From contig NC_092576.1 of NCBI RefSeq assembly GCF_037975245.1, positions 40,368,111 to 40,432,110 of the forward strand: a DNA stretch of 64,000 nucleotides. Direction: 5' to 3'. Source of the DNA: Apostichopus japonicus. Its lineage: Eukaryota; Echinodermata; Holothuroidea; Aspidochirotida; Stichopodidae. The position numbers and the translations under genes were made by a program. Shown here piece after piece: positions 1-64,000 of the stretch. The notes beneath the pieces were generated by a model. The model was given only the letters and a program-made list of their open reading frames with translations, did no database searches and had not been told where the DNA came from. The stretch's first letter is position 1. Every line of letters starts with the position of its first letter.

Positions 1-1
1 G

Positions 2-169
2 ATACACAGGCTAGCATCGATTCCTCCATACAGATCTTCTTACAGTATTCCTGGCCGTGCTAAGGACCCCTCGGAACGCAACAATATGTACTTCTATACG
101 GCGAAGGACAAAATCGTGACTTCAGAGATTGTATTACTTCATCACGCGGATTCATTACAATTTTTGTAA
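2..169 (+). CDS. Putative 3'-terminal exon of an unrecognised gene, cut by the left window edge
   Basis: An open frame enters from the left edge and ends at TAA (167-169), giving about 55 residues that include SERNNMYFYTAKD. Its base composition is richer in GC than the AT-rich DNA that follows, and an AATAAA signal lies 27 bases after the stop. Both facts fit the last coding exon of a plus-strand gene whose body is outside the window. There is a possible splice acceptor (ttcttacag, ending at 45) in front of the second half, so the coding part could start at 46. I do not recognise the protein. It could also be the 3' end of a retrogene or a chance open frame. Confidence 0.35.
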   Translation: MHRLASIPPYRSSYSIPGRAKDPSERNNMYFYTAKDKIVTSEIVLLHHADSLQFL

Positions 170-195
170 TTATATTCATTTAACGAGTTTATGTA

Positions 196-201
196 AATAA
201 A
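196..201 (+). terminator. Poly(A) signal AATAAA
   Basis: Canonical AATAAA hexamer 27 bases past the stop of the open frame at the left edge, in the expected place for a short 3' UTR. Confidence 0.4.
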
Positions 202-1164
202 GATCGTAGTTTGTCAATACTGTATTTCTGAGGAAATGTCATGCTTGGGAAGTGCGCCATCTATTCTTTGCTATCATAATCCCATAGAAATCGAGGTAAG
301 GAGAATGACGTCATGCCACATATTCTGAAGCCGCTATCCAACTGGTGGCGCTTTGCTTGTACGGCAAGAAAGTACCGGCGCGTAATACAACACTACGTCT
401 TTGGCACAACTTAAGTGATAAAGTTGACATAAATGACTCGAAATGGTAATATCGTGTGCCGTATTTGGGTTCGAAAATCGTCAACAATGTTTCATTGGAC
501 TCACTGGACTGTAGTTTCACAGGTCATTCTCAGAAAGCAATAGTAGAAAGCAATTACATACGAATATAATTACTTTACTAGTTTCGTTTGTTCAGCTGTT
601 GTATTGTTATTCACTGGACCCTGGATATAGTTAGCCACTAGGCCCTAGACCGGCTTCGGTTGTCCTATGAGATGTGATATGACTAAAGCCTAATGACAAA
701 AATGATCACCACCCAAGTTTACCTAAAACAGTATTCCTAACGATAGATCCACATGCCAGAATAACATGGGATGACGGTTATGATGTCCTGGGCTTATCCC
801 TAACAATTGAGTACTAGGAAAATAAGCTTAGCCTAACTTAGGCCTATTGCCCTTAGTTTAAATTAGCTTATTGGTCAAAACTTAAGCATAGACTATTAAA
901 GTATTTTAACATATCTAGAACTGATTGTAAAAATATTCAAAAACATCCTCCATTAACAACATATTCCCAACGCTCTCTGAAGGTAGAATAAATTACAATG
1001 TGTTATTCAATGGTTAAACTTATATCATCATTATCATTGTAACGACCTCTCAAAACTTATAACCAATATGGTGGGGTAGTAACACGGCAAAATATTGTAT
1101 GAATTGGCATGCGATGTAATATCCGATGTATACCTATATGATATGCAAAACTGACATGTTGAAC

Positions 1165-1181
1165 GCGCGCGGAGCGCGCGA
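1165..1181. repeat. GC-only hairpin inside AT-rich DNA
   Basis: Seven bases, CGCGCGC, are followed by GGA and then the exact inverse complement GCGCGCG. The surrounding kilobase is strongly AT-rich, so this perfect GC stem stands out. It lies near a duplicated 20-bp motif and a C15 run, which suggests part of a dispersed repeat. Confidence 0.55.
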
Positions 1182-1304
1182 AAAAGTATGGTTAAATATT
1201 TTTCGGTCAAGTCGTTATAACAATAATAATACATAATTTCTATATATTGCCAAACAAATAGCCCTCCCTCCCCACTATATTTTTCGGTCAAGTCGTCATT
1301 ACCA

Positions 1305-1319
1305 CCCCCCCCCCCCCCC
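1305..1319. repeat. Homopolymer C run
   Basis: An uninterrupted run of 15 C on the plus strand. Similar G or C runs recur at 3918-3940, 4383-4396, 6751-6767, 13781-13794, 16707-16721, 24184-24196 and 63450-63460. Confidence 0.9.
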
Positions 1320-3669
1320 AATTGGGCACCTACGCTCATGGTCAGCAGAATAGCTCTTACCACTCTGGTCGCCATAACATGTCTCTTTTGAGAAAAGTAC
1401 ACTTACTCTTTCGAAAAAATGGGGAAAATTCAATTCAATTTCAAAGTTGAATGAGCAATGTATGTATGAAGACGTAAACATGATATGGCATTTTGCTGTA
1501 CAACGCAACGAGCCAAAGAGCTTCACTGCTTAAACACCTGGTGATACACTGTGTCAGCATTCTTACTAGTGCAATTTCTATGCATAAACAAATATACAAT
1601 TCAAAGAAACAAAAAACGAAAATTCCAGGTCGCTTCCTTTCATCTTTACATTCCAACAATAAGCACCTGTTTCCAAAACACATGCAATCCTACCGTAAAC
1701 AAGTATCTACGTACATACACATTGTATTACCACTGTAACATTAAGTGTGTACGTTTAGCTAGTGTGTCATTCGTTCCCTGCGACATACAACTGGAGTTAC
1801 GTCATTTTAGCGAGAATATCGTTTGTGGTTTGCTGATGTTATTAAAATAGCTGAAATTAGGTGAAATTAAGGTGAACGCTGTAGGCCTGGTACCTTACGA
1901 ATACGAGTGTATTATAAGTCATTTTGAAAGGAAGATTATCAGCAACGGTAATATTGTTTCTATTTCATGACTAGGGGTTCCAATATAGCTTCGATTCCTA
2001 ACTCTAACTTATGGACGTCAATCAGACATAAGCTAGGCCAACTTCCTTCAAATACATACACGGTTAAACGATTAGATTATTTGTGTCAAAATGATACAGT
2101 AGCCCTAACTGCATTTAAAATGTCGTTTTGATTTTGATTTAATCCGAGAAGCCTTTATTGTTACTACTCTCTGAATTGGCAATTATTGATGTTACTCCCT
2201 CTACTAAATCCTGTGACATATCACAGTAAAGTAACGGTAGTGAATATTAGATCACTGTAAGGCTGGAAAGCGTGCATGGCTGCTGGCTGATTAATGACAG
2301 ATAACACCAAAGAAGTACCAAGATAGGGAAATATGGGATAAATAAATAAAATAGCCATACTTAATATAATTCTAGGCATTGTTCACAATGATTTCAAAGT
2401 CGTTTTACAATTTGCTGAAATCGTCACTCTTTGCTTAAACATTCTTTTACTTATTCATAGTTGGCTAATTATTCTAATCAAACTTTCTAATCTGGTCGCT
2501 TAGAGTCTATCGATAAGCCAATCTGATGGGAGGGGATTTATACACAGTATCTCTGTGACTGACTATTTTTTTCTAAGTACTAGACTAATAATGTTGTGAA
2601 TAGTATATTTTTAATTACAAATATTTAGGCCATTAGCCACATCTCTCTAGCTAGTGTTCAATGTAGATATATATTATGATATGTATGTAACTGCCCCTGT
2701 GTCTCCTGGGAACAAAAGTCCATTATCGCAGGCAACTATAACGGCAGAAAAGTGTCCAACATCAGCTGGATTGGCCGTTGTAAAATACATTAATTTAATC
2801 ATAGGCAAAAAAGGGAAATAAATTATTCACTGAAAGAGTAACCAGGGGGAGATGGCTAAATTATTTATTTCTGAGCCAACCTTAAAACTATTGTAAACTT
2901 ATATTTGTTATTGTCATTCGTTTGGGGTTTCTCAGATTAATGAATAAAAACATATCATCACACAACATCATATCTGATGCTAACAATTTTATCTTATGAA
3001 TGTTGAAACATTGCTTACGAAATGAAGGTAATAGTTAACACAGTTGCTATGAGAAATTTCAGTTTAATTATAAATGATGAACTACAGCTATCGGTAAGAG
3101 AAGTCGATTGTAGCGGGCTCTTTACGACAGGGACTTTGTCTGGCCTTGACTGGTTTGTCTGTAGTAAAACATTCATGTACTAACTGGATCAACAATATCA
3201 ACTGTAGGAAGAACAACATTGGTGCGGGGTCATGATTTAATCTGGATCAAAATGATAAGTTTTTAAACATAATGTGCTTTATCTGATTCCGTTAATGGAC
3301 ATAAAACATTATGATAACGTTATTATTTGGTCACAATACAGTTCGTATCAAGCGTGGATACAGTGTAGGGCGTATTATAAGTTTCTGCATTAAATGAAAT
3401 GAAACCTGCGTGCAAAGAACATAATTGTCAATTTTGTTTTTCAAAGTTATCAGTAATTTGTGAAGTTTATTATGTGAAAACTAAGATAATTTACAAATAT
3501 AACACAAAACATTATTGTGTATATTTCTTGTCTATTAAAATGTATAGCCATTCGTTGATTATTTAATCCTTTGTTTGATGCATGTGAATCCTTGCTATAG
3601 GCTAGCTATGTATGTGTCTATTATTAAGAAAACCTAATATAACTGGGATCTATCTTTCCTATTCTTTAG

Positions 3670-3875
3670 ATACCAATATCTCATCTATACCTAAGATGTT
3701 CTTTCAGTGGATTTGACGGTAAAGATATCAGACTTGAATCCGGTCTTTGTTTATCCAGCCTATCATCAGTAGAGAAGATATCCATCAATGGAGGAGGAAT
3801 TAAAGAACTAAGCGAGGAAGAAGTGATCGGATTAATAAAATATGGAATAACGTCACTAAGATTCAAGGAAATATG
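3670..3875 (+). CDS. Gene A exon 1 visible: LRR-like module 1
   Basis: The acceptor is attctttag and the donor is atg|gtatat. The exon has 206 nt, phase 0 in and phase 2 out. It reads HLYLRCSFSGFDGKDIRLES, then SGLCLSSLSSVEKISING, and ends TSLRFKEI. Regularly spaced leucine and isoleucine positions fit an LRR-type repeat, and exon 5 repeats the pattern. Confidence 0.75.
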
Positions 3876-6800
3876 GTATATTACCTTACATGCCCTTCGT
3901 GTGTGTGTGTGTGTGTTGGGGGGGGGGGGGGGGGGGGGGGTAGGGTAAGTAAGAGCAGGACATCGTCCAGTCATATTCTAGTTGAGTTTATAAAAGTCAT
4001 ATTTAAAACAAGGTGCAGTTTGTATTATTACGCTACTTTAAAGGATTGTAAATTGGGGAATACCTTAAAATTGAATTTGCTACTCAGCATTTTACAATAG
4101 TTACTGGGCAGGTAACATCAATTTGTCACTTTTTTTTTTCCATGTGTGAGGGTAGGGGGGATCTGTCTGGGATAGAGACTTTCATTATATTAAGTTGAAT
4201 AAGGCTTGACCTTAGAAGTTAAAAGCAAAGTCAAATTAAAACCACAAACAAATAAAGCAAAAATGAGCAAATTCAAACAAACAAAAAATAATGTGTTGTA
4301 TCCTATAGACATGCCAAAATATATTAAATATCAAAAGCACAAGATAAGACATTATTGTGGACGATTTTCTCGTTGATGAAAGAGGGGGGGGGGGGGAAGG
4401 TTGCATTGATTTTGTTAAATTCATTTTAGAGGAGCGTCGATGGTTTCAATGAGGGTTATTTATTATTTGGTCTAGATACCTGTGTTTTGTAAAAGTAAAA
4501 TAATGAGGGTCGCGTATGAAACTGTACTTATGTACTGTGTTTATTTATAATATTCCTAGAATGGTGCATAAGGACGGATTGTTGGAATTATTACAATATC
4601 ATGTAAGTTTATGTATTGGGAGTTATTTTACCTTTTTGTGTACTATCACGTGTTTGTTTTTAATTAATCGTCACCAAAAGTGGGCCGATACATCCGCAAC
4701 TTCCAAACATCTCGTTTCACAACAGAAAGGATGAAAACAAATCCATCAATATCCAACTCATTCTTGCCGTGATGGCACAAGATATTTTTTTTTTTCGTGT
4801 TAAATGTATTTATTAACTTCATTCTTTTATTTCCCGCTCAAGGCTTCACAGCTGTAAACTGCCGTCATCGATCAAGCCAGATATCATTCCAGAAGAATCA
4901 AGATCAAGAAATATTAAAGGTCCTGTATTATATTAACAATATTAATCATTTACATCATTTTTTTATGCTTTATTTCTCATAAGTTTAAGTATGGAACGGC
5001 AAATGAGATGTTGAATTTCCTACTTTTATAGGCAGAGATAACCTACAAATAGTGATCTAAGCTGTGATTAACAGGCCTAGAATTTTACAAAAACAGACAC
5101 TTGTCAAAACATACAAGTGCTTTAAAACTCGATTGTCTAAATTCAAGTTCCCAATGGTATTTGCATTTACTGCACAGGCTATTGAGAGCAATACTATACA
5201 AGCAGTAATGTGAGGCTTATATTACAGAGATAGTACCGACTTTAACAGACAATTGTTAACAACTCACCCTGTGATTTAGATCTTGATGTCTACTAGCAGA
5301 AAAATGCATTTGATGTTTTTGTTCTACTGGTAAACGGTGATAAAAAGAAACGACCCAATTGTGAGGCCTGATAAACATCTCCGTGAAAGTGGTAGGGCAG
5401 TTTACTTAAACATACTCTCGCCTTTGAAATGCAAACAGGAACAGATTTCACAGAAAGTAAATCCATGGACAAATGACTTTATTGAGTTATTGTGTTTGGG
5501 TAAACTCTGAAAATTTAGTCCCTTTATATATTTGTAATAGAAGCAAATTACTCTCATTAGATACTCAAAATGTTATGATTTTAATAAACATAATGATTGT
5601 GCTCTAGATGTATTAGCCTAGAGAACACATAGAACACCTTATTAGAAGGAAGTACTCCCCCCCCATACCCCTTCCCCGTCATCATGGAATTAAACTCAGT
5701 GTTTGTTATTACTCACACACACACCATTTGTATAATTTAGTTGATAAAATAGTACCGTACAGTTCCATTGCAAATTACTGTTAGCAAATGCAGCTTAAAG
5801 AAATGAAATATTGTAATGTGGAAAATTAATGGAATGGAATATTAAGCAATATTAAAAATAAACGTCACTCATTTTCAATATACTTATATTTTTTATTAAC
5901 TTTGTTGAATTCATATTTTCTTGTACAGTTATATCATCACGTGACGCCTGTTATCTTGATTTGAAATCTGGTAAATGGAGCAAGGTTGGTAATGTTTGGT
6001 ATTTTATATTGAACATTTGTATTCTGTGAATTTAACAGTAATATGTAAAGTGGAATTATGGTTGGATGGGGAGAAGGCGTGGCCAATAATCAGAGTAAAG
6101 CCAACGTCTTGGAGGTTCTCCGTGCATAGTGTCTCCCGGTATAGATATTCCGCAGACAGAAAATGTGATTCTCACAGGAAGGACATAACTATTTAATATT
6201 TCTCATTCCCGAGATCTTGCTCGATACTCTATAGTAGATATGGTTCTGTGAAGGTGGTTTATTTCTTACCAGATAAACCATTTTTACTTATGTTCATTAA
6301 TAAAATAATTATAAATATATGCAATGACTTTATGGTACATGCGTTTCCTTTAATTTCTATTTTAAATTCCTTTCTAAGTTTTTATTTCCTTCAACTTAAA
6401 TGCTCCAGTAGATGTCATTATACTAGAGACATAGCCAGAAATTTGAAAAAAGGGGGGTGGGGATGAGGTTATGGAGCATTAGTTTAAAATGTGCAATTAT
6501 TAGCATTATAACACTTAGCGGAGAGCCATGATGTACAAATAATTTGTTTACCCAAACTGCCTCCCACGTTGCAGGAAATAAACAATATTAAGAGTATTGT
6601 ATTACATAGCATACGAACTTTCAGGGGAAAAATTTAGAAGGGTCGCTTAGCTTCCTTCAACCTGAAAAGAGGGCATTCATGATATTTTCTTGCAGTTTGT
6701 GATTTTTTCGGGGTACTCAAAGGGGTAGCGATTGCTCCCTTTGCTCATACCCCCCCCCCCCCCCCCACCAATCTATGTCGCTGCATTATACTACCAATTC

Positions 6801-9800
6801 AGGTTCAAAGTGCAATTGATAAATGGTTGCCTATCTTTCTGGATAAATGGTTTCCTGTTTAAACTCTACAATCCATTAATGATCATATTGATATCGCTTA
6901 TTCCAATATTCCTGGAAGAAACTTCATATTTTTTTTTTTTAACATTAGTAACTTAGAGATTAAACATGGTACCAGATTGTTGCGTTCATAATACAGAAAA
7001 TGTACGTCATATTTGCAAGCAGTCAACTTTAAGCAGCGAAATGTTATTTTTGGTTTCAAGTATCTGCTGGACTAACTAATCTATTAATCTTTTCTATTAA
7101 CACAAACTATCATTGTTTCACTAACACCTCAATTTTAGATTAGTATTATTCTAATAAACAATTACTATTAATTTATTTCAACAGCCCGATGACATCCATA
7201 CTATTACAGAGATGTGTTCAGATGCTTTGGTCATCCACAGAGACACCAAAAAGTCTGTACAGAGGTCAGTCATAGAGCTCCTGGTGGAAGCATCCAATCG
7301 TGACGTAAGTAAACATAAACGGATATACTGAATAAATACATCAATCAATACAAGTTCATTTATTTTTGAATTCAAAATTAAAATGTCACCATGGCGACAA
7401 ACAATAAATATGAATACAGTAATAACTGAGTAATTGAGTGTCGGATAATAAACAATTAAAAGGCTGTTACAATCTTTCACTAAATCGTTAAATGAAAAAT
7501 TTATTTTTTAACTAAACACTAGTTTGTGTCAATGAATATTTAAAAGGGTAGCAGAAACAACAGCGATGCAACACAAAATAATAACAAACACATAATTTGG
7601 GATTTCAAAACTTGATTTTCAATATAACTCATCAAGTATTTGTTAAAATATTTGTTAAATAGTATAATATCAACATTAATCATACTAATAACTAACAACT
7701 TCACTATTCATACACATCCATATCTGTTGGCTCTGGTTATTCATGTAACTATTCTTCAATTTCTAATATCTATTTTTAACCCCTAATATTTGTTCTCGTA
7801 AATAAATCCTTAATATGAGCCAAGTTAGCTAATGTTTCCCTAATACTTGATTTCCGTTCCGAGTTTAATTCTGATTTTGATTTAATTTTGTTTCTTCAAT
7901 TCATTTTTTTTAATCAAAATGTAAGGTACGTTCTGATCCGGTTTACAATTATTATCAATAATAATATGAAATAATAACAATTGCAAACCCGTTTCTGTGT
8001 CAGAAATACCATTTACAATCATAAATAATAAAACAGAGGAATCTTAGACGTACTGTTTGCTTCAGTACAGTTCTACTAGTTTTACCTCGAACTCTGTTAC
8101 AACATAAACAAATGTAGACTAGGTGTGTACACCGTTTAAGCGACTTACGGAAAGAACAAATCCTGTACAACAACCTCTGTCTGTACAGGTATTCTAACAC
8201 TGCTGAGAGTAATAATAGGTAAATAATTCATTTATATACACGCCGCATCCATGTAACCTATGGCAACCTTGTAGAACATAATACTCAGAAATAAGGATAC
8301 AATATAATACATTAGAAGAAGCCCTCTACTGAAAGAAGGACAAGAACAAATAATATGAATAAATATACATAAACTCTAGTGCTTAAACTTAAAAACTTGT
8401 GATACTTTGCTAATCTATCATATATTATCAGATATATTATCAGAAAAAATATACACATTAAACAAAATAAAGTTAATATATCACGTATGGAAATATGATG
8501 GAAAAAACAAAAATCAAATTTTCCAGCGAACCCATCAGCCCATTTGACCATTTAAACATTATTCCAAATGAAACATTTTAATTAAAACATCTTGATAGTT
8601 GTTAGAAAGCAATACAAAGTTAAATAAAATTAAAAATCCAAGGTCATAGAAAATTGCCACCAAACAGAAAGATTGATATTGATGCAGTTAACTATTAAGC
8701 CATAAACTCACCTTACGCCACCCCATTTTTGTATTCTATACAGTATATCTAACTTCGCACTAAGCATTTCCCATTCATAAGCCCCACCATCCTCCTTTTG
8801 CAAAAATATGACTAGCGTTGAAAATGTTGAAAATAAAACGAAATATGCATCGTTTTGGTAATCATGTTAAATATGCCATTAACATATCTAAACCCCTCTA
8901 GTTAATCCTAATCACATAAATATATTTAAGATATGACTGCAAACAATATCTTGTGTGCGATAAATACTTTTTTAGGCACCAGATAACCTACAAAAGTATA
9001 AACCCTGTATGTACACTGAGACGCCACAGCACGCCCATTCTTAACCTTTAAGCGATGCTCTTTCCGCCAACGAACCCCTATGTAACCCCTATTACAACCA
9101 TCCCTCCCTCACCTCTCTTACACTATTCTAGATCATTAACTTATACAACTACCTTTGATACAATATAGTTAATTTTAATAAATAAACAAATAAGAGAACT
9201 ACTTTACCTATCCCCAAGCAAACAAAAATAAATTCACCTGGACGCTGTTATAAATCTAACGCCATTATTTACTCTTTAATTGAATGGATTAATAAGAATA
9301 CAAATGAAAATAAAACTATCAACATATGACTAAAATAGGCAAAGTGTTAATATTAGAAGCAAAATAAATATTAAGATTAATATTCTTTAAAGAGTAACTT
9401 ATTATTTCCATATATCAATCATATAAACAAACATGATGGCATTAATTATATTTATTATTTTCCTTTCTTCAGCTTCAAATACACAGGGTGACTCTAGTAT
9501 GGTCCTTTAGTAAGATTGATGAAGATGGGAACATTATCGTCTCCTCTGGTCTCTCTCTACCAATCCTAAAATCAATAGAGAGGATGAGCATACAGACAGA
9601 GAAAGGGAGAGAAATGAATAAACATGAAGTTAATGGAATATTTAACTATGTACAACACTCTCCAAGATTCAAGAAAGTGGTGTAAGTATAAATAATAAAT
9701 ATGTAAATATATTTCTATAATGCATAAAGCAAAGGTAATACCTTTAAACATAAATACAGATAGTAATGATGATTACAGTTATAACTCGAGGGTGGGTGTT

Positions 9801-12800
9801 CAGAATATTTCATTTATTGACTAGAAAATATTTCCAAAAATGCTATATTACTATATATAAAAACAATCTACTGCTTCTTAGAAAGTTTAGAAAAATACAC
9901 ATTACTTAATTAAATTAAAGTTAATGAGATCAAAAATATAAATACATAGAAGCGATTGGAATTCAATTACTGTTGATATCATTTTTGTCAAAGCATATTA
10001 ACAATTAAGACCCTACTTCATCTCAAATTCACCAGACAAATCAGAGCAACATGAAAAGACATATTACAAAAAAAAAATATCTTTGTTATGATGCTCTGTT
10101 TATCTTAATCCGCTAATATAATAATGTACCCATGAACCCCACACATCTCTTTGCGCTTAACAACAACCCTATTTAGCACAACCCTTTTCCCTTCACCATA
10201 TAATTGTTTTTGTCACTCACCCAATTATACATTTGCACCTCTCCGCTAGAACCACTTTCTTCAACCCCTATGCACCTCTCTTACCTCACCCTGCTCCCCT
10301 TGTGGTGGATCTTAATCCCTTGTCCATTATATGAACAATTCTTGTAACTTCATAATTTCGCATTCTCTAATTTTTTACTCATGTATTTGATCCCAACACT
10401 GCTTCTCTCTCCCTCTCTCCTCTCTCCCCTCTCCTCACTCTCCCCTCCCTTACCTCTCTTCCATCTCCCCCTGTATCTCTTTTCAAAATATGTGAATCCT
10501 CCCTGTTCACATCCATATCCTTGCACAGACGCACACTGCCCACAGTATGTCGCCGAGTATCATATCTACACAGTGTTGTATACAACAGTGTACATTATAT
10601 CACTGTATACGTTTACCATCATGTCTGTACCTAAAATGTATTCAAGAATATTAGCATTCCTTTATTGCCTACAATAGTCTTTAACAAAACAATAAAACCG
10701 GTCTATTGAACACACATAGTCCTTTGAACACATGCTGTCCAACCAATGCCCGCTTTATTGTGTGTAAACTCTGTACCAAGCAATATACATATGATGGTTC
10801 CTAATATTTACATCATACAAATTCATTAGTCTGTTAGTATCATTTCTACGTTAGCGTCTCCGCTTTTCCGTGACCTGGTGAGAAACCTTTCAACTGATCT
10901 CCCTGTCGAAAAATGTAGTGAAACGACCCAGATATAGTCTTAGTAGCGTAGCTTTTTATCAGCTTTTCTTTACAAATGTATTATCTCCTTCACGTCCTCT
11001 GCTCACCGCGGTAAAATTTAATTGTTCTTATGCCCCATATCCAGGACTATTCCGAAACATAATGATCCTTACATAACGATGTACCCAGATGGGTTGGAAG
11101 CTTCCAAAGAGGGGCACTTTATCATTTCCACAACTACCACTCGTAATGCTATAAACCGTTTCACATGGTCTATATCACTTAAATATATATGATGTGTTAG
11201 TAAGCTATCAATAATATGTACTATTATAGTGCACGTGAATAGTTCAAATAAACTATTAAAATTAACAAAGGCTTAAGATATCCAAAAGACAGTTGTTTAT
11301 CAAAGGGGCACATTTTATATACCAGTAGAGCACATTTCGTATCGGTCTTAGAGACGACAATGAAGAGAGACTATGTGAGTTCTGCCAAGTGAATGGATAT
11401 GTTATCACAGGTACGATCTTCAAACACAGAACTATCCATAAGGAAACTTGGGTCTCGCCAAATGGAAGAGCGAAGAACCAAATTGACCATGTGTTAGTGA
11501 ACAAGATTATGAGGACCTCAGTACTAGACACAAGAACACAAAGAGGTGCAGACGCAATAAGCAACCACTACCTTGTCAGATGCAAAATAAGACTAAAACT
11601 GTAAATATTTGAATAGATCAAAGGTAAAGCCTAAATTAGATATTGAAAAGCTTAAAGACAGGCAGATGTGAGAGCAATATAATGTAGAGGTCAAGAACAG
11701 ATATGAAGCCCTGGATGTTGAAACACTAGAGGAATGTTGCGAAGGGCTGGAGAAAGTATATGTAGAAGCAGCTGAGATGACAATAGGATACACCAAGAGA
11801 GTAAGTAAACCTTGGGTCTCAGCAGAGACATGGGTTAAGGCAGATGAAAGGAGGGGAATTAATACGAAGATCAATAGCACAAAATCAGAGAGGATCAAAG
11901 AGAGATGGAGAGAGACTTACAGAATCAAAGACAGAGAAGTAAATAGAAGTGCTAGAAGTGACAAGAGAAATTGGATAGACAAAACGGCACAAGATGCCCA
12001 GAGAGCAGCAGAGAATGGAAGGCTTAAAGATGTTTACGCTATAACACGGAAATTGACAGGTAAATGGAAGAGCACTACTGCTGCTGTTAAGGACATAAAT
12101 GGTAATATTATTAAAGACAAGCAGGCTAGAAAAGATCGATGGAAGGATCATTTTAGCTCTGTGTTAAACAGAGGTGATCCATTAAACTGCGTTCGTGAAA
12201 CTGATGAGCGTATTGAAGCAGAGGTCGAAGTCGATTTAGGTGTTATTACAAGGCTGGAAGTACATGTTGCATTGATTAAGACTAGCAATGGCAAATCCCC
12301 AGGTTTAGATCAAGTAACAGCTGAAATGTTAAAAGCTGATGTAAATGCTCCAGTGGAAAGACTAACAGACCTCTTTAATATAATATGGTCAGAGGAGTCA
12401 ACCCCAAAAAGATGGAACAAGGGGTTAATTGTTAAAAGCCCCCAAAAGGGGGACCTCACAGATTGCAGCAACTGGAGAGGCCTGACATTGCTGCCAGTTA
12501 TGAGAAAGATCTTCGGAAGAGTGCTCATCAACAGATTAAAGGACGGAGTGGACAAGGTTTTGAGGCAAGAACAAGCTGGTTTTCGCCCAAACAGGAGTAC
12601 AACAGAGCAAATATTTGCACTGCGTAACATCCTGGAGCAGTCAAATGAATAGAACTCACCTCTGTATGTGCATTTTATATTTTGAGAAAGCTATTGACTC
12701 TCTACACCGCAACAGCTTGTGGAATATACTGAAAGAGTACCAGATACCAGGCAAGATAATTAGAATTGTGAAGGCTTTATATGACAACGTTGAATGCGCA

Positions 12801-15800
12801 GTCGTGGATGAAGGCGAAACAACTGAGTTGTTCCACGTAACATCTGGGGTGAAACAAGGATGTGTCATGAGCGGGTTCCTGTTTTTGTTAGCAATAGATT
12901 GGATGATGAAGAGAGTACTTGCAGGAGAAAGAAGAGGCATCAGATGGAGATTTACCACGCAGCTTTAGGATCTGGATTTTGCGGACGATATTGCCTTGTT
13001 ATCGGCAAAGCATGGCCACATCCAGAAAAAGACAGAGAAAGTAGAAGAGATGGCAGGAAGAATCGGTTTGAATATGAATATGAAGAAATGTAAGCACATG
13101 AGAATGAATAACAGGGTAGATGCGCCACTGAAAATCAACAACATAGAAGTGGAAGACGTAGAAGAGTTTGTATATCTGGGGGCCAAAGTCAGTAAAGATG
13201 GAGGAGGTACAGAAGACATCAAAAACAGATTAGGAAAGGCACGTGGTGCATTTAGAAACCTAAGAAGAATATGGACAAATGTTGCAATAGGCAGAAAGAC
13301 AAAACTAACACTATTCAAAACGCTAGTAAGATCAGTGACAAAGAGAGAGGAGCAAAAGTTGGATGCTTTTCAGTTCAAGTGCATACGAAGAATACTGAAG
13401 ATACCATGGACAGAACTAGTTAGCAATGACAGAATTATGCAGCAAACAGGCATAAATAGAATAAGTGTAGAGATACGGAGACGCAGATGGAAATGGATTG
13501 GTCATATTATGAGGAAGGAGACAGGAAATCATGCAAGAGTAGCAATGGAATGGGCACCAGAAGGAAGGAGGAAGGTTGGCAGACCCAAGACGACTTGGAG
13601 AAAGACAGCAACTAAAGAGAGAGACAAGAATGGCTGGAGAAGCTGGTCCGATGTGAGAAGAGCTGCAGAAGATCGACAGGGGTGGAAAGAGAGCATCTTG
13701 ACCTTATGTAACAGACGTTACGGAGAAGATTAAGATAAGGGCACATTTGCTTTTTTGGGGGTAGGCACGTGCCCCCAGTACCCCCCCCCCCCCCGCTCCT
13801 ACCCCCATGGATGTACGTACATCGCATAAAATTGGATATATAAATTCATGAAATAACGCAAACTAATAACGGCATAACTCTTTCATCAATTCTAACACAA
13901 TTTTTAAACAGTTCAAGTGCCTTATCCTCGTCTAGATCTACCGTGATGTAAGTGAAATGCAGAAACAGAGTGCATATCATGGATATCACCATTGTCTCAT
14001 CTCGTTGGAACATTTAATCCCTTTCTTCCCCTCACCTTAATCCCACTATCTGATAATGAAATATATGGTTTCGAGTAGTTATTTTAGGATGTAATTATAT
14101 TAATTAAAATCTTTGATCTAAACTACCTGCTCTGACAAACCCATGTGTGTATGCACTCTATCCCATCCCAACTTCTTGACCTAAACTGATAATTAACAGA
14201 ACAGAATATGTTTACAGAGCAGATCCCAGTTAAAAAATCCAAACGACCTATAATAAAATTTGCACACTGCTACTGATTCGTTTTAAATTGGGGTCATGGC
14301 TGAACCGTATTCTCCAAATGTGTCATTTTTCTCTGCCTGTATCTACACTGACTTTGTACATCAAACAATTATAGTGTACACACAGTCCTACTAGTAATGT
14401 TAACTTTCCTTTCATTATAATATTTACTAACACGCACGTCTACATTTCACCATGTACATTGTATCCTTTATATATGACCTGTCAATTACATTGCAATACG
14501 TCACCTGCATCTCTAAAGTACATATTCTCATACATCTCATAGTTACCGTAAATACATCAATCAAATGTAGCGCTGAGGGTCACCTTGACAATCGGTAAAC
14601 CTGTATCTCTGTTTTACTACAATGTTAGCCAAGAACTAACAATAAATATTCTATCATTTAATATTTCATCTTGTTTAATTGTTCATGTTTTTCTGCATAC
14701 ATATTTTAACACTCAACTTGACTCTATCTTAGGTAATTAATTCCTACAAAATCATTACTACGATGTTTGTAGTTTCTTTTGCTTTTGATTTTAACTGTTC
14801 ATCAAGGAAAAACACAACAAGTTTTACGATTCAAACCGAAATGGTGTGCACGATTTACGCAATGACTCACTGATTTTGTTGGCAACCAACTAGTAATTAG
14901 TAACGGTTACCTTCTTGGAGTCATTATATATTGTTGAAATTTGGTTGATTATTAAGGGTGATTTGTTTTGCAGGCTTTATTTTCTCTTTTAATTGCCTCT
15001 AAATTTGTTGGGAAATGAAATTTCAAAGAAAAAAGAAACAACCGGTTGTCAATGCTTCTCTTATTTTCACTAATATTTGGCCTAATTTACGCCATAAGTT
15101 GCATTGAAAATAGGCGTGGTTTGTCATAATATACATCGAGATATCTGTTGAAGAATTGCTACTCATACGTATATCCATACTTCAAATGTACTCTCAAATC
15201 AGCCTAACTACAAAATATTTACAAAATCCAAGCATTATTATACATAGACTTGAACATTTCTCATATCGCAATGGAAGCCTCACCTCCCCTCCCCAACTTG
15301 CGACGCGAAATAAACAAAATTACAAACTACAGTTTTATAAACGAGCTTGTCTTATTGAACTACATGTATGCTTCCATAGAGCCCCTTATATACCTTTATG
15401 TATGTTTGTTGCTCGCCCGTCCACATTTATTCTACTGAGTTGTATGAACATATCTGGGCGCTGTACTTTAAATAGTTCAATGTAGGTTATATGACTCATA
15501 TGTATATAATCTAGACGATGATACAGGCTACAGGTTATATAAAACACGGTTATATAACAAGGCAGGACATTCATATTGTTCTCTGAGGAAAATTGAAATT
15601 GAATTCTGCAAATTAAAACTGTAGGTAGCATGTTTTAACTACTAAGAAAAACGAGAAAGTGATTTAATCATTATTCATATCCTCCGTACTATAAATAAAA
15701 CATGCTAAGGGAACTTGCTAAAAGAATTCTGCGTATTTAATGTAACTTGGCTTTACAATCAAACTGATATTTGCATTGAGATGTTTATACTTAAAACTGT

Positions 15801-18800
15801 AGAATAATAGAGGTGATGCTGAGGGAAAACACAACAAACATTCAATAACATATATACATGTTTCGTTTACGTTGAAAGAATTATACCTTATAACTTGTAT
15901 CGATAAAATTTAAAACTTTTATTTTAATTTCAATTATTAATGTGTCTAGTAATAATTTTATAAGTTTATAGAAAGGTTATGTTGTCATGAGAACATTTCA
16001 AATTTAGTTATTCCTCTAAAATTAAATTTAGCATGAAGCACAGCGCCGCCGCTGACCCACTTCCGGGTCATCACCCAGTTCCTCTTAGCATCCTTCCGTC
16101 TCCTGACGTAGAACTTTGTACAAGAGGTAGATTACTTGTCTGCATAGGTTCATGGTATGTAAGGCAACAAACAGATCAAGTGATGACGGACGGAACTACT
16201 CATTCATCATTAATTGAAGGTCCGGTAGGGGTGTTGGGAGATTATCTATTCAGAGGACTAGAACAGGTCACAATCCTCGAAAAATTACATCCATGTTCGT
16301 AGTTTGAGTTTTTGATCGATGGTACCGTTGATTTCGATGGAGACTTCTTTAATGGGAGTTTCATTGTTTATAACCTCAATAATTATTAAATTCATAACGT
16401 TAGTACTCCAAAATTAAAACTGTCAAGGAATGAAGAAGCTAAGCATGATTTGCAACCTTGTTAAAAAAAACTATATTATTGGGACAGGTATTACGTTTAC
16501 GACTATTGCAAGCTTTGTATTTGGTCTTGTTCAAAGGAACAGAAAAATGGACACTTTTCATTCACATGTACATAGCAGAATTGACCTGTTGAGACTTCTA
16601 TATTGTTTATGATCATTGATCTCAAATTTGAGAGGTTATTAATTAATCAATGTATACACGGGAATATATGATACACGGGATATTGTTTGGTTCTTGATCC
16701 ATTTTTTTTGGGGGGGGGGGGGCGGGTGGATTGTTTGTAATCATCATTATTAGCTTAAATGTGTTACTGTGTTACTGTATTTAATGATTTTTTTTTTCTT
16801 TTCTGTGATTTCAGTCTAAGTGATTGTCTGCTGCCCTCATATTTACCTATTGGATCATCTTTATCCGCATTGAAATCTCAAGATGTGAAAGGTGGGGTAT
16901 ATTTTACATATTGATCAACCAGTTTATATTGGTGTTTTAAAAGTTCTAGCAGAGGATGCATCTCTACTGTTAGTATATGACATACATAAATAAACACAAA
17001 TATCATGTAAGACTACTAACATAGGTAAATTTAAAATGAAGTGAGATTTACAAAATAAGGATGCTCATTTATAACCAGCGAATCCAGCGAAGAACACAAG
17101 TTGTGGCTCAGTATGCATGGTACAGTATCTTGTTTACACATGCCATCATGTATTGTGTAAATGAGATGCTCTTAGAATAACAAAATCTCATAATTATGTA
17201 ATTGATTTGAAAATGGATCACGATAAGTGGGTTGCTTCTGGTATGTATTTGTGATATTTCTTGTTTTATTGAGTCAGTGATTTTTTTGTAAATCACTAAT
17301 CTCCTCTTGATGCGTTTTGAACGCTTGCAAAATACAAGAAATACGAACAATTTTGCAAAAGCATTAATATTTACCTCGGGTATTTGCAAATTTCTCAAAG
17401 TCGCAAGAAATAACTAGATCTCTTACAAGTTGTCATCCCCTTCAAGCAGATAAAAAAATCACAACACAGTAGATTAGCAAAATACTTTCCCAATCAGTGT
17501 ATTTGAGATATAACTAATGGTTATAGCAACTATTCTGCTTTGTTCACACTTCTATGGTTGAGTGTGAGAGTTACTTATGTATGTAGTATAGGGAACAACA
17601 ACGACCATGGTCAGATGTGTGTTGCACACCTGCGCAATCCATTTATTAGAGAAAATCATCCATATTTTCGTAAAGTCAGATCGCGCTTAATCAAGTTCTG
17701 TAGTTTAAGAGCTGAATAGTCAGGGTATAATTATTTTCATTTCTATATATTAATTGAAATATATTATTATACAACCAAGTTTCGAAGACTAAAATGACTC
17801 GAAGCAATATTTTTTACTAGTCTGAAAGACTAACTAAAACAATGCTTTGGACTCATTCTTTTCCAGTGCATCTTTTGAAGGCTGAACTTAAATATTCATT
17901 AATAAATCTGAACACGAATTAGCAAATCGTACACTTGAATTAAAAAATTAAAAATAATGGTTTCTGCCAAATTCCCTAAAAAGTTACCAAACAAGGGGAG
18001 AGTGACAACTTACAGTGAAATGATATGACACACGTTTGAAGGATTGGTTCAGGTGTTAAACATGTCTATTTTGTATGAAAGAGCACAAAAAGACCAAAAG
18101 AACAGTGAAGAAACTACCATGATAGCATGCTCTGTTAAGGAGACATGACACTTTGAAGATATCAAAATTTCTTTGAAAACGACTGGTGTAGAAAGCCTTA
18201 CTGTGAGGATGTGACGTCATTTCCTCACTTCCTTAACACTTGTGAATATATTTCTTTAAAAATTATTTACATTTTTTAACACATTTGAAAATAATATAAT
18301 CAAAACTTCTTCAGATGTTTAATCTCAAATACTTCCTTTGACAAATATGAGATCTCCTGACATATCTTTTGGTTGAAAGTCATGAAATCTCACAAAATAT
18401 TTAGAGAAAAAACAAGGACTTTTCAGGAATGTGAGGGTGTGGCATCACAGCTAGTCAGATTTCAGCAGTTTCTACACAATATGATAAAACTTTACACTTG
18501 AATATCTCATTAACCGAAAAAGATCTTTGAACAGTTCACCATTGTGTTTCTTTTATTGTCCTCTTTCATATAACATAAACATGTATGACAACTGAACCAA
18601 TCTTTAAATCTCATTGTAGCGGAAATTGCCTAGTATTTTGAAAGGTTATTACGTAAGCTATATTAAGAGGCAACCTTTCTGTTGAGCTCATATAGAGACA
18701 ACGTATCTATTCATAGCAGGGAGTTGGTATGGAAAACAACTCCCTGTTTATAACCTGTACTTGTATATGGGAGGTAATACATGTTTAATTGAGACAGGCA

Positions 18801-21347
18801 CAACGTAAAGATGAGAGAGTTGATATATTTGGGCACGGTTCAGACAGGTTTATTGGTGACCATTGATTGGTCAGATCTTAACTACTGGTATATATGCATG
18901 GTTGTTTTAAAGACCGCTGATTGGACAGATCTTAACTGTGGGTTTATATACGTAGTTGTATACTTGACCGTTGATTGGTCAGATCTTAACTGCTGGTATA
19001 TATACGGGGTTATTTTAATGACTGTTGATTGGTCAGGCTTTACTGTTGGCGTATATATGGTAATTGTTTTAAGCGATTGTTGATTGGTCAGGATTTTTAG
19101 CAGTGTTTATGCGTGTAGTATTTCCGTGGTATTATAATGAGATGTCATTGCTTTAGCAGGGCTGTTCAGGTGCATTGAAAGAGAACCTACATATCCTCTT
19201 CCCGTACAGCAAGCCTATATTTAGAAATAAAACTGCCAGCCTTAAACACTTAAGGAATGCCTGACTCCTAGACAGTGTATACAATGTAAGTAATGCCTGA
19301 CTCCTAGGCAGTGTATACAATGTAAGGAATGCTTGACTCCTAGGCAGTGCATACAATGTAAGGAATGCCTGACTCCTAGACAGTGTGTACAATGTAAGGA
19401 ATGCCTGACTCCTAGACAGTGTGTACAATGTAAGGAATGCTTGACTCCTAGACAATGTGTACAATGTAAGGAATGCCTGTCTCCTAGGCAGTGTAAATAA
19501 TGAAAGGAATGCTTGACTCCTAGGCAGTGTGTACAGTGTAAGGAATGCCTGACTCCTAGACAGTGTGTACAATGTAAGGAATGCCTGACTCCTAGGCAGT
19601 GTATACAGTGTAAGGAATGCCTGACTCCTAGGCAGTGTGTACAATGTAAGGAATGCTTGACGTCTAGGCAGTGTGTACAGTGTAAGGAATGCCTGACTCC
19701 TAGGCAGTGTATACAATGTAAGGAATGCCTGACTCCTAGACAGTGTGTACAGTGAATGGAATGATTGACTTCTAGGAAGATGTGTACAGTGTAAGGAATG
19801 CCCGATTACTAGGCAGTGTATACAAAGTAAGGAATGCCTGACTCCTAGACAGTGTGTAATTATGTGCAATATTAAGAGACGTTTAATTATATTATGAAAC
19901 TTTACATTATTCTCTCTAATGTTTTGTCTTTGATGTTTTTATGTTTACAAGCCTTGCCCCCTTTCCGTTCCGTCCATTTGCCCGGAGCTTCCTGTTTACA
20001 CCACTGACGTATTAAAAAAAAAAACTTGTGAAAATCTATTGATTTGGGAAAAATTCTTATATTATTATTCTTCATTTACCAATTTCTGTTGTTCTAGTTT
20101 AACGGATTTTAATATTAGTTTTATAATTATCATTACTTCAAGTGTATTTTTGTAGTACAGGAGGTACAAACAGAAAAATGTCATCTGATATTTCTTGTTC
20201 ACGAGTATAAATCAAGACCGGCTTAGTCCCAAGGCTATGACGTCACTCTTACATTTTAGATGTATACACCAGGTTCCAATATAACCTCACGTATGTTTAC
20301 TTCTTGTATTGATTAATGTCAGCCCGTCAATAATAAATCAATATCGTTTCATTCATCGTGTATAGTGTATATATTATTTCATTGACATACCGATTTCTTT
20401 TCTTACAGTGATCTGGACTCCTGACACCAATAAGTGGGATCAACAATATCTTCTGGATCAAGAATTTGGTATTTGGCTGGTAAGTGCCACGAATTTTGTA
20501 GGTAGTATTTGGGAAGACATCAGTGATTAAACTCACCAACAAAAGCAACAGGAAAATAGCAAAGTTCGTGTCATAATGTGTAATAAATGTTTCTTGAGAG
20601 GACTGTGATCCTAGCTCGGAGTGAGATATTCGATTAGATGAAGGTACAGTTAGATACAATAAATGTCAATTAATACACTGTTTTTTTAAGGACATTCTAG
20701 TTCAAATGGCAAATAACCACATACAATGTAGTATTGGTAAGTAGTTAAAGTAGTAACTAAATATACAATGAGTGGATTAAAGTTACGTAGTAAATAACTA
20801 ACATTCAATATACATTCAGTAGATTAAAGGGATGAATGTAGTAAATAAATATGGGTCATTCCGTTTCAAATTACAGATGGAGGTTGCTGGACCCTCACCT
20901 AAAATTCTGAATTTATTGTATGCCTGGAACACCATGAAATAAGCAAGAGCTTTTGGATTACAACTAATGCATGTTGGGTGGCTTGCAATTCAACATTGTA
21001 ACTCAAATTAAAATAGTAAAATCTCTGTTCCTTTCAACATTAACTTCATTTTGGATCCCACTATTCGGATTAAATCTACAACTTTAAAAAAATTAGAATT
21101 ATATCCACCACGTTTTTCTAATGCGCAGTGTGCCTATTCACCTATACCGAATTTTCAATAGATTAATATGCGTTAACTGATTCGAAACATGTTCCTCTAG
21201 ATAATTAATGATCTTATCTCACAATCAAGAAAAGAAAACAAGTTTGGAATGATATCCCGGCAATGTTTATATCATAGAATAGTTAAAGGCCATGTTTTGT
21301 ATTGATTGTTTCTTCTTTACTTTCTACAGGATTATGAACCATTGTAG
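3670..21347 (+). CDS. Gene A: LRR-like repeat protein, 3' part (NLR-type style), eight exons
   Basis: Eight exons at 3670-3875, 4843-4919, 5929-5984, 7185-7304, 9473-9681, 16815-16891, 20409-20479 and 21330-21347 join in one frame for 277 residues and a stop. All introns are AG/GT and the phases match at every junction. The protein is built from LRR-like modules. Exon 1 (SFSGFDG..SGLCLSSLSSVEKISI) and exon 5 (SFSKIDE..SGLSLPILKSIERMSI) are clearly related. So are exons 2 and 6, both exactly 77 nt, with a C-x-LPS core. I infer the C-terminal repeat region of an NLR-like (NACHT-LRR) protein from invertebrate deuterostomes, but no NACHT or death-fold domain is visible, so the N-terminal architecture is unknown. 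The upstream exons are missing. Introns hold a LINE and two tandem repeats. It could be another LRR protein. Confidence 0.72.
4843..4919 (+). CDS. Gene A exon 2: LRR-like continuation
   Basis: The exon has 77 nt, phase 2 in and phase 1 out. It starts after cccgctcaag and reads WLHSCKLPSSIKPDIIPEES. Exon 6 has the same length and phases and the parallel LSDCLLPS core. The donor (gtcctg) is weak but keeps the frame. Confidence 0.68.
5929..5984 (+). CDS. Gene A exon 3
   Basis: The exon has 56 nt, phase 1 in and phase 0 out. The acceptor is ttgtacag and the donor is gttggt. It reads ISSRDACYLDLKSGKWSK. The pattern of an aromatic residue followed by hydrophobic residues and K-W has a counterpart in exon 7 (VIWTPDTNKW). 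Confidence 0.68.
7185..7304 (+). CDS. Gene A exon 4: helical linker between modules
   Basis: The exon has 120 nt, phase 0 at both ends, with acceptor atttcaacag and a consensus donor gtaagt. It reads PDDIHTITEMCSDALVIHRD, then TKKSVQRSVIELLVEASNRD, probably helical. The second module has no equivalent: after exon 7 the gene goes straight to a short terminal exon. Confidence 0.75.
9473..9681 (+). CDS. Gene A exon 5: LRR-like module 2
   Basis: The exon has 209 nt, phase 0 in and phase 2 out, with acceptor tttcttcag and a perfect donor gtaagt. It reads LQIHRVTLVWSFSKIDEDGN, then SSGLSLPILKSIERMSIQTE, and ends SPRFKKV. It aligns along its length with exon 1. Confidence 0.78.
9682..11315. other. 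Intron of gene A, first part, without a recognised gene
   Basis: AT-rich intron between exon 5 and the LINE insertion. It contains a pyrimidine-rich tract of CT and CCCTCT at about 10402-10470, which produces open frames on both strands by composition. I saw nothing else. Confidence 0.6.
11306..11315. repeat. Target-site duplication, left copy
   Basis: GGGCACATTT directly before the LINE fragment, repeated exactly at 13739-13748 after its 3' end. Confidence 0.7.
11316..13738 (+). mobile_element. 5'-truncated non-LTR retrotransposon (endonuclease-RT, RTE/BovB-like style)
   Basis: Coding fragments in changing frames cover the end of an AP-type endonuclease (11389-11604, with SPNGRAKNQIDHV and GADAISNH) and a reverse transcriptase (11777-12652, 12652-12968, 12969-13733). 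RT landmarks in order are NWRGLTLLPVMRKIFGR, QAGFRPNRSTTEQIFALR, FEKAIDSLHR (motif A, Asp lost), GVKQGCVMSGFLF and LDFADDIALLS (catalytic FADD intact). The C-terminal part includes GKARGAFRNLRRIW, WIGHIMRKE and GRPKTTWRKT, as in related elements. At least three frame breaks make this copy dead. GGGCACATTT flanks both ends (11306-11315 and 13739-13748), a 10-bp target-site duplication showing target-primed insertion into the intron of gene A. Clade assignment is tentative. Confidence 0.88.
13739..13748. repeat. Target-site duplication, right copy
   Basis: GGGCACATTT directly after the LINE 3' end, identical to 11306-11315. Confidence 0.7.
13749..16814. other. Intron of gene A, middle part, without a recognised gene
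   Basis: AT-rich DNA with a C14 run (about 13781-13794) and a G run near 16707. The open frames at 15156-15485 and 15250-15438 resemble nothing I know. One open frame with higher GC (16033-16302) is listed separately. Confidence 0.55.
16033..16302 (+). other. Unrecognised 89-codon open frame of higher GC in an intron
   Basis: ATG to TAG open frame, starting MKHSAAADPLPGHHP. Its GC content is visibly higher than the DNA on both sides. No domain, signal peptide or membrane segment stands out, and no splice site ties it to gene A. It may be a fragment of an inserted element or a chance frame. Confidence 0.15.
16815..16891 (+). CDS. Gene A exon 6: LRR-like continuation of module 2
   Basis: The exon has 77 nt, phase 2 in and phase 1 out, with acceptor tgatttcag and donor gtgggg. 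It reads VLSDCLLPSYLPIGSSLSAL, then KSQDVK. Length, phases and the C-x-LPS core equal exon 2. Confidence 0.75.
16892..18858. other. Intron of gene A without a recognised gene
   Basis: AT-rich DNA. The part at about 18125-18560 (with ggatgtgacgtcatttcctc) has the look of a dispersed non-coding repeat, but no second copy lies in this window, so it stays unclassified. Confidence 0.5.
18859..19100. repeat. 54-bp tandem repeat, about 4.5 copies
   Basis: Copies share a TTGATTGGTCAGATCTTAAC core followed by a TATATA stretch and GGTTGTTTTA-like end, with a period of 54. They start at about 18859, 18913, 18967, 19021 and 19076. Divergence is moderate, with the last copies most changed. The unit is a multiple of three, so a 90-codon open frame runs through it. 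This is a composition effect and not evidence of a gene. Confidence 0.75.
19252..19858. repeat. 36-bp minisatellite, about 17 copies
   Basis: The unit begins AAGGAATGCCTGACTCCTAG and continues to a CAGTGT..ACAATGT end, with a period of 36. Copies differ at a few fixed positions (A or G in CTAG[AG]CAG, A or G in TGT[AG]TAC). The outer copies, such as those near 19490 and 19755-19800, are more diverged and carry small indels. It lies inside the large intron between exons 6 and 7 of gene A. Because 36 is 12 codons, both strands read as repeat peptides (KECLTPRQCVQC on plus), which I do not take as coding. Confidence 0.92.
19859..20408. other. Intron of gene A without a recognised gene
   Basis: AT-rich DNA between the minisatellite and exon 7, with an A10 run near 20012. 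Nothing else seen. Confidence 0.6.
20409..20479 (+). CDS. Gene A exon 7
   Basis: The exon has 71 nt, phase 1 in and phase 0 out, with acceptor ttttcttacag and consensus donor gtaagt. It reads VIWTPDTNKWDQQYLLDQEF, then GIWL. It is the counterpart of exon 3, extended by five codons. Confidence 0.75.
21330..21347 (+). CDS. Gene A exon 8: terminal exon
   Basis: After acceptor tttctacag the phase-0 frame reads DYEPL and stops at TAG (21345-21347). This makes gene A end shortly after the second module. Confidence 0.7.
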   Translation, partial: DYEPL

Positions 21348-22124
21348 AATATGAATACACAGCAAACACATGTTACTGAAGACAACCTCAGTTCTGATTC
21401 TCCTGTCACTGAAAATACTCTCGGTCTCTACAACACACATTAGCGTCTAATGTAGATGACGTCATTAACAACATAACTAATGAAGTTGCAGCAACTGGCG
21501 TCATGATTGTAAATAGTTTGAGGGTCAAACGAAAGTCAAATTAATGTGTGTAATGCAGCTTTTAATATCTGTCTCTAGAAATACTCTCTCCGGGATGCGC
21601 AATACATTGACATACATTGCCTGAGGAATGGTACAATACGTGAGTGCTAACCGTCAGTGGGGATTCATTATGATGAACAGTCGGAGCTTGAACAAACTGT
21701 TTCATGTGAATTAATGTACAGGGACATATACCTAACTACTTTGGTACATTTATGTAATCATATTGCAATATTACAAACTGGCTTTGCTTTATTGGAAACC
21801 TACGTATATATCATTGTGTATAAATGATGAACCATGTGTATAGTCTTATGGGGTTGATATGGTAATTAATTGTGTTACTTCATTCAACGTTGATTATCAA
21901 ATATTACTACAAAGTAAGGGATATTAGTTTTAAATGGTCATATCGTTTGTTTCGATGAGACGGAATAGTGAGGAATAGCACAAGTAGGTAGGGTGGGGTG
22001 TTTCTTAGAAGGAAATTCAAAAAGTTATGTCAACTATATACAATCTTAGCAGAGGGAGTGGTGATGGTAGTGGGTGGGATTTGCAGGGTAAAGTTATGAC
22101 ATTTGGAGAGAGTGCCTTGGATAT
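21348..22124 (+). other. Probable 3' UTR of gene A and flanking DNA
   Basis: No open frame of note. The first canonical AATAAA after the stop is at 22786-22791, inside a repeated block, so the true 3' end of the transcript is uncertain. Confidence 0.4.
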
Positions 22125-22560
22125 CACTGGGTTATTATTTAAATATTACTACTTGTCTATTGATATTAGACATGTGGGTTTGTATGAGGGGGAAGGGTGG
22201 TAGGGAAATGTGAAATACTTATTTTTAATGTAATTTAGAATGTTAAAGAAAGAAAACCATCCTAAATGGTGGAAGACATTGAAAAAGTTATATCAACCGA
22301 CACAATATGTACATTGGAAGGAAGAGAGAGACTGGTGGGGTATATTAAGGTAGAGTTAAGATGTGAATAAGTCATGTGACATCAATTTAAGAAAGTATAC
22401 AATACTGTATATATGACAAGCTGACTTAATGAGTATGAATTCTTGTCTACTAATATTAGACATGGATGGTTTTGGGGTCGGGGTTACAAAGGGTTAGGGG
22501 TGAAATGTAAATGAATTATATAGGACATACGTTAACTAACTTAACTACGTAATCGACTCA
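22125..22560. repeat. Dispersed repeat block A, copy 1
   Basis: It begins TTATTATTTAAATATTACTA and includes two TATTAGACATG-type motifs. The block recurs, diverged, at 24112-24520 and 29478-29830 in the same orientation, with the same order of landmarks: an AT-rich start, a GGG-rich middle, GGCATTG, then TATGACAAGCTGAC. Confidence 0.75.
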
Positions 22561-22639
22561 AAGTAATAAACAAGGCTATATTATCAAGTTAAATGAGGGT
22601 CTCAATATATCAATTTATGCTTCCCTTTCTGTGATGTAA

Positions 22640-23010
22640 TGCTGTGATGAATACCTCGTATTCACTCATACAGGGGTACACAATTATACCTGGCTATAAC
22701 CGTCGATCATAAGCGTTTCTGTGAAGTTACATATTAACTACTAATCATTAAAAACTGCCTTCTTTCATGTACAGCATATTTGTAAAATAAAGAACTGTGT
22801 ACTTCATTCAGTGCTTATTCAATTGTATTACTGTGTTTATCACCTTTCGACTCGACTCGACTACGAAAATGTCATGCATAACATACACAGATGTCTATCA
22901 TCACTCACTAATGAAGTCCAACTGTTAAAAGTGCGACTCTTTGGTTAGTCCTGAATGGAATTACAAAAAGGAGGATCACATAATAACATTTATCCACGAG
23001 GTAAGCACTG
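22640..23010. repeat. Dispersed repeat block T, copy 1 (carries AATAAA)
   Basis: Landmarks are TTCTTTCATGTACA, AATAAAG (AATAAA at 22786-22791), CTGTGTACTTCA, ATTCAATTGTAT and GTCCAACTGT. Copies lie at 23815-24110 and 26070-26345. The poly(A) signal is part of the repeat. The block may therefore derive from the 3' end of a duplicated transcription unit. Confidence 0.75.
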
Positions 23011-23089
23011 GTTACCGATAAAATACCATTTAATCGTTTAAGATATCCGTGTATCGTTTAAGACCCCATGTATCGTTCAAGATCCTACT

Positions 23090-23440
23090 TCTGACATACC
23101 TGTGTGTGCATGCATACTACACCTGATTATATCTTTCTAGTCTTATTTCCGTCTACACACCTGGTCGCAGTCTACTCTCCTCACAGTCTCTTAATCTTGT
23201 TCAACCTGCAACAAAGTCTTACCATGCTGACTCATCCTTTGCATCGTCTGCTCCAAGACCTGAAACTCATTGGTTCAGCATAATAAAACTGCTACCCCGG
23301 AAGACTTTTTTAAGAAAAACTAAAGGCTCATCTCTGCAAACTTTGCTTTTGATCGGTAGATCCATTTTGTTTTCGTTTTACATTGAACAGCGTCTTGAGC
23401 TAATACCCGGTTCTAGATAAGGGCGCTTTACAAATTTCTT
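23090..23440 (+). mobile_element. 3' end of a CR1/Jockey-group LINE, copy 1
   Basis: The region keeps the end of an RT ORF, with stops: a THLV-like start, then a segment resembling the LINE C-terminus in which serine-rich sequence is followed by W-N-S-L, and EDFFKK. It ends with the typical tail (TACATTGAACAGCGTCTTGA.. GGGCGCTTTACAAATT). A second copy at 26350-26730 is preceded by the same block T. Confidence 0.65.
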
Positions 23441-23814
23441 ATTATGCTTACAAAAGGGAACTAGTTTAGACTGCTGACCATGCAGATTTTGAGCATATCT
23501 ATGCAAACTCTAGACCTGTCAACCTGTTTGACCCCAAAATAGGGAGAATAACATTTTTCAGGGCCAAAAAATAGGGAGAATAAGGGGAAAGTATGGAGGT
23601 TGGTACTTTTCAACTGAAATGATAGAAATACTCCAAAATAAGTAGTATATTTACGCAATACAGTTAGAGAATCATCCAATCAGTGTTTCTTGTTGTAGTT
23701 TACAGTAGTTCGCTCCGCTTTCTCCAGGGTTTATTTAGTAGGCTTCCATTTGAAACAGTGGTTTCTGGGTAATGTGACTTCATGACTAATATGCTAGATA
23801 AAGTCCCATCAAGA

Positions 23815-24110
23815 CTTGACTCATACAGAGGTACACACTTATACTTGGCTATTATTGTCGACCGAAACATTTCTGTGAAGTCACATAATAACTACTAATA
23901 ATTAAAAAGGGCATTCTTTCATGTACAAAATATTTTTTAAATAAAGATCTGTGTACTTCACTCAGTGTTTATTCAATTGTATCAATATGTTTATAACCTT
24001 TCCACTCGATTATGACATATCATGTTTAACAGATGTCTATCACCACTCACTAAAGTCCAACTGTGCAAAGCGCGACTGTTTGATTAGTCATGAGTGGAAT
24101 TACAAAAGGA
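23815..24110. repeat. Dispersed repeat block T, copy 2
   Basis: Same landmarks as 22640-23010, including AATAAAG near 23939 and GTCCAACTGTGCAAAGCGCG. Here it is followed directly by block A rather than by the LINE tail. Confidence 0.72.
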
Positions 24111-24111
24111 G

Positions 24112-24620
24112 GTTATTATTTAAATATGATAACTTGTATATTAATATTAGACATGTGGGTTCGGAAGAGGAGGATGGGTGGGACGGGGGGGGGGGGTTGA
24201 AGGGAAGTGTGAAACACTTGTTTTTAAAGTAATTTAGTATGTTAAAGAAGAAAAAAATGTCCTATTTGATGGAAGGCATTGAAATAGTTATATCAACTAC
24301 ACAATATCTTGGGAAGGAAGAGAGAGGCTGTGGAGATATCTGAAGGTAGAGTTAAGAGGCGAAGAAGTGAATGTGACATCAATTAAAGAAAGCATAATAT
24401 ACTGTAGATATGAAAAGCTGACGTCATGAGTATGATTACTTGTTTATTAATATTAGATGTGGAGGATTTGGGCGGTAAGAGATGGATTGGGTAAAATTGA
24501 AATGGCTAAGATATGACAAACGTTAACTATTGAATCGTCTCACATTATTAAACGATAATATATTATCAAGTTAAATTAGGGCCCAAACAATCAATTTAAG
24601 TTTTTGTTACGTAATGCTGA
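24112..24620. repeat. Dispersed repeat block A, copy 2
   Basis: Begins GTTATTATTTAAATATGATA and follows copy 1 (22125-22560) landmark by landmark, with a G13 run at about 24184-24196. The end again joins the start of a block-T-like sequence (about 24620-24720). Confidence 0.72.
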
Positions 24621-24719
24621 GATGCATACCTCATATTCACCATACAGGGATACACACTTAGACCTGACTATGTTTGTCAACTGAAATATTTATATGAAGT
24701 ATATTAACTACTAATACAT

Positions 24720-25080
24720 AACCCAGAATGTAAAACATGGTTTTCACAATTTTGACCCCTGGTGAACTCAAACGACCATTGACCATTGACCATTGACCCA
24801 CAACATTAAGCTTCCTGTACTCAATGTGGTACAATAACATATCAAATATGCGATCTGTCCAAGCTTCCCTTGCGATATTATGTTTAGAAAAATGCGTTAG
24901 TGTAGAAATACAGGTAAGAGGGCTGTGAAGTAAATGTTTGGCATTTGTTGACTTCAAATGACCTTTGACCTCCACCAAAATCAATAGTTGGCTCCTTAAA
25001 TTTGATATGGAACATCTACAAACCAGATATGAGATCTATTCATGGTTTCTGTAAGAGAGTGTGTTTCTTCTTGGCCAATG
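24720..25080. repeat. Dispersed repeat with TGACC motifs, copy 1
   Basis: Contains TTTTGACCCCTGG, an array of three GACCATT units (about 24773-24795) and TTTGACCTCCACCAAAATCA. A related segment with the same TTTGACCTCCACCAAAGTCA and CCCAAGCTTCC lies at 25820-26060. No coding capacity seen. Confidence 0.6.
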
Positions 25081-25515
25081 GGAATGTGCCTCATCTTTAT
25101 TCAGTAGGTAAGATCATGACTTCTGATGTTTGATTATTCCTTCAAGTAGCATAAAGAGATCAAAGGGCTCATTAGCATTCTTGATCTACTTGGGGATCAG
25201 TTGTATTACCAGAGTTCTACTATATACTTAACATGTTACTTATGCCAGGGTGTGGCAGCATGTACCTCCCATACTGATACTGTGTGGCCTTTAATTGTCA
25301 ACACATTTGCGTTAGGAGTAAAATATACCAAAGAGGTACGTTTGAACTATTACGGTTCATGGAGTTTGAAATGTAAATGTGTAATTGTAGAAATAATTTG
25401 AGTTGCGTCTTTGAGGTTTAAGTTGCATTTTCTAGTCTTTATGTGATACTTTGTATGTTTTGTACTGCTTGCGATTTATCGATTATTTTGTGATATATTT
25501 GTACGTTAATACAGA

Positions 25516-25523
<8 letters not shown>

Positions 25524-25601
<78 letters not shown>

Positions 25602-25612
25602 GTGTGTATATA

Positions 25613-25688
<76 letters not shown>
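25524..25688. repeat. (TA)n microsatellite
   Basis: About 165 bases of TA with a few interruptions (ATGTATA, TGTGTG) near 25586-25622. The open frame through it is a repeat artefact. Confidence 0.97.
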
Positions 25689-25690
<2 letters not shown>

Positions 25691-25819
25691 AATTTTCACG
25701 GATTGAATATATGTAAATATTCAGTCAAAGCCTCGGTGTCTTCTTTTGTCTATGTCTCTACGGCTACGGCTACAGTTCCCTTCTTGCAATATCATGTTTA
25801 CAAGGATTTCATTATTTAA

Positions 25820-26060
25820 CCTGTTGACCTAAAATAATCTTTGACCTCCACCAAAGTCAATTGGTCTTCATCCTAAGTATGAGTTCTGCCCAAGCTTCCA
25901 ATATGAAGATATCATTCTAACAAGGTTTTCACAATTTGACTTCTGAAAAAGACACAAGAGAACTCCACCAAAACGACATGCTTCTTGTTCTGTTAGTTCT
26001 ACACATCAATTATGAGGTCTGACCAAGCTTCCCCTTCTTGAGTTATTGTGTTTACAAAGT
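25820..26060. repeat. Dispersed repeat with TGACC motifs, copy 2
   Basis: Shares CTTTGACCTCCACCAAAGTC and the CCCAAGCTTCC landmark with 24720-25080. The TA microsatellite separates the two copies. Confidence 0.58.
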
Positions 26061-26069
26061 ATTCTTTGA

Positions 26070-26345
26070 AACCAAACAAGCCTTTCATATACGGAATATG
26101 TTTTAAATAAAGAAATGTGTACCTCGTCCAGTGCTTATATAACTGTTTCAATGTGTGTATCACCTCTCGACTATGACAATGTCATGCTTTACGGTTGTGT
26201 GTCATCACTCAATAACACAGTCCAACTTTACAAAGCGCCTGTTTGATTAGTTATACGTGGAAGTCAAAAGGAAGGACCACATAATAACACTTATCATCGA
26301 GGTACTGCACTGGTTACTGGTAAAATACCAAGTATTGTTTAAGAT
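26070..26345. repeat. Dispersed repeat block T, copy 3
   Basis: Matches 22640-23010 in order, including AATAAAGAAATGTGTAC near 26106 and CCACATAATAACACTTAT, and is followed by the same LINE tail. Confidence 0.72.
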
Positions 26346-26349
26346 ATCG

Positions 26350-26730
26350 TGAATCGTTCAAGATCCTAACAAATTATCCGACATACCGTTGTTTGAATGG
26401 TATTGCACCTGATTATATCTATCCAGTCTTAGTTCCGTCTACACACCTGGTCGCAATCTACTCTCTTCACAGTCTCGTAACCTTCTTCAACATGTAAAAA
26501 CGTCTCACCATGCTGAATCATCTTTTTTATCGTCTGCTTGGAACTCATTGGCCCGCCATAGTAATACCGCTACCTCGGAAGACTCTTTTTTAAAGAAAGA
26601 CTAAAGACACAAATCTTCAAACTTTGCTTTTGATCAGAAGGTCCATTTTGTTTTTCGTTTTACATTGTACAGCGCTTTGAGCATAAACCATCATCTGGAT
26701 AAGGGCGCATTATAAATTTCATAACTATGC
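26350..26730 (+). mobile_element. 3' end of a CR1/Jockey-group LINE, copy 2
   Basis: Near-parallel copy of 23090-23440: GTCTACACACCTGGTCGCA, CTCTTCACAGTCTC, GGAACTCATTGG, CGGAAGACTCTTTTT and the tail ACAGCGCTTTGAG..GGGCGCATTATAAATTTC. Frame breaks make it non-coding. Together with block T it forms a repeated pair of about 0.7 kb. Confidence 0.68.
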
Positions 26731-28199
26731 ATCCAGAAGAGCACTAGTTTGGACTCGTTACTGACAAACAGACATCAACAGATCCATGGAAACTCAGTGC
26801 AGTGGAACAATGGGTACATTTGCAAAGGAATACTATAGTGGAAAATCCTGACAATCAGGATTTACCTTATTAGCGAATAACATGATAACAAAACCATTTC
26901 ACATCAATTAAAATTTCATCCTCTATTAAGGTTTATTTCTGTTATTTTCCACTGTTACATATATGTATTTAATAAGAAACAACCTGCTGTGAAATGAGTA
27001 TTGAATGGAGTCACTGATTTCCAAACCACAATGGCCATTTTTGTGTTCAAGACCAGTCTGTGTCACCAATACATTGTTCATAATACAATAATTGTAATGT
27101 CTTGACCTAAGAGAATACAGTGATATGTTTCACTGATTCAGGAAAAGACTAATGAAAGGAGAAACGGTTTATTACAACAGTGTGAAATATTTTATCAGCT
27201 TGTTCTCATGAAAGGCAAATACCTTCAACCAGCCTATAATTGTGTGGTTGCATTTACAGCTGGCATATATTAAAGCTTTTAGAGTGAGATTAAAATTGAT
27301 AGCACGTGTGCAATGATCAGTGACTGTACCTACGCACCCTGGATATAATTTTCACATGGTAAAGACATGGTTAAGGCATAAGTCCAACATGCTTGAAGCA
27401 TGGTTGTTATATGATAAGAAATATAATCAGATAACAGGAATAAGAACTGATTTTACCCTGGAGTGGGTACCTCTTTCAATATTAATTCATCACAGAATAA
27501 AGACATTAGTACCTAAAGTAGTCTATTAGACACACATCTTCCCCCAACATCCCGTCCCGCTACCCATACTTCCGTCCTGGCGACCTTCCGCTGCACCACA
27601 ATTCAATACTTAACCATACAATATTGCTCATATTGAATACATGAGTTTATGGACGCAATAAAAGGAGACAAAACAATGTTTTTCCACATGCTCGCACCCC
27701 TACCTAGCAAAGTTAGAAGAAACTATATATATATTGATATATTTTCTTTAACTAAGCGTTCTTTTTAAGTATATATTGACAATAATCCCTCTTTATGGAT
27801 GCTAGTATTAGCCACGAATAATTTTAACTCAATGGTAATCTATGATAGTTTTATTAATATTGATCATGAATAAGCAGACGTGTTTATAAATGGGACAATG
27901 CTTCACAAACCTGGTTCTGAAGATCACAAAGGCCAAGGTTCCTCTCTGTTTTCCTCATCAAGAATTGAATCCTTCTGGCCATCTCTTTGTTATATATAGA
28001 TCTCATTTCTTCGTATTCCAATCTTCTCCTCTTTTGGAATGGTTTCTCGAAACACAAAGGATGTTGTCCCTTGACAGAGAGCTTTTCAGAAATTAAACCA
28101 AATAATTATACTTTAAATACGACCAACCGTGATTTCCAATAAACACTTAACAAAAGAACATGGTTTCTTAAAATAAGCGTTTGGCAGAGGTCAAGGTAA
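26731..28199. other. Stretch without a supported gene
   Basis: Open frames at 27320-27529 and 27890-28096 match nothing I recognise. The second lies just beyond the DIRS-like element and might be a remnant of it. Confidence 0.5.
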
Positions 28200-29460
28200 A
28201 TGCATGTACTTTCCACTGTTTGCCGCTACTTTGGTCCAAGGTTGCCAATTGTCGAACTATCTCAGAATCTTAATGAATGGACGAGAAGGCGGATCCATAA
28301 TTCTTAATTGTGTCTGGTTCTCCTCCTGAAATACCGCTATAAAAGAAATGTTCCACGGGAAATGAGCTAGGTGATGCCAGAACTGACGAGCACCATTCCT
28401 AAACTGTATTCATAGTTGCAAATATACTGGGACTTCTGGACGCTGTCACCATATCAGAATCACTCACCGAATTGCCCTGGTCTCTGAAGGAAGAGTAGAC
28501 AATGTTCAGGCTGTCAAGTTTAGAAACTTAATGTGTGAATCTTTCAATGCCCTGTAGCAGAAATAATATGTAAACAGTGGAACTTTTTGGACATCGAAGA
28601 GCACGCTGTGCAGCAACGGGATCCAAGATCTCAAGGAAAAGCAGGAGTGAATTGGATCGTGCTTGTTTTGTGCTTGATATAACTTCACACGGCCATTGAG
28701 GGTATGCGGGCTGGAACGAGGGAATATATAACATTCGATCCCTTTCCATTCGATCGCGATTCCATCTGTTGCCCAGACTAGCTGGTGTAATGACCAAGAG
28801 TAACAGTTTGTCAAGTTGATATTTATCATAGATGCAAAGAAGTTGTTGTCCGGTCGACAACATCTCCGGAAGGGTGAATTGCAAGTTTCGTTTGATATTG
28901 AACACTCCGTTGTACTGAGATGGCCCCGTGACAGAGCATCTGCGATGTTGGTTCAATTGACTTTTATATGAGTTACATGGAAAAATATATTGTTCCGATG
29001 AATCCAAGGAAGGAGGTCTTAAATCACTTGACTTCGTTCTCCCTTGTCTGTAAGTGTTAGTGAAACCGTTAATTGGGCCAAAACAGTTCATGTGAGTGAG
29101 TACGTGCTCTTGCCACCGCTTCTAGTGCCATTTGCTTATATTACGTCTCCTGAAGTGTCGGGGACTGCCAGAAGTCAGTCAGCGATGAGCACAGACGTTA
29201 CGAGTTTCTTGTGCAAGGTAGTGAGAATTGAGTGCCACTATCTTCCTAAGACTGGAATCGCTTGTAATAGGGCAGTTAGTGTTTTGAAGCAGCCAAATTG
29301 AAAGTCTTAAATAAGGAGCAAGTCTACCACACTTGTCATGAGGCCAAACATTGTTAGCCTAGATCTTGACGAGATTTAACTTATTTTGACAAATTTGGCG
29401 AATTGATGCGAGTAGCTGGTGGATCCTGTCCGGTGCAGGCAGGCCTTACATTCTGTTGAA
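28200..29460 (-). mobile_element. Decayed DIRS-like tyrosine-recombinase retrotransposon fragment
   Basis: Read on the minus strand in shifting frames, the order is: a remnant of the RT C-terminus (around 29460-29300), an RNase H end with NIADALSRGH (about 28950-28920), the WATDGIAIEWKGIECYIFP block, and then a recombinase N-terminal segment with GGEPDTIKNYGSAFSSIH (about 28330-28270). The sequence from ADALSR through an aromatic-rich linker to a yeast-type YR core-binding domain is the known layout of DIRS/Ngaro elements. Long open frames at 28528-29091 and 28506-28829 are alternating pieces of it. Many frameshifts and stops are present and no split direct or inverted terminal repeats were found, so the copy is dead. 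Confidence 0.68.
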
Positions 29461-29477
29461 GAAAGTGCCTTTGCTAT

Positions 29478-29830
29478 GACTAAGTTACTCTTTAAATACG
29501 ACTGCTTGCCTATTAATATTATACATGAGGGTTTGGAGGGGTAGAGTTAGGGAGGTGTGAAATAGTTGTGTTTCAAGTTAGAATGATAGAGAAAGAATAA
29601 TGTTCTAAATAGTGAAAGGCATTGTAATATTTTTATCAACAACACAATACCAGTGAAGACAGGCTGATGGGGTGTATGACGGTAAAGTTAAAATATAAAT
29701 AAGTCATGTGATATCCAGTAAGGATAGCATACAATACTGAAGATATGACAAGCTGACTTAATGTATATAACTACTTGTATATTAATGTTAAACACGGGGG
29801 TTTGGGGGTAAAGAATGGGTAGCGGTGGAA
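29478..29830. repeat. Dispersed repeat block A, copy 3
   Basis: Begins TTACTCTTTAAATACGACTG and follows copies 1 and 2 through GGCATTGTAAT and AAGATATGACAAGCTGACTT. It is isolated from block T here. Confidence 0.68.
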
Positions 29831-31850
29831 TCGTAATTTTAGTATCAAACAAAGTAAATGGCTTAGATATGACAGACGTTAAGTATTTAATCGTGACAAA
29901 TATCAGTCGAAAGTAACATGTTTTTTTCAATTATTTTACACAAAGTGTTTCCCACTGTATAATTATTGTTATTAAGGAAAGTTCGTTATATCATGTGATC
30001 TATTTGAGGGAAGAAAATATGTATTGAAACTACTGACATTGAAATCACTGATGTTGCTTATTGGATGACAATAAAATGTTTTTGGTTATACAGAATACTT
30101 TAAGGCTTGACGATCTTATCTAAATTAAAAGATGTAATACTGGTCCTAACCATCGGTTCCTATGTATGTAATAAAATTTCAGAAGCCACTCATTATGTTT
30201 AAATTTAACGTTCGTTAATTGGAAAAGATCGAAACGACATTTACGGTGACATTGAAATCAAGGCAATTTATATCATCTGATTTTATGATATATTTAGTGC
30301 TTAGACACACCCAACCTATATACTCAAGTGCAAATTCATATGTTTAACATAACAGGTGGCACGAATAAACAAAATAGAAATAACAACACACGGAGTATAA
30401 ACAACTGGTGTAATGTACAACACATTATACATGTACCGTATGACTTAATACGTTTCTATACAGAAAATATACAAGCTGTACACGATACTCTTTCTTTTAC
30501 CTATTGTCTTCCCTTACTTTTTAAAAAGGAAATTGTTGACGAAATTCATATTAGAAGGTTATATCTTAAAACAGATCACTTTCATCTAAGGTCACTTTAT
30601 ATGAATGACTTTTAACAAACACGCAATTATTCCTGGTTACTTTAGAAAGAGTTTTTAATCGTCATAATCAGTTTCCCTTCTGAAGAAGATCGATTAATTA
30701 GACGAAACAATAATGTAAAAAAACAATCCTTACCATATTATAGTTTCAACAAGAAAATTGTCATTTGATGATAATGAGCATACGTCAACGGTTGTCCTTT
30801 AAAAGCATATAAGGACCCTGAACAACACGCTGTGGTAAAGTATCAAAGTTGAAAAGTGCAACCTATTATATCATTGGAAATCATCACCATAATATGATTG
30901 TATTTTATTTATTTTTTCAAAGTTGATGCTGTTAATTCAGAAAACTTTAAAACCATTTCTGAAAAGAATAAGAAAACATGCATTGCCTGGCACTCTCTTT
31001 GTGAATAAAGCAATAAACTAAAGCTTAAGCAATGCCGTTTAGTGCAGTAATATTATTGAAAGAAAGGGCAGCAATTATATTTTGTTTATCTTATATGAAT
31101 TGAAAATATGTCACGAGCAATATATAAGTATGAGTACAAGAAGGATCCACCGTGACCTAAAACATATCAGTGAATGTAGTGGTTTGAAAACTGGAAAACT
31201 AGAGAAATGAAAAAAGGAAATTGTAAGCATCCATTCCATTATTCATGTTAGAACATGATTCAATCCGACAATTGTGATCTGTTGGCTAAGATTGCTGGAA
31301 CAATTAGCACTTGGATCCCATGTCTATATAGCTATACCTCTGGGAACATTATGAAGTGATCCATGTAGTTGAATATATGTTTCAATCAGTTATAACAATT
31401 CCACAGGAGTGGATAGACTTAATCAAACTCATTGTTCTATACTCATAAACCAACCAAATATTAACAAGAAAGTATGAGCGCAGGTAATACAGCTACATTA
31501 ATTCTAGTCAATAAGACATTCACCATTGTATTCTTTCAAATTCTCATCGCTTTCTTTGAATATGAAATCGATGATTTCCTGCAGATACATAGTAGGTATG
31601 ATATTAACCGTCGTATTCAGTATTACGATTGTATAATAATGCTCTGTATAAAATATATGTTGCTTTCATGTGATATTAACACCAAAGCAACTAAGACTGA
31701 AACAAACAGCCAGTTGTCATCGACAATTCAGCAGCACATTGGAACACGTTTATGAAAACATAAATTATATTATTTGCCTGATTCCGGTCGTGTTATATCA
31801 GCGTTAATGATATACACCAATACATGGCTTCAAAGGGTTATTAGTTGAAA
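29831..31850. other. Stretch without a supported gene
   Basis: AT-rich DNA. The open frames at 30328-30615 and 31474-31755 have no recognisable features. Confidence 0.55.
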
Positions 31851-31856
31851 TTTATT
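31851..31856 (-). terminator. Poly(A) signal for the GPCR
   Basis: TTTATT on plus is AATAAA on minus, about 100 bases after the stop of the GPCR frame (31956). Confidence 0.45.
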
Positions 31857-31955
31857 CATGTTATCAATTCCTGCGACACAGTTCACATTTACAACATTTA
31901 TGTAAATAGTTAACATGAGATTATTACAATATACAAGATTATGCTTGTTTGTATA

Positions 31956-33019
31956 TTATAGTCTCAACATGTGCTTGAAAACTCGTCTGAAGTTTTTATT
32001 AAACCCACAGTAAACCAAGGGGTTTGCGACTGAATTCATTGCCACGGTGAAAAATATCAAAACTAATTCCCCATGCTTTAATTCTGTACCTCTAATGAGA
32101 AGAAAAAAACAAAGGTGACAAAAACAAAACATTTGTTATAAATATAAAGAAGTTGACTTTTGTTAGTTTGATTTCATAGGAGGAAAATTGTCTACATGAT
32201 TGTCTTTGATGACCAGTCGTTTGATGATTTTGTCCAGCTGATGATGATAATGGGTTTGTTGATACAAGAGTTACTGACACGTTGCTTGTGGCAGGGTTAT
32301 TTTGTCTCACTCTTTGATGACTTTTGCGAACAGTTCGGAAAGTCAGGACATAAAACAATGGAATTATAACAAAACAACTAAAAAATGTAATAATTAATGT
32401 GTAAACTTTGTACAAGATTCCGATGAAGTTATTCTCTTCGTAAAAGCAAAACTCTTTACCGAAGAAACGTTCTGTTCCGTACGAAGTAACGGAGACTGTC
32501 AAATTTAGAAGTATATTAAAAATCCATACAAATGCAATCTGCAATGTTATAATTCGTTTGTTAAACAGTTTATGATATACGGTGCGGTTCTTTGTCACAA
32601 GTACGTACCTGTTAATAGCAATCAATATGAGATGTTGAATCGAAACAGGAGTAAATGTTGTACTCGTTTGGTAAAATAATCGACACAAAAATGAATTTGA
32701 AATCACAGTCTCTAATGAAGCAAACGCAACCGCGAGTAGAGGTAACACAAGGCAGCAAGTTCCAAAATCAGAAAATGCCAAACTTACTAAATAGTTATTT
32801 GCAGCAATCCGCAATTTTTCTGTTCTGGGTGATCGCAAGTACAACGAGAACGTTACCAAAAGATCCAAACATAAATCCTAAACTGCATAATATAATTAAG
32901 AAGTGTTTTATTACTGGTGGTATCGGCAAAGCTAAATAGTTTAAATAGGTTGGATCCAGTGTACTGTGCACCGTCACAAAGCTTGACTGGTCGGTTGTTA
33001 GATTTTTGTATATTTCCAT
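31956..33019 (-). pseudogene. Class A (rhodopsin-family) GPCR broken by two homopolymer frameshifts
   Basis: The minus strand encodes a seven-helix receptor of about 353 residues in three frame segments, without introns. The N-terminus MEIYKNLTTD has an N-glycosylation sequon. TM1 contains GSFGNVLVV (Asn1.50). TM2 has SLAFSD (Asp2.50). TM3 starts at FLCRLFY (Cys3.25) and ends INRYV (NRY in place of DRY). TM4 has the Trp in AFVWIF. Loop 2 has the partner Cys (EFCFYEE). TM6 ends FLSPLFF and TM7 has VANPLVY (NPxxY). The frame is lost at T5 (32815-32819) and again at A7 (32103-32109); one base less in each run would restore it. Two homopolymer lesions and otherwise intact motifs make assembly error a serious alternative to a true pseudogene. 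NRY recalls melatonin-type and other orphan receptors. The ligand is unknown. Confidence 0.85.
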
Positions 33020-34216
33020 TCTCGCGATGTATGCGTATGGATTCAGTTATCAAATGTTTTTCACAGTAAATTACTGAAAGTATACTTCTAAGTAATCATA
33101 ACTTCAATGGCGCTGCTTTTATTACAGGGTACCTTGCGGGTACTCACTGAGCCTTTGTGAATAATATCATAAGTTTCAAAGGTTTAAGGTAGGATTTGTT
33201 CTTACTAAGCTGATTAGCTCCGGCAAAAGTATACTGTACATTACCGTACTTTTGCGCAACTTCAATAATCCCATTTGATGCTTATGTGCAAGCTTCATGA
33301 TGGTTCAATAGGTTCATCAATGTCTTTGTCCTATAAATCACTCACAAATTGACAGTTGTAAAAAATATGCTATTCACAGTACAATGAGCAAAGGAATAGC
33401 TCTCACCTATAAAAACAAAATTTGACTAGGATTGGATTTATAGACCTTGTCTATATGCTATAAATGTTCGAAGTTGAACTATATTCTCGAGTTATTCAAT
33501 GATGTGTTGCTTCAAGTGTTTTGAAACAAAGAGGAAGTCGAGGAAGTCGAGGAAGATTCCGGGCCGTCCTTAAAAGTGTTTCGTTTCTTCTTTCTTTCTT
33601 TTTTCTTCAACAGAAGAAAACACTTTACTTGTAATGACAAGATGATTTCACTTTCAGTTTATAAAATCAATGAAGATTTCATCCACATCCTGTTTAAACT
33701 ATAAACTAAATAAACAACATTTACTGATGATATTTTGTATAGACTTTTTCTTTCCTTTCTTTCAAGAGAATACTTTACAGATTAAAAACTCAAACTTCAA
33801 GCCACAATTATGAAAAGTTCTTGTTCCATTTGATGTAGAGCAGTGAGTAAATGGCACACTTTCTAGACAAAGTAAAAACTGTAATACATAAGAAAAAACA
33901 TGATTCTGTATCCAGTTTTTCTCAGCTCTGGAGTAAAATTACTTCTCGGTATTCTTTCATTCTCGGAAACGTTCGTTTCGACATCAGTTTGGTAACCAAC
34001 GGAAGCACAGATTGAGCAACGATATTAGAACCTGATACAATCACTGTTGGATTCCAAGTTGAAAGTAACTGAATGTTGACAGGTTTATGGTCTTCCAATT
34101 AAGATTGCTCTTTATGAGGGTGGAACCACTGCTCTTGTTGTGCGGAAGTCAGATTGTTCCCTGCATACACACATAGAGTGTGTGAAAATCTTGATTAAGC
34201 GACAATTAACAAACCT
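33020..34216. other. Stretch upstream of the GPCR without a supported gene
   Basis: AT-rich DNA with a short GAGGAAGTC array near 33531-33555. The GPCR promoter should lie here, but I see no clear TATA box or initiator. Confidence 0.5.
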
Positions 34217-34224
34217 TCATATAG
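34217..34224. repeat. SINE target-site duplication, left copy
   Basis: TCATATAG next to the SINE tail, identical to 34551-34558. Confidence 0.75.
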
Positions 34225-34550
34225 CCATTAATAATAATAATGTATTCCTTTTTATTGCGCAAATATATGCAAATGCATTTCTATGCGCTTTACAATCGCA
34301 AGGTTACCTCGGTCAACGATAACCTGTCAAACATAGAGACAATCCCTACCCCATGGCAACAGCTAGGTAGCTCGCAGCTGACAGTTTTATCAAACAGGTC
34401 CACATTTATACACCTGGGTGAAGAGAGGCAATGGAGATAAAGTGCCTTGCCCAAGGACACAACGCAATGATATGTCCAGGACTCGAATCTGCAATCCTTA
34501 GATCACAAGTCCACTGCCTTAACCACTTGACCACGACGCTTCTCATTAAA
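34225..34550 (-). mobile_element. tRNA-derived SINE
   Basis: A 326-bp element in minus orientation. The head holds a pol III A box (TGGTCAAGTGGTTAAGGC on minus, 34533-34516) and a B box (GATTCGAGTCC, 34489-34479), spaced as in a tRNA gene. The body includes CCTTGGGCAAGGCAC. The 3' end is a short ATT-type tail (34228-34240). Exact 8-bp direct repeats TCATATAG flank it at 34217-34224 and 34551-34558. Mutations in the cloverleaf arms and the long non-tRNA body exclude a functional tRNA gene. Confidence 0.85.
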
Positions 34551-34558
34551 TCATATAG
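34551..34558. repeat. SINE target-site duplication, right copy
   Basis: TCATATAG next to the SINE head, identical to 34217-34224. Confidence 0.75.
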
Positions 34559-37500
34559 TAAGATACAGAATGAATAAGTCCATTGAAATGTGGTCCAAAA
34601 TCCAATAACAAGAAACGATAGTACCAAGTAATCATATACGTCGCATTGAGCTATTCAATTAAAAAAAAACAGCCAGTGTAGAAATCGGCAGTGACTGGTC
34701 AATGATCTGCTATTAAAATCTTCGATGTGTATATATATACACACATGACGCATATTCCTTTTTTTTTATTGCAAGTGTGACTCAGTATTATCTTACTTTA
34801 TTCTCGTTTTGTTACATTGTGTAAAGCTACACGAAAAATCACTTTGCACGTTTCCTTCAAATTAATGCACTAAGTATCCCAGCTGCATAATATCCACCTT
34901 TTAATTTATTTCCCGATTAGTGTCAATGAAAGTTACTTGTTAAAAGCCATTACGGTCACGCAACTATGCTGTTTCAATTTAGTGTAGCTGCGCCTTGTTG
35001 ATATTTACTTCGTTTCTCAAAGACATGTTGAATTGCATTATACATACTTAAGAGGGTGTGAAGAAATTACTTTTCCGTTACCATGGCAATTACTTACATT
35101 CATATTCAATAGTAATGATTACCAATATATAGCAACGTCGAAGAAGTCATAGCGGCAGTCACACGGCTGTTAATAAGTTGCCTTTATGCTGTTGTTACGT
35201 TTTCCTTGCCATTACATTTAAGGAAAGTTCGACACCAGATTTAAAATCGCAGCAGTTCTTCTTCGTTTATTTTGTTCAATCCTGAATAATTGATTTAAAT
35301 GTCGCACACTCGGGTCAAACCTGCTATGAAGTTAAATATTCAATGCTTCATTTGCAAACCAGAATGGTTGGACTATGTCACCAATAATAATAATAATATG
35401 TATATCATGTGAAACGTATTTACAATTGAATACGTCTAACATATAAACCTTCCGGATAAACATGAAATGAACATAAGATATGAACATAACAATTACTATA
35501 TTAATATTCTTAAATAATTAATTTAGTCTCTCAAGTTATCGTGACTGTTTCAGTGCAATATTTACATTCTGTTCTGCAAATTCTTATTGATGATCAATTC
35601 CTAAACTAAGTACCTACTGATGGTATAAGTGTATCGCATTATTATGTGTGATTCCATGATATGACAGGAAACAGTCAGTTCGGACGGACGAAAATCATCT
35701 ACTATCACTTTTAGGAAATCCATATGGTAGATGTTCGTTAAGATAAAATGACTGAGGTACCTTGGCATGCTTCAAAACACGTTCTGTGAAACCCCCTTCC
35801 ATATCTTAAGCAAATTAAAATCGTTAGGAAATTTGTTTAATAATATTTTGACCGTTCTCAGAGATCGGCACTATATTAAAAAAAAAAAACAAATTTAAGT
35901 ACAATGAGGTTAAAGTTCGATTTACCAAAGGCTAATTTATTAAAAATATAAGTCAAGTTTCAACTTCAAATATATTTATAGTTTATTTTGAACTAATTAA
36001 TCATAGTCATGCCGTATTTGATGTAGTAATATAACTCTCATTTATTTTTTATAAACCGCCAAAAGCTCGTTGGCTACATTTGAAAACACTAGAAATAAAA
36101 CAAAAGTTACTTTCCCATTGTTGTCAATTAGAATACGAAAGCGCGTTTCGTCCTTTGATAAGACTTTGATAAAAGATATTGATAGTGGACAATCAACACA
36201 ATATTTTTACAATACAGAAAACCAAATACCGGAAATAATATACTTTACTCGAAATACCCTTCCAAATATTATCTCATTAGGAACAAAGAGAAACATCGTT
36301 CGAAGTCCGGTTTTGGACAGTGTTTGTAGTATTCGACTATTTGGATCATAGTATTCGACACGTTGTAACAATTTTAAAAACAGAGAAAAATTGTCTTCTT
36401 TCAAGAAAGAATTTTATTTTAACAATATACAAATACTATTCTACAAGAGAGCCTACAGGGAACCATTTACCTTTGGCATTGTGAATTCAAAATGTGATAT
36501 TCGCCAGTATTATCAAATTTCTTGGTTCACAGCGCAGCAGAGGAGAAAGGGATTGAATATGGGTATTGAAATGTTGAGGATCAGGGACGGGGGGCAAGTG
36601 ACATTCAGTAGGAAGACTTGAAAAATTCTAGGCAAAATGAAAATCCTGTGCATTCAGTAATGCAAATTTCTTTGCATTGACATTTCTTTTCTACAAGTCG
36701 ACGACTGAAGTTTGACAACAATGGTAGCCTAATTTTCTATGCAAAAGGGGACTCCTATGATTTATTAGTAGAGATATTTTTTATCAGTTTCAATAAGTTT
36801 CTTTCACAAAGTTTCTATAAGCTAACTCCCAAACGTGCAACTTTTGATGCAACATCTGAGTATTTTATTTCAAAAAGCTGGACACATAGTTTTGGATGAA
36901 CATACTTGACTATTATTTAAACACAAATAAAAATGAATAATACAGAAGCTGTCCAATCATTGGACTCTGAAAAAGATGTTATGTCCGAAGAATTATGACT
37001 TTCACCATGGGTAGCAAGTTATTCGGTCATCAATTAACAGCGAAATTCTTCCCTATCAGTGGGTTATTGATTTTCAGTAGTTAATGCTGGAAACAAAAAT
37101 GTAGAGAAAAGGGACAAACAGTTTTAACTAAAAGAGACGTCAAAATATATATGACATGAAGAAGACATTGAATTTACCTAGTATGCAATAGGTTAGAAGG
37201 AAGTTTGATTTAAGACGCAGTTAATCCATTATGTATATTGTAAATGCCTATCAATAATAAGCAATGGATATCCATTTCTCACTACAACGTTGCCCTAATT
37301 GCCTGAATAGGTTAAGTTGAGTATTGTGAGTAATCGGGACATCATCTTTAAGCCTCTTCAGTAGCATTGATTACTAAGTGTCTCGTTTCGATTTCTCTTT
37401 TCACAGCTGACAATCACTTTACAGTAGAGAACCCTAATATCATTTGTCCTAACAATGTGTACATAAAACGAAATTGATATAAACTAGTGTACATTTCATT

Positions 37501-37808
37501 TTCACTTTGAAAATCTGTTGCATTTTTAGATGATAATGAATATTTTTCTAATTAACTTTGTTACATACCCAAAATTCTACTGAAATAGTATGTTTATTTT
37601 TCAAGTTGACAAAATCAAGGAAATCTGAAACATCTACAAATAACGAAAAAATGAGAAGTTTTGAAATCACCATATTTACCCTTTGTTCAATAAGGAAATG
37701 AAACTTGTGAATTATATTGTCCATTGTGATGAGTCTTAAGATTAAAACTAAACATTTTTAAGATAATGCGTTTGATCTCTTTTTTCTTATCTTTTGTTTT
37801 TATTTAAG
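34559..37808. other. Stretch upstream of gene B without a supported exon
   Basis: AT-rich DNA. Open frames at 36070-36351 and 36391-36621 carry no recognisable domain. Ig, stalk and TM exons of gene B would be expected here by analogy with gene C, but I found none with splice sites and matching phase. Gene B may be 5'-truncated. Confidence 0.5.
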
Positions 37809-37880
37809 GAATCGGGGAATGGACAAAACCAATGACTCGTCTATTGACACCAAGGGGTGGATCAATATCAGTGCATTCAA
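37809..37880 (+). pseudogene. Gene B exon 1 visible: juxtamembrane segment
   Basis: The exon has 72 nt after acceptor ttatttaag, with donor gtaaat, phase 1 in and phase 1 out. It reads IGEWTKPMTRLLTPRGGSIS, then VHS. It occupies the place of gene C exon 59619-59683, though entry phase and sequence differ, so this one is the least certain. Confidence 0.5.
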
Positions 37881-38439
37881 GTAAATTTTACATGATGTTA
37901 TTAATACAAAGCAAGAAATGCGTTTTTTATCCGAAATTAAAAGTATTTGTAGGTTGCTTACATGCAATTGTTATTTTATCTGTACCGAAATATCCTCTTA
38001 ATTTATATCGTTGATGAGCTCACGAAGCAAAGTTACTTATATGTAATCATAATGGCTTTATACGGCTTATATCTGCTCATGGTCCATATCAAATCACTCT
38101 TTTGCTTGCAAACGTGTGTTTTACGTAAACAAAATTTTCCTAGGTGTTTTCAAGCAGCAACATGCTAAGAAGAAAAATATGTGAAGGGAAAGAAATAGTC
38201 AAGTGTATGGGATTGTTAATCTTAAACGCAACGATTGCTTTTCACATATTTTAATTCATAACAATCTAAATTAAGTATTGTGCCAAAATGGTAGATGAGT
38301 TGATTAAGACTTTTGAAAATAAAGACCGTAAATAACCGGAAAAAATATAATTTTGATGGATAAATTGATGCAAAATTTAAAATGAATTAATTTGATAGTC
38401 AAAGCCATGTAGAAGGTTTATATTCTCTTCTATTCTTAG

Positions 38440-38607
38440 ATTACTACATCCCGACTGATGAAAGTCCCAAACAGAGAGGAGTGTTTGGAGACAAGGATAT
38501 TTGCTTTATCATGAATATTAGTTTGGATCAGTGGCATAACAGGTGGATGGGAACAATACCGGCCACAAAAGGAACAAAGGCATGTGTGGTGCTAACGACC
38601 GTCACTG
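38440..38607 (+). pseudogene. Gene B exon 2: start of kinase-like N-lobe
   Basis: The exon has 168 nt, exactly the length of gene C exon 59195-59362, with the same phases. It reads NYYIPTDESPKQRGVFGDK, then NRWMGTIPATKG and KACVVLTTVT. The NYY start, NRWMGTI and VLTT blocks are shared with gene C. The position of the VAIK lysine is leucine. Confidence 0.8.
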
Positions 38608-38654
38608 GTTAATTTATATCCTTTATATTGCCATGTATGGTTCCGAGATGTTAA

Positions 38655-38724
38655 ATGGAGCCTGTACATGTACAGTGATCAAGTTAACCATGGAGCCTGT
38701 ACATGTACAATGATCAAGTTAACC
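38655..38724. repeat. 35-bp tandem duplication
   Basis: Two adjacent copies (38655-38689 and 38690-38724) starting ATGGAGCCTGTACATGTACA and differing at one base, in the intron of gene B. The inner GTACATGTAC is palindromic. Confidence 0.9.
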
Positions 38725-38959
38725 TCTGATAATAAAGTGATAAGTATGCTTGTGTTTTAACATAGTTATAAACTAGAATATCTTGTATTGTCTAAGCGTT
38801 TCCAAAAGAACCAAACGTTTTGCTGATGACTTCAATTGTAATGAAATATTATATCATGTCCTACAATATGTCGTATAGGCCTAATCCAGTTCAAGGAATT
38901 ACCAACTGAAATAGGTAAATACCTTGTGACTATTTCTTAATGTAACTTTATTAATGCAG

Positions 38960-39064
38960 AGCAAGTTTTTCGAAGAAAAGACATTCATTTGGATGAGTCA
39001 TCAAAACGACCCTTGACCTGCCCTATACGAAACATCCTGTAAAAGTTGGAATATGGAAAGGAAG
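38960..39064 (+). pseudogene. Gene B exon 3 with a 1-nt deletion
   Basis: Acceptor ttaatgcag. The frame first reads QVFRRKDIHLDE. After a missing base between 38998 and 38999 it continues one frame over as IKTTLDLPYTKHPVKV, parallel to FVKRTLDLP in gene C. Without a shift the frame stops at TAA (39041). The donor region (gtacag) is weaker than in gene C. Confidence 0.68.
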
Positions 39065-39384
39065 GTACAGAACAGATATACAACAATTCTAACATTTTAA
39101 TGAAATACAGCCATGTCATCATTAATGTAGTTGATATAGATAACTGCCATGAACAACTTTCAAAAGAAGCTTAGAGAAATGTTACTCCATGTGGAAGATA
39201 TCATCACTGGTTTAATGTTTCAACACACACACACAGGGTTGAAGACTTGATCAAGTCTAAATATGACATCATCGAGCCACATGTCCGTGTTTTTCCACCT
39301 TACTCACATGGTTATGTGGGAAAGTGGAGATGGATTTTGCAAATGACAAAATAAGAAAGCGCTAACGGTAGCATTGGTTTCTGT

Positions 39385-40055
39385 GTCAACACTAGGTCAC
39401 AACTATTATCAGATCTGCTAACTATCATCTCAATAACATGAGTCGTGCACGCAAAATGCTCACTACTGAGGCAGCCAAGCTAGCTGTGCACACATCAGTT
39501 ACCTCCAGTTTGGACTACTGCAACAGCCTCTTGATTGGTGTAAACAAATCCCAATCACTAAACTTCAGAATGTCCAACGCACCTCTGCTCGCATCATTGT
39601 CAAGCGTAAGAAGTATGACTCTATCACATCGGAACTCATTGCTCTTCACTGGCTCCCTATACAACAGCGCATTAAATTCAAAGTTCTTCTTCTTGTGTAC
39701 AAAGCTCACCATAAACAGTCGCCATCCTACATATCTGACTTACTACAGCTGCAAGCACCACGAAGACAGCTTAGATCATATACATCTTCTCCTCACTTTA
39801 TCGTGCCCAGAACCCATGCTGTGTCATTTGCAGATCGCTCATTCTCCTGCTATGGACCAAAAGAGTGGAACACTCTTCCAAATCACATCAAGGATGCTCA
39901 GACTATTCATATTTTCAAGAAACTGCTCAAATGTTATCTTTTTCAAGAAGTGTATTGTAATTAATTTAATGTAACTGTCTTGAGCGCCTTTGAACAACTT
40001 TTGTTGATTTTGGCGCTATATAAATGTTTTCTGATTGATTGATTGTTTCGTATGC
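39385..40055 (+). mobile_element. LINE 3' fragment (CR1/L2/Jockey group) in an intron of gene B
   Basis: The end of an RT ORF in two frames: SRARKMLTTEAAKLAVHTSV with LDYCNSLLIGV (39438-39560 frame), then YKAHHKQSPSYISDLLQLQ, SFADRSFSCYGPKEWNTLP and FKKLLKCYLF (39695-39964). The order YKA..PSYISDL..RSFS..PKEWNTLP is typical for the C-terminus of these LINEs. The tail holds TGGCGCTATATAAATG and ends in TGATTGATTGATTG. It is 5'-truncated and frame-shifted, hence dead. Confidence 0.85.
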
Positions 40056-40511
40056 TTTCAAATATAAGATTAATTTCAGGATATCTTCATCATATCCTAT
40101 GCCTTTGCCTAATTGTCTGTCCAATAGATAAGGAGACGCTGTAGTTACATATAACTATTACAGGAATGCTGAGAGATTACGACCGAAATTCTTGTTTGTT
40201 TTTATTTAAGTATATTGCAGTACACAAACCAGAAAATGGCAAATTAATATAAACTTCAGACTAATTGTTGCTAAGGCAAAAACGACTTTGGCAAAATGGA
40301 ACTCAATCCAGTTAGCCACAAAAAACACGTGTTTTAGTTGTTAGTCATGTTGAATTCGTTCTTTGATTAAGTTTTCATATTAAAATGTGTATACTGATTG
40401 ATGGAAATGTTGATATATGAAGGAGAATGAGAGAAAATAACTTTAATATTTGACCAATTTCAAAACCATTGTATCAAATTTATAATTATGTCTCTCTTGA
40501 ATTTCTTTAAG

Positions 40512-40673
40512 CTCAACTGCATTTAGTACGAGCACATTGCCTGTGAGAGGCTTGGTTGTTGGCTAGTTAAGGTTTTTAGCAAAGAGACATTTGAAAATAC
40601 TATGTACTTGTCTGAGGTGATGGGTATCATAGCCGGACTACTTGAAGGTTTAAACCTCATTCATTCGTACGGG
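40512..40673 (+). pseudogene. Gene B exon 4: hinge and helix E, with a 2-nt deletion
   Basis: After acceptor atttctttaag it reads QLHLV. At 40529 one base stands where a codon is expected, and the frame continues as EHIACERLGCWLVKVFSKE and LSEVMGIIAGLLEGLNLIHS. Gene C has TLYLVTEHNVCD and IEGIECLQSYG-type sequence at the same place. Donor gtatgt, phase 0 out. Confidence 0.75.
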
Positions 40674-41278
40674 GTATGTCTTCAATAGCTCTAAGTGATT
40701 GAACAATCATATCTATCAGGATCGGCATCATAAATGAGGAGTTTGTTTATAACAACAGAAATGTAGATTCGCAGAGCCAAATGTTAACTTTGATCATCTA
40801 TTCTTGTTGAGTGAAACATATTTTATCAACCATGCAAATTACATTTCGGATAAAACTATTTCATCAACACAACAACAAAATATAGCAAAATTACTTCGTT
40901 TCCATTATATACCTCCTTTAAGTTACTGCTTGGCTCTCACTAAAGTGCTTATTATTTAATAATAAACATAATATTTCATTTTTCAAATAATACAGAAATT
41001 AAATAGGTGATTGAACACAATAATTCACCATAATTATTATTTGCAACCTAATAAAATAATTTAAAGCTCGTGAGCTGTGTATCCATGATGAAACTATCAG
41101 CTTTGAAACCTTTTTTTTTAATACTTTCTGTTGACATAGCTACTGCTTTCTGCCAATTTAAAGCATTCTTTGTATTGGAAATTCTTTATAAAGTTTCGCA
41201 AGTTAAGTTTTTAGAAATACAGTTCTCAAACGCAAAATTCTCTAACGTTTATAAGGTTTCTTCTTCTAACTGTCTCAA

Positions 41279-41401
41279 TGGTTTCCACATCCCGGCTTGT
41301 CCAGCAAGAAAATATTACGAATCGAGAAAGGACAATGCAAGCTTTACGATGTCTGTCTTTCCGAAGATGCATCAAAAATCACAACCTTTCGAAAAACTAA
41401 G
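41279..41401 (+). pseudogene. Gene B exon 5: catalytic-loop region, splice acceptor lost
   Basis: The exon reads WFPHPGLSSKKILRIEKGQ, then CKLYDVCLSEDASKITTF, with donor gtacgt, phase 0 at both ends. The bases before it are ctaactgtctcaa: a good branch point and pyrimidines, but AA (41277-41278) in place of AG. HPG replaces HRD and DVC replaces DFG. The corresponding gene C exon has 120 nt; this one has 123. Confidence 0.78.
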
Positions 41402-41553
41402 GTACGTGTTAAATACCGGTGATATAGTAGTGAGGGCGTGCAACGTCAAATTTAATGGTAAAGTATATAATGTAACTGAATTATAAACATTAACAGGTGT
41501 AAAAAGTCTCGAGAGAATTCTTAATTAAAGCTTGTCTTTGTCTATCTCTCCAG

Positions 41554-41662
41554 GTTTCATTTTCGTTGAATCATTTCCCGCCAGAAGCTCTGCATCGCAA
41601 TGAATATTCATACCCTAGCGATGTCTCGGCTGCAGCTGGTGTAATTTGGGAAGTAATTACTG
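41554..41662 (+). pseudogene. Gene B exon 6: APE region
   Basis: The exon has 109 nt after acceptor atctctccag and ends at G|gtaaat, as in gene C. It reads VSFSLNHFPPEALHRNEYS, then SDVSAAAGVIWEVIT. PPE replaces APE. The open frame continues into the intron to 41901, which is not taken as coding because the next exons fit in phase. Confidence 0.8.
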
Positions 41663-42191
41663 GTAAATTATTCGAAACGTATTCTGAATCTCTGCTTTGT
41701 AAAAAGAATCATATGGAAAGAATAATTAATGATATTTATCATGACAAAATGTTTTCATTCCAACTTATTTATGATGTATTATGGAGATACTTATATAATC
41801 AGAAAGCACAATATAAAATAATAGAAAATATCAACTTTGAAGAACGCAGCAGCAAGAACGGACCTTATCAAATTAACATTAGTCATTTGTGTGTCCTATA
41901 AACTGTAAATATGAAAATCTATGACCACATGAAAGTTATTTTCATCTAAATAATCTCTCTTGCCCTCATTTAGGAGTTCATTTCCTTTCTTGAAATTACA
42001 CAAATGTAACGGAAATTAAAATAATATAAAAATGATTCAATTTTTAGTTTCATTTATACGACAAATTAACATTCATAAAAATGTATGTAAAAGAAAACAA
42101 GCTTTTTATACCAGTAAACAGGGAATTTGGCTGTAATTTGATATTCTTTTTTTTTTCATTTCACATGTAAGCTTCCATTTATCCTGTGCAG

Positions 42192-42264
42192 AAGATAGCA
42201 GTACTTTCGAAGAACAGTATGGGGCACCCTCAGGATCACAAGTTACTCACTATGAAGTAATAAG
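42192..42264 (+). pseudogene. Gene B exon 7: C-lobe
   Basis: The exon has 73 nt, phase 1 in and phase 2 out, with acceptor cctgtgcag and donor gtaaac. It reads DSSTFEEQYGAPSGSQVTHY, then EVIR. Phases match the gene C exon 56343-56436, although the sequence is diverged and shorter. Confidence 0.65.
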
Positions 42265-42850
42265 GTAAACATCAATGCCACGACAAAAGAAAATCGAGAA
42301 CTCTATTTGATTGATTTTAATTCCCATCATTATTTTCATTTTTTTTTGTAATAAAAGAAGCATTCCACGTTTCATATAGCGTCACGAATCACGATAATAA
42401 GAAACCACAATTGTATTGAAATGTCAATTTGGAAAAGAAAACCTATCCAAGTTGTAAATGATACAATTCAATTTAAACATTAACCCTTGATTGGGTATCA
42501 CTCGTAAAGTTTTAAGAAAACAAAGTCACAAAATTAAATTTGGGTTAAATATTTATTAAATTTTACAACAAGAAATTAACTTAACAGGACTCCTTATAAA
42601 TTATAAACCTTTATTTTTATTTTCAAGAACTATTTCAACAAACGAAATAAATGAGATCGAAATCAACCAACACGCAATGGCAATATTATCAATATCTTTC
42701 GGCATAAAACACTGAGTTCATTAATTTATTTTGTCGAAAAGAAAATGATGGAATGAAATTGTATGAATGACATTGCTATAACTTTACATTTTATTATGTC
42801 AGATAGCATAAACATATATATTAAATTGTTGTTTTGCTTTAAACTAACAG

Positions 42851-42941
42851 AAATAATCAGTTATATCAGTGCTGGCACAAAGTCTGTCCTCAACGCCCGA
42901 CTATTTTAGAGCTCAGGGAATCTTACCAAGGGGTAAAGTAG
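42851..42941 (+). pseudogene. Gene B exon 8: end of the kinase fold and stop
   Basis: After acceptor aaactaacag, phase 2 in, it reads NNQLYQCWHKVCPQRPTILE, then LRESYQGVK and TAG (42939-42941). It corresponds to NLVLFDCWSQKCSLRPSI in gene C, including the conserved CW and RP near the last helix. Confidence 0.75.
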
Positions 42942-43155
42942 TCAAGAAATATTCTAATATTGTTTTCAATTTATTTGTTCAAACTACTTTTTCCCCATAA
43001 CTTTTAGAAAGGATGTGTCATTTGTGTCCACTTGTTTTCCAACGCTCCAAGCAGGCATATAACTTTGTATAAGTTATATAACTTCCATGTATTGGTAAAT
43101 ATTTTATATACAACCTATCATCTCGATGCCTTTTATAATTAAAATATATCAAGAC

Positions 43156-43161
43156 AATAAA
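43156..43161 (+). terminator. Poly(A) signal AATAAA for gene B
   Basis: AATAAA about 215 bases after the gene B stop codon, a normal spacing for a short 3' UTR. Confidence 0.5.
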
Positions 43162-45599
43162 AGTTTTCCTTCTACTTTAATTTCAAGTTTATTCTTAACA
43201 TGTCTTAACCCGTACATTAACGCAGTCACATAATTGAAAAATTGTTTTTAATTTCATGTTGCTATTTCTTTTCTTCTCATGATAGATCTTTAAAAAATTA
43301 GCTGATAATGCCTACGAGATTCCGCGTATGGACTTGTACACTTCTATGAAAAGTAGTACACTATAAAATAAAAATGGGGAGAAGTGTACACTGATACTTA
43401 TGCTTTAGAATCGTAAGGAATCATGTCTGCAGGGTTTTTAATACTGTCGACACAGTGTTCGCTACTGATCCTTACTATTTTATATATGAATTTTCATGAT
43501 CATGATTTTGTGTACATATTTTACAGTTGGGTAAAGCTATGCGAGTGTGAACTTTATATAGTCGTTCTATAGTTTCAATATGTATCACCAGTACGGAATC
43601 CTGTATTAGTCGTATGTACACTGTGCCCACTCGGCATATACTGTTATGTATGGGCCAATGTCACTCCCACTGTATCTGAGTGAACACGAACACTAATACT
43701 TGTAAATATGTTGTTTCCTTAATAACTACGCAGCTGAGTATCAAATCGTAAGTTTTACTGTTTGAGACATTTAAATGTAAAGGAGAGATATCTTAGGTAA
43801 TTAATTCATAAATAGTGTTAATAGTGGATTACTCCATGATCAGGTGGCAGCTCTTGCAAAGTTGTTCTCCGAATAAACTTGTGTTAATAAGTAATTCACT
43901 CGCGGTTCTTGTTTTCGTTTTCATTTTAAATGAGACCATTCCAGTTGTATTAGTTTGTAGTTATTGCCTGCTTTCTACGTAAACATATTATCATTTTACG
44001 ATAACTTCCTAACATTTTATTAAAGTTAATTCTTTATTTTAAAGTGTTTCAATGTCATACCCTGTTTCCTGCTTTGATTTACAACAGAGGAAGTTCGTAT
44101 ATACAGTGACAAGAAAAATTCCAAAAGGAAATACTGATAATATATTGTCAACTTGTATTCTACTGTACGATAACATTATCTCAGCGTGTGTAACGTTACA
44201 CTGTAGTGAAAACTGTTACAAACATATCAAAGTGACCGGCAGTCAATACACTATTATTCAAAAGTGATAAAGCAAACATTGTAACGCGCATTAAGATTAT
44301 TTCTGAGAAGCTAAGTTACTAAGTGTGTTGTGCAAAAGTGTTTATGCTGTTACTATTCATTTCACTTTCATTTCGTAGCGACCTAATGAGTGGTTAAAGT
44401 GAAAGGCACACCACTTAAACATGTTGCAATATGTCCATCCGTCAACGGTGAATTTGGACAATGTGTTTAGTGTGATATTACTCTCTTCAAATGAGCCCCT
44501 TTAAGTTAACGCGTATCTCACCTGCAAATAAGATTATTTCTGGTGTTTTTAATAATTTGGAGTGTCAATTCAAGCACGCTGTTTTAAAGGGACCTACTTA
44601 GTAAAATTATCACAGGTCCTCAAATTTAACCTTATCATATTGTATTAATTTATTTTTAAGGCTTATAATTTCTGTATATTGATCTGCATTTTCTTTTTAG
44701 ATCCCTGTTGGTTACATGCATTAAACGTTAATATTCTTTTTAAAGTAACACAAGTGATGCGTTATTTGATAGTATAACAAAATTAATGAACTTTGCAGAA
44801 TACAAACTGTACTAAAAACATGTTGAACACAATTTTTTTCGTCGTTACCTATCATTATGTTCTATGTGATAATTTTATTACTTAAATGGAATTAATTAAC
44901 ATAACTACAACTCATGAAAATGTAATTTGACCATTTGATATGCAACTTTAAACATTTAATGTTCAAATTTACCCCGAGTTCCATGAAAAGGTTAGATTTT
45001 TCTGTTTCTAGTAAAGGTCTACGCTACAAGTGGTTGGGAAACCAGCAGGTGAAGCCTGTGAACAGATACTGTAATAATATATCACACAGCGATGAACGAA
45101 TGTATAACGTATCGTGCAGTGTATCTATTGGTCTATGATCTATTGGTACCATACAATAATAACAATAATATACCTTCGATGAAAAAAGACCTAATGCGAT
45201 GCTTGCTTTGGCATATTACCAATTACCATTATTGCCTTTTCTGCCTTCATGTGGAAGAGCGTACATCAAAGTACAGATGGTGTGAAAATAATGATTGAAG
45301 ACGATATAAACCATTACAACATGTGTTGGTTCATTTGGACATTACTCCGAGCAAGGGTTGAGATTCGGGATGCTTATCTGGCTTGTCTTCTAGCTCAAAA
45401 TCTTAACAGTCATGGTACAGACATTTGCAAGTACCGTGACAGGTTAATACCTCAAATACCATGCGGGTTTTGCAAGTCACAAATTTAGTGTGTAATTCAA
45501 TGGAACGGTTAATTGTGGTACGACACCTAAAATATAGTTCCTGGACTTGGGTGTACCCCCGAATATTTCATAGACTTCAACCTAGATGTTTTCAAAGGA
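43162..45599. other. Stretch without a supported gene
   Basis: AT-rich DNA. Open frames at 44052-44267 and 44935-45643 overlap in several frames and show no domain. I saw no repeats beyond simple sequence. Confidence 0.5.
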
Positions 45600-45899
45600 T
45601 TTGCATTGGTATTTCATTGAGAGAAATGCCATGTTGCGGCTAATGGCCTTCTTGTCGAAAGCCTTTGAGAGGTGAGGAAAACTCCAAGAGAAGTATCTTG
45701 AAACCATTGTTAGTTACGTATAGCTTGTTTATTACGTTAGTCCACTTTCAATTCAGTGATCAGATCCACATTCGTATTCACCGTTTAATTCAATGTAACG
45801 AAACATTTTAATACGATTCATTATCAAGCGTTGAACTGTTTTCCAGTTACTCCTGGATGTTTTTTTTTAGTATTGTAATATAAATTAAGAGAGGTATTC

Positions 45900-46582
45900 C
45901 AATCGAAAAGCATAAATGTCTTCTCTATGGTATTTAATTTACTTATGTGATTTTCAAATTTTTTGTCATCGGTTTATGTGGTACTATCATCACATATATT
46001 GTCAACAACATCGATATCATCCGCATATTTAAATAGCTTTCCAAAGAATTTTCGATTTAGAGGAGATTTCTTTTTGCCATAGTTACAAATTTTATATTGC
46101 CGTTGCTGTTGTTCTAGTTAACTGGTTTTAATTCTTTTGTTTTGGCTACTACATTTTCAAATCGATCAAAGGTTCTTTTCAATTAACAAGAGGAGCTACC
46201 AATCGTTACGTTGTAGGGGATCACGAATATTTACTTTGTTTATGTCTAGCATCTGTTCACACCCCCACCTGGCCTTTGTAATGTTCCATGCTGATGTCGT
46301 ATTGTCCATGCGAATTAAGTTAAACATACAGGGACCCAGTATAAAAGCTGTTGCCACGTGGTAAGCATATTTTTTCATACCTGCTGCCATACAGATACAT
46401 GCTATATTGACATGTGATGTAACTTTAAAATCATGAACATTTTGTCTGGTATAGTGGTTTAGTACTAGCGCACAGTATTGATTGGAAGTCCGTGCATTTG
46501 ACGATAATGGGAGAAATTTAGCCAATGGAAGATCACCGGAGCACCAGAGGGTTACTGAATCGACTTGCTGATGGTTAGGCAT
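45900..46582 (-). mobile_element. Decayed LINE reverse-transcriptase fragment
   Basis: On minus, the open frame 46582-46196 contains AFILGPCMFNLIRMDN, which resembles RT motif B (QGxxLGPxLFxLYxND). After a frame change, FFGKLFKYADDIDVV (about 46050-46010) gives the YADD of motif C in the correct order and distance. Stops and shifts separate the pieces. The clade is unclear. Confidence 0.5.
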
Positions 46583-47224
46583 TCATGAAAGCTTTTTTTC
46601 AAGAAGATATTCTGAATCATTCCAATAAAGTATGTTTATGTTATATTACTGACACCTTGAAATCAAGACAACAATCGGCTGTTTATTTTCTCACTTATTC
46701 CAAGCGTGTAATTATGAACAAAGAAAGTTCCATTAGCTCGTATTAGGATATGACTATTGTTTGCAAATGTCATATTGTTCTGAATTTTTACATAGGCAGA
46801 TACACGAAGATACAAAATCCATGACGTATGTATGCAATGAGTTTAAATCCAAACAATAATGCAATGACTTGGTATAATCAATCATAAGGACGACGAAACT
46901 TTAGATAAGGTGATATTTAAACAGTATCTGGTTCTTCTATGATATGCTTACACAGATTTTCTCCGTAAATATAACGTAAACTTTCCATACTGTGTACCTT
47001 ATGCGATAGTAATCATTGTATTTATGTATTACTACATATTTGTTTGGTTTTCATCTATTTATATAATTTAATAACCGTATCACTACGTATACAGATTTAA
47101 AACATGTGGTACATGTATGCAGTTTCGTATTATATCCAATAGATAATAAACCAGATTGTTTAGATGTTATCATCTTCATTAAAGATACATACGTTGCTAA
47201 GCTTTAAATATTGTTTTTTAGTCT
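46583..47224. other. Stretch without a supported gene
   Basis: AT-rich DNA between two retroelement fragments. Nothing recognised. Confidence 0.6.
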
Positions 47225-48260
47225 GCGACTATTATAGTCGGTTTAATGACTGGGAAACGGGAAGAAACATTTTGGTTTTCATAAGGGTCAGTTTTGGGAC
47301 CCCATTCTCTTCCTGGCCTATATCAATGATATTGGTAATGCTGTTTCTTCTGGTGTCCGACTGTTCTCTAATGACTGTGTCCGTTATCGGGTTATCGATG
47401 ATGTCAGTGATAGTCATCAACTTCAGGAAGATATTAATATACTAGGACAATGGGCTAAAGATTGGGGCATGAGTTTCCAGCCTGTGAAATGTAACATTAT
47501 GACCATTACTAGAAAGAGGAAACCTGTGAATTTCAATTACATGCTCAATGGGGTTAACTTAGCTAAGCTTGATTGTGTTAAATATTTGGGTATTCATATC
47601 ACTTCAGATCTCAACTGGGGAAAGCATATTCAAAATGTGTGTAACAAAGGCATAGGATATTGGGAGTTCTTCGTAGAATCTTATCCCCTTGTTCGAAGAA
47701 TGCAAAATCGGCTGCGTATAAAGGTCTCCTCCTGCCAGTATTGGAATATGCCAGTTCTGTCGGGGATATCCACCAAGCTTTCTTGAAGCACAACCTCGAA
47801 AACATTCAGAGGCGTGCAGCCCGTTTCATCGCTTCAGATTATTCAAGAGAGCCTGGCTCTGTCTCATCTCTTTTACGGAACCTAAACCTGGTGCCCTTGG
47901 CAGAGAGGCGCAGGCAAAGTAGAATCATCTTATTTGCTAAGGGCATCTATGGTCAGGCTCAGATCCCTATTGACTGCCTAAGAAAGCCTCTGCGTAGGAG
48001 TCGGAACATGCACGATATGCATTTCTGCCAATTGTATGCCAGTACCAATTGCTATAAGTATAGTTTTCTTCCAAATACAATTAGGGATTGGAATAGTCTG
48101 CCTTCAGACCTCAATAGTAGTTCCAGTGGTTCTGTGAATCCTGTCACTCATATCAGTACTCGGGTCAGATTTAACTAATTACTCTCTTGACGTGTGTGTG
48201 GTGAGATATTGTCCCTTTTTGCGGATGTGTCACCGTAACGAAGACGAAGACGAAGAGGAC
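47225..48260 (+). mobile_element. 5'-truncated LINE (Jockey/CR1 group), RT to C-terminus
   Basis: The frames read GQFWDPILFLAYINDIGNAV (motif B region), then LFSNDCVRYR where ADD has become SND, then LGQWAKDWGMSFQPVKCNIM and KLDCVKYLGIHITSDLNWG. After a frame change near 47660 comes a long C-terminal part (47660-48178: LEYASSVGDIHQAFLKHNLE, RRAARFIASDYS, and RDWNSLPSDLNSS). The order is standard for Jockey/CR1-type RTs. The 3' part includes GAAGAC repeats (about 48240-48258). Catalytic motif loss and the frameshift make it dead. Confidence 0.85.
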
Positions 48261-48886
48261 ACTACACTGCTAACTTTGCACCTTTTACTGTGTGGGTATA
48301 AGTAGCATTTGCCTGTAGTATTCAAAATGGTTACAACTGTTGAGTGCCGCTCCTTAGCTAAAAGAAGACATCTCTTTATAGACATACGACCAAAGTTCAG
48401 TTATCCTTCCAACATGCCGTAAGAGGTCCAACCTAGGCGTTTGGTGAGGGAGAAGGGGTGGGGTGATATATTCAGATATCTATAAGAAATATAATGTAGT
48501 TGTGTTAATGATAAATACTAAACAAGGATTTTTACAAGACCACCTAGTAGAAATTTAGTAAGTCATCTCCTTCGTACCTGTTTTTGGAGGTAGGATGTTT
48601 TAACAGCATTTATGTTAGAAAGTACGTGATATATTAGCATATTTTGAAAATAGAGGGCGACCTTTGTACACCACGGCATTCAACATGACAGTGTACTCCC
48701 TTCTGATAGGTTGTTAGCAATAAAGAAGCACATTTTTGAAATGTTTATTGTTCACTGAGTGTCCAAAAACATGTTATCAATCAAATTATCTACTATTTGT
48801 ACTATTTTGCCTACTTTTAGGACTACATTTTGGATTGCATTTTCTCTGTTGCAGTTTCTGCAGGTTTACAAGTTATACTTTTAGGT
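48261..48886. other. Stretch without a supported gene
   Basis: AT-rich DNA between the LINE and the Mutator-like fragment. Nothing recognised. Confidence 0.6.
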
Positions 48887-49870
48887 ATGGATAGAGAAAA
48901 AAGGATGAAAGGCAGAAATGCAACAATGTGCCAGTCAGGCAAAACATTTGGATACAAACCAAAGTAAGAAGGGTAAGGTGAAACAGCAGGTCAGACTTCC
49001 AGTTACAAGAGCCTTACATTTGAAGGCCACCACAGGGTAGTTTCTCATCCTGTTATTGACAACATTATATCAAGCAACAATGTAATGTTAATAAGGCCAA
49101 TGAAGAGAGAGGAAGGTATTGTAGACCAATTATGATAAATTAAGTAAATTAGCATAGGCTAGTACACTTGCCTAACATGGCAAAAACATACCAAGATGCT
49201 ACGATGTCACATAGAGACTTTAACAGCACATGTAATGGAATATTGCGTAGCCCTTGCAGACCATGAATTGAAGAGAGGCCCTTGTGTAGAGTTTTTTGAA
49301 TGCTCTAATTGTAGTTTACAAAGTGAAAACCAATGCCTCTACACTGAAGTAAGGCAGAAAAATTTTAGCAGAAATCCATGTAACATCAATCTTTCTCTGC
49401 AGTTAGCTTATCACAACACATGCATCTCGGCTGTCGGTCTTAGAATATTCTTGGGTTGGCTTGGTGTAACTTCGCTTTCAGCTAGTTTTCTGCAAAGATT
49501 TGCTAACCAATTTGGACCTTAACTGGAAGAAATAAATCAGAGCGACATGTCAAAGAAGCGACAGTTAGTCAAAGACGTCTTGGAGTATGGGGATTTGCGT
49601 AGTAACTCTGCTATCCCTGTCGAGTGCGACAGACAGTAGAAGATCCTCTCCGTAGCGGTCGCAAGAAAGCACGTTTCTCATGGGCTCGTTTGGACATGGC
49701 TGTACAACATACGTTCGCTGCGTATAAGACAATGGTCGGTTGGGTTTATGGCAACTCCGAATGACTCTATGGATACGATGATATCCAAATATTTCGAAGG
49801 AGTCTCACCCGCTTTCTCTGATATTACAGAAACAACCAAAAATAAAAAACCATGGATGAAGCTAACGCAA
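48887..49870 (+). mobile_element. Decayed Mutator-like DNA transposase fragment
   Basis: A first piece reads MDREKRMKGRNATMCQSGKT, then FGYKPK and a stop (48887-48969). The second (49196-49522) has CVEFFECSNCSLQSENQCLY with a CxxC pair, then SAVGLRIFLGWLGVTSLSAS and FLQRFANQFGP. After the stop the frame continues with EINQSDMSKKRQLVKDVLEY. The CxxC followed by a helical segment and a ...DM..RR.LVKD.. block recalls the Mutator-like transposase domain found in many invertebrate genomes. Terminal inverted repeats were not found. The assignment is from memory of family style. Confidence 0.5.
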
Positions 49871-52800
49871 GACCAAACATATATGTAATTTATATAATGG
49901 AATATAATAGAAACATTCCTAACGATCATTTTGCTGGTAACATAGTTGTTGTGTAGTACATAGGTATATACTTCACACAGTTCGTATTCCAAAATTTTAG
50001 TATATCTGTAAATGAAGTAACATTATCGACTTCAAAGATCTACATCAGGGTTTATTTAATATAATTGCTATATCAGAGGGGGAAGACCACAATTTATTTA
50101 TCCTTTTTATAAACAACTTTGTCATGCATGTATGCATGTTTAATAGCATGTCAGATTAGTCTGCAGATAGATAACAACATTCCTGAGTTCAGTAACATAA
50201 AATTATTTTCAATCTAGTATATACTACACACAGACTGTTTTTCTGATCTTCATAATACAGGGGAGTGTCTTACGTACCTGTCGAACCATCTCAGTACATT
50301 ACTTATTACTGCGATGCAAAGTTTAATAGCAGTTTTATCTATGTACTTTGAACTTTCAAGTTTTGATACCATGTCACGATTTTTGTTTTTGTTTTTAGTG
50401 TGTGTTTATTCTGTTTTCTACCTTTTCTAGCGTAAACAACATTCGCGGTCTGCACCTGTTAAAGTAAATGAATGACCTTTATGCTCGTTATTTAAGTCAA
50501 CGTAGACCAAGCGCGCTGGAAAGGGCCATGACATATATGTGTGGCTTTTTCAGCAGTTCTGTTATCCTTAGGCATTGTGCAACGACATGTGAATATATTG
50601 TTAAAGCAAGTGAGAGTGTAATACCGCTATGAATTCAATTTTACGATTCTCAGAACCTTTATTTCAATCGGTAAAAATGTGATTTTCTCAATATTCTAGA
50701 CAATGTTATAGTTATTGCAAAGCAAAATAAGTTTAATAGGATAATCTTGATGAGGTGTCGAAGGCCGTTATCAAAGCTCGCAGAACCACTTATAATATCG
50801 TTAGGGACTACAATTGATAAAGCATGTATACTATATTAATTGAAATTCCTAACGTTAGCTCCAGTGGTTCTATGCATACATAATACATGTGTCTGCTCAT
50901 ACCTAATATACATTTGAGACCGGCTGTGCTGTAGTCAATATGCCTGGCTGTAGTAAGGCTAATGGAAATACTCCCGTTATAGTTGCTAATTTGCTATAAA
51001 GGCAAAGTTCCTGAGGATGTATACTGGTACAATGCAATGACATTCTGAAAGAAGCTGACTAGGAACAACACTATGAATAATGAAAACAAAAGCCTTAAAC
51101 CATTTTAAAAATGTTAGAACATAAACCTAAATCTCACGCGCTAAATTTCCCAAGTTTAGTGTCCGTCGGCTGTAGCTGCAGTTGCAGTAAGAGATTATTG
51201 ATAAGAGAAAAATAAGATCGTGAAACTGCACTAATGCTGCTTACTGAATGTTGATTAGTTTGATATATGCAGTGCACTGTCATTGTAGTTCACCTAAACA
51301 ACAAAGTTAGTCTAATTTAATTTTATGCAAGTGGTGTAGCTTTGGTTAAGTTAAACTTTTGGCATTATATCTATAGTATATTTTCTTCTTTTTTTTTGCT
51401 TTCCTTTACAGTTAATGTAACGTCTTCAATGCTAAGATACTCCTTCGAGATTCTAACCTCATTTCCATACATACATTTCACTAGCTCATTTGATTCCTCT
51501 GTACAGAGCCCGCTACATCTTCATTTCTCGTTTTTCGTCCTCCATTTAATTTTGTCATGTTCACCAGACACTGCATATTTACTTTTGTTTTATTACACAT
51601 TAGTAGTCAGGAGTTTGTTATAGGATTTTGAAAGTGTTTAAGTTTAAGAAATTGCGAGCTTTCCTTGTTGCTTATATGTAAGACTGTTTCTGCTTTATCG
51701 TGACATTTTAACTTTTTCTTCTTGTTACATTTCAGTCACTGCAGATATATTTTGGGCTAAAATTTGTTATTACCTGCAAAAACATGGTTTTCTTTGAATG
51801 TAATGGCAAATTTTGCAACTTAGGTCATCGTTACAATGACATTTCAATTTGAGGCCATCCAATGTATCATCATAAAAAATAAAAAAATCCAGCTTAGAGC
51901 TTAATTATTCTATTGACTGAATGACTCATCACTTATTTGATTTACATAACACAAGTTTGATGAATTGATTTCATGTCTGTAAATTTAACCTCAACGTATG
52001 GGTTTTATGGATGGGCTATTGTGGCCTGCAAAATCTGTCAAAGATGCATTTCTTTGTAATAAATGAGAAATCATGACGTCACGTGATTCGTCACGGCATG
52101 AACGGAGCTACGGTAATGGGTTATGATGAGTCTAACTCATTTTACAAGGACCAATTTAATAACCACGTTATAAAAGCCATGGCTAAAAACTACTGTAAAT
52201 ATCATCTCGAATTATACATTAGCTAGATATTTTTTTTTTTTTTTTTTTTGGTAAGTACATTCTTTATGTTAACTTTTTCTGTTCTGTGAATCCTTTGGGG
52301 AGTTTTACTTATGAACATTGCACTGCGAACAGTGCACTATGTCATATCGGATTCAATAAATTAATATAAAAACGGAACAAAGATTCCATAAAATGTGTAG
52401 CAGATGAGCCTCGAGTTAGATAAACATGATACCAAAAGGCAAGATACTACTGTATCATTGCGAAACGAAAGGTCTGAGTATGGTACGAAAAATGTTATTC
52501 CATTTTTTTTAGCTTTCATTATTGCAGTGTTTTGAATTAAATGACCAGGTTTGAAAGAAAACAAATTGAAAGGTTAAAAAGTACATTAAAAAAGAAACTC
52601 ATTTGAGAATGTTAAACAGTGAGCGAAAGTGAATGTATTCTGTGCATTTCGCTTTTACCCTACAAAACTCAGAAAGGTAGAATACGTTGAACACAATCAT
52701 CAAATCACTTCCTTATTCTAAGTGAAAATTGTAAGTGATAACATGGAGCAAACAGGATCATATCCTGGTTTTAATTGTTACATCGTTTCTGTTTACATTT

Positions 52801-53028
52801 GTAAAGCGTGTGAAATCAAATGGGTTTCAGGCATATGGCACATCTGTGTGCTGTAGATGGCAGTAGCTAAGGCGACATCAATGTGATTTTCTGATTATTC
52901 TCTTAGGGATTACATATCTTTGTAGATAGAAGGTATACATGAAATCCGCTATCTACTGACAATAAGTGTTTAAAATGTAATACTGCGAACACAAGAACGT
53001 AAGCATAAAATAACATACGTGCACTATT

Positions 53029-53095
<67 letters not shown>

Positions 53096-54180
53096 ATGTG
53101 AATACGCAAAGGAAGCCAAAGCAAGCCAAATAAAGTATCATCATGCATATAGGTATTGCCATCACAGAGTGTTGAGCTCACTTTATAGCACTATATAGCA
53201 TGATCCAGTGTTTACTTCAAATGAAAAATAATAAGATTTACAGTAACAACTGTGTTCTCTGCGTGTATCGGGTGCCGCAATAACACGAGATCGGTTATCA
53301 TTCGTAACAATGACTTTATATCTTAATATGCAGACTACATTTATAAAGATATGTTACAAAAAGAATAAAATAGTTGAAAACTAATTATGATCTTCTGAAA
53401 GTCATTTCCTCGTTCAGTCATTACTATTTCAAACTAGCACACAGCATATGCGCATTATACTATCCAGACTTTTCTTTGCGTTTTCTTGATTACTGCCCTT
53501 CTGTATGGTAATATCAACTAGGCCTGTGGGCCTACCAAAACAGCAAATTATCAATAGATACTAATTCCTCCGGCTTTAAAGAGAATAGCTGTGAAATGTA
53601 AAAGTAGTAGGTTTATAGGCATAAGACCCTCTATATATTTTCATTGGAAGGTATGGATTTAAATGTTTTGAACAATATCTTCATGCTAAGTGCGCAAATG
53701 CAAATGCAACCAAATTAAAAGGTATTGAAATATAACAATATAATGGATGGAAAGGTCAGTTGTTTCTTAACTCACCTAATAAGTAATAAAGATTACCTCT
53801 ACACAATGCTAACCCCATTGTCGGAGTTGCAGTTCTCACCGCACGCAACGTTGATTTCAAATTAACAAATTTATCAGTAGCTACCAGACTGAAAATCGTA
53901 TGAAAGTACTACTTGGTATTTCCATTATACTTGTTATGTTGTACCTTTATTTCAAAGGCAACCATACAATTTAATGGTAATATAAATGGTACCTTATTGG
54001 AAATGTCAGGTACTATCAAAATATGTAGTTATTCATATGTTATATTGTAGTTATATAGGTCAAAGGTCACGTAATATAGTCGAATGTATATTCTTAGTGT
54101 AGTTTTGATGGCGATGAGATATGCAACAAAATGAATAAATAAATAAAACTGTTAGAAAACTGTTTATCTACTAGAGAACA
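49871..54180. other. Gene-poor stretch without a supported gene
   Basis: AT-rich DNA with a T19 run (about 52231-52249) and a TA microsatellite (53031-53092). The open frames at 51342-51623 and 52361-52564 look like chance. Confidence 0.5.
53031..53092. repeat. (AT)n microsatellite
   Basis: About 31 uninterrupted AT units. The two open frames through it on minus are repeat artefacts. Confidence 0.97.
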
Positions 54181-54484
54181 TGTGTAAGAGAATGTATAAA
54201 AGTAAGCTGGCCTGACGTTTCGATCCTAGCAGGATCTTCTTCAGTGGCTGATGACAAGTAAAGAGAAGAATGAAAGAAACCAACATGTTGGTTTCTTTCA
54301 GTCTTCTCTCCATCCCTTGTCTACTAATCCCCTTGCATCTATTTATTTGTTTTACCATGCTTATTGACTTGTCTGTATACTGTGCCTGTTTTTGTCCTTC
54401 CTGCTACTGTACGTTACTTGTCATTTAGCCTCTGTAGAAGATCCTATTAGGATCGAAACGTCAGGCCAACTTACTTTTACACAT
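54181..54484. mobile_element. Inverted-repeat element with hammerhead-like arms (Penelope-like?)
   Basis: The left arm (54181-54260) and right arm (54415-54484) are inverted copies of each other: GGCCTGACGTTTCGATCCTA on plus in the left arm and its complement in the right arm. Read toward the GAAA end, each arm shows CTG[AT]AGA, an A, a hairpin GATCCT..AGGATC and GAAACGTC. GCCT before and AGGC after could pair. These are the pieces of a minimal type I hammerhead ribozyme, such as Penelope-like elements carry. The right arm has CTGTAGA, a core change. The centre holds a long palindrome (54262-54309). I see no Penelope ORF. Confidence 0.6.
54262..54309. repeat. 48-bp near-perfect palindrome
   Basis: The inner 30 bases (54271-54300) are a perfect palindrome centred on ACATGT. 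Eight more bases each side (AGAGAAGA / TCTTCTCT) pair after one mismatch. It marks the junction of two head-to-head copies of the inverted-repeat element. Confidence 0.92.
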
Positions 54485-55587
54485 AAGAATAAAACAAGCA
54501 AGAAAAATTAAGCTTGGAGTGACATACATATATCTTCCATTTTGTCATTCATATCATATTTTATGCAAGTAGAAGCAAGGTCATTCGTTAGAAGGGTGAC
54601 ACCAGTGGTCTTCTTCACTTTGTTATAATCGACATATGTACATCAAATTGTTATACGTATCTATAATCGATCCCATGTAGGATATGCCATATCGTAGTTC
54701 TATTGCTAGTTGATATATTACAGCTATGTCAGTTGTCATAGCCACAATTGTTGTAGTTAATTGAGGATTTTACTGGGTAGCTACTCTCAGGGGTTCACCC
54801 ATGGAAGGGTACCCCATCGTGAGGGACGGGGGCAAAATGTATCCGTTTGTGTGGGTACGTCAATGTGTGTGGCAACACACAAACGCTCCCAACCCTAACA
54901 GATACAAACACTAACCCTATTGATGTTGATTGATCATATTCGATAAACAATTTCATCAATATCTATCCAAGTATAAACGTTCACAATGACATCGATTCGA
55001 ACTGTTCAAACAAGATTAACGTAATCATTATTCTGCTGTGATTTTTCGCCTCCAGTTGCAAAGACATTTCTCTACAATCAACATCCGACATCGATTGCAA
55101 GGAACTTGGCGCAATGAGCATCACTTTGTTTTCTTTTTTAGAGAAATTGTTGTTTTAACTACAACTACAGTAATGGGTATCTTCTATGCATATAGGGTTA
55201 TCGGTAGTTGTCAAAAAAATTGCTATCATCTGAAAAGTCCATCTATTTTCGTTGCGCTTCTCTCAATTTAATTTTAAAGAGTAGTTCCACCCATTGGCAT
55301 GTATGATTCGGAATGTGGTATCTCATAGAAACTGTTGTCTATTAAAGTTTCAAAAATCTGTGGACATAAAAAGAAATGCCATGTTAGATGCCCATGAATA
55401 TATTACTAGTTGTTTCTTACTTCTGAAATTATTTACTTAATTACAATTAATTGGCTCGTTGTAGGTTTCATTTTCGAATTCGAGTTTACTGTTCGAGAAA
55501 AGAATTTACATATTAACTTAAACTGGTTGACAGTACATTGGCTCTGACGGTTACGTAGAAAAATTGCAAGTTTGCAACGGCTTGTAT
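54485..55587. other. Stretch downstream of gene C without a supported gene
   Basis: AT-rich DNA. The 3' UTR of gene C should lie here. The best poly(A) candidate on minus is ATTAAA at 55272-55267, a weaker variant. Confidence 0.45.
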
Positions 55588-55753
55588 TTAAAGCATTAGA
55601 ACATCAACTCTACGGTGTGTGTCTTCGGTTCCTTTAAAATAATAATTATATTCATTGGGAATTTCACTTACTGCTTTGAATGATTCTTTAAGATGATGAA
55701 TTGAAGGTCTAAGAGAACATTTTTGACTCCAACAATCAAATAGCACCAAGTTT
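55588..55753 (-). CDS. Gene C exon 16: end of kinase fold, tail and stop
   Basis: After acceptor tcttttggcag, phase 2 in, it reads NLVLFDCWSQKCSLRPSIHH, then LKESFKAV and a 25-residue tail to TAA (55588-55590). A donor-like gtaagt at 55671-55666 could end the coding exon earlier. The direct read-through is the simpler model. Confidence 0.72.
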
Positions 55754-58700
55754 CTGCCAAAAGAAATGTAAAATAAAAAGTACTTTGTACACAATTACTA
55801 TGCAACAGTGAAATGATTATCGACGTTTGGAATACAAAAAAAATGTTTGCAAAAGTATTAAAGGTTATCCTAAAATAAAACATAAAAAATGTTTACTAAT
55901 AAAGAAATGTGTCAATTTGAATTGATATGTTAACACCCCTCTATTAAGATGTAAGACAATATTTAAGTTATCACATTCATATATTTAGTGTCAGTTCACT
56001 TAAATATTAACATGTCATTTCATCCATAAGAGCTGTGACAAGCGTTTGGTTGAACCAAATGATAATTATTATGTTTCACCACTGTTTTTTGGCGTTAAAT
56101 TGCTTATCTCGTAGTAGTGGTTTTGTAAAACTATTACATATTGTTAGAGTACCATCATCATACATGATTCTTTTATTGACAATACTGGTCTACTAACTTT
56201 GCTAAAAAAGAGAACGATCTCGATTGATTTGTCGTATTTTCATGTGAATTATTACAATAATTCACAGGATTGATAATAAATTCGATGAATAAATGATAAA
56301 CGATTGGCATGATATTAAGTCAATTTGGTAGGTAAAGTATACCTCAGCTGTAAGTATCTTTGAGGCCAATTCAACGTCGGTGCTTTAACATCTTGACCGG
56401 GTTTTCTATCTTCATCTACTGGAAACGGGTGTTCTCCTTCGGAAAAAAATCGAAGAGAAGTTATAACAATGCTAGCTATTATCAGATTCATTTCTTTTTA
56501 TGAGCTAGTGTTTTGTACATTAAAAAAAAGGAAAGAAAACTTTAGCAATAAGTTTGTTACTTGTAATAAGCAGGAACGTAACAAATACAACACTCATTGC
56601 AGTTCAATGTTTCTCTAACCCACATTATTTTGCGTATTAAGATACTATTAGCATAAACGTTGCTCTCTAGATATCATGTAATATTGTAGATCGCTTTCTC
56701 AGACGATGTTATTATCGATAACCTTACAATAAGTCATGACACTATGAAAATACGAGAAAGACAAATTCCAAAAATTACTACGGTCATTTGTCATTTCACC
56801 ATAACCAAATGTTAATCGAAGAATTGTATTTGTTTTGTCAATACATGTTTTTCTTACATACACAAATGATAGTAACACTATATTATGATAACGATCATGC
56901 TATAGATATGACTCATAGACATATTACATGTGTATACTTTATTTACCCCTTGATAATATCTCCCATATTACTACAGCTGTGGACCATACATCACTCTCTG
57001 CAGTGTATTCATTACGGAAGAAAGATTCTGGAGGAAACTGATTTAAGGAGACAGTATTTATCTGGCAAAAATATGAAATTTGAAAAGCTATTACTATGAC
57101 TGACTTTTTCGTTCATATTGGCAGCATGGTATAGTTACAAAAAATGGAGAAGTAAATATTTAGGTTTTATCTGCTTTACATTTGATTATTTTTCTTATTT
57201 GTAGAAAAAAATTGAAACCACCGTTAATAATCAGAGACAACCAAGATGGAACATGATCACCATTAGTCGTTAATAAACATGTGACCTGCAATAACATATG
57301 TTTGTTTATGATGGAACGGAAATACTGATTCACTCTTATGAAACGTTCTGTTAGGTGACACTTTATTTAAAAATGATATTTCGTTTCATAAATGAGGTGA
57401 AAATATTTTTCGAAAGTAATTATCAAACAAGCTATAGTTAGAAATACATTAGACGTTGGAAATTGCTATCAGAAAGATTATCACCTGTGTTTTCTTTAGA
57501 GCTATTATCTTTGACGCATCTTCAGCAAGACAGAAATCATATAATTTACAGATTCCTTCCTTTGTGTATAGAATCTTCTTAGTTGATAACCCCGGATGTA
57601 AAAACTGTTAAAGTTAATTGGACCAGATATGAATAACAAATCTGATATCGATCTTTCAAAGATAAGATAATACACAAATAATTAATACAAACAATAAACT
57701 ATTAAAACAGTAGAATAATGAACAAAGTCGGCTGGATGTAATCAGGGTGTGATGTATTATATTTTTTTAAACTTTTACGAAGAGATTTTTGAATGTTGTC
57801 ATCAAAAATAATTTCCAGGAGGTTATAATATTCGTTTCTTCAAATTGTCATGTGGCATGTTTTGTTGATTCTGTTAGGCTGAATTATTAGTGATCTAACT
57901 ATCATACTTACGCAAACGTGAGAATAATCCATAAATATTTTGTTAATAATGATAATAATATTACAACTTCTTTATATTTGGTAAACAATACTTATAAGCA
58001 ACTATATTATTGATACATGAGTATACCACAAACTCACCCCATACGACTGCAAACATTCTATTCCTTCCACAATGGCAGTGATATGCTTCATTACATCCAG
58101 TACTAAAAATGGTCTGCTATGTGAACTCGGGTCATTTGTAAGGCGGCTATCCAAAGTATCACAGACATTATGTTCGGTAACGAGGTAAAGAGTGGCTGTA
58201 ACGAAATCCTACTAGTGTGAAGCAGAATTAATGGTATAACACCGTGCAGCTCGAATTTTACGTGTACACATATCCACTGACTATATAGGTATAGCCAACG
58301 TCAGAGAGGCATTCCTATTCGTAATTGCATACCATGAATAATCCGATTATTCCCTTCACTGGTGGTTGAAGTTTGCTTTAACTTCATTATCCTTGAATTT
58401 TGACATGGCGTTAACACAATTGATGAAGTAACAAGTAGAGGTTTGTCCTAGAAAATGCATCTTAATAAGTTGCTTTGTTCCAGACTTAGCAGAGGATCAT
58501 TAGTCCTATGGTTCGGCGTTGGCTGGCAATTTTATTGACTGTAGCGATTACTTATCAAATATAGATTTAAACTCAAAACCATGATCATGGATATTTCAAT
58601 AATTATAAAAGATGATCGGGAAATAAATAGTGATTTCAACATTTCTTTAGCCAGAAAAGTAATCATTTTGTCATATGTTAACCAAAAACGCTTCAACAGA

Positions 58701-61700
58701 AAGTATAATAGCGGTCTGTTATCTAAAATGTGTTCTACTTGACCTAAACAGTATACTCCTCATATGATATCACCAACAGCAACAAGTATTGATGTGTAAC
58801 TTAGGCCTCTACAAGAAGAGAATAACTTACTTTTGTCGACTGCTATTCCCTCAATTCTCGTAAGACGATCGGTCGTAGGTAGATCAAGTGTACGTTTAAC
58901 AAATGCATTCCAATTGATGATTGTTTTCTTTATCACTCCCTCTAAAGCAGAAAAATGGGGTTATAAACTCAATATCTTTCGGGTCACATAGGATTTTAGC
59001 AAGAAAGGAACATTTCTCTGTAAGGTAACTGACTTAAAAATACAGGAAATGCATGTGGTATTAAAATATTTAAATTCACTGTTTACATTCCTAGCCGCAA
59101 TACTTCAACACAAGCGGAAGGTTCTCGTTAACATTTTTACACTTGAAACGCACGAGTGAACATAAAGGCTTTCAACAATCATGCTGCGACTTACCTGTGA
59201 TTGTCGTCAGAACCGCGCATTTGTTGACGTCACTGGACATTCTTATAGTACCCATCCATCTATTGTATATTGTTCCGACCTTTATAGTTAATAAGATGCA
59301 GAACTCACTCTCACTAAATATTCTGTCCTTTGTCCCTCTTTCCTCTGCCGCAGAGTAATAATCTGTAAAGCAGAAGCAGACGTAAGAAGCAAAAACATGT
59401 TCATATTTGTTTAAAAATAATTAAGGGTTTATATAGGTAATAGGTAAAAACACAATAAGGTAGAATTGGAAAAGGCAGTGACAGTATATATCAACAGCGA
59501 TATGCTTGTTTGTATTATAATGTTTTCAAATACATTTAACAATACAATAATATGTTAGCATTTATCATTAAGTTATGCACTGTGCCTCAATTAACACATT
59601 AAAATAAAATCAACTTACTGCTTTCACTGCCACTAGAGTGGATGGAATTGCTTTCGTCGCTCGGAATACTTGGAAGATCTGATCTGATAAGAAATAAAGA
59701 AATGAAGTAAAAATGTCATCTCGTAACTTGTCTACATTAAAGAAGACGGTAACAAAGCTTATTAGAGTAAGTATCTGAAGATACCTTCAACTCCTCAAAA
59801 TCTAATTGAACAAACACATTTCTATTAAGAAAATGATTGAATACCATTAAATTCTTACAGTATGCAAAATTACGGTTATGACACGGTAATTATAACCATA
59901 TTGTTTACGTAATATGCCATATTAAATATAAATATAAATTATTAGGTATGCAGTAACATAAATTAATCAGCCCTTAAATTAACTCATTTAGCCATATACG
60001 CAACTTTCTAAATTCACGCAAACAAGAACCACACCTTCTATTCCTAATAGTATTAATTGCATTTGGCCTAAATACTTTAGTTCTTACTTCTGTTTGTTTT
60101 TGAGACTCCCTTGTAACGGATTCTGTAAAACTAAAGACAGAAATGTAGCAGTGAAGAAGATATCAAAATAGTAACGATATGTATATGATTTCTAATATAA
60201 TATTTTTTACTTACGTGGTTGGTCAGCCGGTAAGGTGTTGAGTTGCAGTTGAGTTGTACCGCCCATGGTTGTACCTGCGTCTCTAAATAGATCATATGTA
60301 TGATTGTTATTGCTGTGGAAAATCCAGTTCCCTTAAAATGTATCTAATATATATGCAGTTTTAACTTCTACTTCAAAAGCATCTGCTGAGAATCGTGTGC
60401 AGGTTTGGACATTGAATAAATTAGTCCTATAACTAAGTTTATATTCATTACAAATTGCACATCAAGATAAAGATGTATCTTATTTTAGAACATTTGGTAA
60501 TTTAACAGAGCTATATAATGGATGAACATGTAGTCGTTATAACTCCGTCAATGTAATAGATATAATTTATCAACATCAGACTAATGAATAACCGACAACA
60601 TCAGACTAATGAATAACCAACCAATATCGGTCATTATTCAAAATCCGATTTGGATTTTTGGTGCTGAGAATACAATTTTAATAAAAAAAGCCTCTTTCAA
60701 TGTAGAAAAAGTCGACAGCTTAGAAGTATGTTAACAATCATACAAAAATAAATGGACAAAAAAGTCTTACGTTGACAAATTAACAGACGACGAAGCTGCA
60801 GAAAATATGGAAATATTAAAAGTGTCAATACGATAATTATTCTGCAATTATATGATCTTTATAAGCAAACATTAAAATATGTCATTTTACACAACCTACA
60901 ACCAGGTATCATTATCTACAGTCACTCTGGATAAATCGTAAGACTACTTCAAATTGGTAGTCTTCATTTGTTTATTGTAAAGTTAACACATCCGTCATTT
61001 GTGTTCATGACATAACTGAACTTATGATATAGCATACCATATCGATTTTATACAACTTAACTTACCTCTTATCTTCATTGTTATCTTATAGGTACAGACA
61101 AACAAGAAACAGAGTAACATAATAGCAATACTCAGTATGATCCATTGAAGATATCCTGTAAAGAGAGTTGATAATTTCCTAGATATCTTAACAGTTTATG
61201 GAAACATGTTCATACATCTACATTTCATATACCAATTAACATCCTCGAATACAATCTTGGACCTGTTGGGCATTAAACTATCTTCACATGATAGTGCATA
61301 CTCTTATACAGAAAAAAAGACACAAAGAATGACGTCAGAGGTTCGTTTCACTACTATTTCCGTATTTTACAGGAATAACTATGGCGGTAACAAAGTGTGA
61401 TTATTAGATTTTATATTATTAGAGATTTCATCAAACAAAAAAATAATAAATTCCACTCTGTATCATTATTGCTACTGATCAACCATCCTTAATGAATCTA
61501 TTGGCATTACGTAAATAACTGAATGAAAGAAAACCTGCATATAGTGGGTCTGCCGTTGGTTTATCTGAAAGAAAATTAAAACCGTTTGGCGGAAAATTAA
61601 AACATATGATACTCTGTAGCTGGTGAATTTAAAAAAAAAACGAAACGACACTTTGTAATAACCGACTTTGAAATTCAATGAAAAGGTGCTCAATTAGATG

Positions 61701-63334
61701 ATAACTCAATGGTCATTTCATAACGAAAACAACAAGGCAAAATAATACAACAAACAACCAACATAAATTAATATATGATATAGGTATCAATAAATTCAAA
61801 GCATTAAAGAGATCATAGATCATCATTGATATATTTTTTGGGAGCTATTTAGCCTTGGCATAAATTACTCATAGTATCCAAACCTGGAATTGTTGGTTGT
61901 ATTGTCGACTCGTCTGAAGAAAAAAGCAGAGAATGATATGTTTCATATACGTTTTGAACTATTTGTATCACTTAATTTAAACAGATTGCGGGATAAGTGA
62001 TCTTCAAAATGTCAACATCAGAATGGGTTATATGTATGAGAGGATATCTTGAGGAACGAAATTAACATTGAAATGTTGTAGACAGTTAGAAACCAGTGAT
62101 ATTATTCTAAGGGTGTACTTTTATACCATATTTTATTACATGTTAAACAATTGAAGTCCATCAATTAAACAGACTGACTGAACGACAGATGGTGTCGAAT
62201 GTCACCCAATTTAACAACTTTAACATATTCCAATGTGTATTTCTTGTAAACCGGATACTAGGGAAATGTTATAAACACTAATTTTTAGGGTTTTTATTCC
62301 TCTTAGATTATGAATATGTAGATTACTGTCTATATAACGTGGTGAACGGATTTTCTTTTTAGCTTACCAGACAGAGTAACTGTCGTGGTGACAAATGTTG
62401 TGAGATCACATTCTCCGTCTCGTCGTTGTGTACTCGTACATGTAATATTCTCTTCTTTCAGCGGTTTTATCAAAACAAACGATATTCTTCTGGACGTATT
62501 TGTGGTTAGTGCCATTTCAGTCACAACTTCATTGCGGTCATTGAATGATAACACTGCTGTAGGTCTTGCACCATCAGCATGACAAATGACTGTTAAATTC
62601 TCTCCAGCAGTAACATAATTCTTCTCAGTTCTTTCTCCATTCAAAGTAATGTAAAGCTGTGGAAATACTTTCATCAGCAAAAGAAGCACATATGTAATAT
62701 TATAATCTGCTCTCGTTTAATGTGGAATTATTACGATACTTGTATATTGTATTTGAATATTGAGCACAACAGACTGGAAAACAGATAATTCTCCAGTTTT
62801 GGAGTTAAACGTAAAACAGTAAGATATTACTAAATATAATCAAGTGAACATATGTGAACGCTCTGGAAGTTAACAAAAATAATTTCCAAAGAAAACCTGT
62901 TTATAATACCGACTAATATTTGCTCTAACATTTACAAAGTTGCGGGAATTCAATTCAACGATATTTTGTTTGCCATCTCTTTGCTTCTTAGTGTGCTGTG
63001 ATATATGATACTGTTAACTTACCATAGGTATAGAGTGACACTCCCACATGGTACTCTGATGATGTCACACTATTGCCATAGCAGGATATCGATTCATTTA
63101 CTTGTGTCGGTATATAATCCAGCAGAGATTTTGAATGATATAGTGGTGTATCACCTTCTGAAACATTAGTCTGTGTATAAATCCTATCGCGATCATTTAT
63201 AACCCAGGAAAGGTTCACCTTCGGCTTCGAGTCCCAAGCAAAGCACGTTATAACCGTCAGCTCATACTGGGGAACCCAGACGTAAGATTGATTAAGTGGA
63301 AATTCATTGATCTTCAGTGACATCCTTGGAGGTA
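55588..63334 (-). CDS. Gene C: Ig-transmembrane-pseudokinase receptor, 16 exons, N-terminus off the right edge
   Basis: Sixteen exons with AG/GT borders and matching phases give 630 residues plus stop. Order: Ig domain 1, Ig domain 2, a stalk from two 30-nt exons, one TM helix (IILSIAIMLLCFLFVC), a serine/threonine-rich linker, and a complete protein-kinase-fold domain to a stop at 55588. Kinase landmarks: NRWMGTI, CAVLTT (VAIK lysine replaced by Leu), TLYLVTEH hinge, FLHPGLSTKK (HRD to HPG), YDFCLAED (DFG to DFC), FPPESFF (APE to PPE), SDVWSTAVVIWEIL (helix F Asp kept) and CWSQKCSLRPSI (final Arg kept). The missing lysine and catalytic Asp predict no phosphotransfer; a scaffold or allosteric role at the plasma membrane is inferred. 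NYYSAAEE at the N-lobe start may be a phosphotyrosine site. Signal peptide and any further Ig domains lie beyond the edge. Gene B is a broken paralogue. Confidence 0.88.
56343..56436 (-). CDS. Gene C exon 15: C-lobe
   Basis: The exon has 94 nt, phase 1 in and phase 2 out, with acceptor ttttccgaag and donor gtatac. It reads GEHPFPVDEDRKPGQDVKAP, then TLNWPQRYLQLR, in place of the G-x-x-P-[YF] helix G segment of tyrosine kinases. Confidence 0.75.
56947..57061 (-). CDS. Gene C exon 14: APE region and helix F
   Basis: The exon has 115 nt, phase 0 in and phase 1 out, with acceptor atttttgccag and donor gtaaat. It reads INTVSLNQFPPESFFRNEY, then TAESDVWSTAVVIWEILS. Helix F is well conserved, including the structural Asp. 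Confidence 0.83.
57485..57604 (-). CDS. Gene C exon 13: catalytic-loop and DFG region, degenerate
   Basis: The exon has 120 nt, phase 0 at both ends, with acceptor aactttaacag and donor gtgata. It reads FLHPGLSTKKILYTKEGI, then CKLYDFCLAEDASKII. HPGLSTKK stands for HRDLAARN, so the catalytic base is Gly. DFC keeps the metal-binding Asp but loses the Gly. Confidence 0.87.
58038..58195 (-). CDS. Gene C exon 12: hinge, helix D and helix E
   Basis: The exon has 158 nt, phase 1 in and phase 0 out, with acceptor tcgttacag and donor gtgagt. It reads TLYLVTEHNVCDTLDSRLTN, then FLVLDVMKHITAIVEGIECL. TEH marks the hinge, and the amphipathic end is helix E before the catalytic loop. Confidence 0.82.
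58831..58941 (-). CDS. Gene C exon 11: N-lobe, helix C region
   Basis: The exon has 111 nt, phase 1 at both ends, with acceptor ttctgctttag and donor gtaagt. It reads GVIKKTIINWNAFVKRTLDL, then PTTDRLTRIEGIAVDK. The WNAFVKRTLDLP block corresponds to the broken exon 3 of gene B. Confidence 0.8.
59195..59362 (-). CDS. Gene C exon 10: start of kinase-like N-lobe
   Basis: The exon has 168 nt, phase 1 at both ends, with acceptor ctgctttacag and donor gtaagt. It reads NYYSAAEERGTKDRIFSES, then IYNRWMGTIRMSSD and KCAVLTTIT. The glycine-rich loop is not recognisable, and the VAIK-equivalent CAVL lacks the lysine. Identical in length to gene B exon 38440-38607. Confidence 0.82.
59619..59683 (-). CDS. 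Gene C exon 9: serine-rich juxtamembrane segment
   Basis: The exon has 65 nt, phase 2 in and phase 1 out, with acceptor ttcttatcag and donor gtaagt. It reads SDLPSIPSDESNSIHSSGSE. The acidic serine cluster looks like a casein-kinase-type phosphorylation region. Confidence 0.7.
60088..60130 (-). CDS. Gene C exon 8: cytoplasmic linker
   Basis: The exon has 43 nt, phase 1 in and phase 2 out, with acceptor tgtctttag and donor gtaaga. It reads LLQNPLQGSLKNKQ. Confidence 0.68.
60215..60282 (-). CDS. Gene C exon 7: cytoplasmic linker
   Basis: The exon has 68 nt, phase 2 in and phase 1 out, with donor gtaagt. It reads DAGTTMGGTTQLQLNTLPAD, then QP. Low-complexity Thr/Gln-rich linker. Confidence 0.7.
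60571..60619. repeat. 25-bp tandem duplication
   Basis: CAACATCAGACTAATGAATA plus ACCGA, repeated at 60596 with one late change, in an intron of gene C. Confidence 0.88.
60771..60795 (-). CDS. Gene C exon 6: cytoplasmic linker
   Basis: The exon has 25 nt, acceptor ttttctgcag and donor gtaaga, phase 1 in and phase 2 out. It reads ASSSVNLST. Very small, supported by splice consensus and by both neighbours' phases. Confidence 0.65.
61066..61155 (-). CDS. Gene C exon 5: transmembrane helix
   Basis: The exon has 90 nt, phase 1 at both ends, with acceptor ctctttacag and perfect donor gtaagt. It reads GYLQWIILSIAIMLLCFLF, then VCTYKITMKIR: about 18 hydrophobic residues followed by basic residues, a type I membrane stop-transfer. 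Confidence 0.85.
61535..61564 (-). CDS. Gene C exon 4: stalk mini-exon
   Basis: The exon has 30 nt, phase 1 at both ends, after acceptor tttctttcag with donor gttttc. It reads DKPTADPLYA. Same length and phase as exon 3, probably a duplicate. Confidence 0.68.
61884..61913 (-). CDS. Gene C exon 3: stalk mini-exon
   Basis: The exon has 30 nt, phase 1 at both ends, after acceptor ttttcttcag with donor gtttgg. It reads DESTIQPTIP, a Thr/Pro stalk segment. Its symmetric phase means it can be skipped or repeated without loss of frame. Confidence 0.68.
62368..62667 (-). CDS. Gene C exon 2: Ig-like domain 2
   Basis: The exon has 300 nt, phase 1 at both ends, with acceptor gatgaaag and donor gtaagc. 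It reads VFPQLYITLNGERTEKNYVT, then GENLTVICHADGARPTAVLS (first Cys) and EENITCTSTQRR (second Cys). The core Trp position is taken by LSFND. Sequons NLT, NTS and NIT. The upstream cag at 62657 would break the phase, so the start at 62667 is chosen. Confidence 0.82.
63023..63334 (-). CDS. Gene C exon 1 visible: Ig-like domain 1
   Basis: The exon has 312 nt, phase 1 at both ends, between acceptor ttacgcag and donor gtaagt. It starts VPPRMSLKINEFPLNQSYV and contains LTVITCFAWDSKPKVNLSWV with the first Ig cysteine and the core Trp, then NESISCYGNS with the second cysteine. One Ig fold on one phase-1 exon is the classic Ig-superfamily arrangement. There are N-glycosylation sequons at NQS, NLS, NVS and NES. 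Confidence 0.85.
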
Positions 63335-63699
63335 CTGCGTAAATTAAAGAAGTAAACATTTCTGTGAACGATTTGACAAAGAAGACACTTTTTCCAAGTT
63401 TGAGAACTTGCGTCGCTGTTGTAAAAGGGTACATGTTGACGCTAACCCGCCCCCCCCCCCTTCCTGCAATCACGCGGTTAGCAGCTTGTCTACGTTGAAA
63501 ATATATAACTGAGGATTTTTATGAGAAAATTCGCAGGAAGGTTGTCGTTACGTTAAATTTGTATAAACAATTTTGATAAATTATCTGTATTACCCCACGT
63601 GAGCTAAATTGCATCTACTCAAAATATTAACACTAATGTAATACACATATACTCAGCAAAACCACATCAATCATGTCATTAACACTTGCTTCTATTATT
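63335..63699. other. Intron or upstream DNA of gene C
   Basis: Contains a C11 run (about 63450-63460). No further Ig exon found before the LINE fragment. Confidence 0.55.
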
Positions 63700-64000
63700 G
63701 TCGTTACTGACTACATTCTTGATAATATGGACAAGTGTCAGAATAATAGTGCTGTGTTGTTGGACCTAAAAAAGGCCTTTGATGCAGTCAACCATGAGGT
63801 TCGTATACGTAAATTATCATATTATGGGATACGGGATGATGAGCTGACCTGATTCTCTAATTGCATGCCAAATAGAGAACAAACTACTATTATTGATGAG
63901 GGTAAATCTGATGCAAACCTGTTACACTTGGTTACCCTATGAATCAATATTAGATCCACTATTGTTTCTCATTTTTATTAATGACCTTCCTAATGTAGTT
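63700..64000 (+). mobile_element. LINE reverse-transcriptase fragment cut by the right edge
   Basis: It reads VTDYILDNMDKCQNNSAVLL, then DLKKAFDAVNHEVRIRKL, the canonical RT motif A (DLKKAFDxVNH) of CR1/Jockey-type LINEs. The frame then meets TGA (63848-63850) and later stops, so it is dead. It lies upstream of the visible part of gene C, in its intron or 5' flank. Confidence 0.8.

Follow-up and report, generated by a model that had tools for sequence, protein, structure and literature searches.

At the right end of the window, the whole 64,000-nucleotide stretch of Apostichopus japonicus DNA analysed here, a preliminary description had proposed a membrane pseudokinase receptor, with immunoglobulin (Ig) domains and one transmembrane (TM) helix joined to a kinase fold that has lost its catalytic residues. 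The locus raises the question of whether this is a real gene and what a receptor with a dead kinase could do. We find a real gene, so far annotated incompletely, that belongs to a large and uniform family of Ig receptor pseudokinases in sea cucumbers; as far as tested, the proposal is upheld by the anatomy of the predicted protein and by motif losses across the family.

Gene structure and domain organization

The receptor gene lies on the minus strand and has 17 coding exons in the window, from 63334 to 55274, all of which are open and joined at GT-AG borders with consistent phases. Of the sixteen phase-consistent exons described before, the phases and borders hold; the count in the window is 17, including a juxtamembrane exon at 60795-60771 (ASSSVNLST). 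Nor does the gene end at 55588, as had been supposed: exon 16 stops at 55672 and is spliced to 55357-55274, which encodes IFETLIDNSFYEIPHSESYMPMGGTTL and a stop. The minus-strand model bears out the order Ig, Ig, stalk, TM helix, linker and kinase fold, for which no strand had been given, and adds a short tail.

Specifically, exon 1 (63023-63334, phase 1-1) encodes Ig domain a, of C2-set_2 type according to Pfam and paralogue comparison, and exon 2 (62368-62667, phase 1-1) encodes Ig domain b, recognised from paralogues, from the strands in the model of paralogue P0003 and from a Pfam match below the curated cut-off. Exons 3 (61884-61913) and 4 (61535-61564) are 30-nt stalk exons, both phase 1-1, with the weak donors gtttgg and gttttc, respectively. 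The TM helix is encoded by exon 5 (61066-61155), and the juxtamembrane linker by the 25-nt exon 6 (60771-60795), identified by identity to the NCBI protein P0001, together with exons 7 (60215-60282), 8 (60088-60130) and 9 (59619-59683), the last carrying an LPxIP motif. Exon 10 (59195-59362) encodes a conserved YY pair followed by β1-β3, with RWMG and with CAVL replacing VAIK; exon 11 (58831-58941) the helix C region, without the invariant Glu in an alignment by eye that a gap could alter; exon 12 (58038-58195) β5 to helix E; and exon 13 (57485-57604) HPGLSTKK at the HRD loop and YDFCL at the DFG position. The PPE motif and the helix F Asp lie in exon 14 (56947-57061), and the C-lobe continues through exons 15 (56343-56436) and 16 (55672-55753), the latter with the late Arg-Pro. 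Exon 17 (55274-55357), identical to the end of P0001, encodes the tail NSFYEIPHSESYMPM before the stop, which contains YEIP and YMPM, the latter a YxxM motif conserved in the family.

All 395 residues of P0001, an A. japonicus protein annotated by NCBI as 'uncharacterized protein [Apostichopus japonicus]', are identical to model residues 236-630 (395/395; exons 5-17), and this identity excludes chance for these exons. The NCBI model omits the Ig exons, and its N-terminus falls within the TM helix. Exons 1-4, absent from P0001, rest on splice signals and on paralogues, exons 1 and 2 being 85% and 86% identical to paralogue P0002. Confidence in the model is lowest at the stalk joints, given the weak donors of exons 3 and 4 and two additional residues at the junction in paralogue P0039. 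The 5' part of the gene is missing from the model: exon 1 begins in phase 1, without a signal peptide, and further 5' exons lie beyond the window; by inspection, an apparent leader and additional Ig domains are present in the close paralogue P0002. A reverse-transcriptase fragment lies between exon 1 and the window end.

The search against Pfam that the preliminary description had advised, run with an interim 15-exon model, gave a kinase match (PK_Tyr_Ser-Thr, E 2.6e-27, 96.2 bits against a cut-off of 23.1), a first Ig domain (C2-set_2, E 1.7e-9) and a second Ig domain under its curated cut-off (Ig_2, score 23.1 against 27). The best PDB match of the family profile A1 is FGFR1 (E 6e-43), and FGFR also comes first in the VIA-align ranking; a single-sequence query (the interim model or its kinase part) ranks ephrin receptors first among solved structures, and Foldseek places VEGFR2 at the top. 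A fold search with the P0003 model was filled by kinases. The window gene encodes a single-pass membrane protein with an intracellular domain of receptor tyrosine kinase (RTK) fold.

A large sea-cucumber family

The family comprises at least 98 retrieved proteins, 76 from A. japonicus, 20 from Holothuria leucospilota and two others. A search with the kinase half, its query taken from the interim model, returned 95 proteins and a profile search nine more (P0096-P0104); the 98 exclude the other kinases P0089, P0090 and P0092-P0095 as well as two relatives of P0091, namely P0197 and P0198. P0091 itself, counted within them, is a doubtful member, scoring under a fish PDGF receptor and sitting on a branch of length 4.85; a search with this most divergent member found, besides its own sequence, two further A. 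japonicus proteins. The motifs HPGLSxKK, YDFCL, RWMG and tail YxxM are all present in the window gene. In the chromosome-level assembly of A. japonicus, 56 proteins fall into 39, 46 or 49 clusters at 90, 95 or 98% identity, a rough count since clusters are not genes, and the clusters are spread over ten contigs but mostly on two (34.6 and 46.0 Mb).

A tree built from the representatives at 95% identity (76 rows, seven short or broken sequences having been dropped from 83) places the window gene in a 38-row clade of A. japonicus alone (support 97/99), and several other clades hold H. leucospilota alone. The family has therefore radiated separately in each genus; the deep branching order is unsure because of long branches. 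In the single-sequence search, the only organisms named above ordinary kinases among the matches listed are these two species, so the family does appear to be lineage-specific, as had been suggested. In the profile search, which scored 7,997 candidates, the E value drops from 8.9e-80 for the last sea-cucumber protein to 9.2e-17 for ribosomal S6 kinases among the best 120 of 199 matches. Of the 98 members of the family, 28 are among these 120 (19 known and nine new), and P0001 was part of the query yet is absent from them. With this scope, apparent absence of the family outside sea cucumbers is weakly supported.

Loss of the catalytic residues

The alignments show, at the level of sequence, that the catalytic residues have been lost across the retrieved family and that the pseudo-active site is fixed to one new consensus, HPGLSTKK and YDFCL. 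In the window gene, the replacements CAVL, HPG, DFC and PPE for VAIK, HRD, DFG and APE, all reported before, stand at their expected places, and the helix F Asp and late Arg-Pro are retained, as described. Among aligned family rows, the β3 Lys is present in 0 of 95, the HRD Asp in one of 91 (P0069) and the catalytic Asn in one of 91 (P0063), with Lys in its place in 89; the DFG Gly is found in 0 of 92, Cys occupying the position in 89. The preliminary description had predicted many homologues with HPGLS and DFC motifs, and among the 98 members HPG occurs in 85 and DFC in 89. An intact VAIK/HRD/DFG set is absent from all 98, as is the canonical HRD[LMI]...N.

The dead site is itself conserved. 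When gaps are disregarded, the His234-Pro235 pair of HPG and the Trp121 of RWMG are invariant in the 83 representatives, and K241, D254, F255 and C256 have values of 0.1 to 0.3 bits, the median for the kinase domain being 2.0. Additionally, 66 of 80 representatives have no Tyr in the activation segment, and in the window gene the stretch from DFC to PPE likewise lacks one. On the other hand, residual ATP binding or weak catalysis may persist, judging from the DFG Asp, retained in 89 of 92 aligned rows, and from nearby acidic residues that might serve as the helix C Glu: by eye this position holds Phe or Val, but D or E stands two to three residues ahead of it in 76 of 98 rows, and a gap could bring it into register.

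The same window contains a decayed paralogue of P0047 type on the plus strand (38439-43401), found by tblastn in eight pieces (38439-38606, 38956-39051, 40530-40673, 41282-41407, 41557-41661, 42188-42265, 42849-42935 and 43292-43401) with in-frame stops and a frame break. Here DFC has become DVC and SDVW has become SDVS, which gives a picture of the site once released from constraint. The family has kept both its dead site and a short signal in the tail, which suggests that the two still matter.

Conserved tyrosines in variable segments

Comparison of the 83 representatives shows that a C-terminal YxxM, YMPM in the window gene, and a juxtamembrane YY pair are kept at the sequence level within otherwise variable segments. 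From the kinase domain to the end (columns 370-395), most columns are variable (2.1 to 3.6 bits; P389, 1.85), whereas Y387 (67/72) and M390 (69/72) are nearly fixed. A tail is recognised in 65 of the 83 representatives (18 have none recognised), and YxxM occurs in 60 of these 65 and is missing from five, against a mean of 6.6 and a maximum of 15 in shuffled tails. The form YxPM is found in 41 of the 65, and Y[ED][IV]P stands four residues ahead of YxxM in 33. In the juxtamembrane pair, Y87 is present in 66 of 77 and Y88 in 69 of 76 sequences. The conservation of the tail YxxM is the strongest clue to what the predicted output of the receptor may be.

Ectodomain variation and protein-level evidence

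Six of seven paralogues share less identity with the window gene across their Ig domains than across the kinase domain, for instance 38-41% against 70% in P0009 and 27-33% against 61% in P0013. In P0040 the relation is reversed, the single shared Ig domain being 93% and the kinase part 91% identical. Ig domains have also been gained and lost: Ig domain a is present twice in P0002 and not at all in P0040.

An intestine-regeneration table in PMC6037860 lists the phosphopeptide IEAISIQS(0.958)S(0.042)K under 'Tyrosine kinase receptor Cad96Ca-like', with a modified ratio of 0.581 (P 4.36E-03) and a protein expression mean of 0.641. The peptide IEAISIQSSK is found exactly in 12 of the 95 proteins from the kinase-half search and is absent from the protein of the window gene. 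Some family members are therefore translated and serine-phosphorylated in the N-lobe, which shows that at least one is made as protein in the A. japonicus intestine. The reported site is a serine of the pseudokinase N-lobe, not a tail tyrosine, in members other than the window gene.

Comparison with known receptors and published expansions

The human receptor tyrosine pseudokinases HER3, PTK7, EphA10, EphB6, ROR1/2, RYK and STYK1 are likewise single-pass proteins whose kinase fold lacks catalytic residues, and PTK7 shares the Ig ectodomain as well. HER3 (ErbB3) resembles the sea-cucumber proteins in the mechanism proposed below, a dead kinase with a tail that may recruit PI3-kinase; HER3 has an EGFR-type ectodomain and several YxxM motifs, whereas the sea-cucumber family has an Ig ectodomain and one conserved YxxM. 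In the motif table of PMC13259870, HER3 has VCIK/HRN/DFG, PTK7 VLVK/HKD/ALG, a set matched by neither the window gene nor its family, and EphA10 VAVH/HRG/GFG; none of the eight human receptor pseudokinases listed there combines CAVL, HPGxxxxK and DFC, and the β3 Lys is still present in six of them. FGF receptors are alike in their Ig ectodomain and in providing the best PDB profile match (FGFR1), but they carry an intact VAIK/HRD/DFG where the window gene has CAVL/HPG/DFC, and the activation-loop Tyr is usually absent in the sea-cucumber family; three Ig domains and an acid box form the FGFR pattern, to be set against the two Ig domains in the part of the gene within the window, its 5' exons lying outside. 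No active sibling of the family was found among the retrieved proteins. To our knowledge, large families of receptor pseudokinases are rare, and among the families compared none has exactly the same motif set, in agreement with the preliminary description. By its sequence, the window gene is predicted to be a receptor tyrosine pseudokinase of a kind that is novel in its motif set, its family scale and its single conserved docking motif.

Parts of this family probably already figure in the literature under other names. Tyrosine-protein kinase receptor is one of five expanded, clustered families reported for A. japonicus (Zhang 2017, PMC5638244), and 38 A. japonicus Fgfr genes have been described, the majority in a separate clade (Li 2018, PMC6018497); a 2026 preprint (PMC13228809) repeats both reports. 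FGFR-type names stand on at least four family members (P0011, P0022, P0073 and P0101), and others are named Eph, VEGFR or Cad96Ca. We infer that the published expanded "tyrosine-protein kinase receptors" and "Fgfr" genes probably overlap the pseudokinase family. Most of the Fgfr genes of PMC6018497 are reported to be suppressed during aestivation and activated during regeneration, which is read there as FGF signalling; the terms 'pseudokinase', 'kinase domain' and 'catalytic' do not occur in its main text. Among the sea-cucumber genes that go under the names tyrosine-protein kinase receptor, Fgfr, Ephrin receptor or Cad96Ca there are many predicted non-enzymes, and inferences from this expansion to FGF signalling in regeneration therefore need checking. 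The functional evidence for FGF signalling in the sea cucumber in PMC9890533 is undisputed here; the AjFGFR2 cloned there has three Ig domains and an STYKc domain, and its ends, as encoded by the published primers, are absent from all 198 retrieved proteins. Among the PMC matches listed, titles and abstract openings hold no account of the family as pseudokinases, and passages of PMC13428168, PMC12784826 and PMC8913654 add nothing on its biochemistry.

A docking platform and its alternatives

We propose that the window gene belongs to a large sea-cucumber family of single-pass, Ig-type receptor tyrosine pseudokinases that probably act as docking or allosteric platforms, not as enzymes, and signal to PI3-kinase through YxxM. 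The p85 SH2 domains of PI3-kinase prefer pYxxM. The variable Ig ectodomain would bind a ligand or partner and cluster the receptor with an active tyrosine kinase, either a true receptor kinase or one of Src/Tec type; this partner would phosphorylate the tail tyrosines, and the resulting pYxxM might recruit p85, by analogy with HER3 or with IRS-1 as the comparison case. For EGFR-HER3, recruitment of PI3K is stated in PMC13259870. Tens of sequences keep one docking motif and an almost identical dead site while their ectodomains vary, and the family thereby makes a non-catalytic role of the RTK fold directly testable.

A broader extension, which we put forward tentatively, is that the family forms a large germline Ig recognition repertoire which signals through one dead-kinase platform and one docking motif of PI3K type, giving an RTK chassis an output like that of CD28, and that the published 'Fgfr expansion' is largely this repertoire, not FGF receptors.

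It is unlikely that the proteins are instead decoy or dominant-negative receptors, which would damp signalling by binding the ligands of true RTKs or by dimerising with those RTKs, the tail motif being a relic. Their sequence and fold lie near FGFR and other RTKs, the activation-segment Tyr is missing in 66 of 80 representatives, and both the phosphosite (0.581) and the protein (0.641) have ratios below 1 in the regeneration comparison of PMC6037860; however, a relic YxxM would not be expected to be the most conserved column pair of a variable tail in two genera, nor would a fixed pseudo-active site be expected. We consider it quite unlikely that the family is best understood as non-catalytic recognition receptors, a diversified germline immune or allorecognition repertoire in which the pseudokinase is an adaptor platform. 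Tens of clusters over ten contigs, separate radiation in two genera, lower Ig than kinase identity in six of seven paralogues and gain and loss of Ig domains would fit such a repertoire, but quicker ectodomain change is common among receptors generally, and P0040 shows the opposite relation (Ig 93%, kinase 91%).

That these are active kinases working by an unusual route, through a Lys that has moved elsewhere, as it has in WNK, or through a different base, is very improbable: the DFG Asp (89/92), the conserved Lys at the catalytic Asn position and a conserved Arg120 in β2 could serve such a route, but the β3 Lys, the catalytic base and the Asn are lost in nearly all members, and the activation segment is usually without Tyr. 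Finally, a pseudogene or annotation artefact, which the decayed paralogue in the same window might bring to mind, is the most improbable reading, given 17 open, phase-consistent GT-AG exons, the match of exons 5-17 to P0001, the recurrence of the motif set in two species and a protein-level peptide for family members.

Variant members of the family

Among the retrieved family proteins, P0039 and P0040 are annotated forms of one paralogue other than the window gene; both stop upstream of HPG, the family counterpart of the HRD motif, and are set apart from each other by one Ig domain. They are possibly isoforms without the dead C-lobe. P0069 and P0063 are single members, each with its own lone catalytic-type residue (HPD in P0069; KN where others have KK in P0063), and the remaining catalytic set is absent from both.

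Other features of the window

A decayed family copy of the type of P0047, another retrieved protein, lies at 38439-43401 (+), on the strand opposite to the window gene. It carries in-frame stops and one frame break, no Ig or TM exons were seen for it, and one of its introns harbors an ORF (39470-39964) with no Pfam match. Reverse-transcriptase fragments, at 11672-13733, 47250-47786 and 63637-63852 (all +), match RVT_1 under the curated cut-off. At 32092-32877 (-), a rhodopsin-type GPCR fragment matches 7tm_1 (E 1.4e-23), and 32795-33046 (-) is probably a further part of it. Additionally, a tandem array of approximately 17 copies of a 36-bp unit occupies 19251-19858, where two open minus-strand reading frames encode repetitive peptides.
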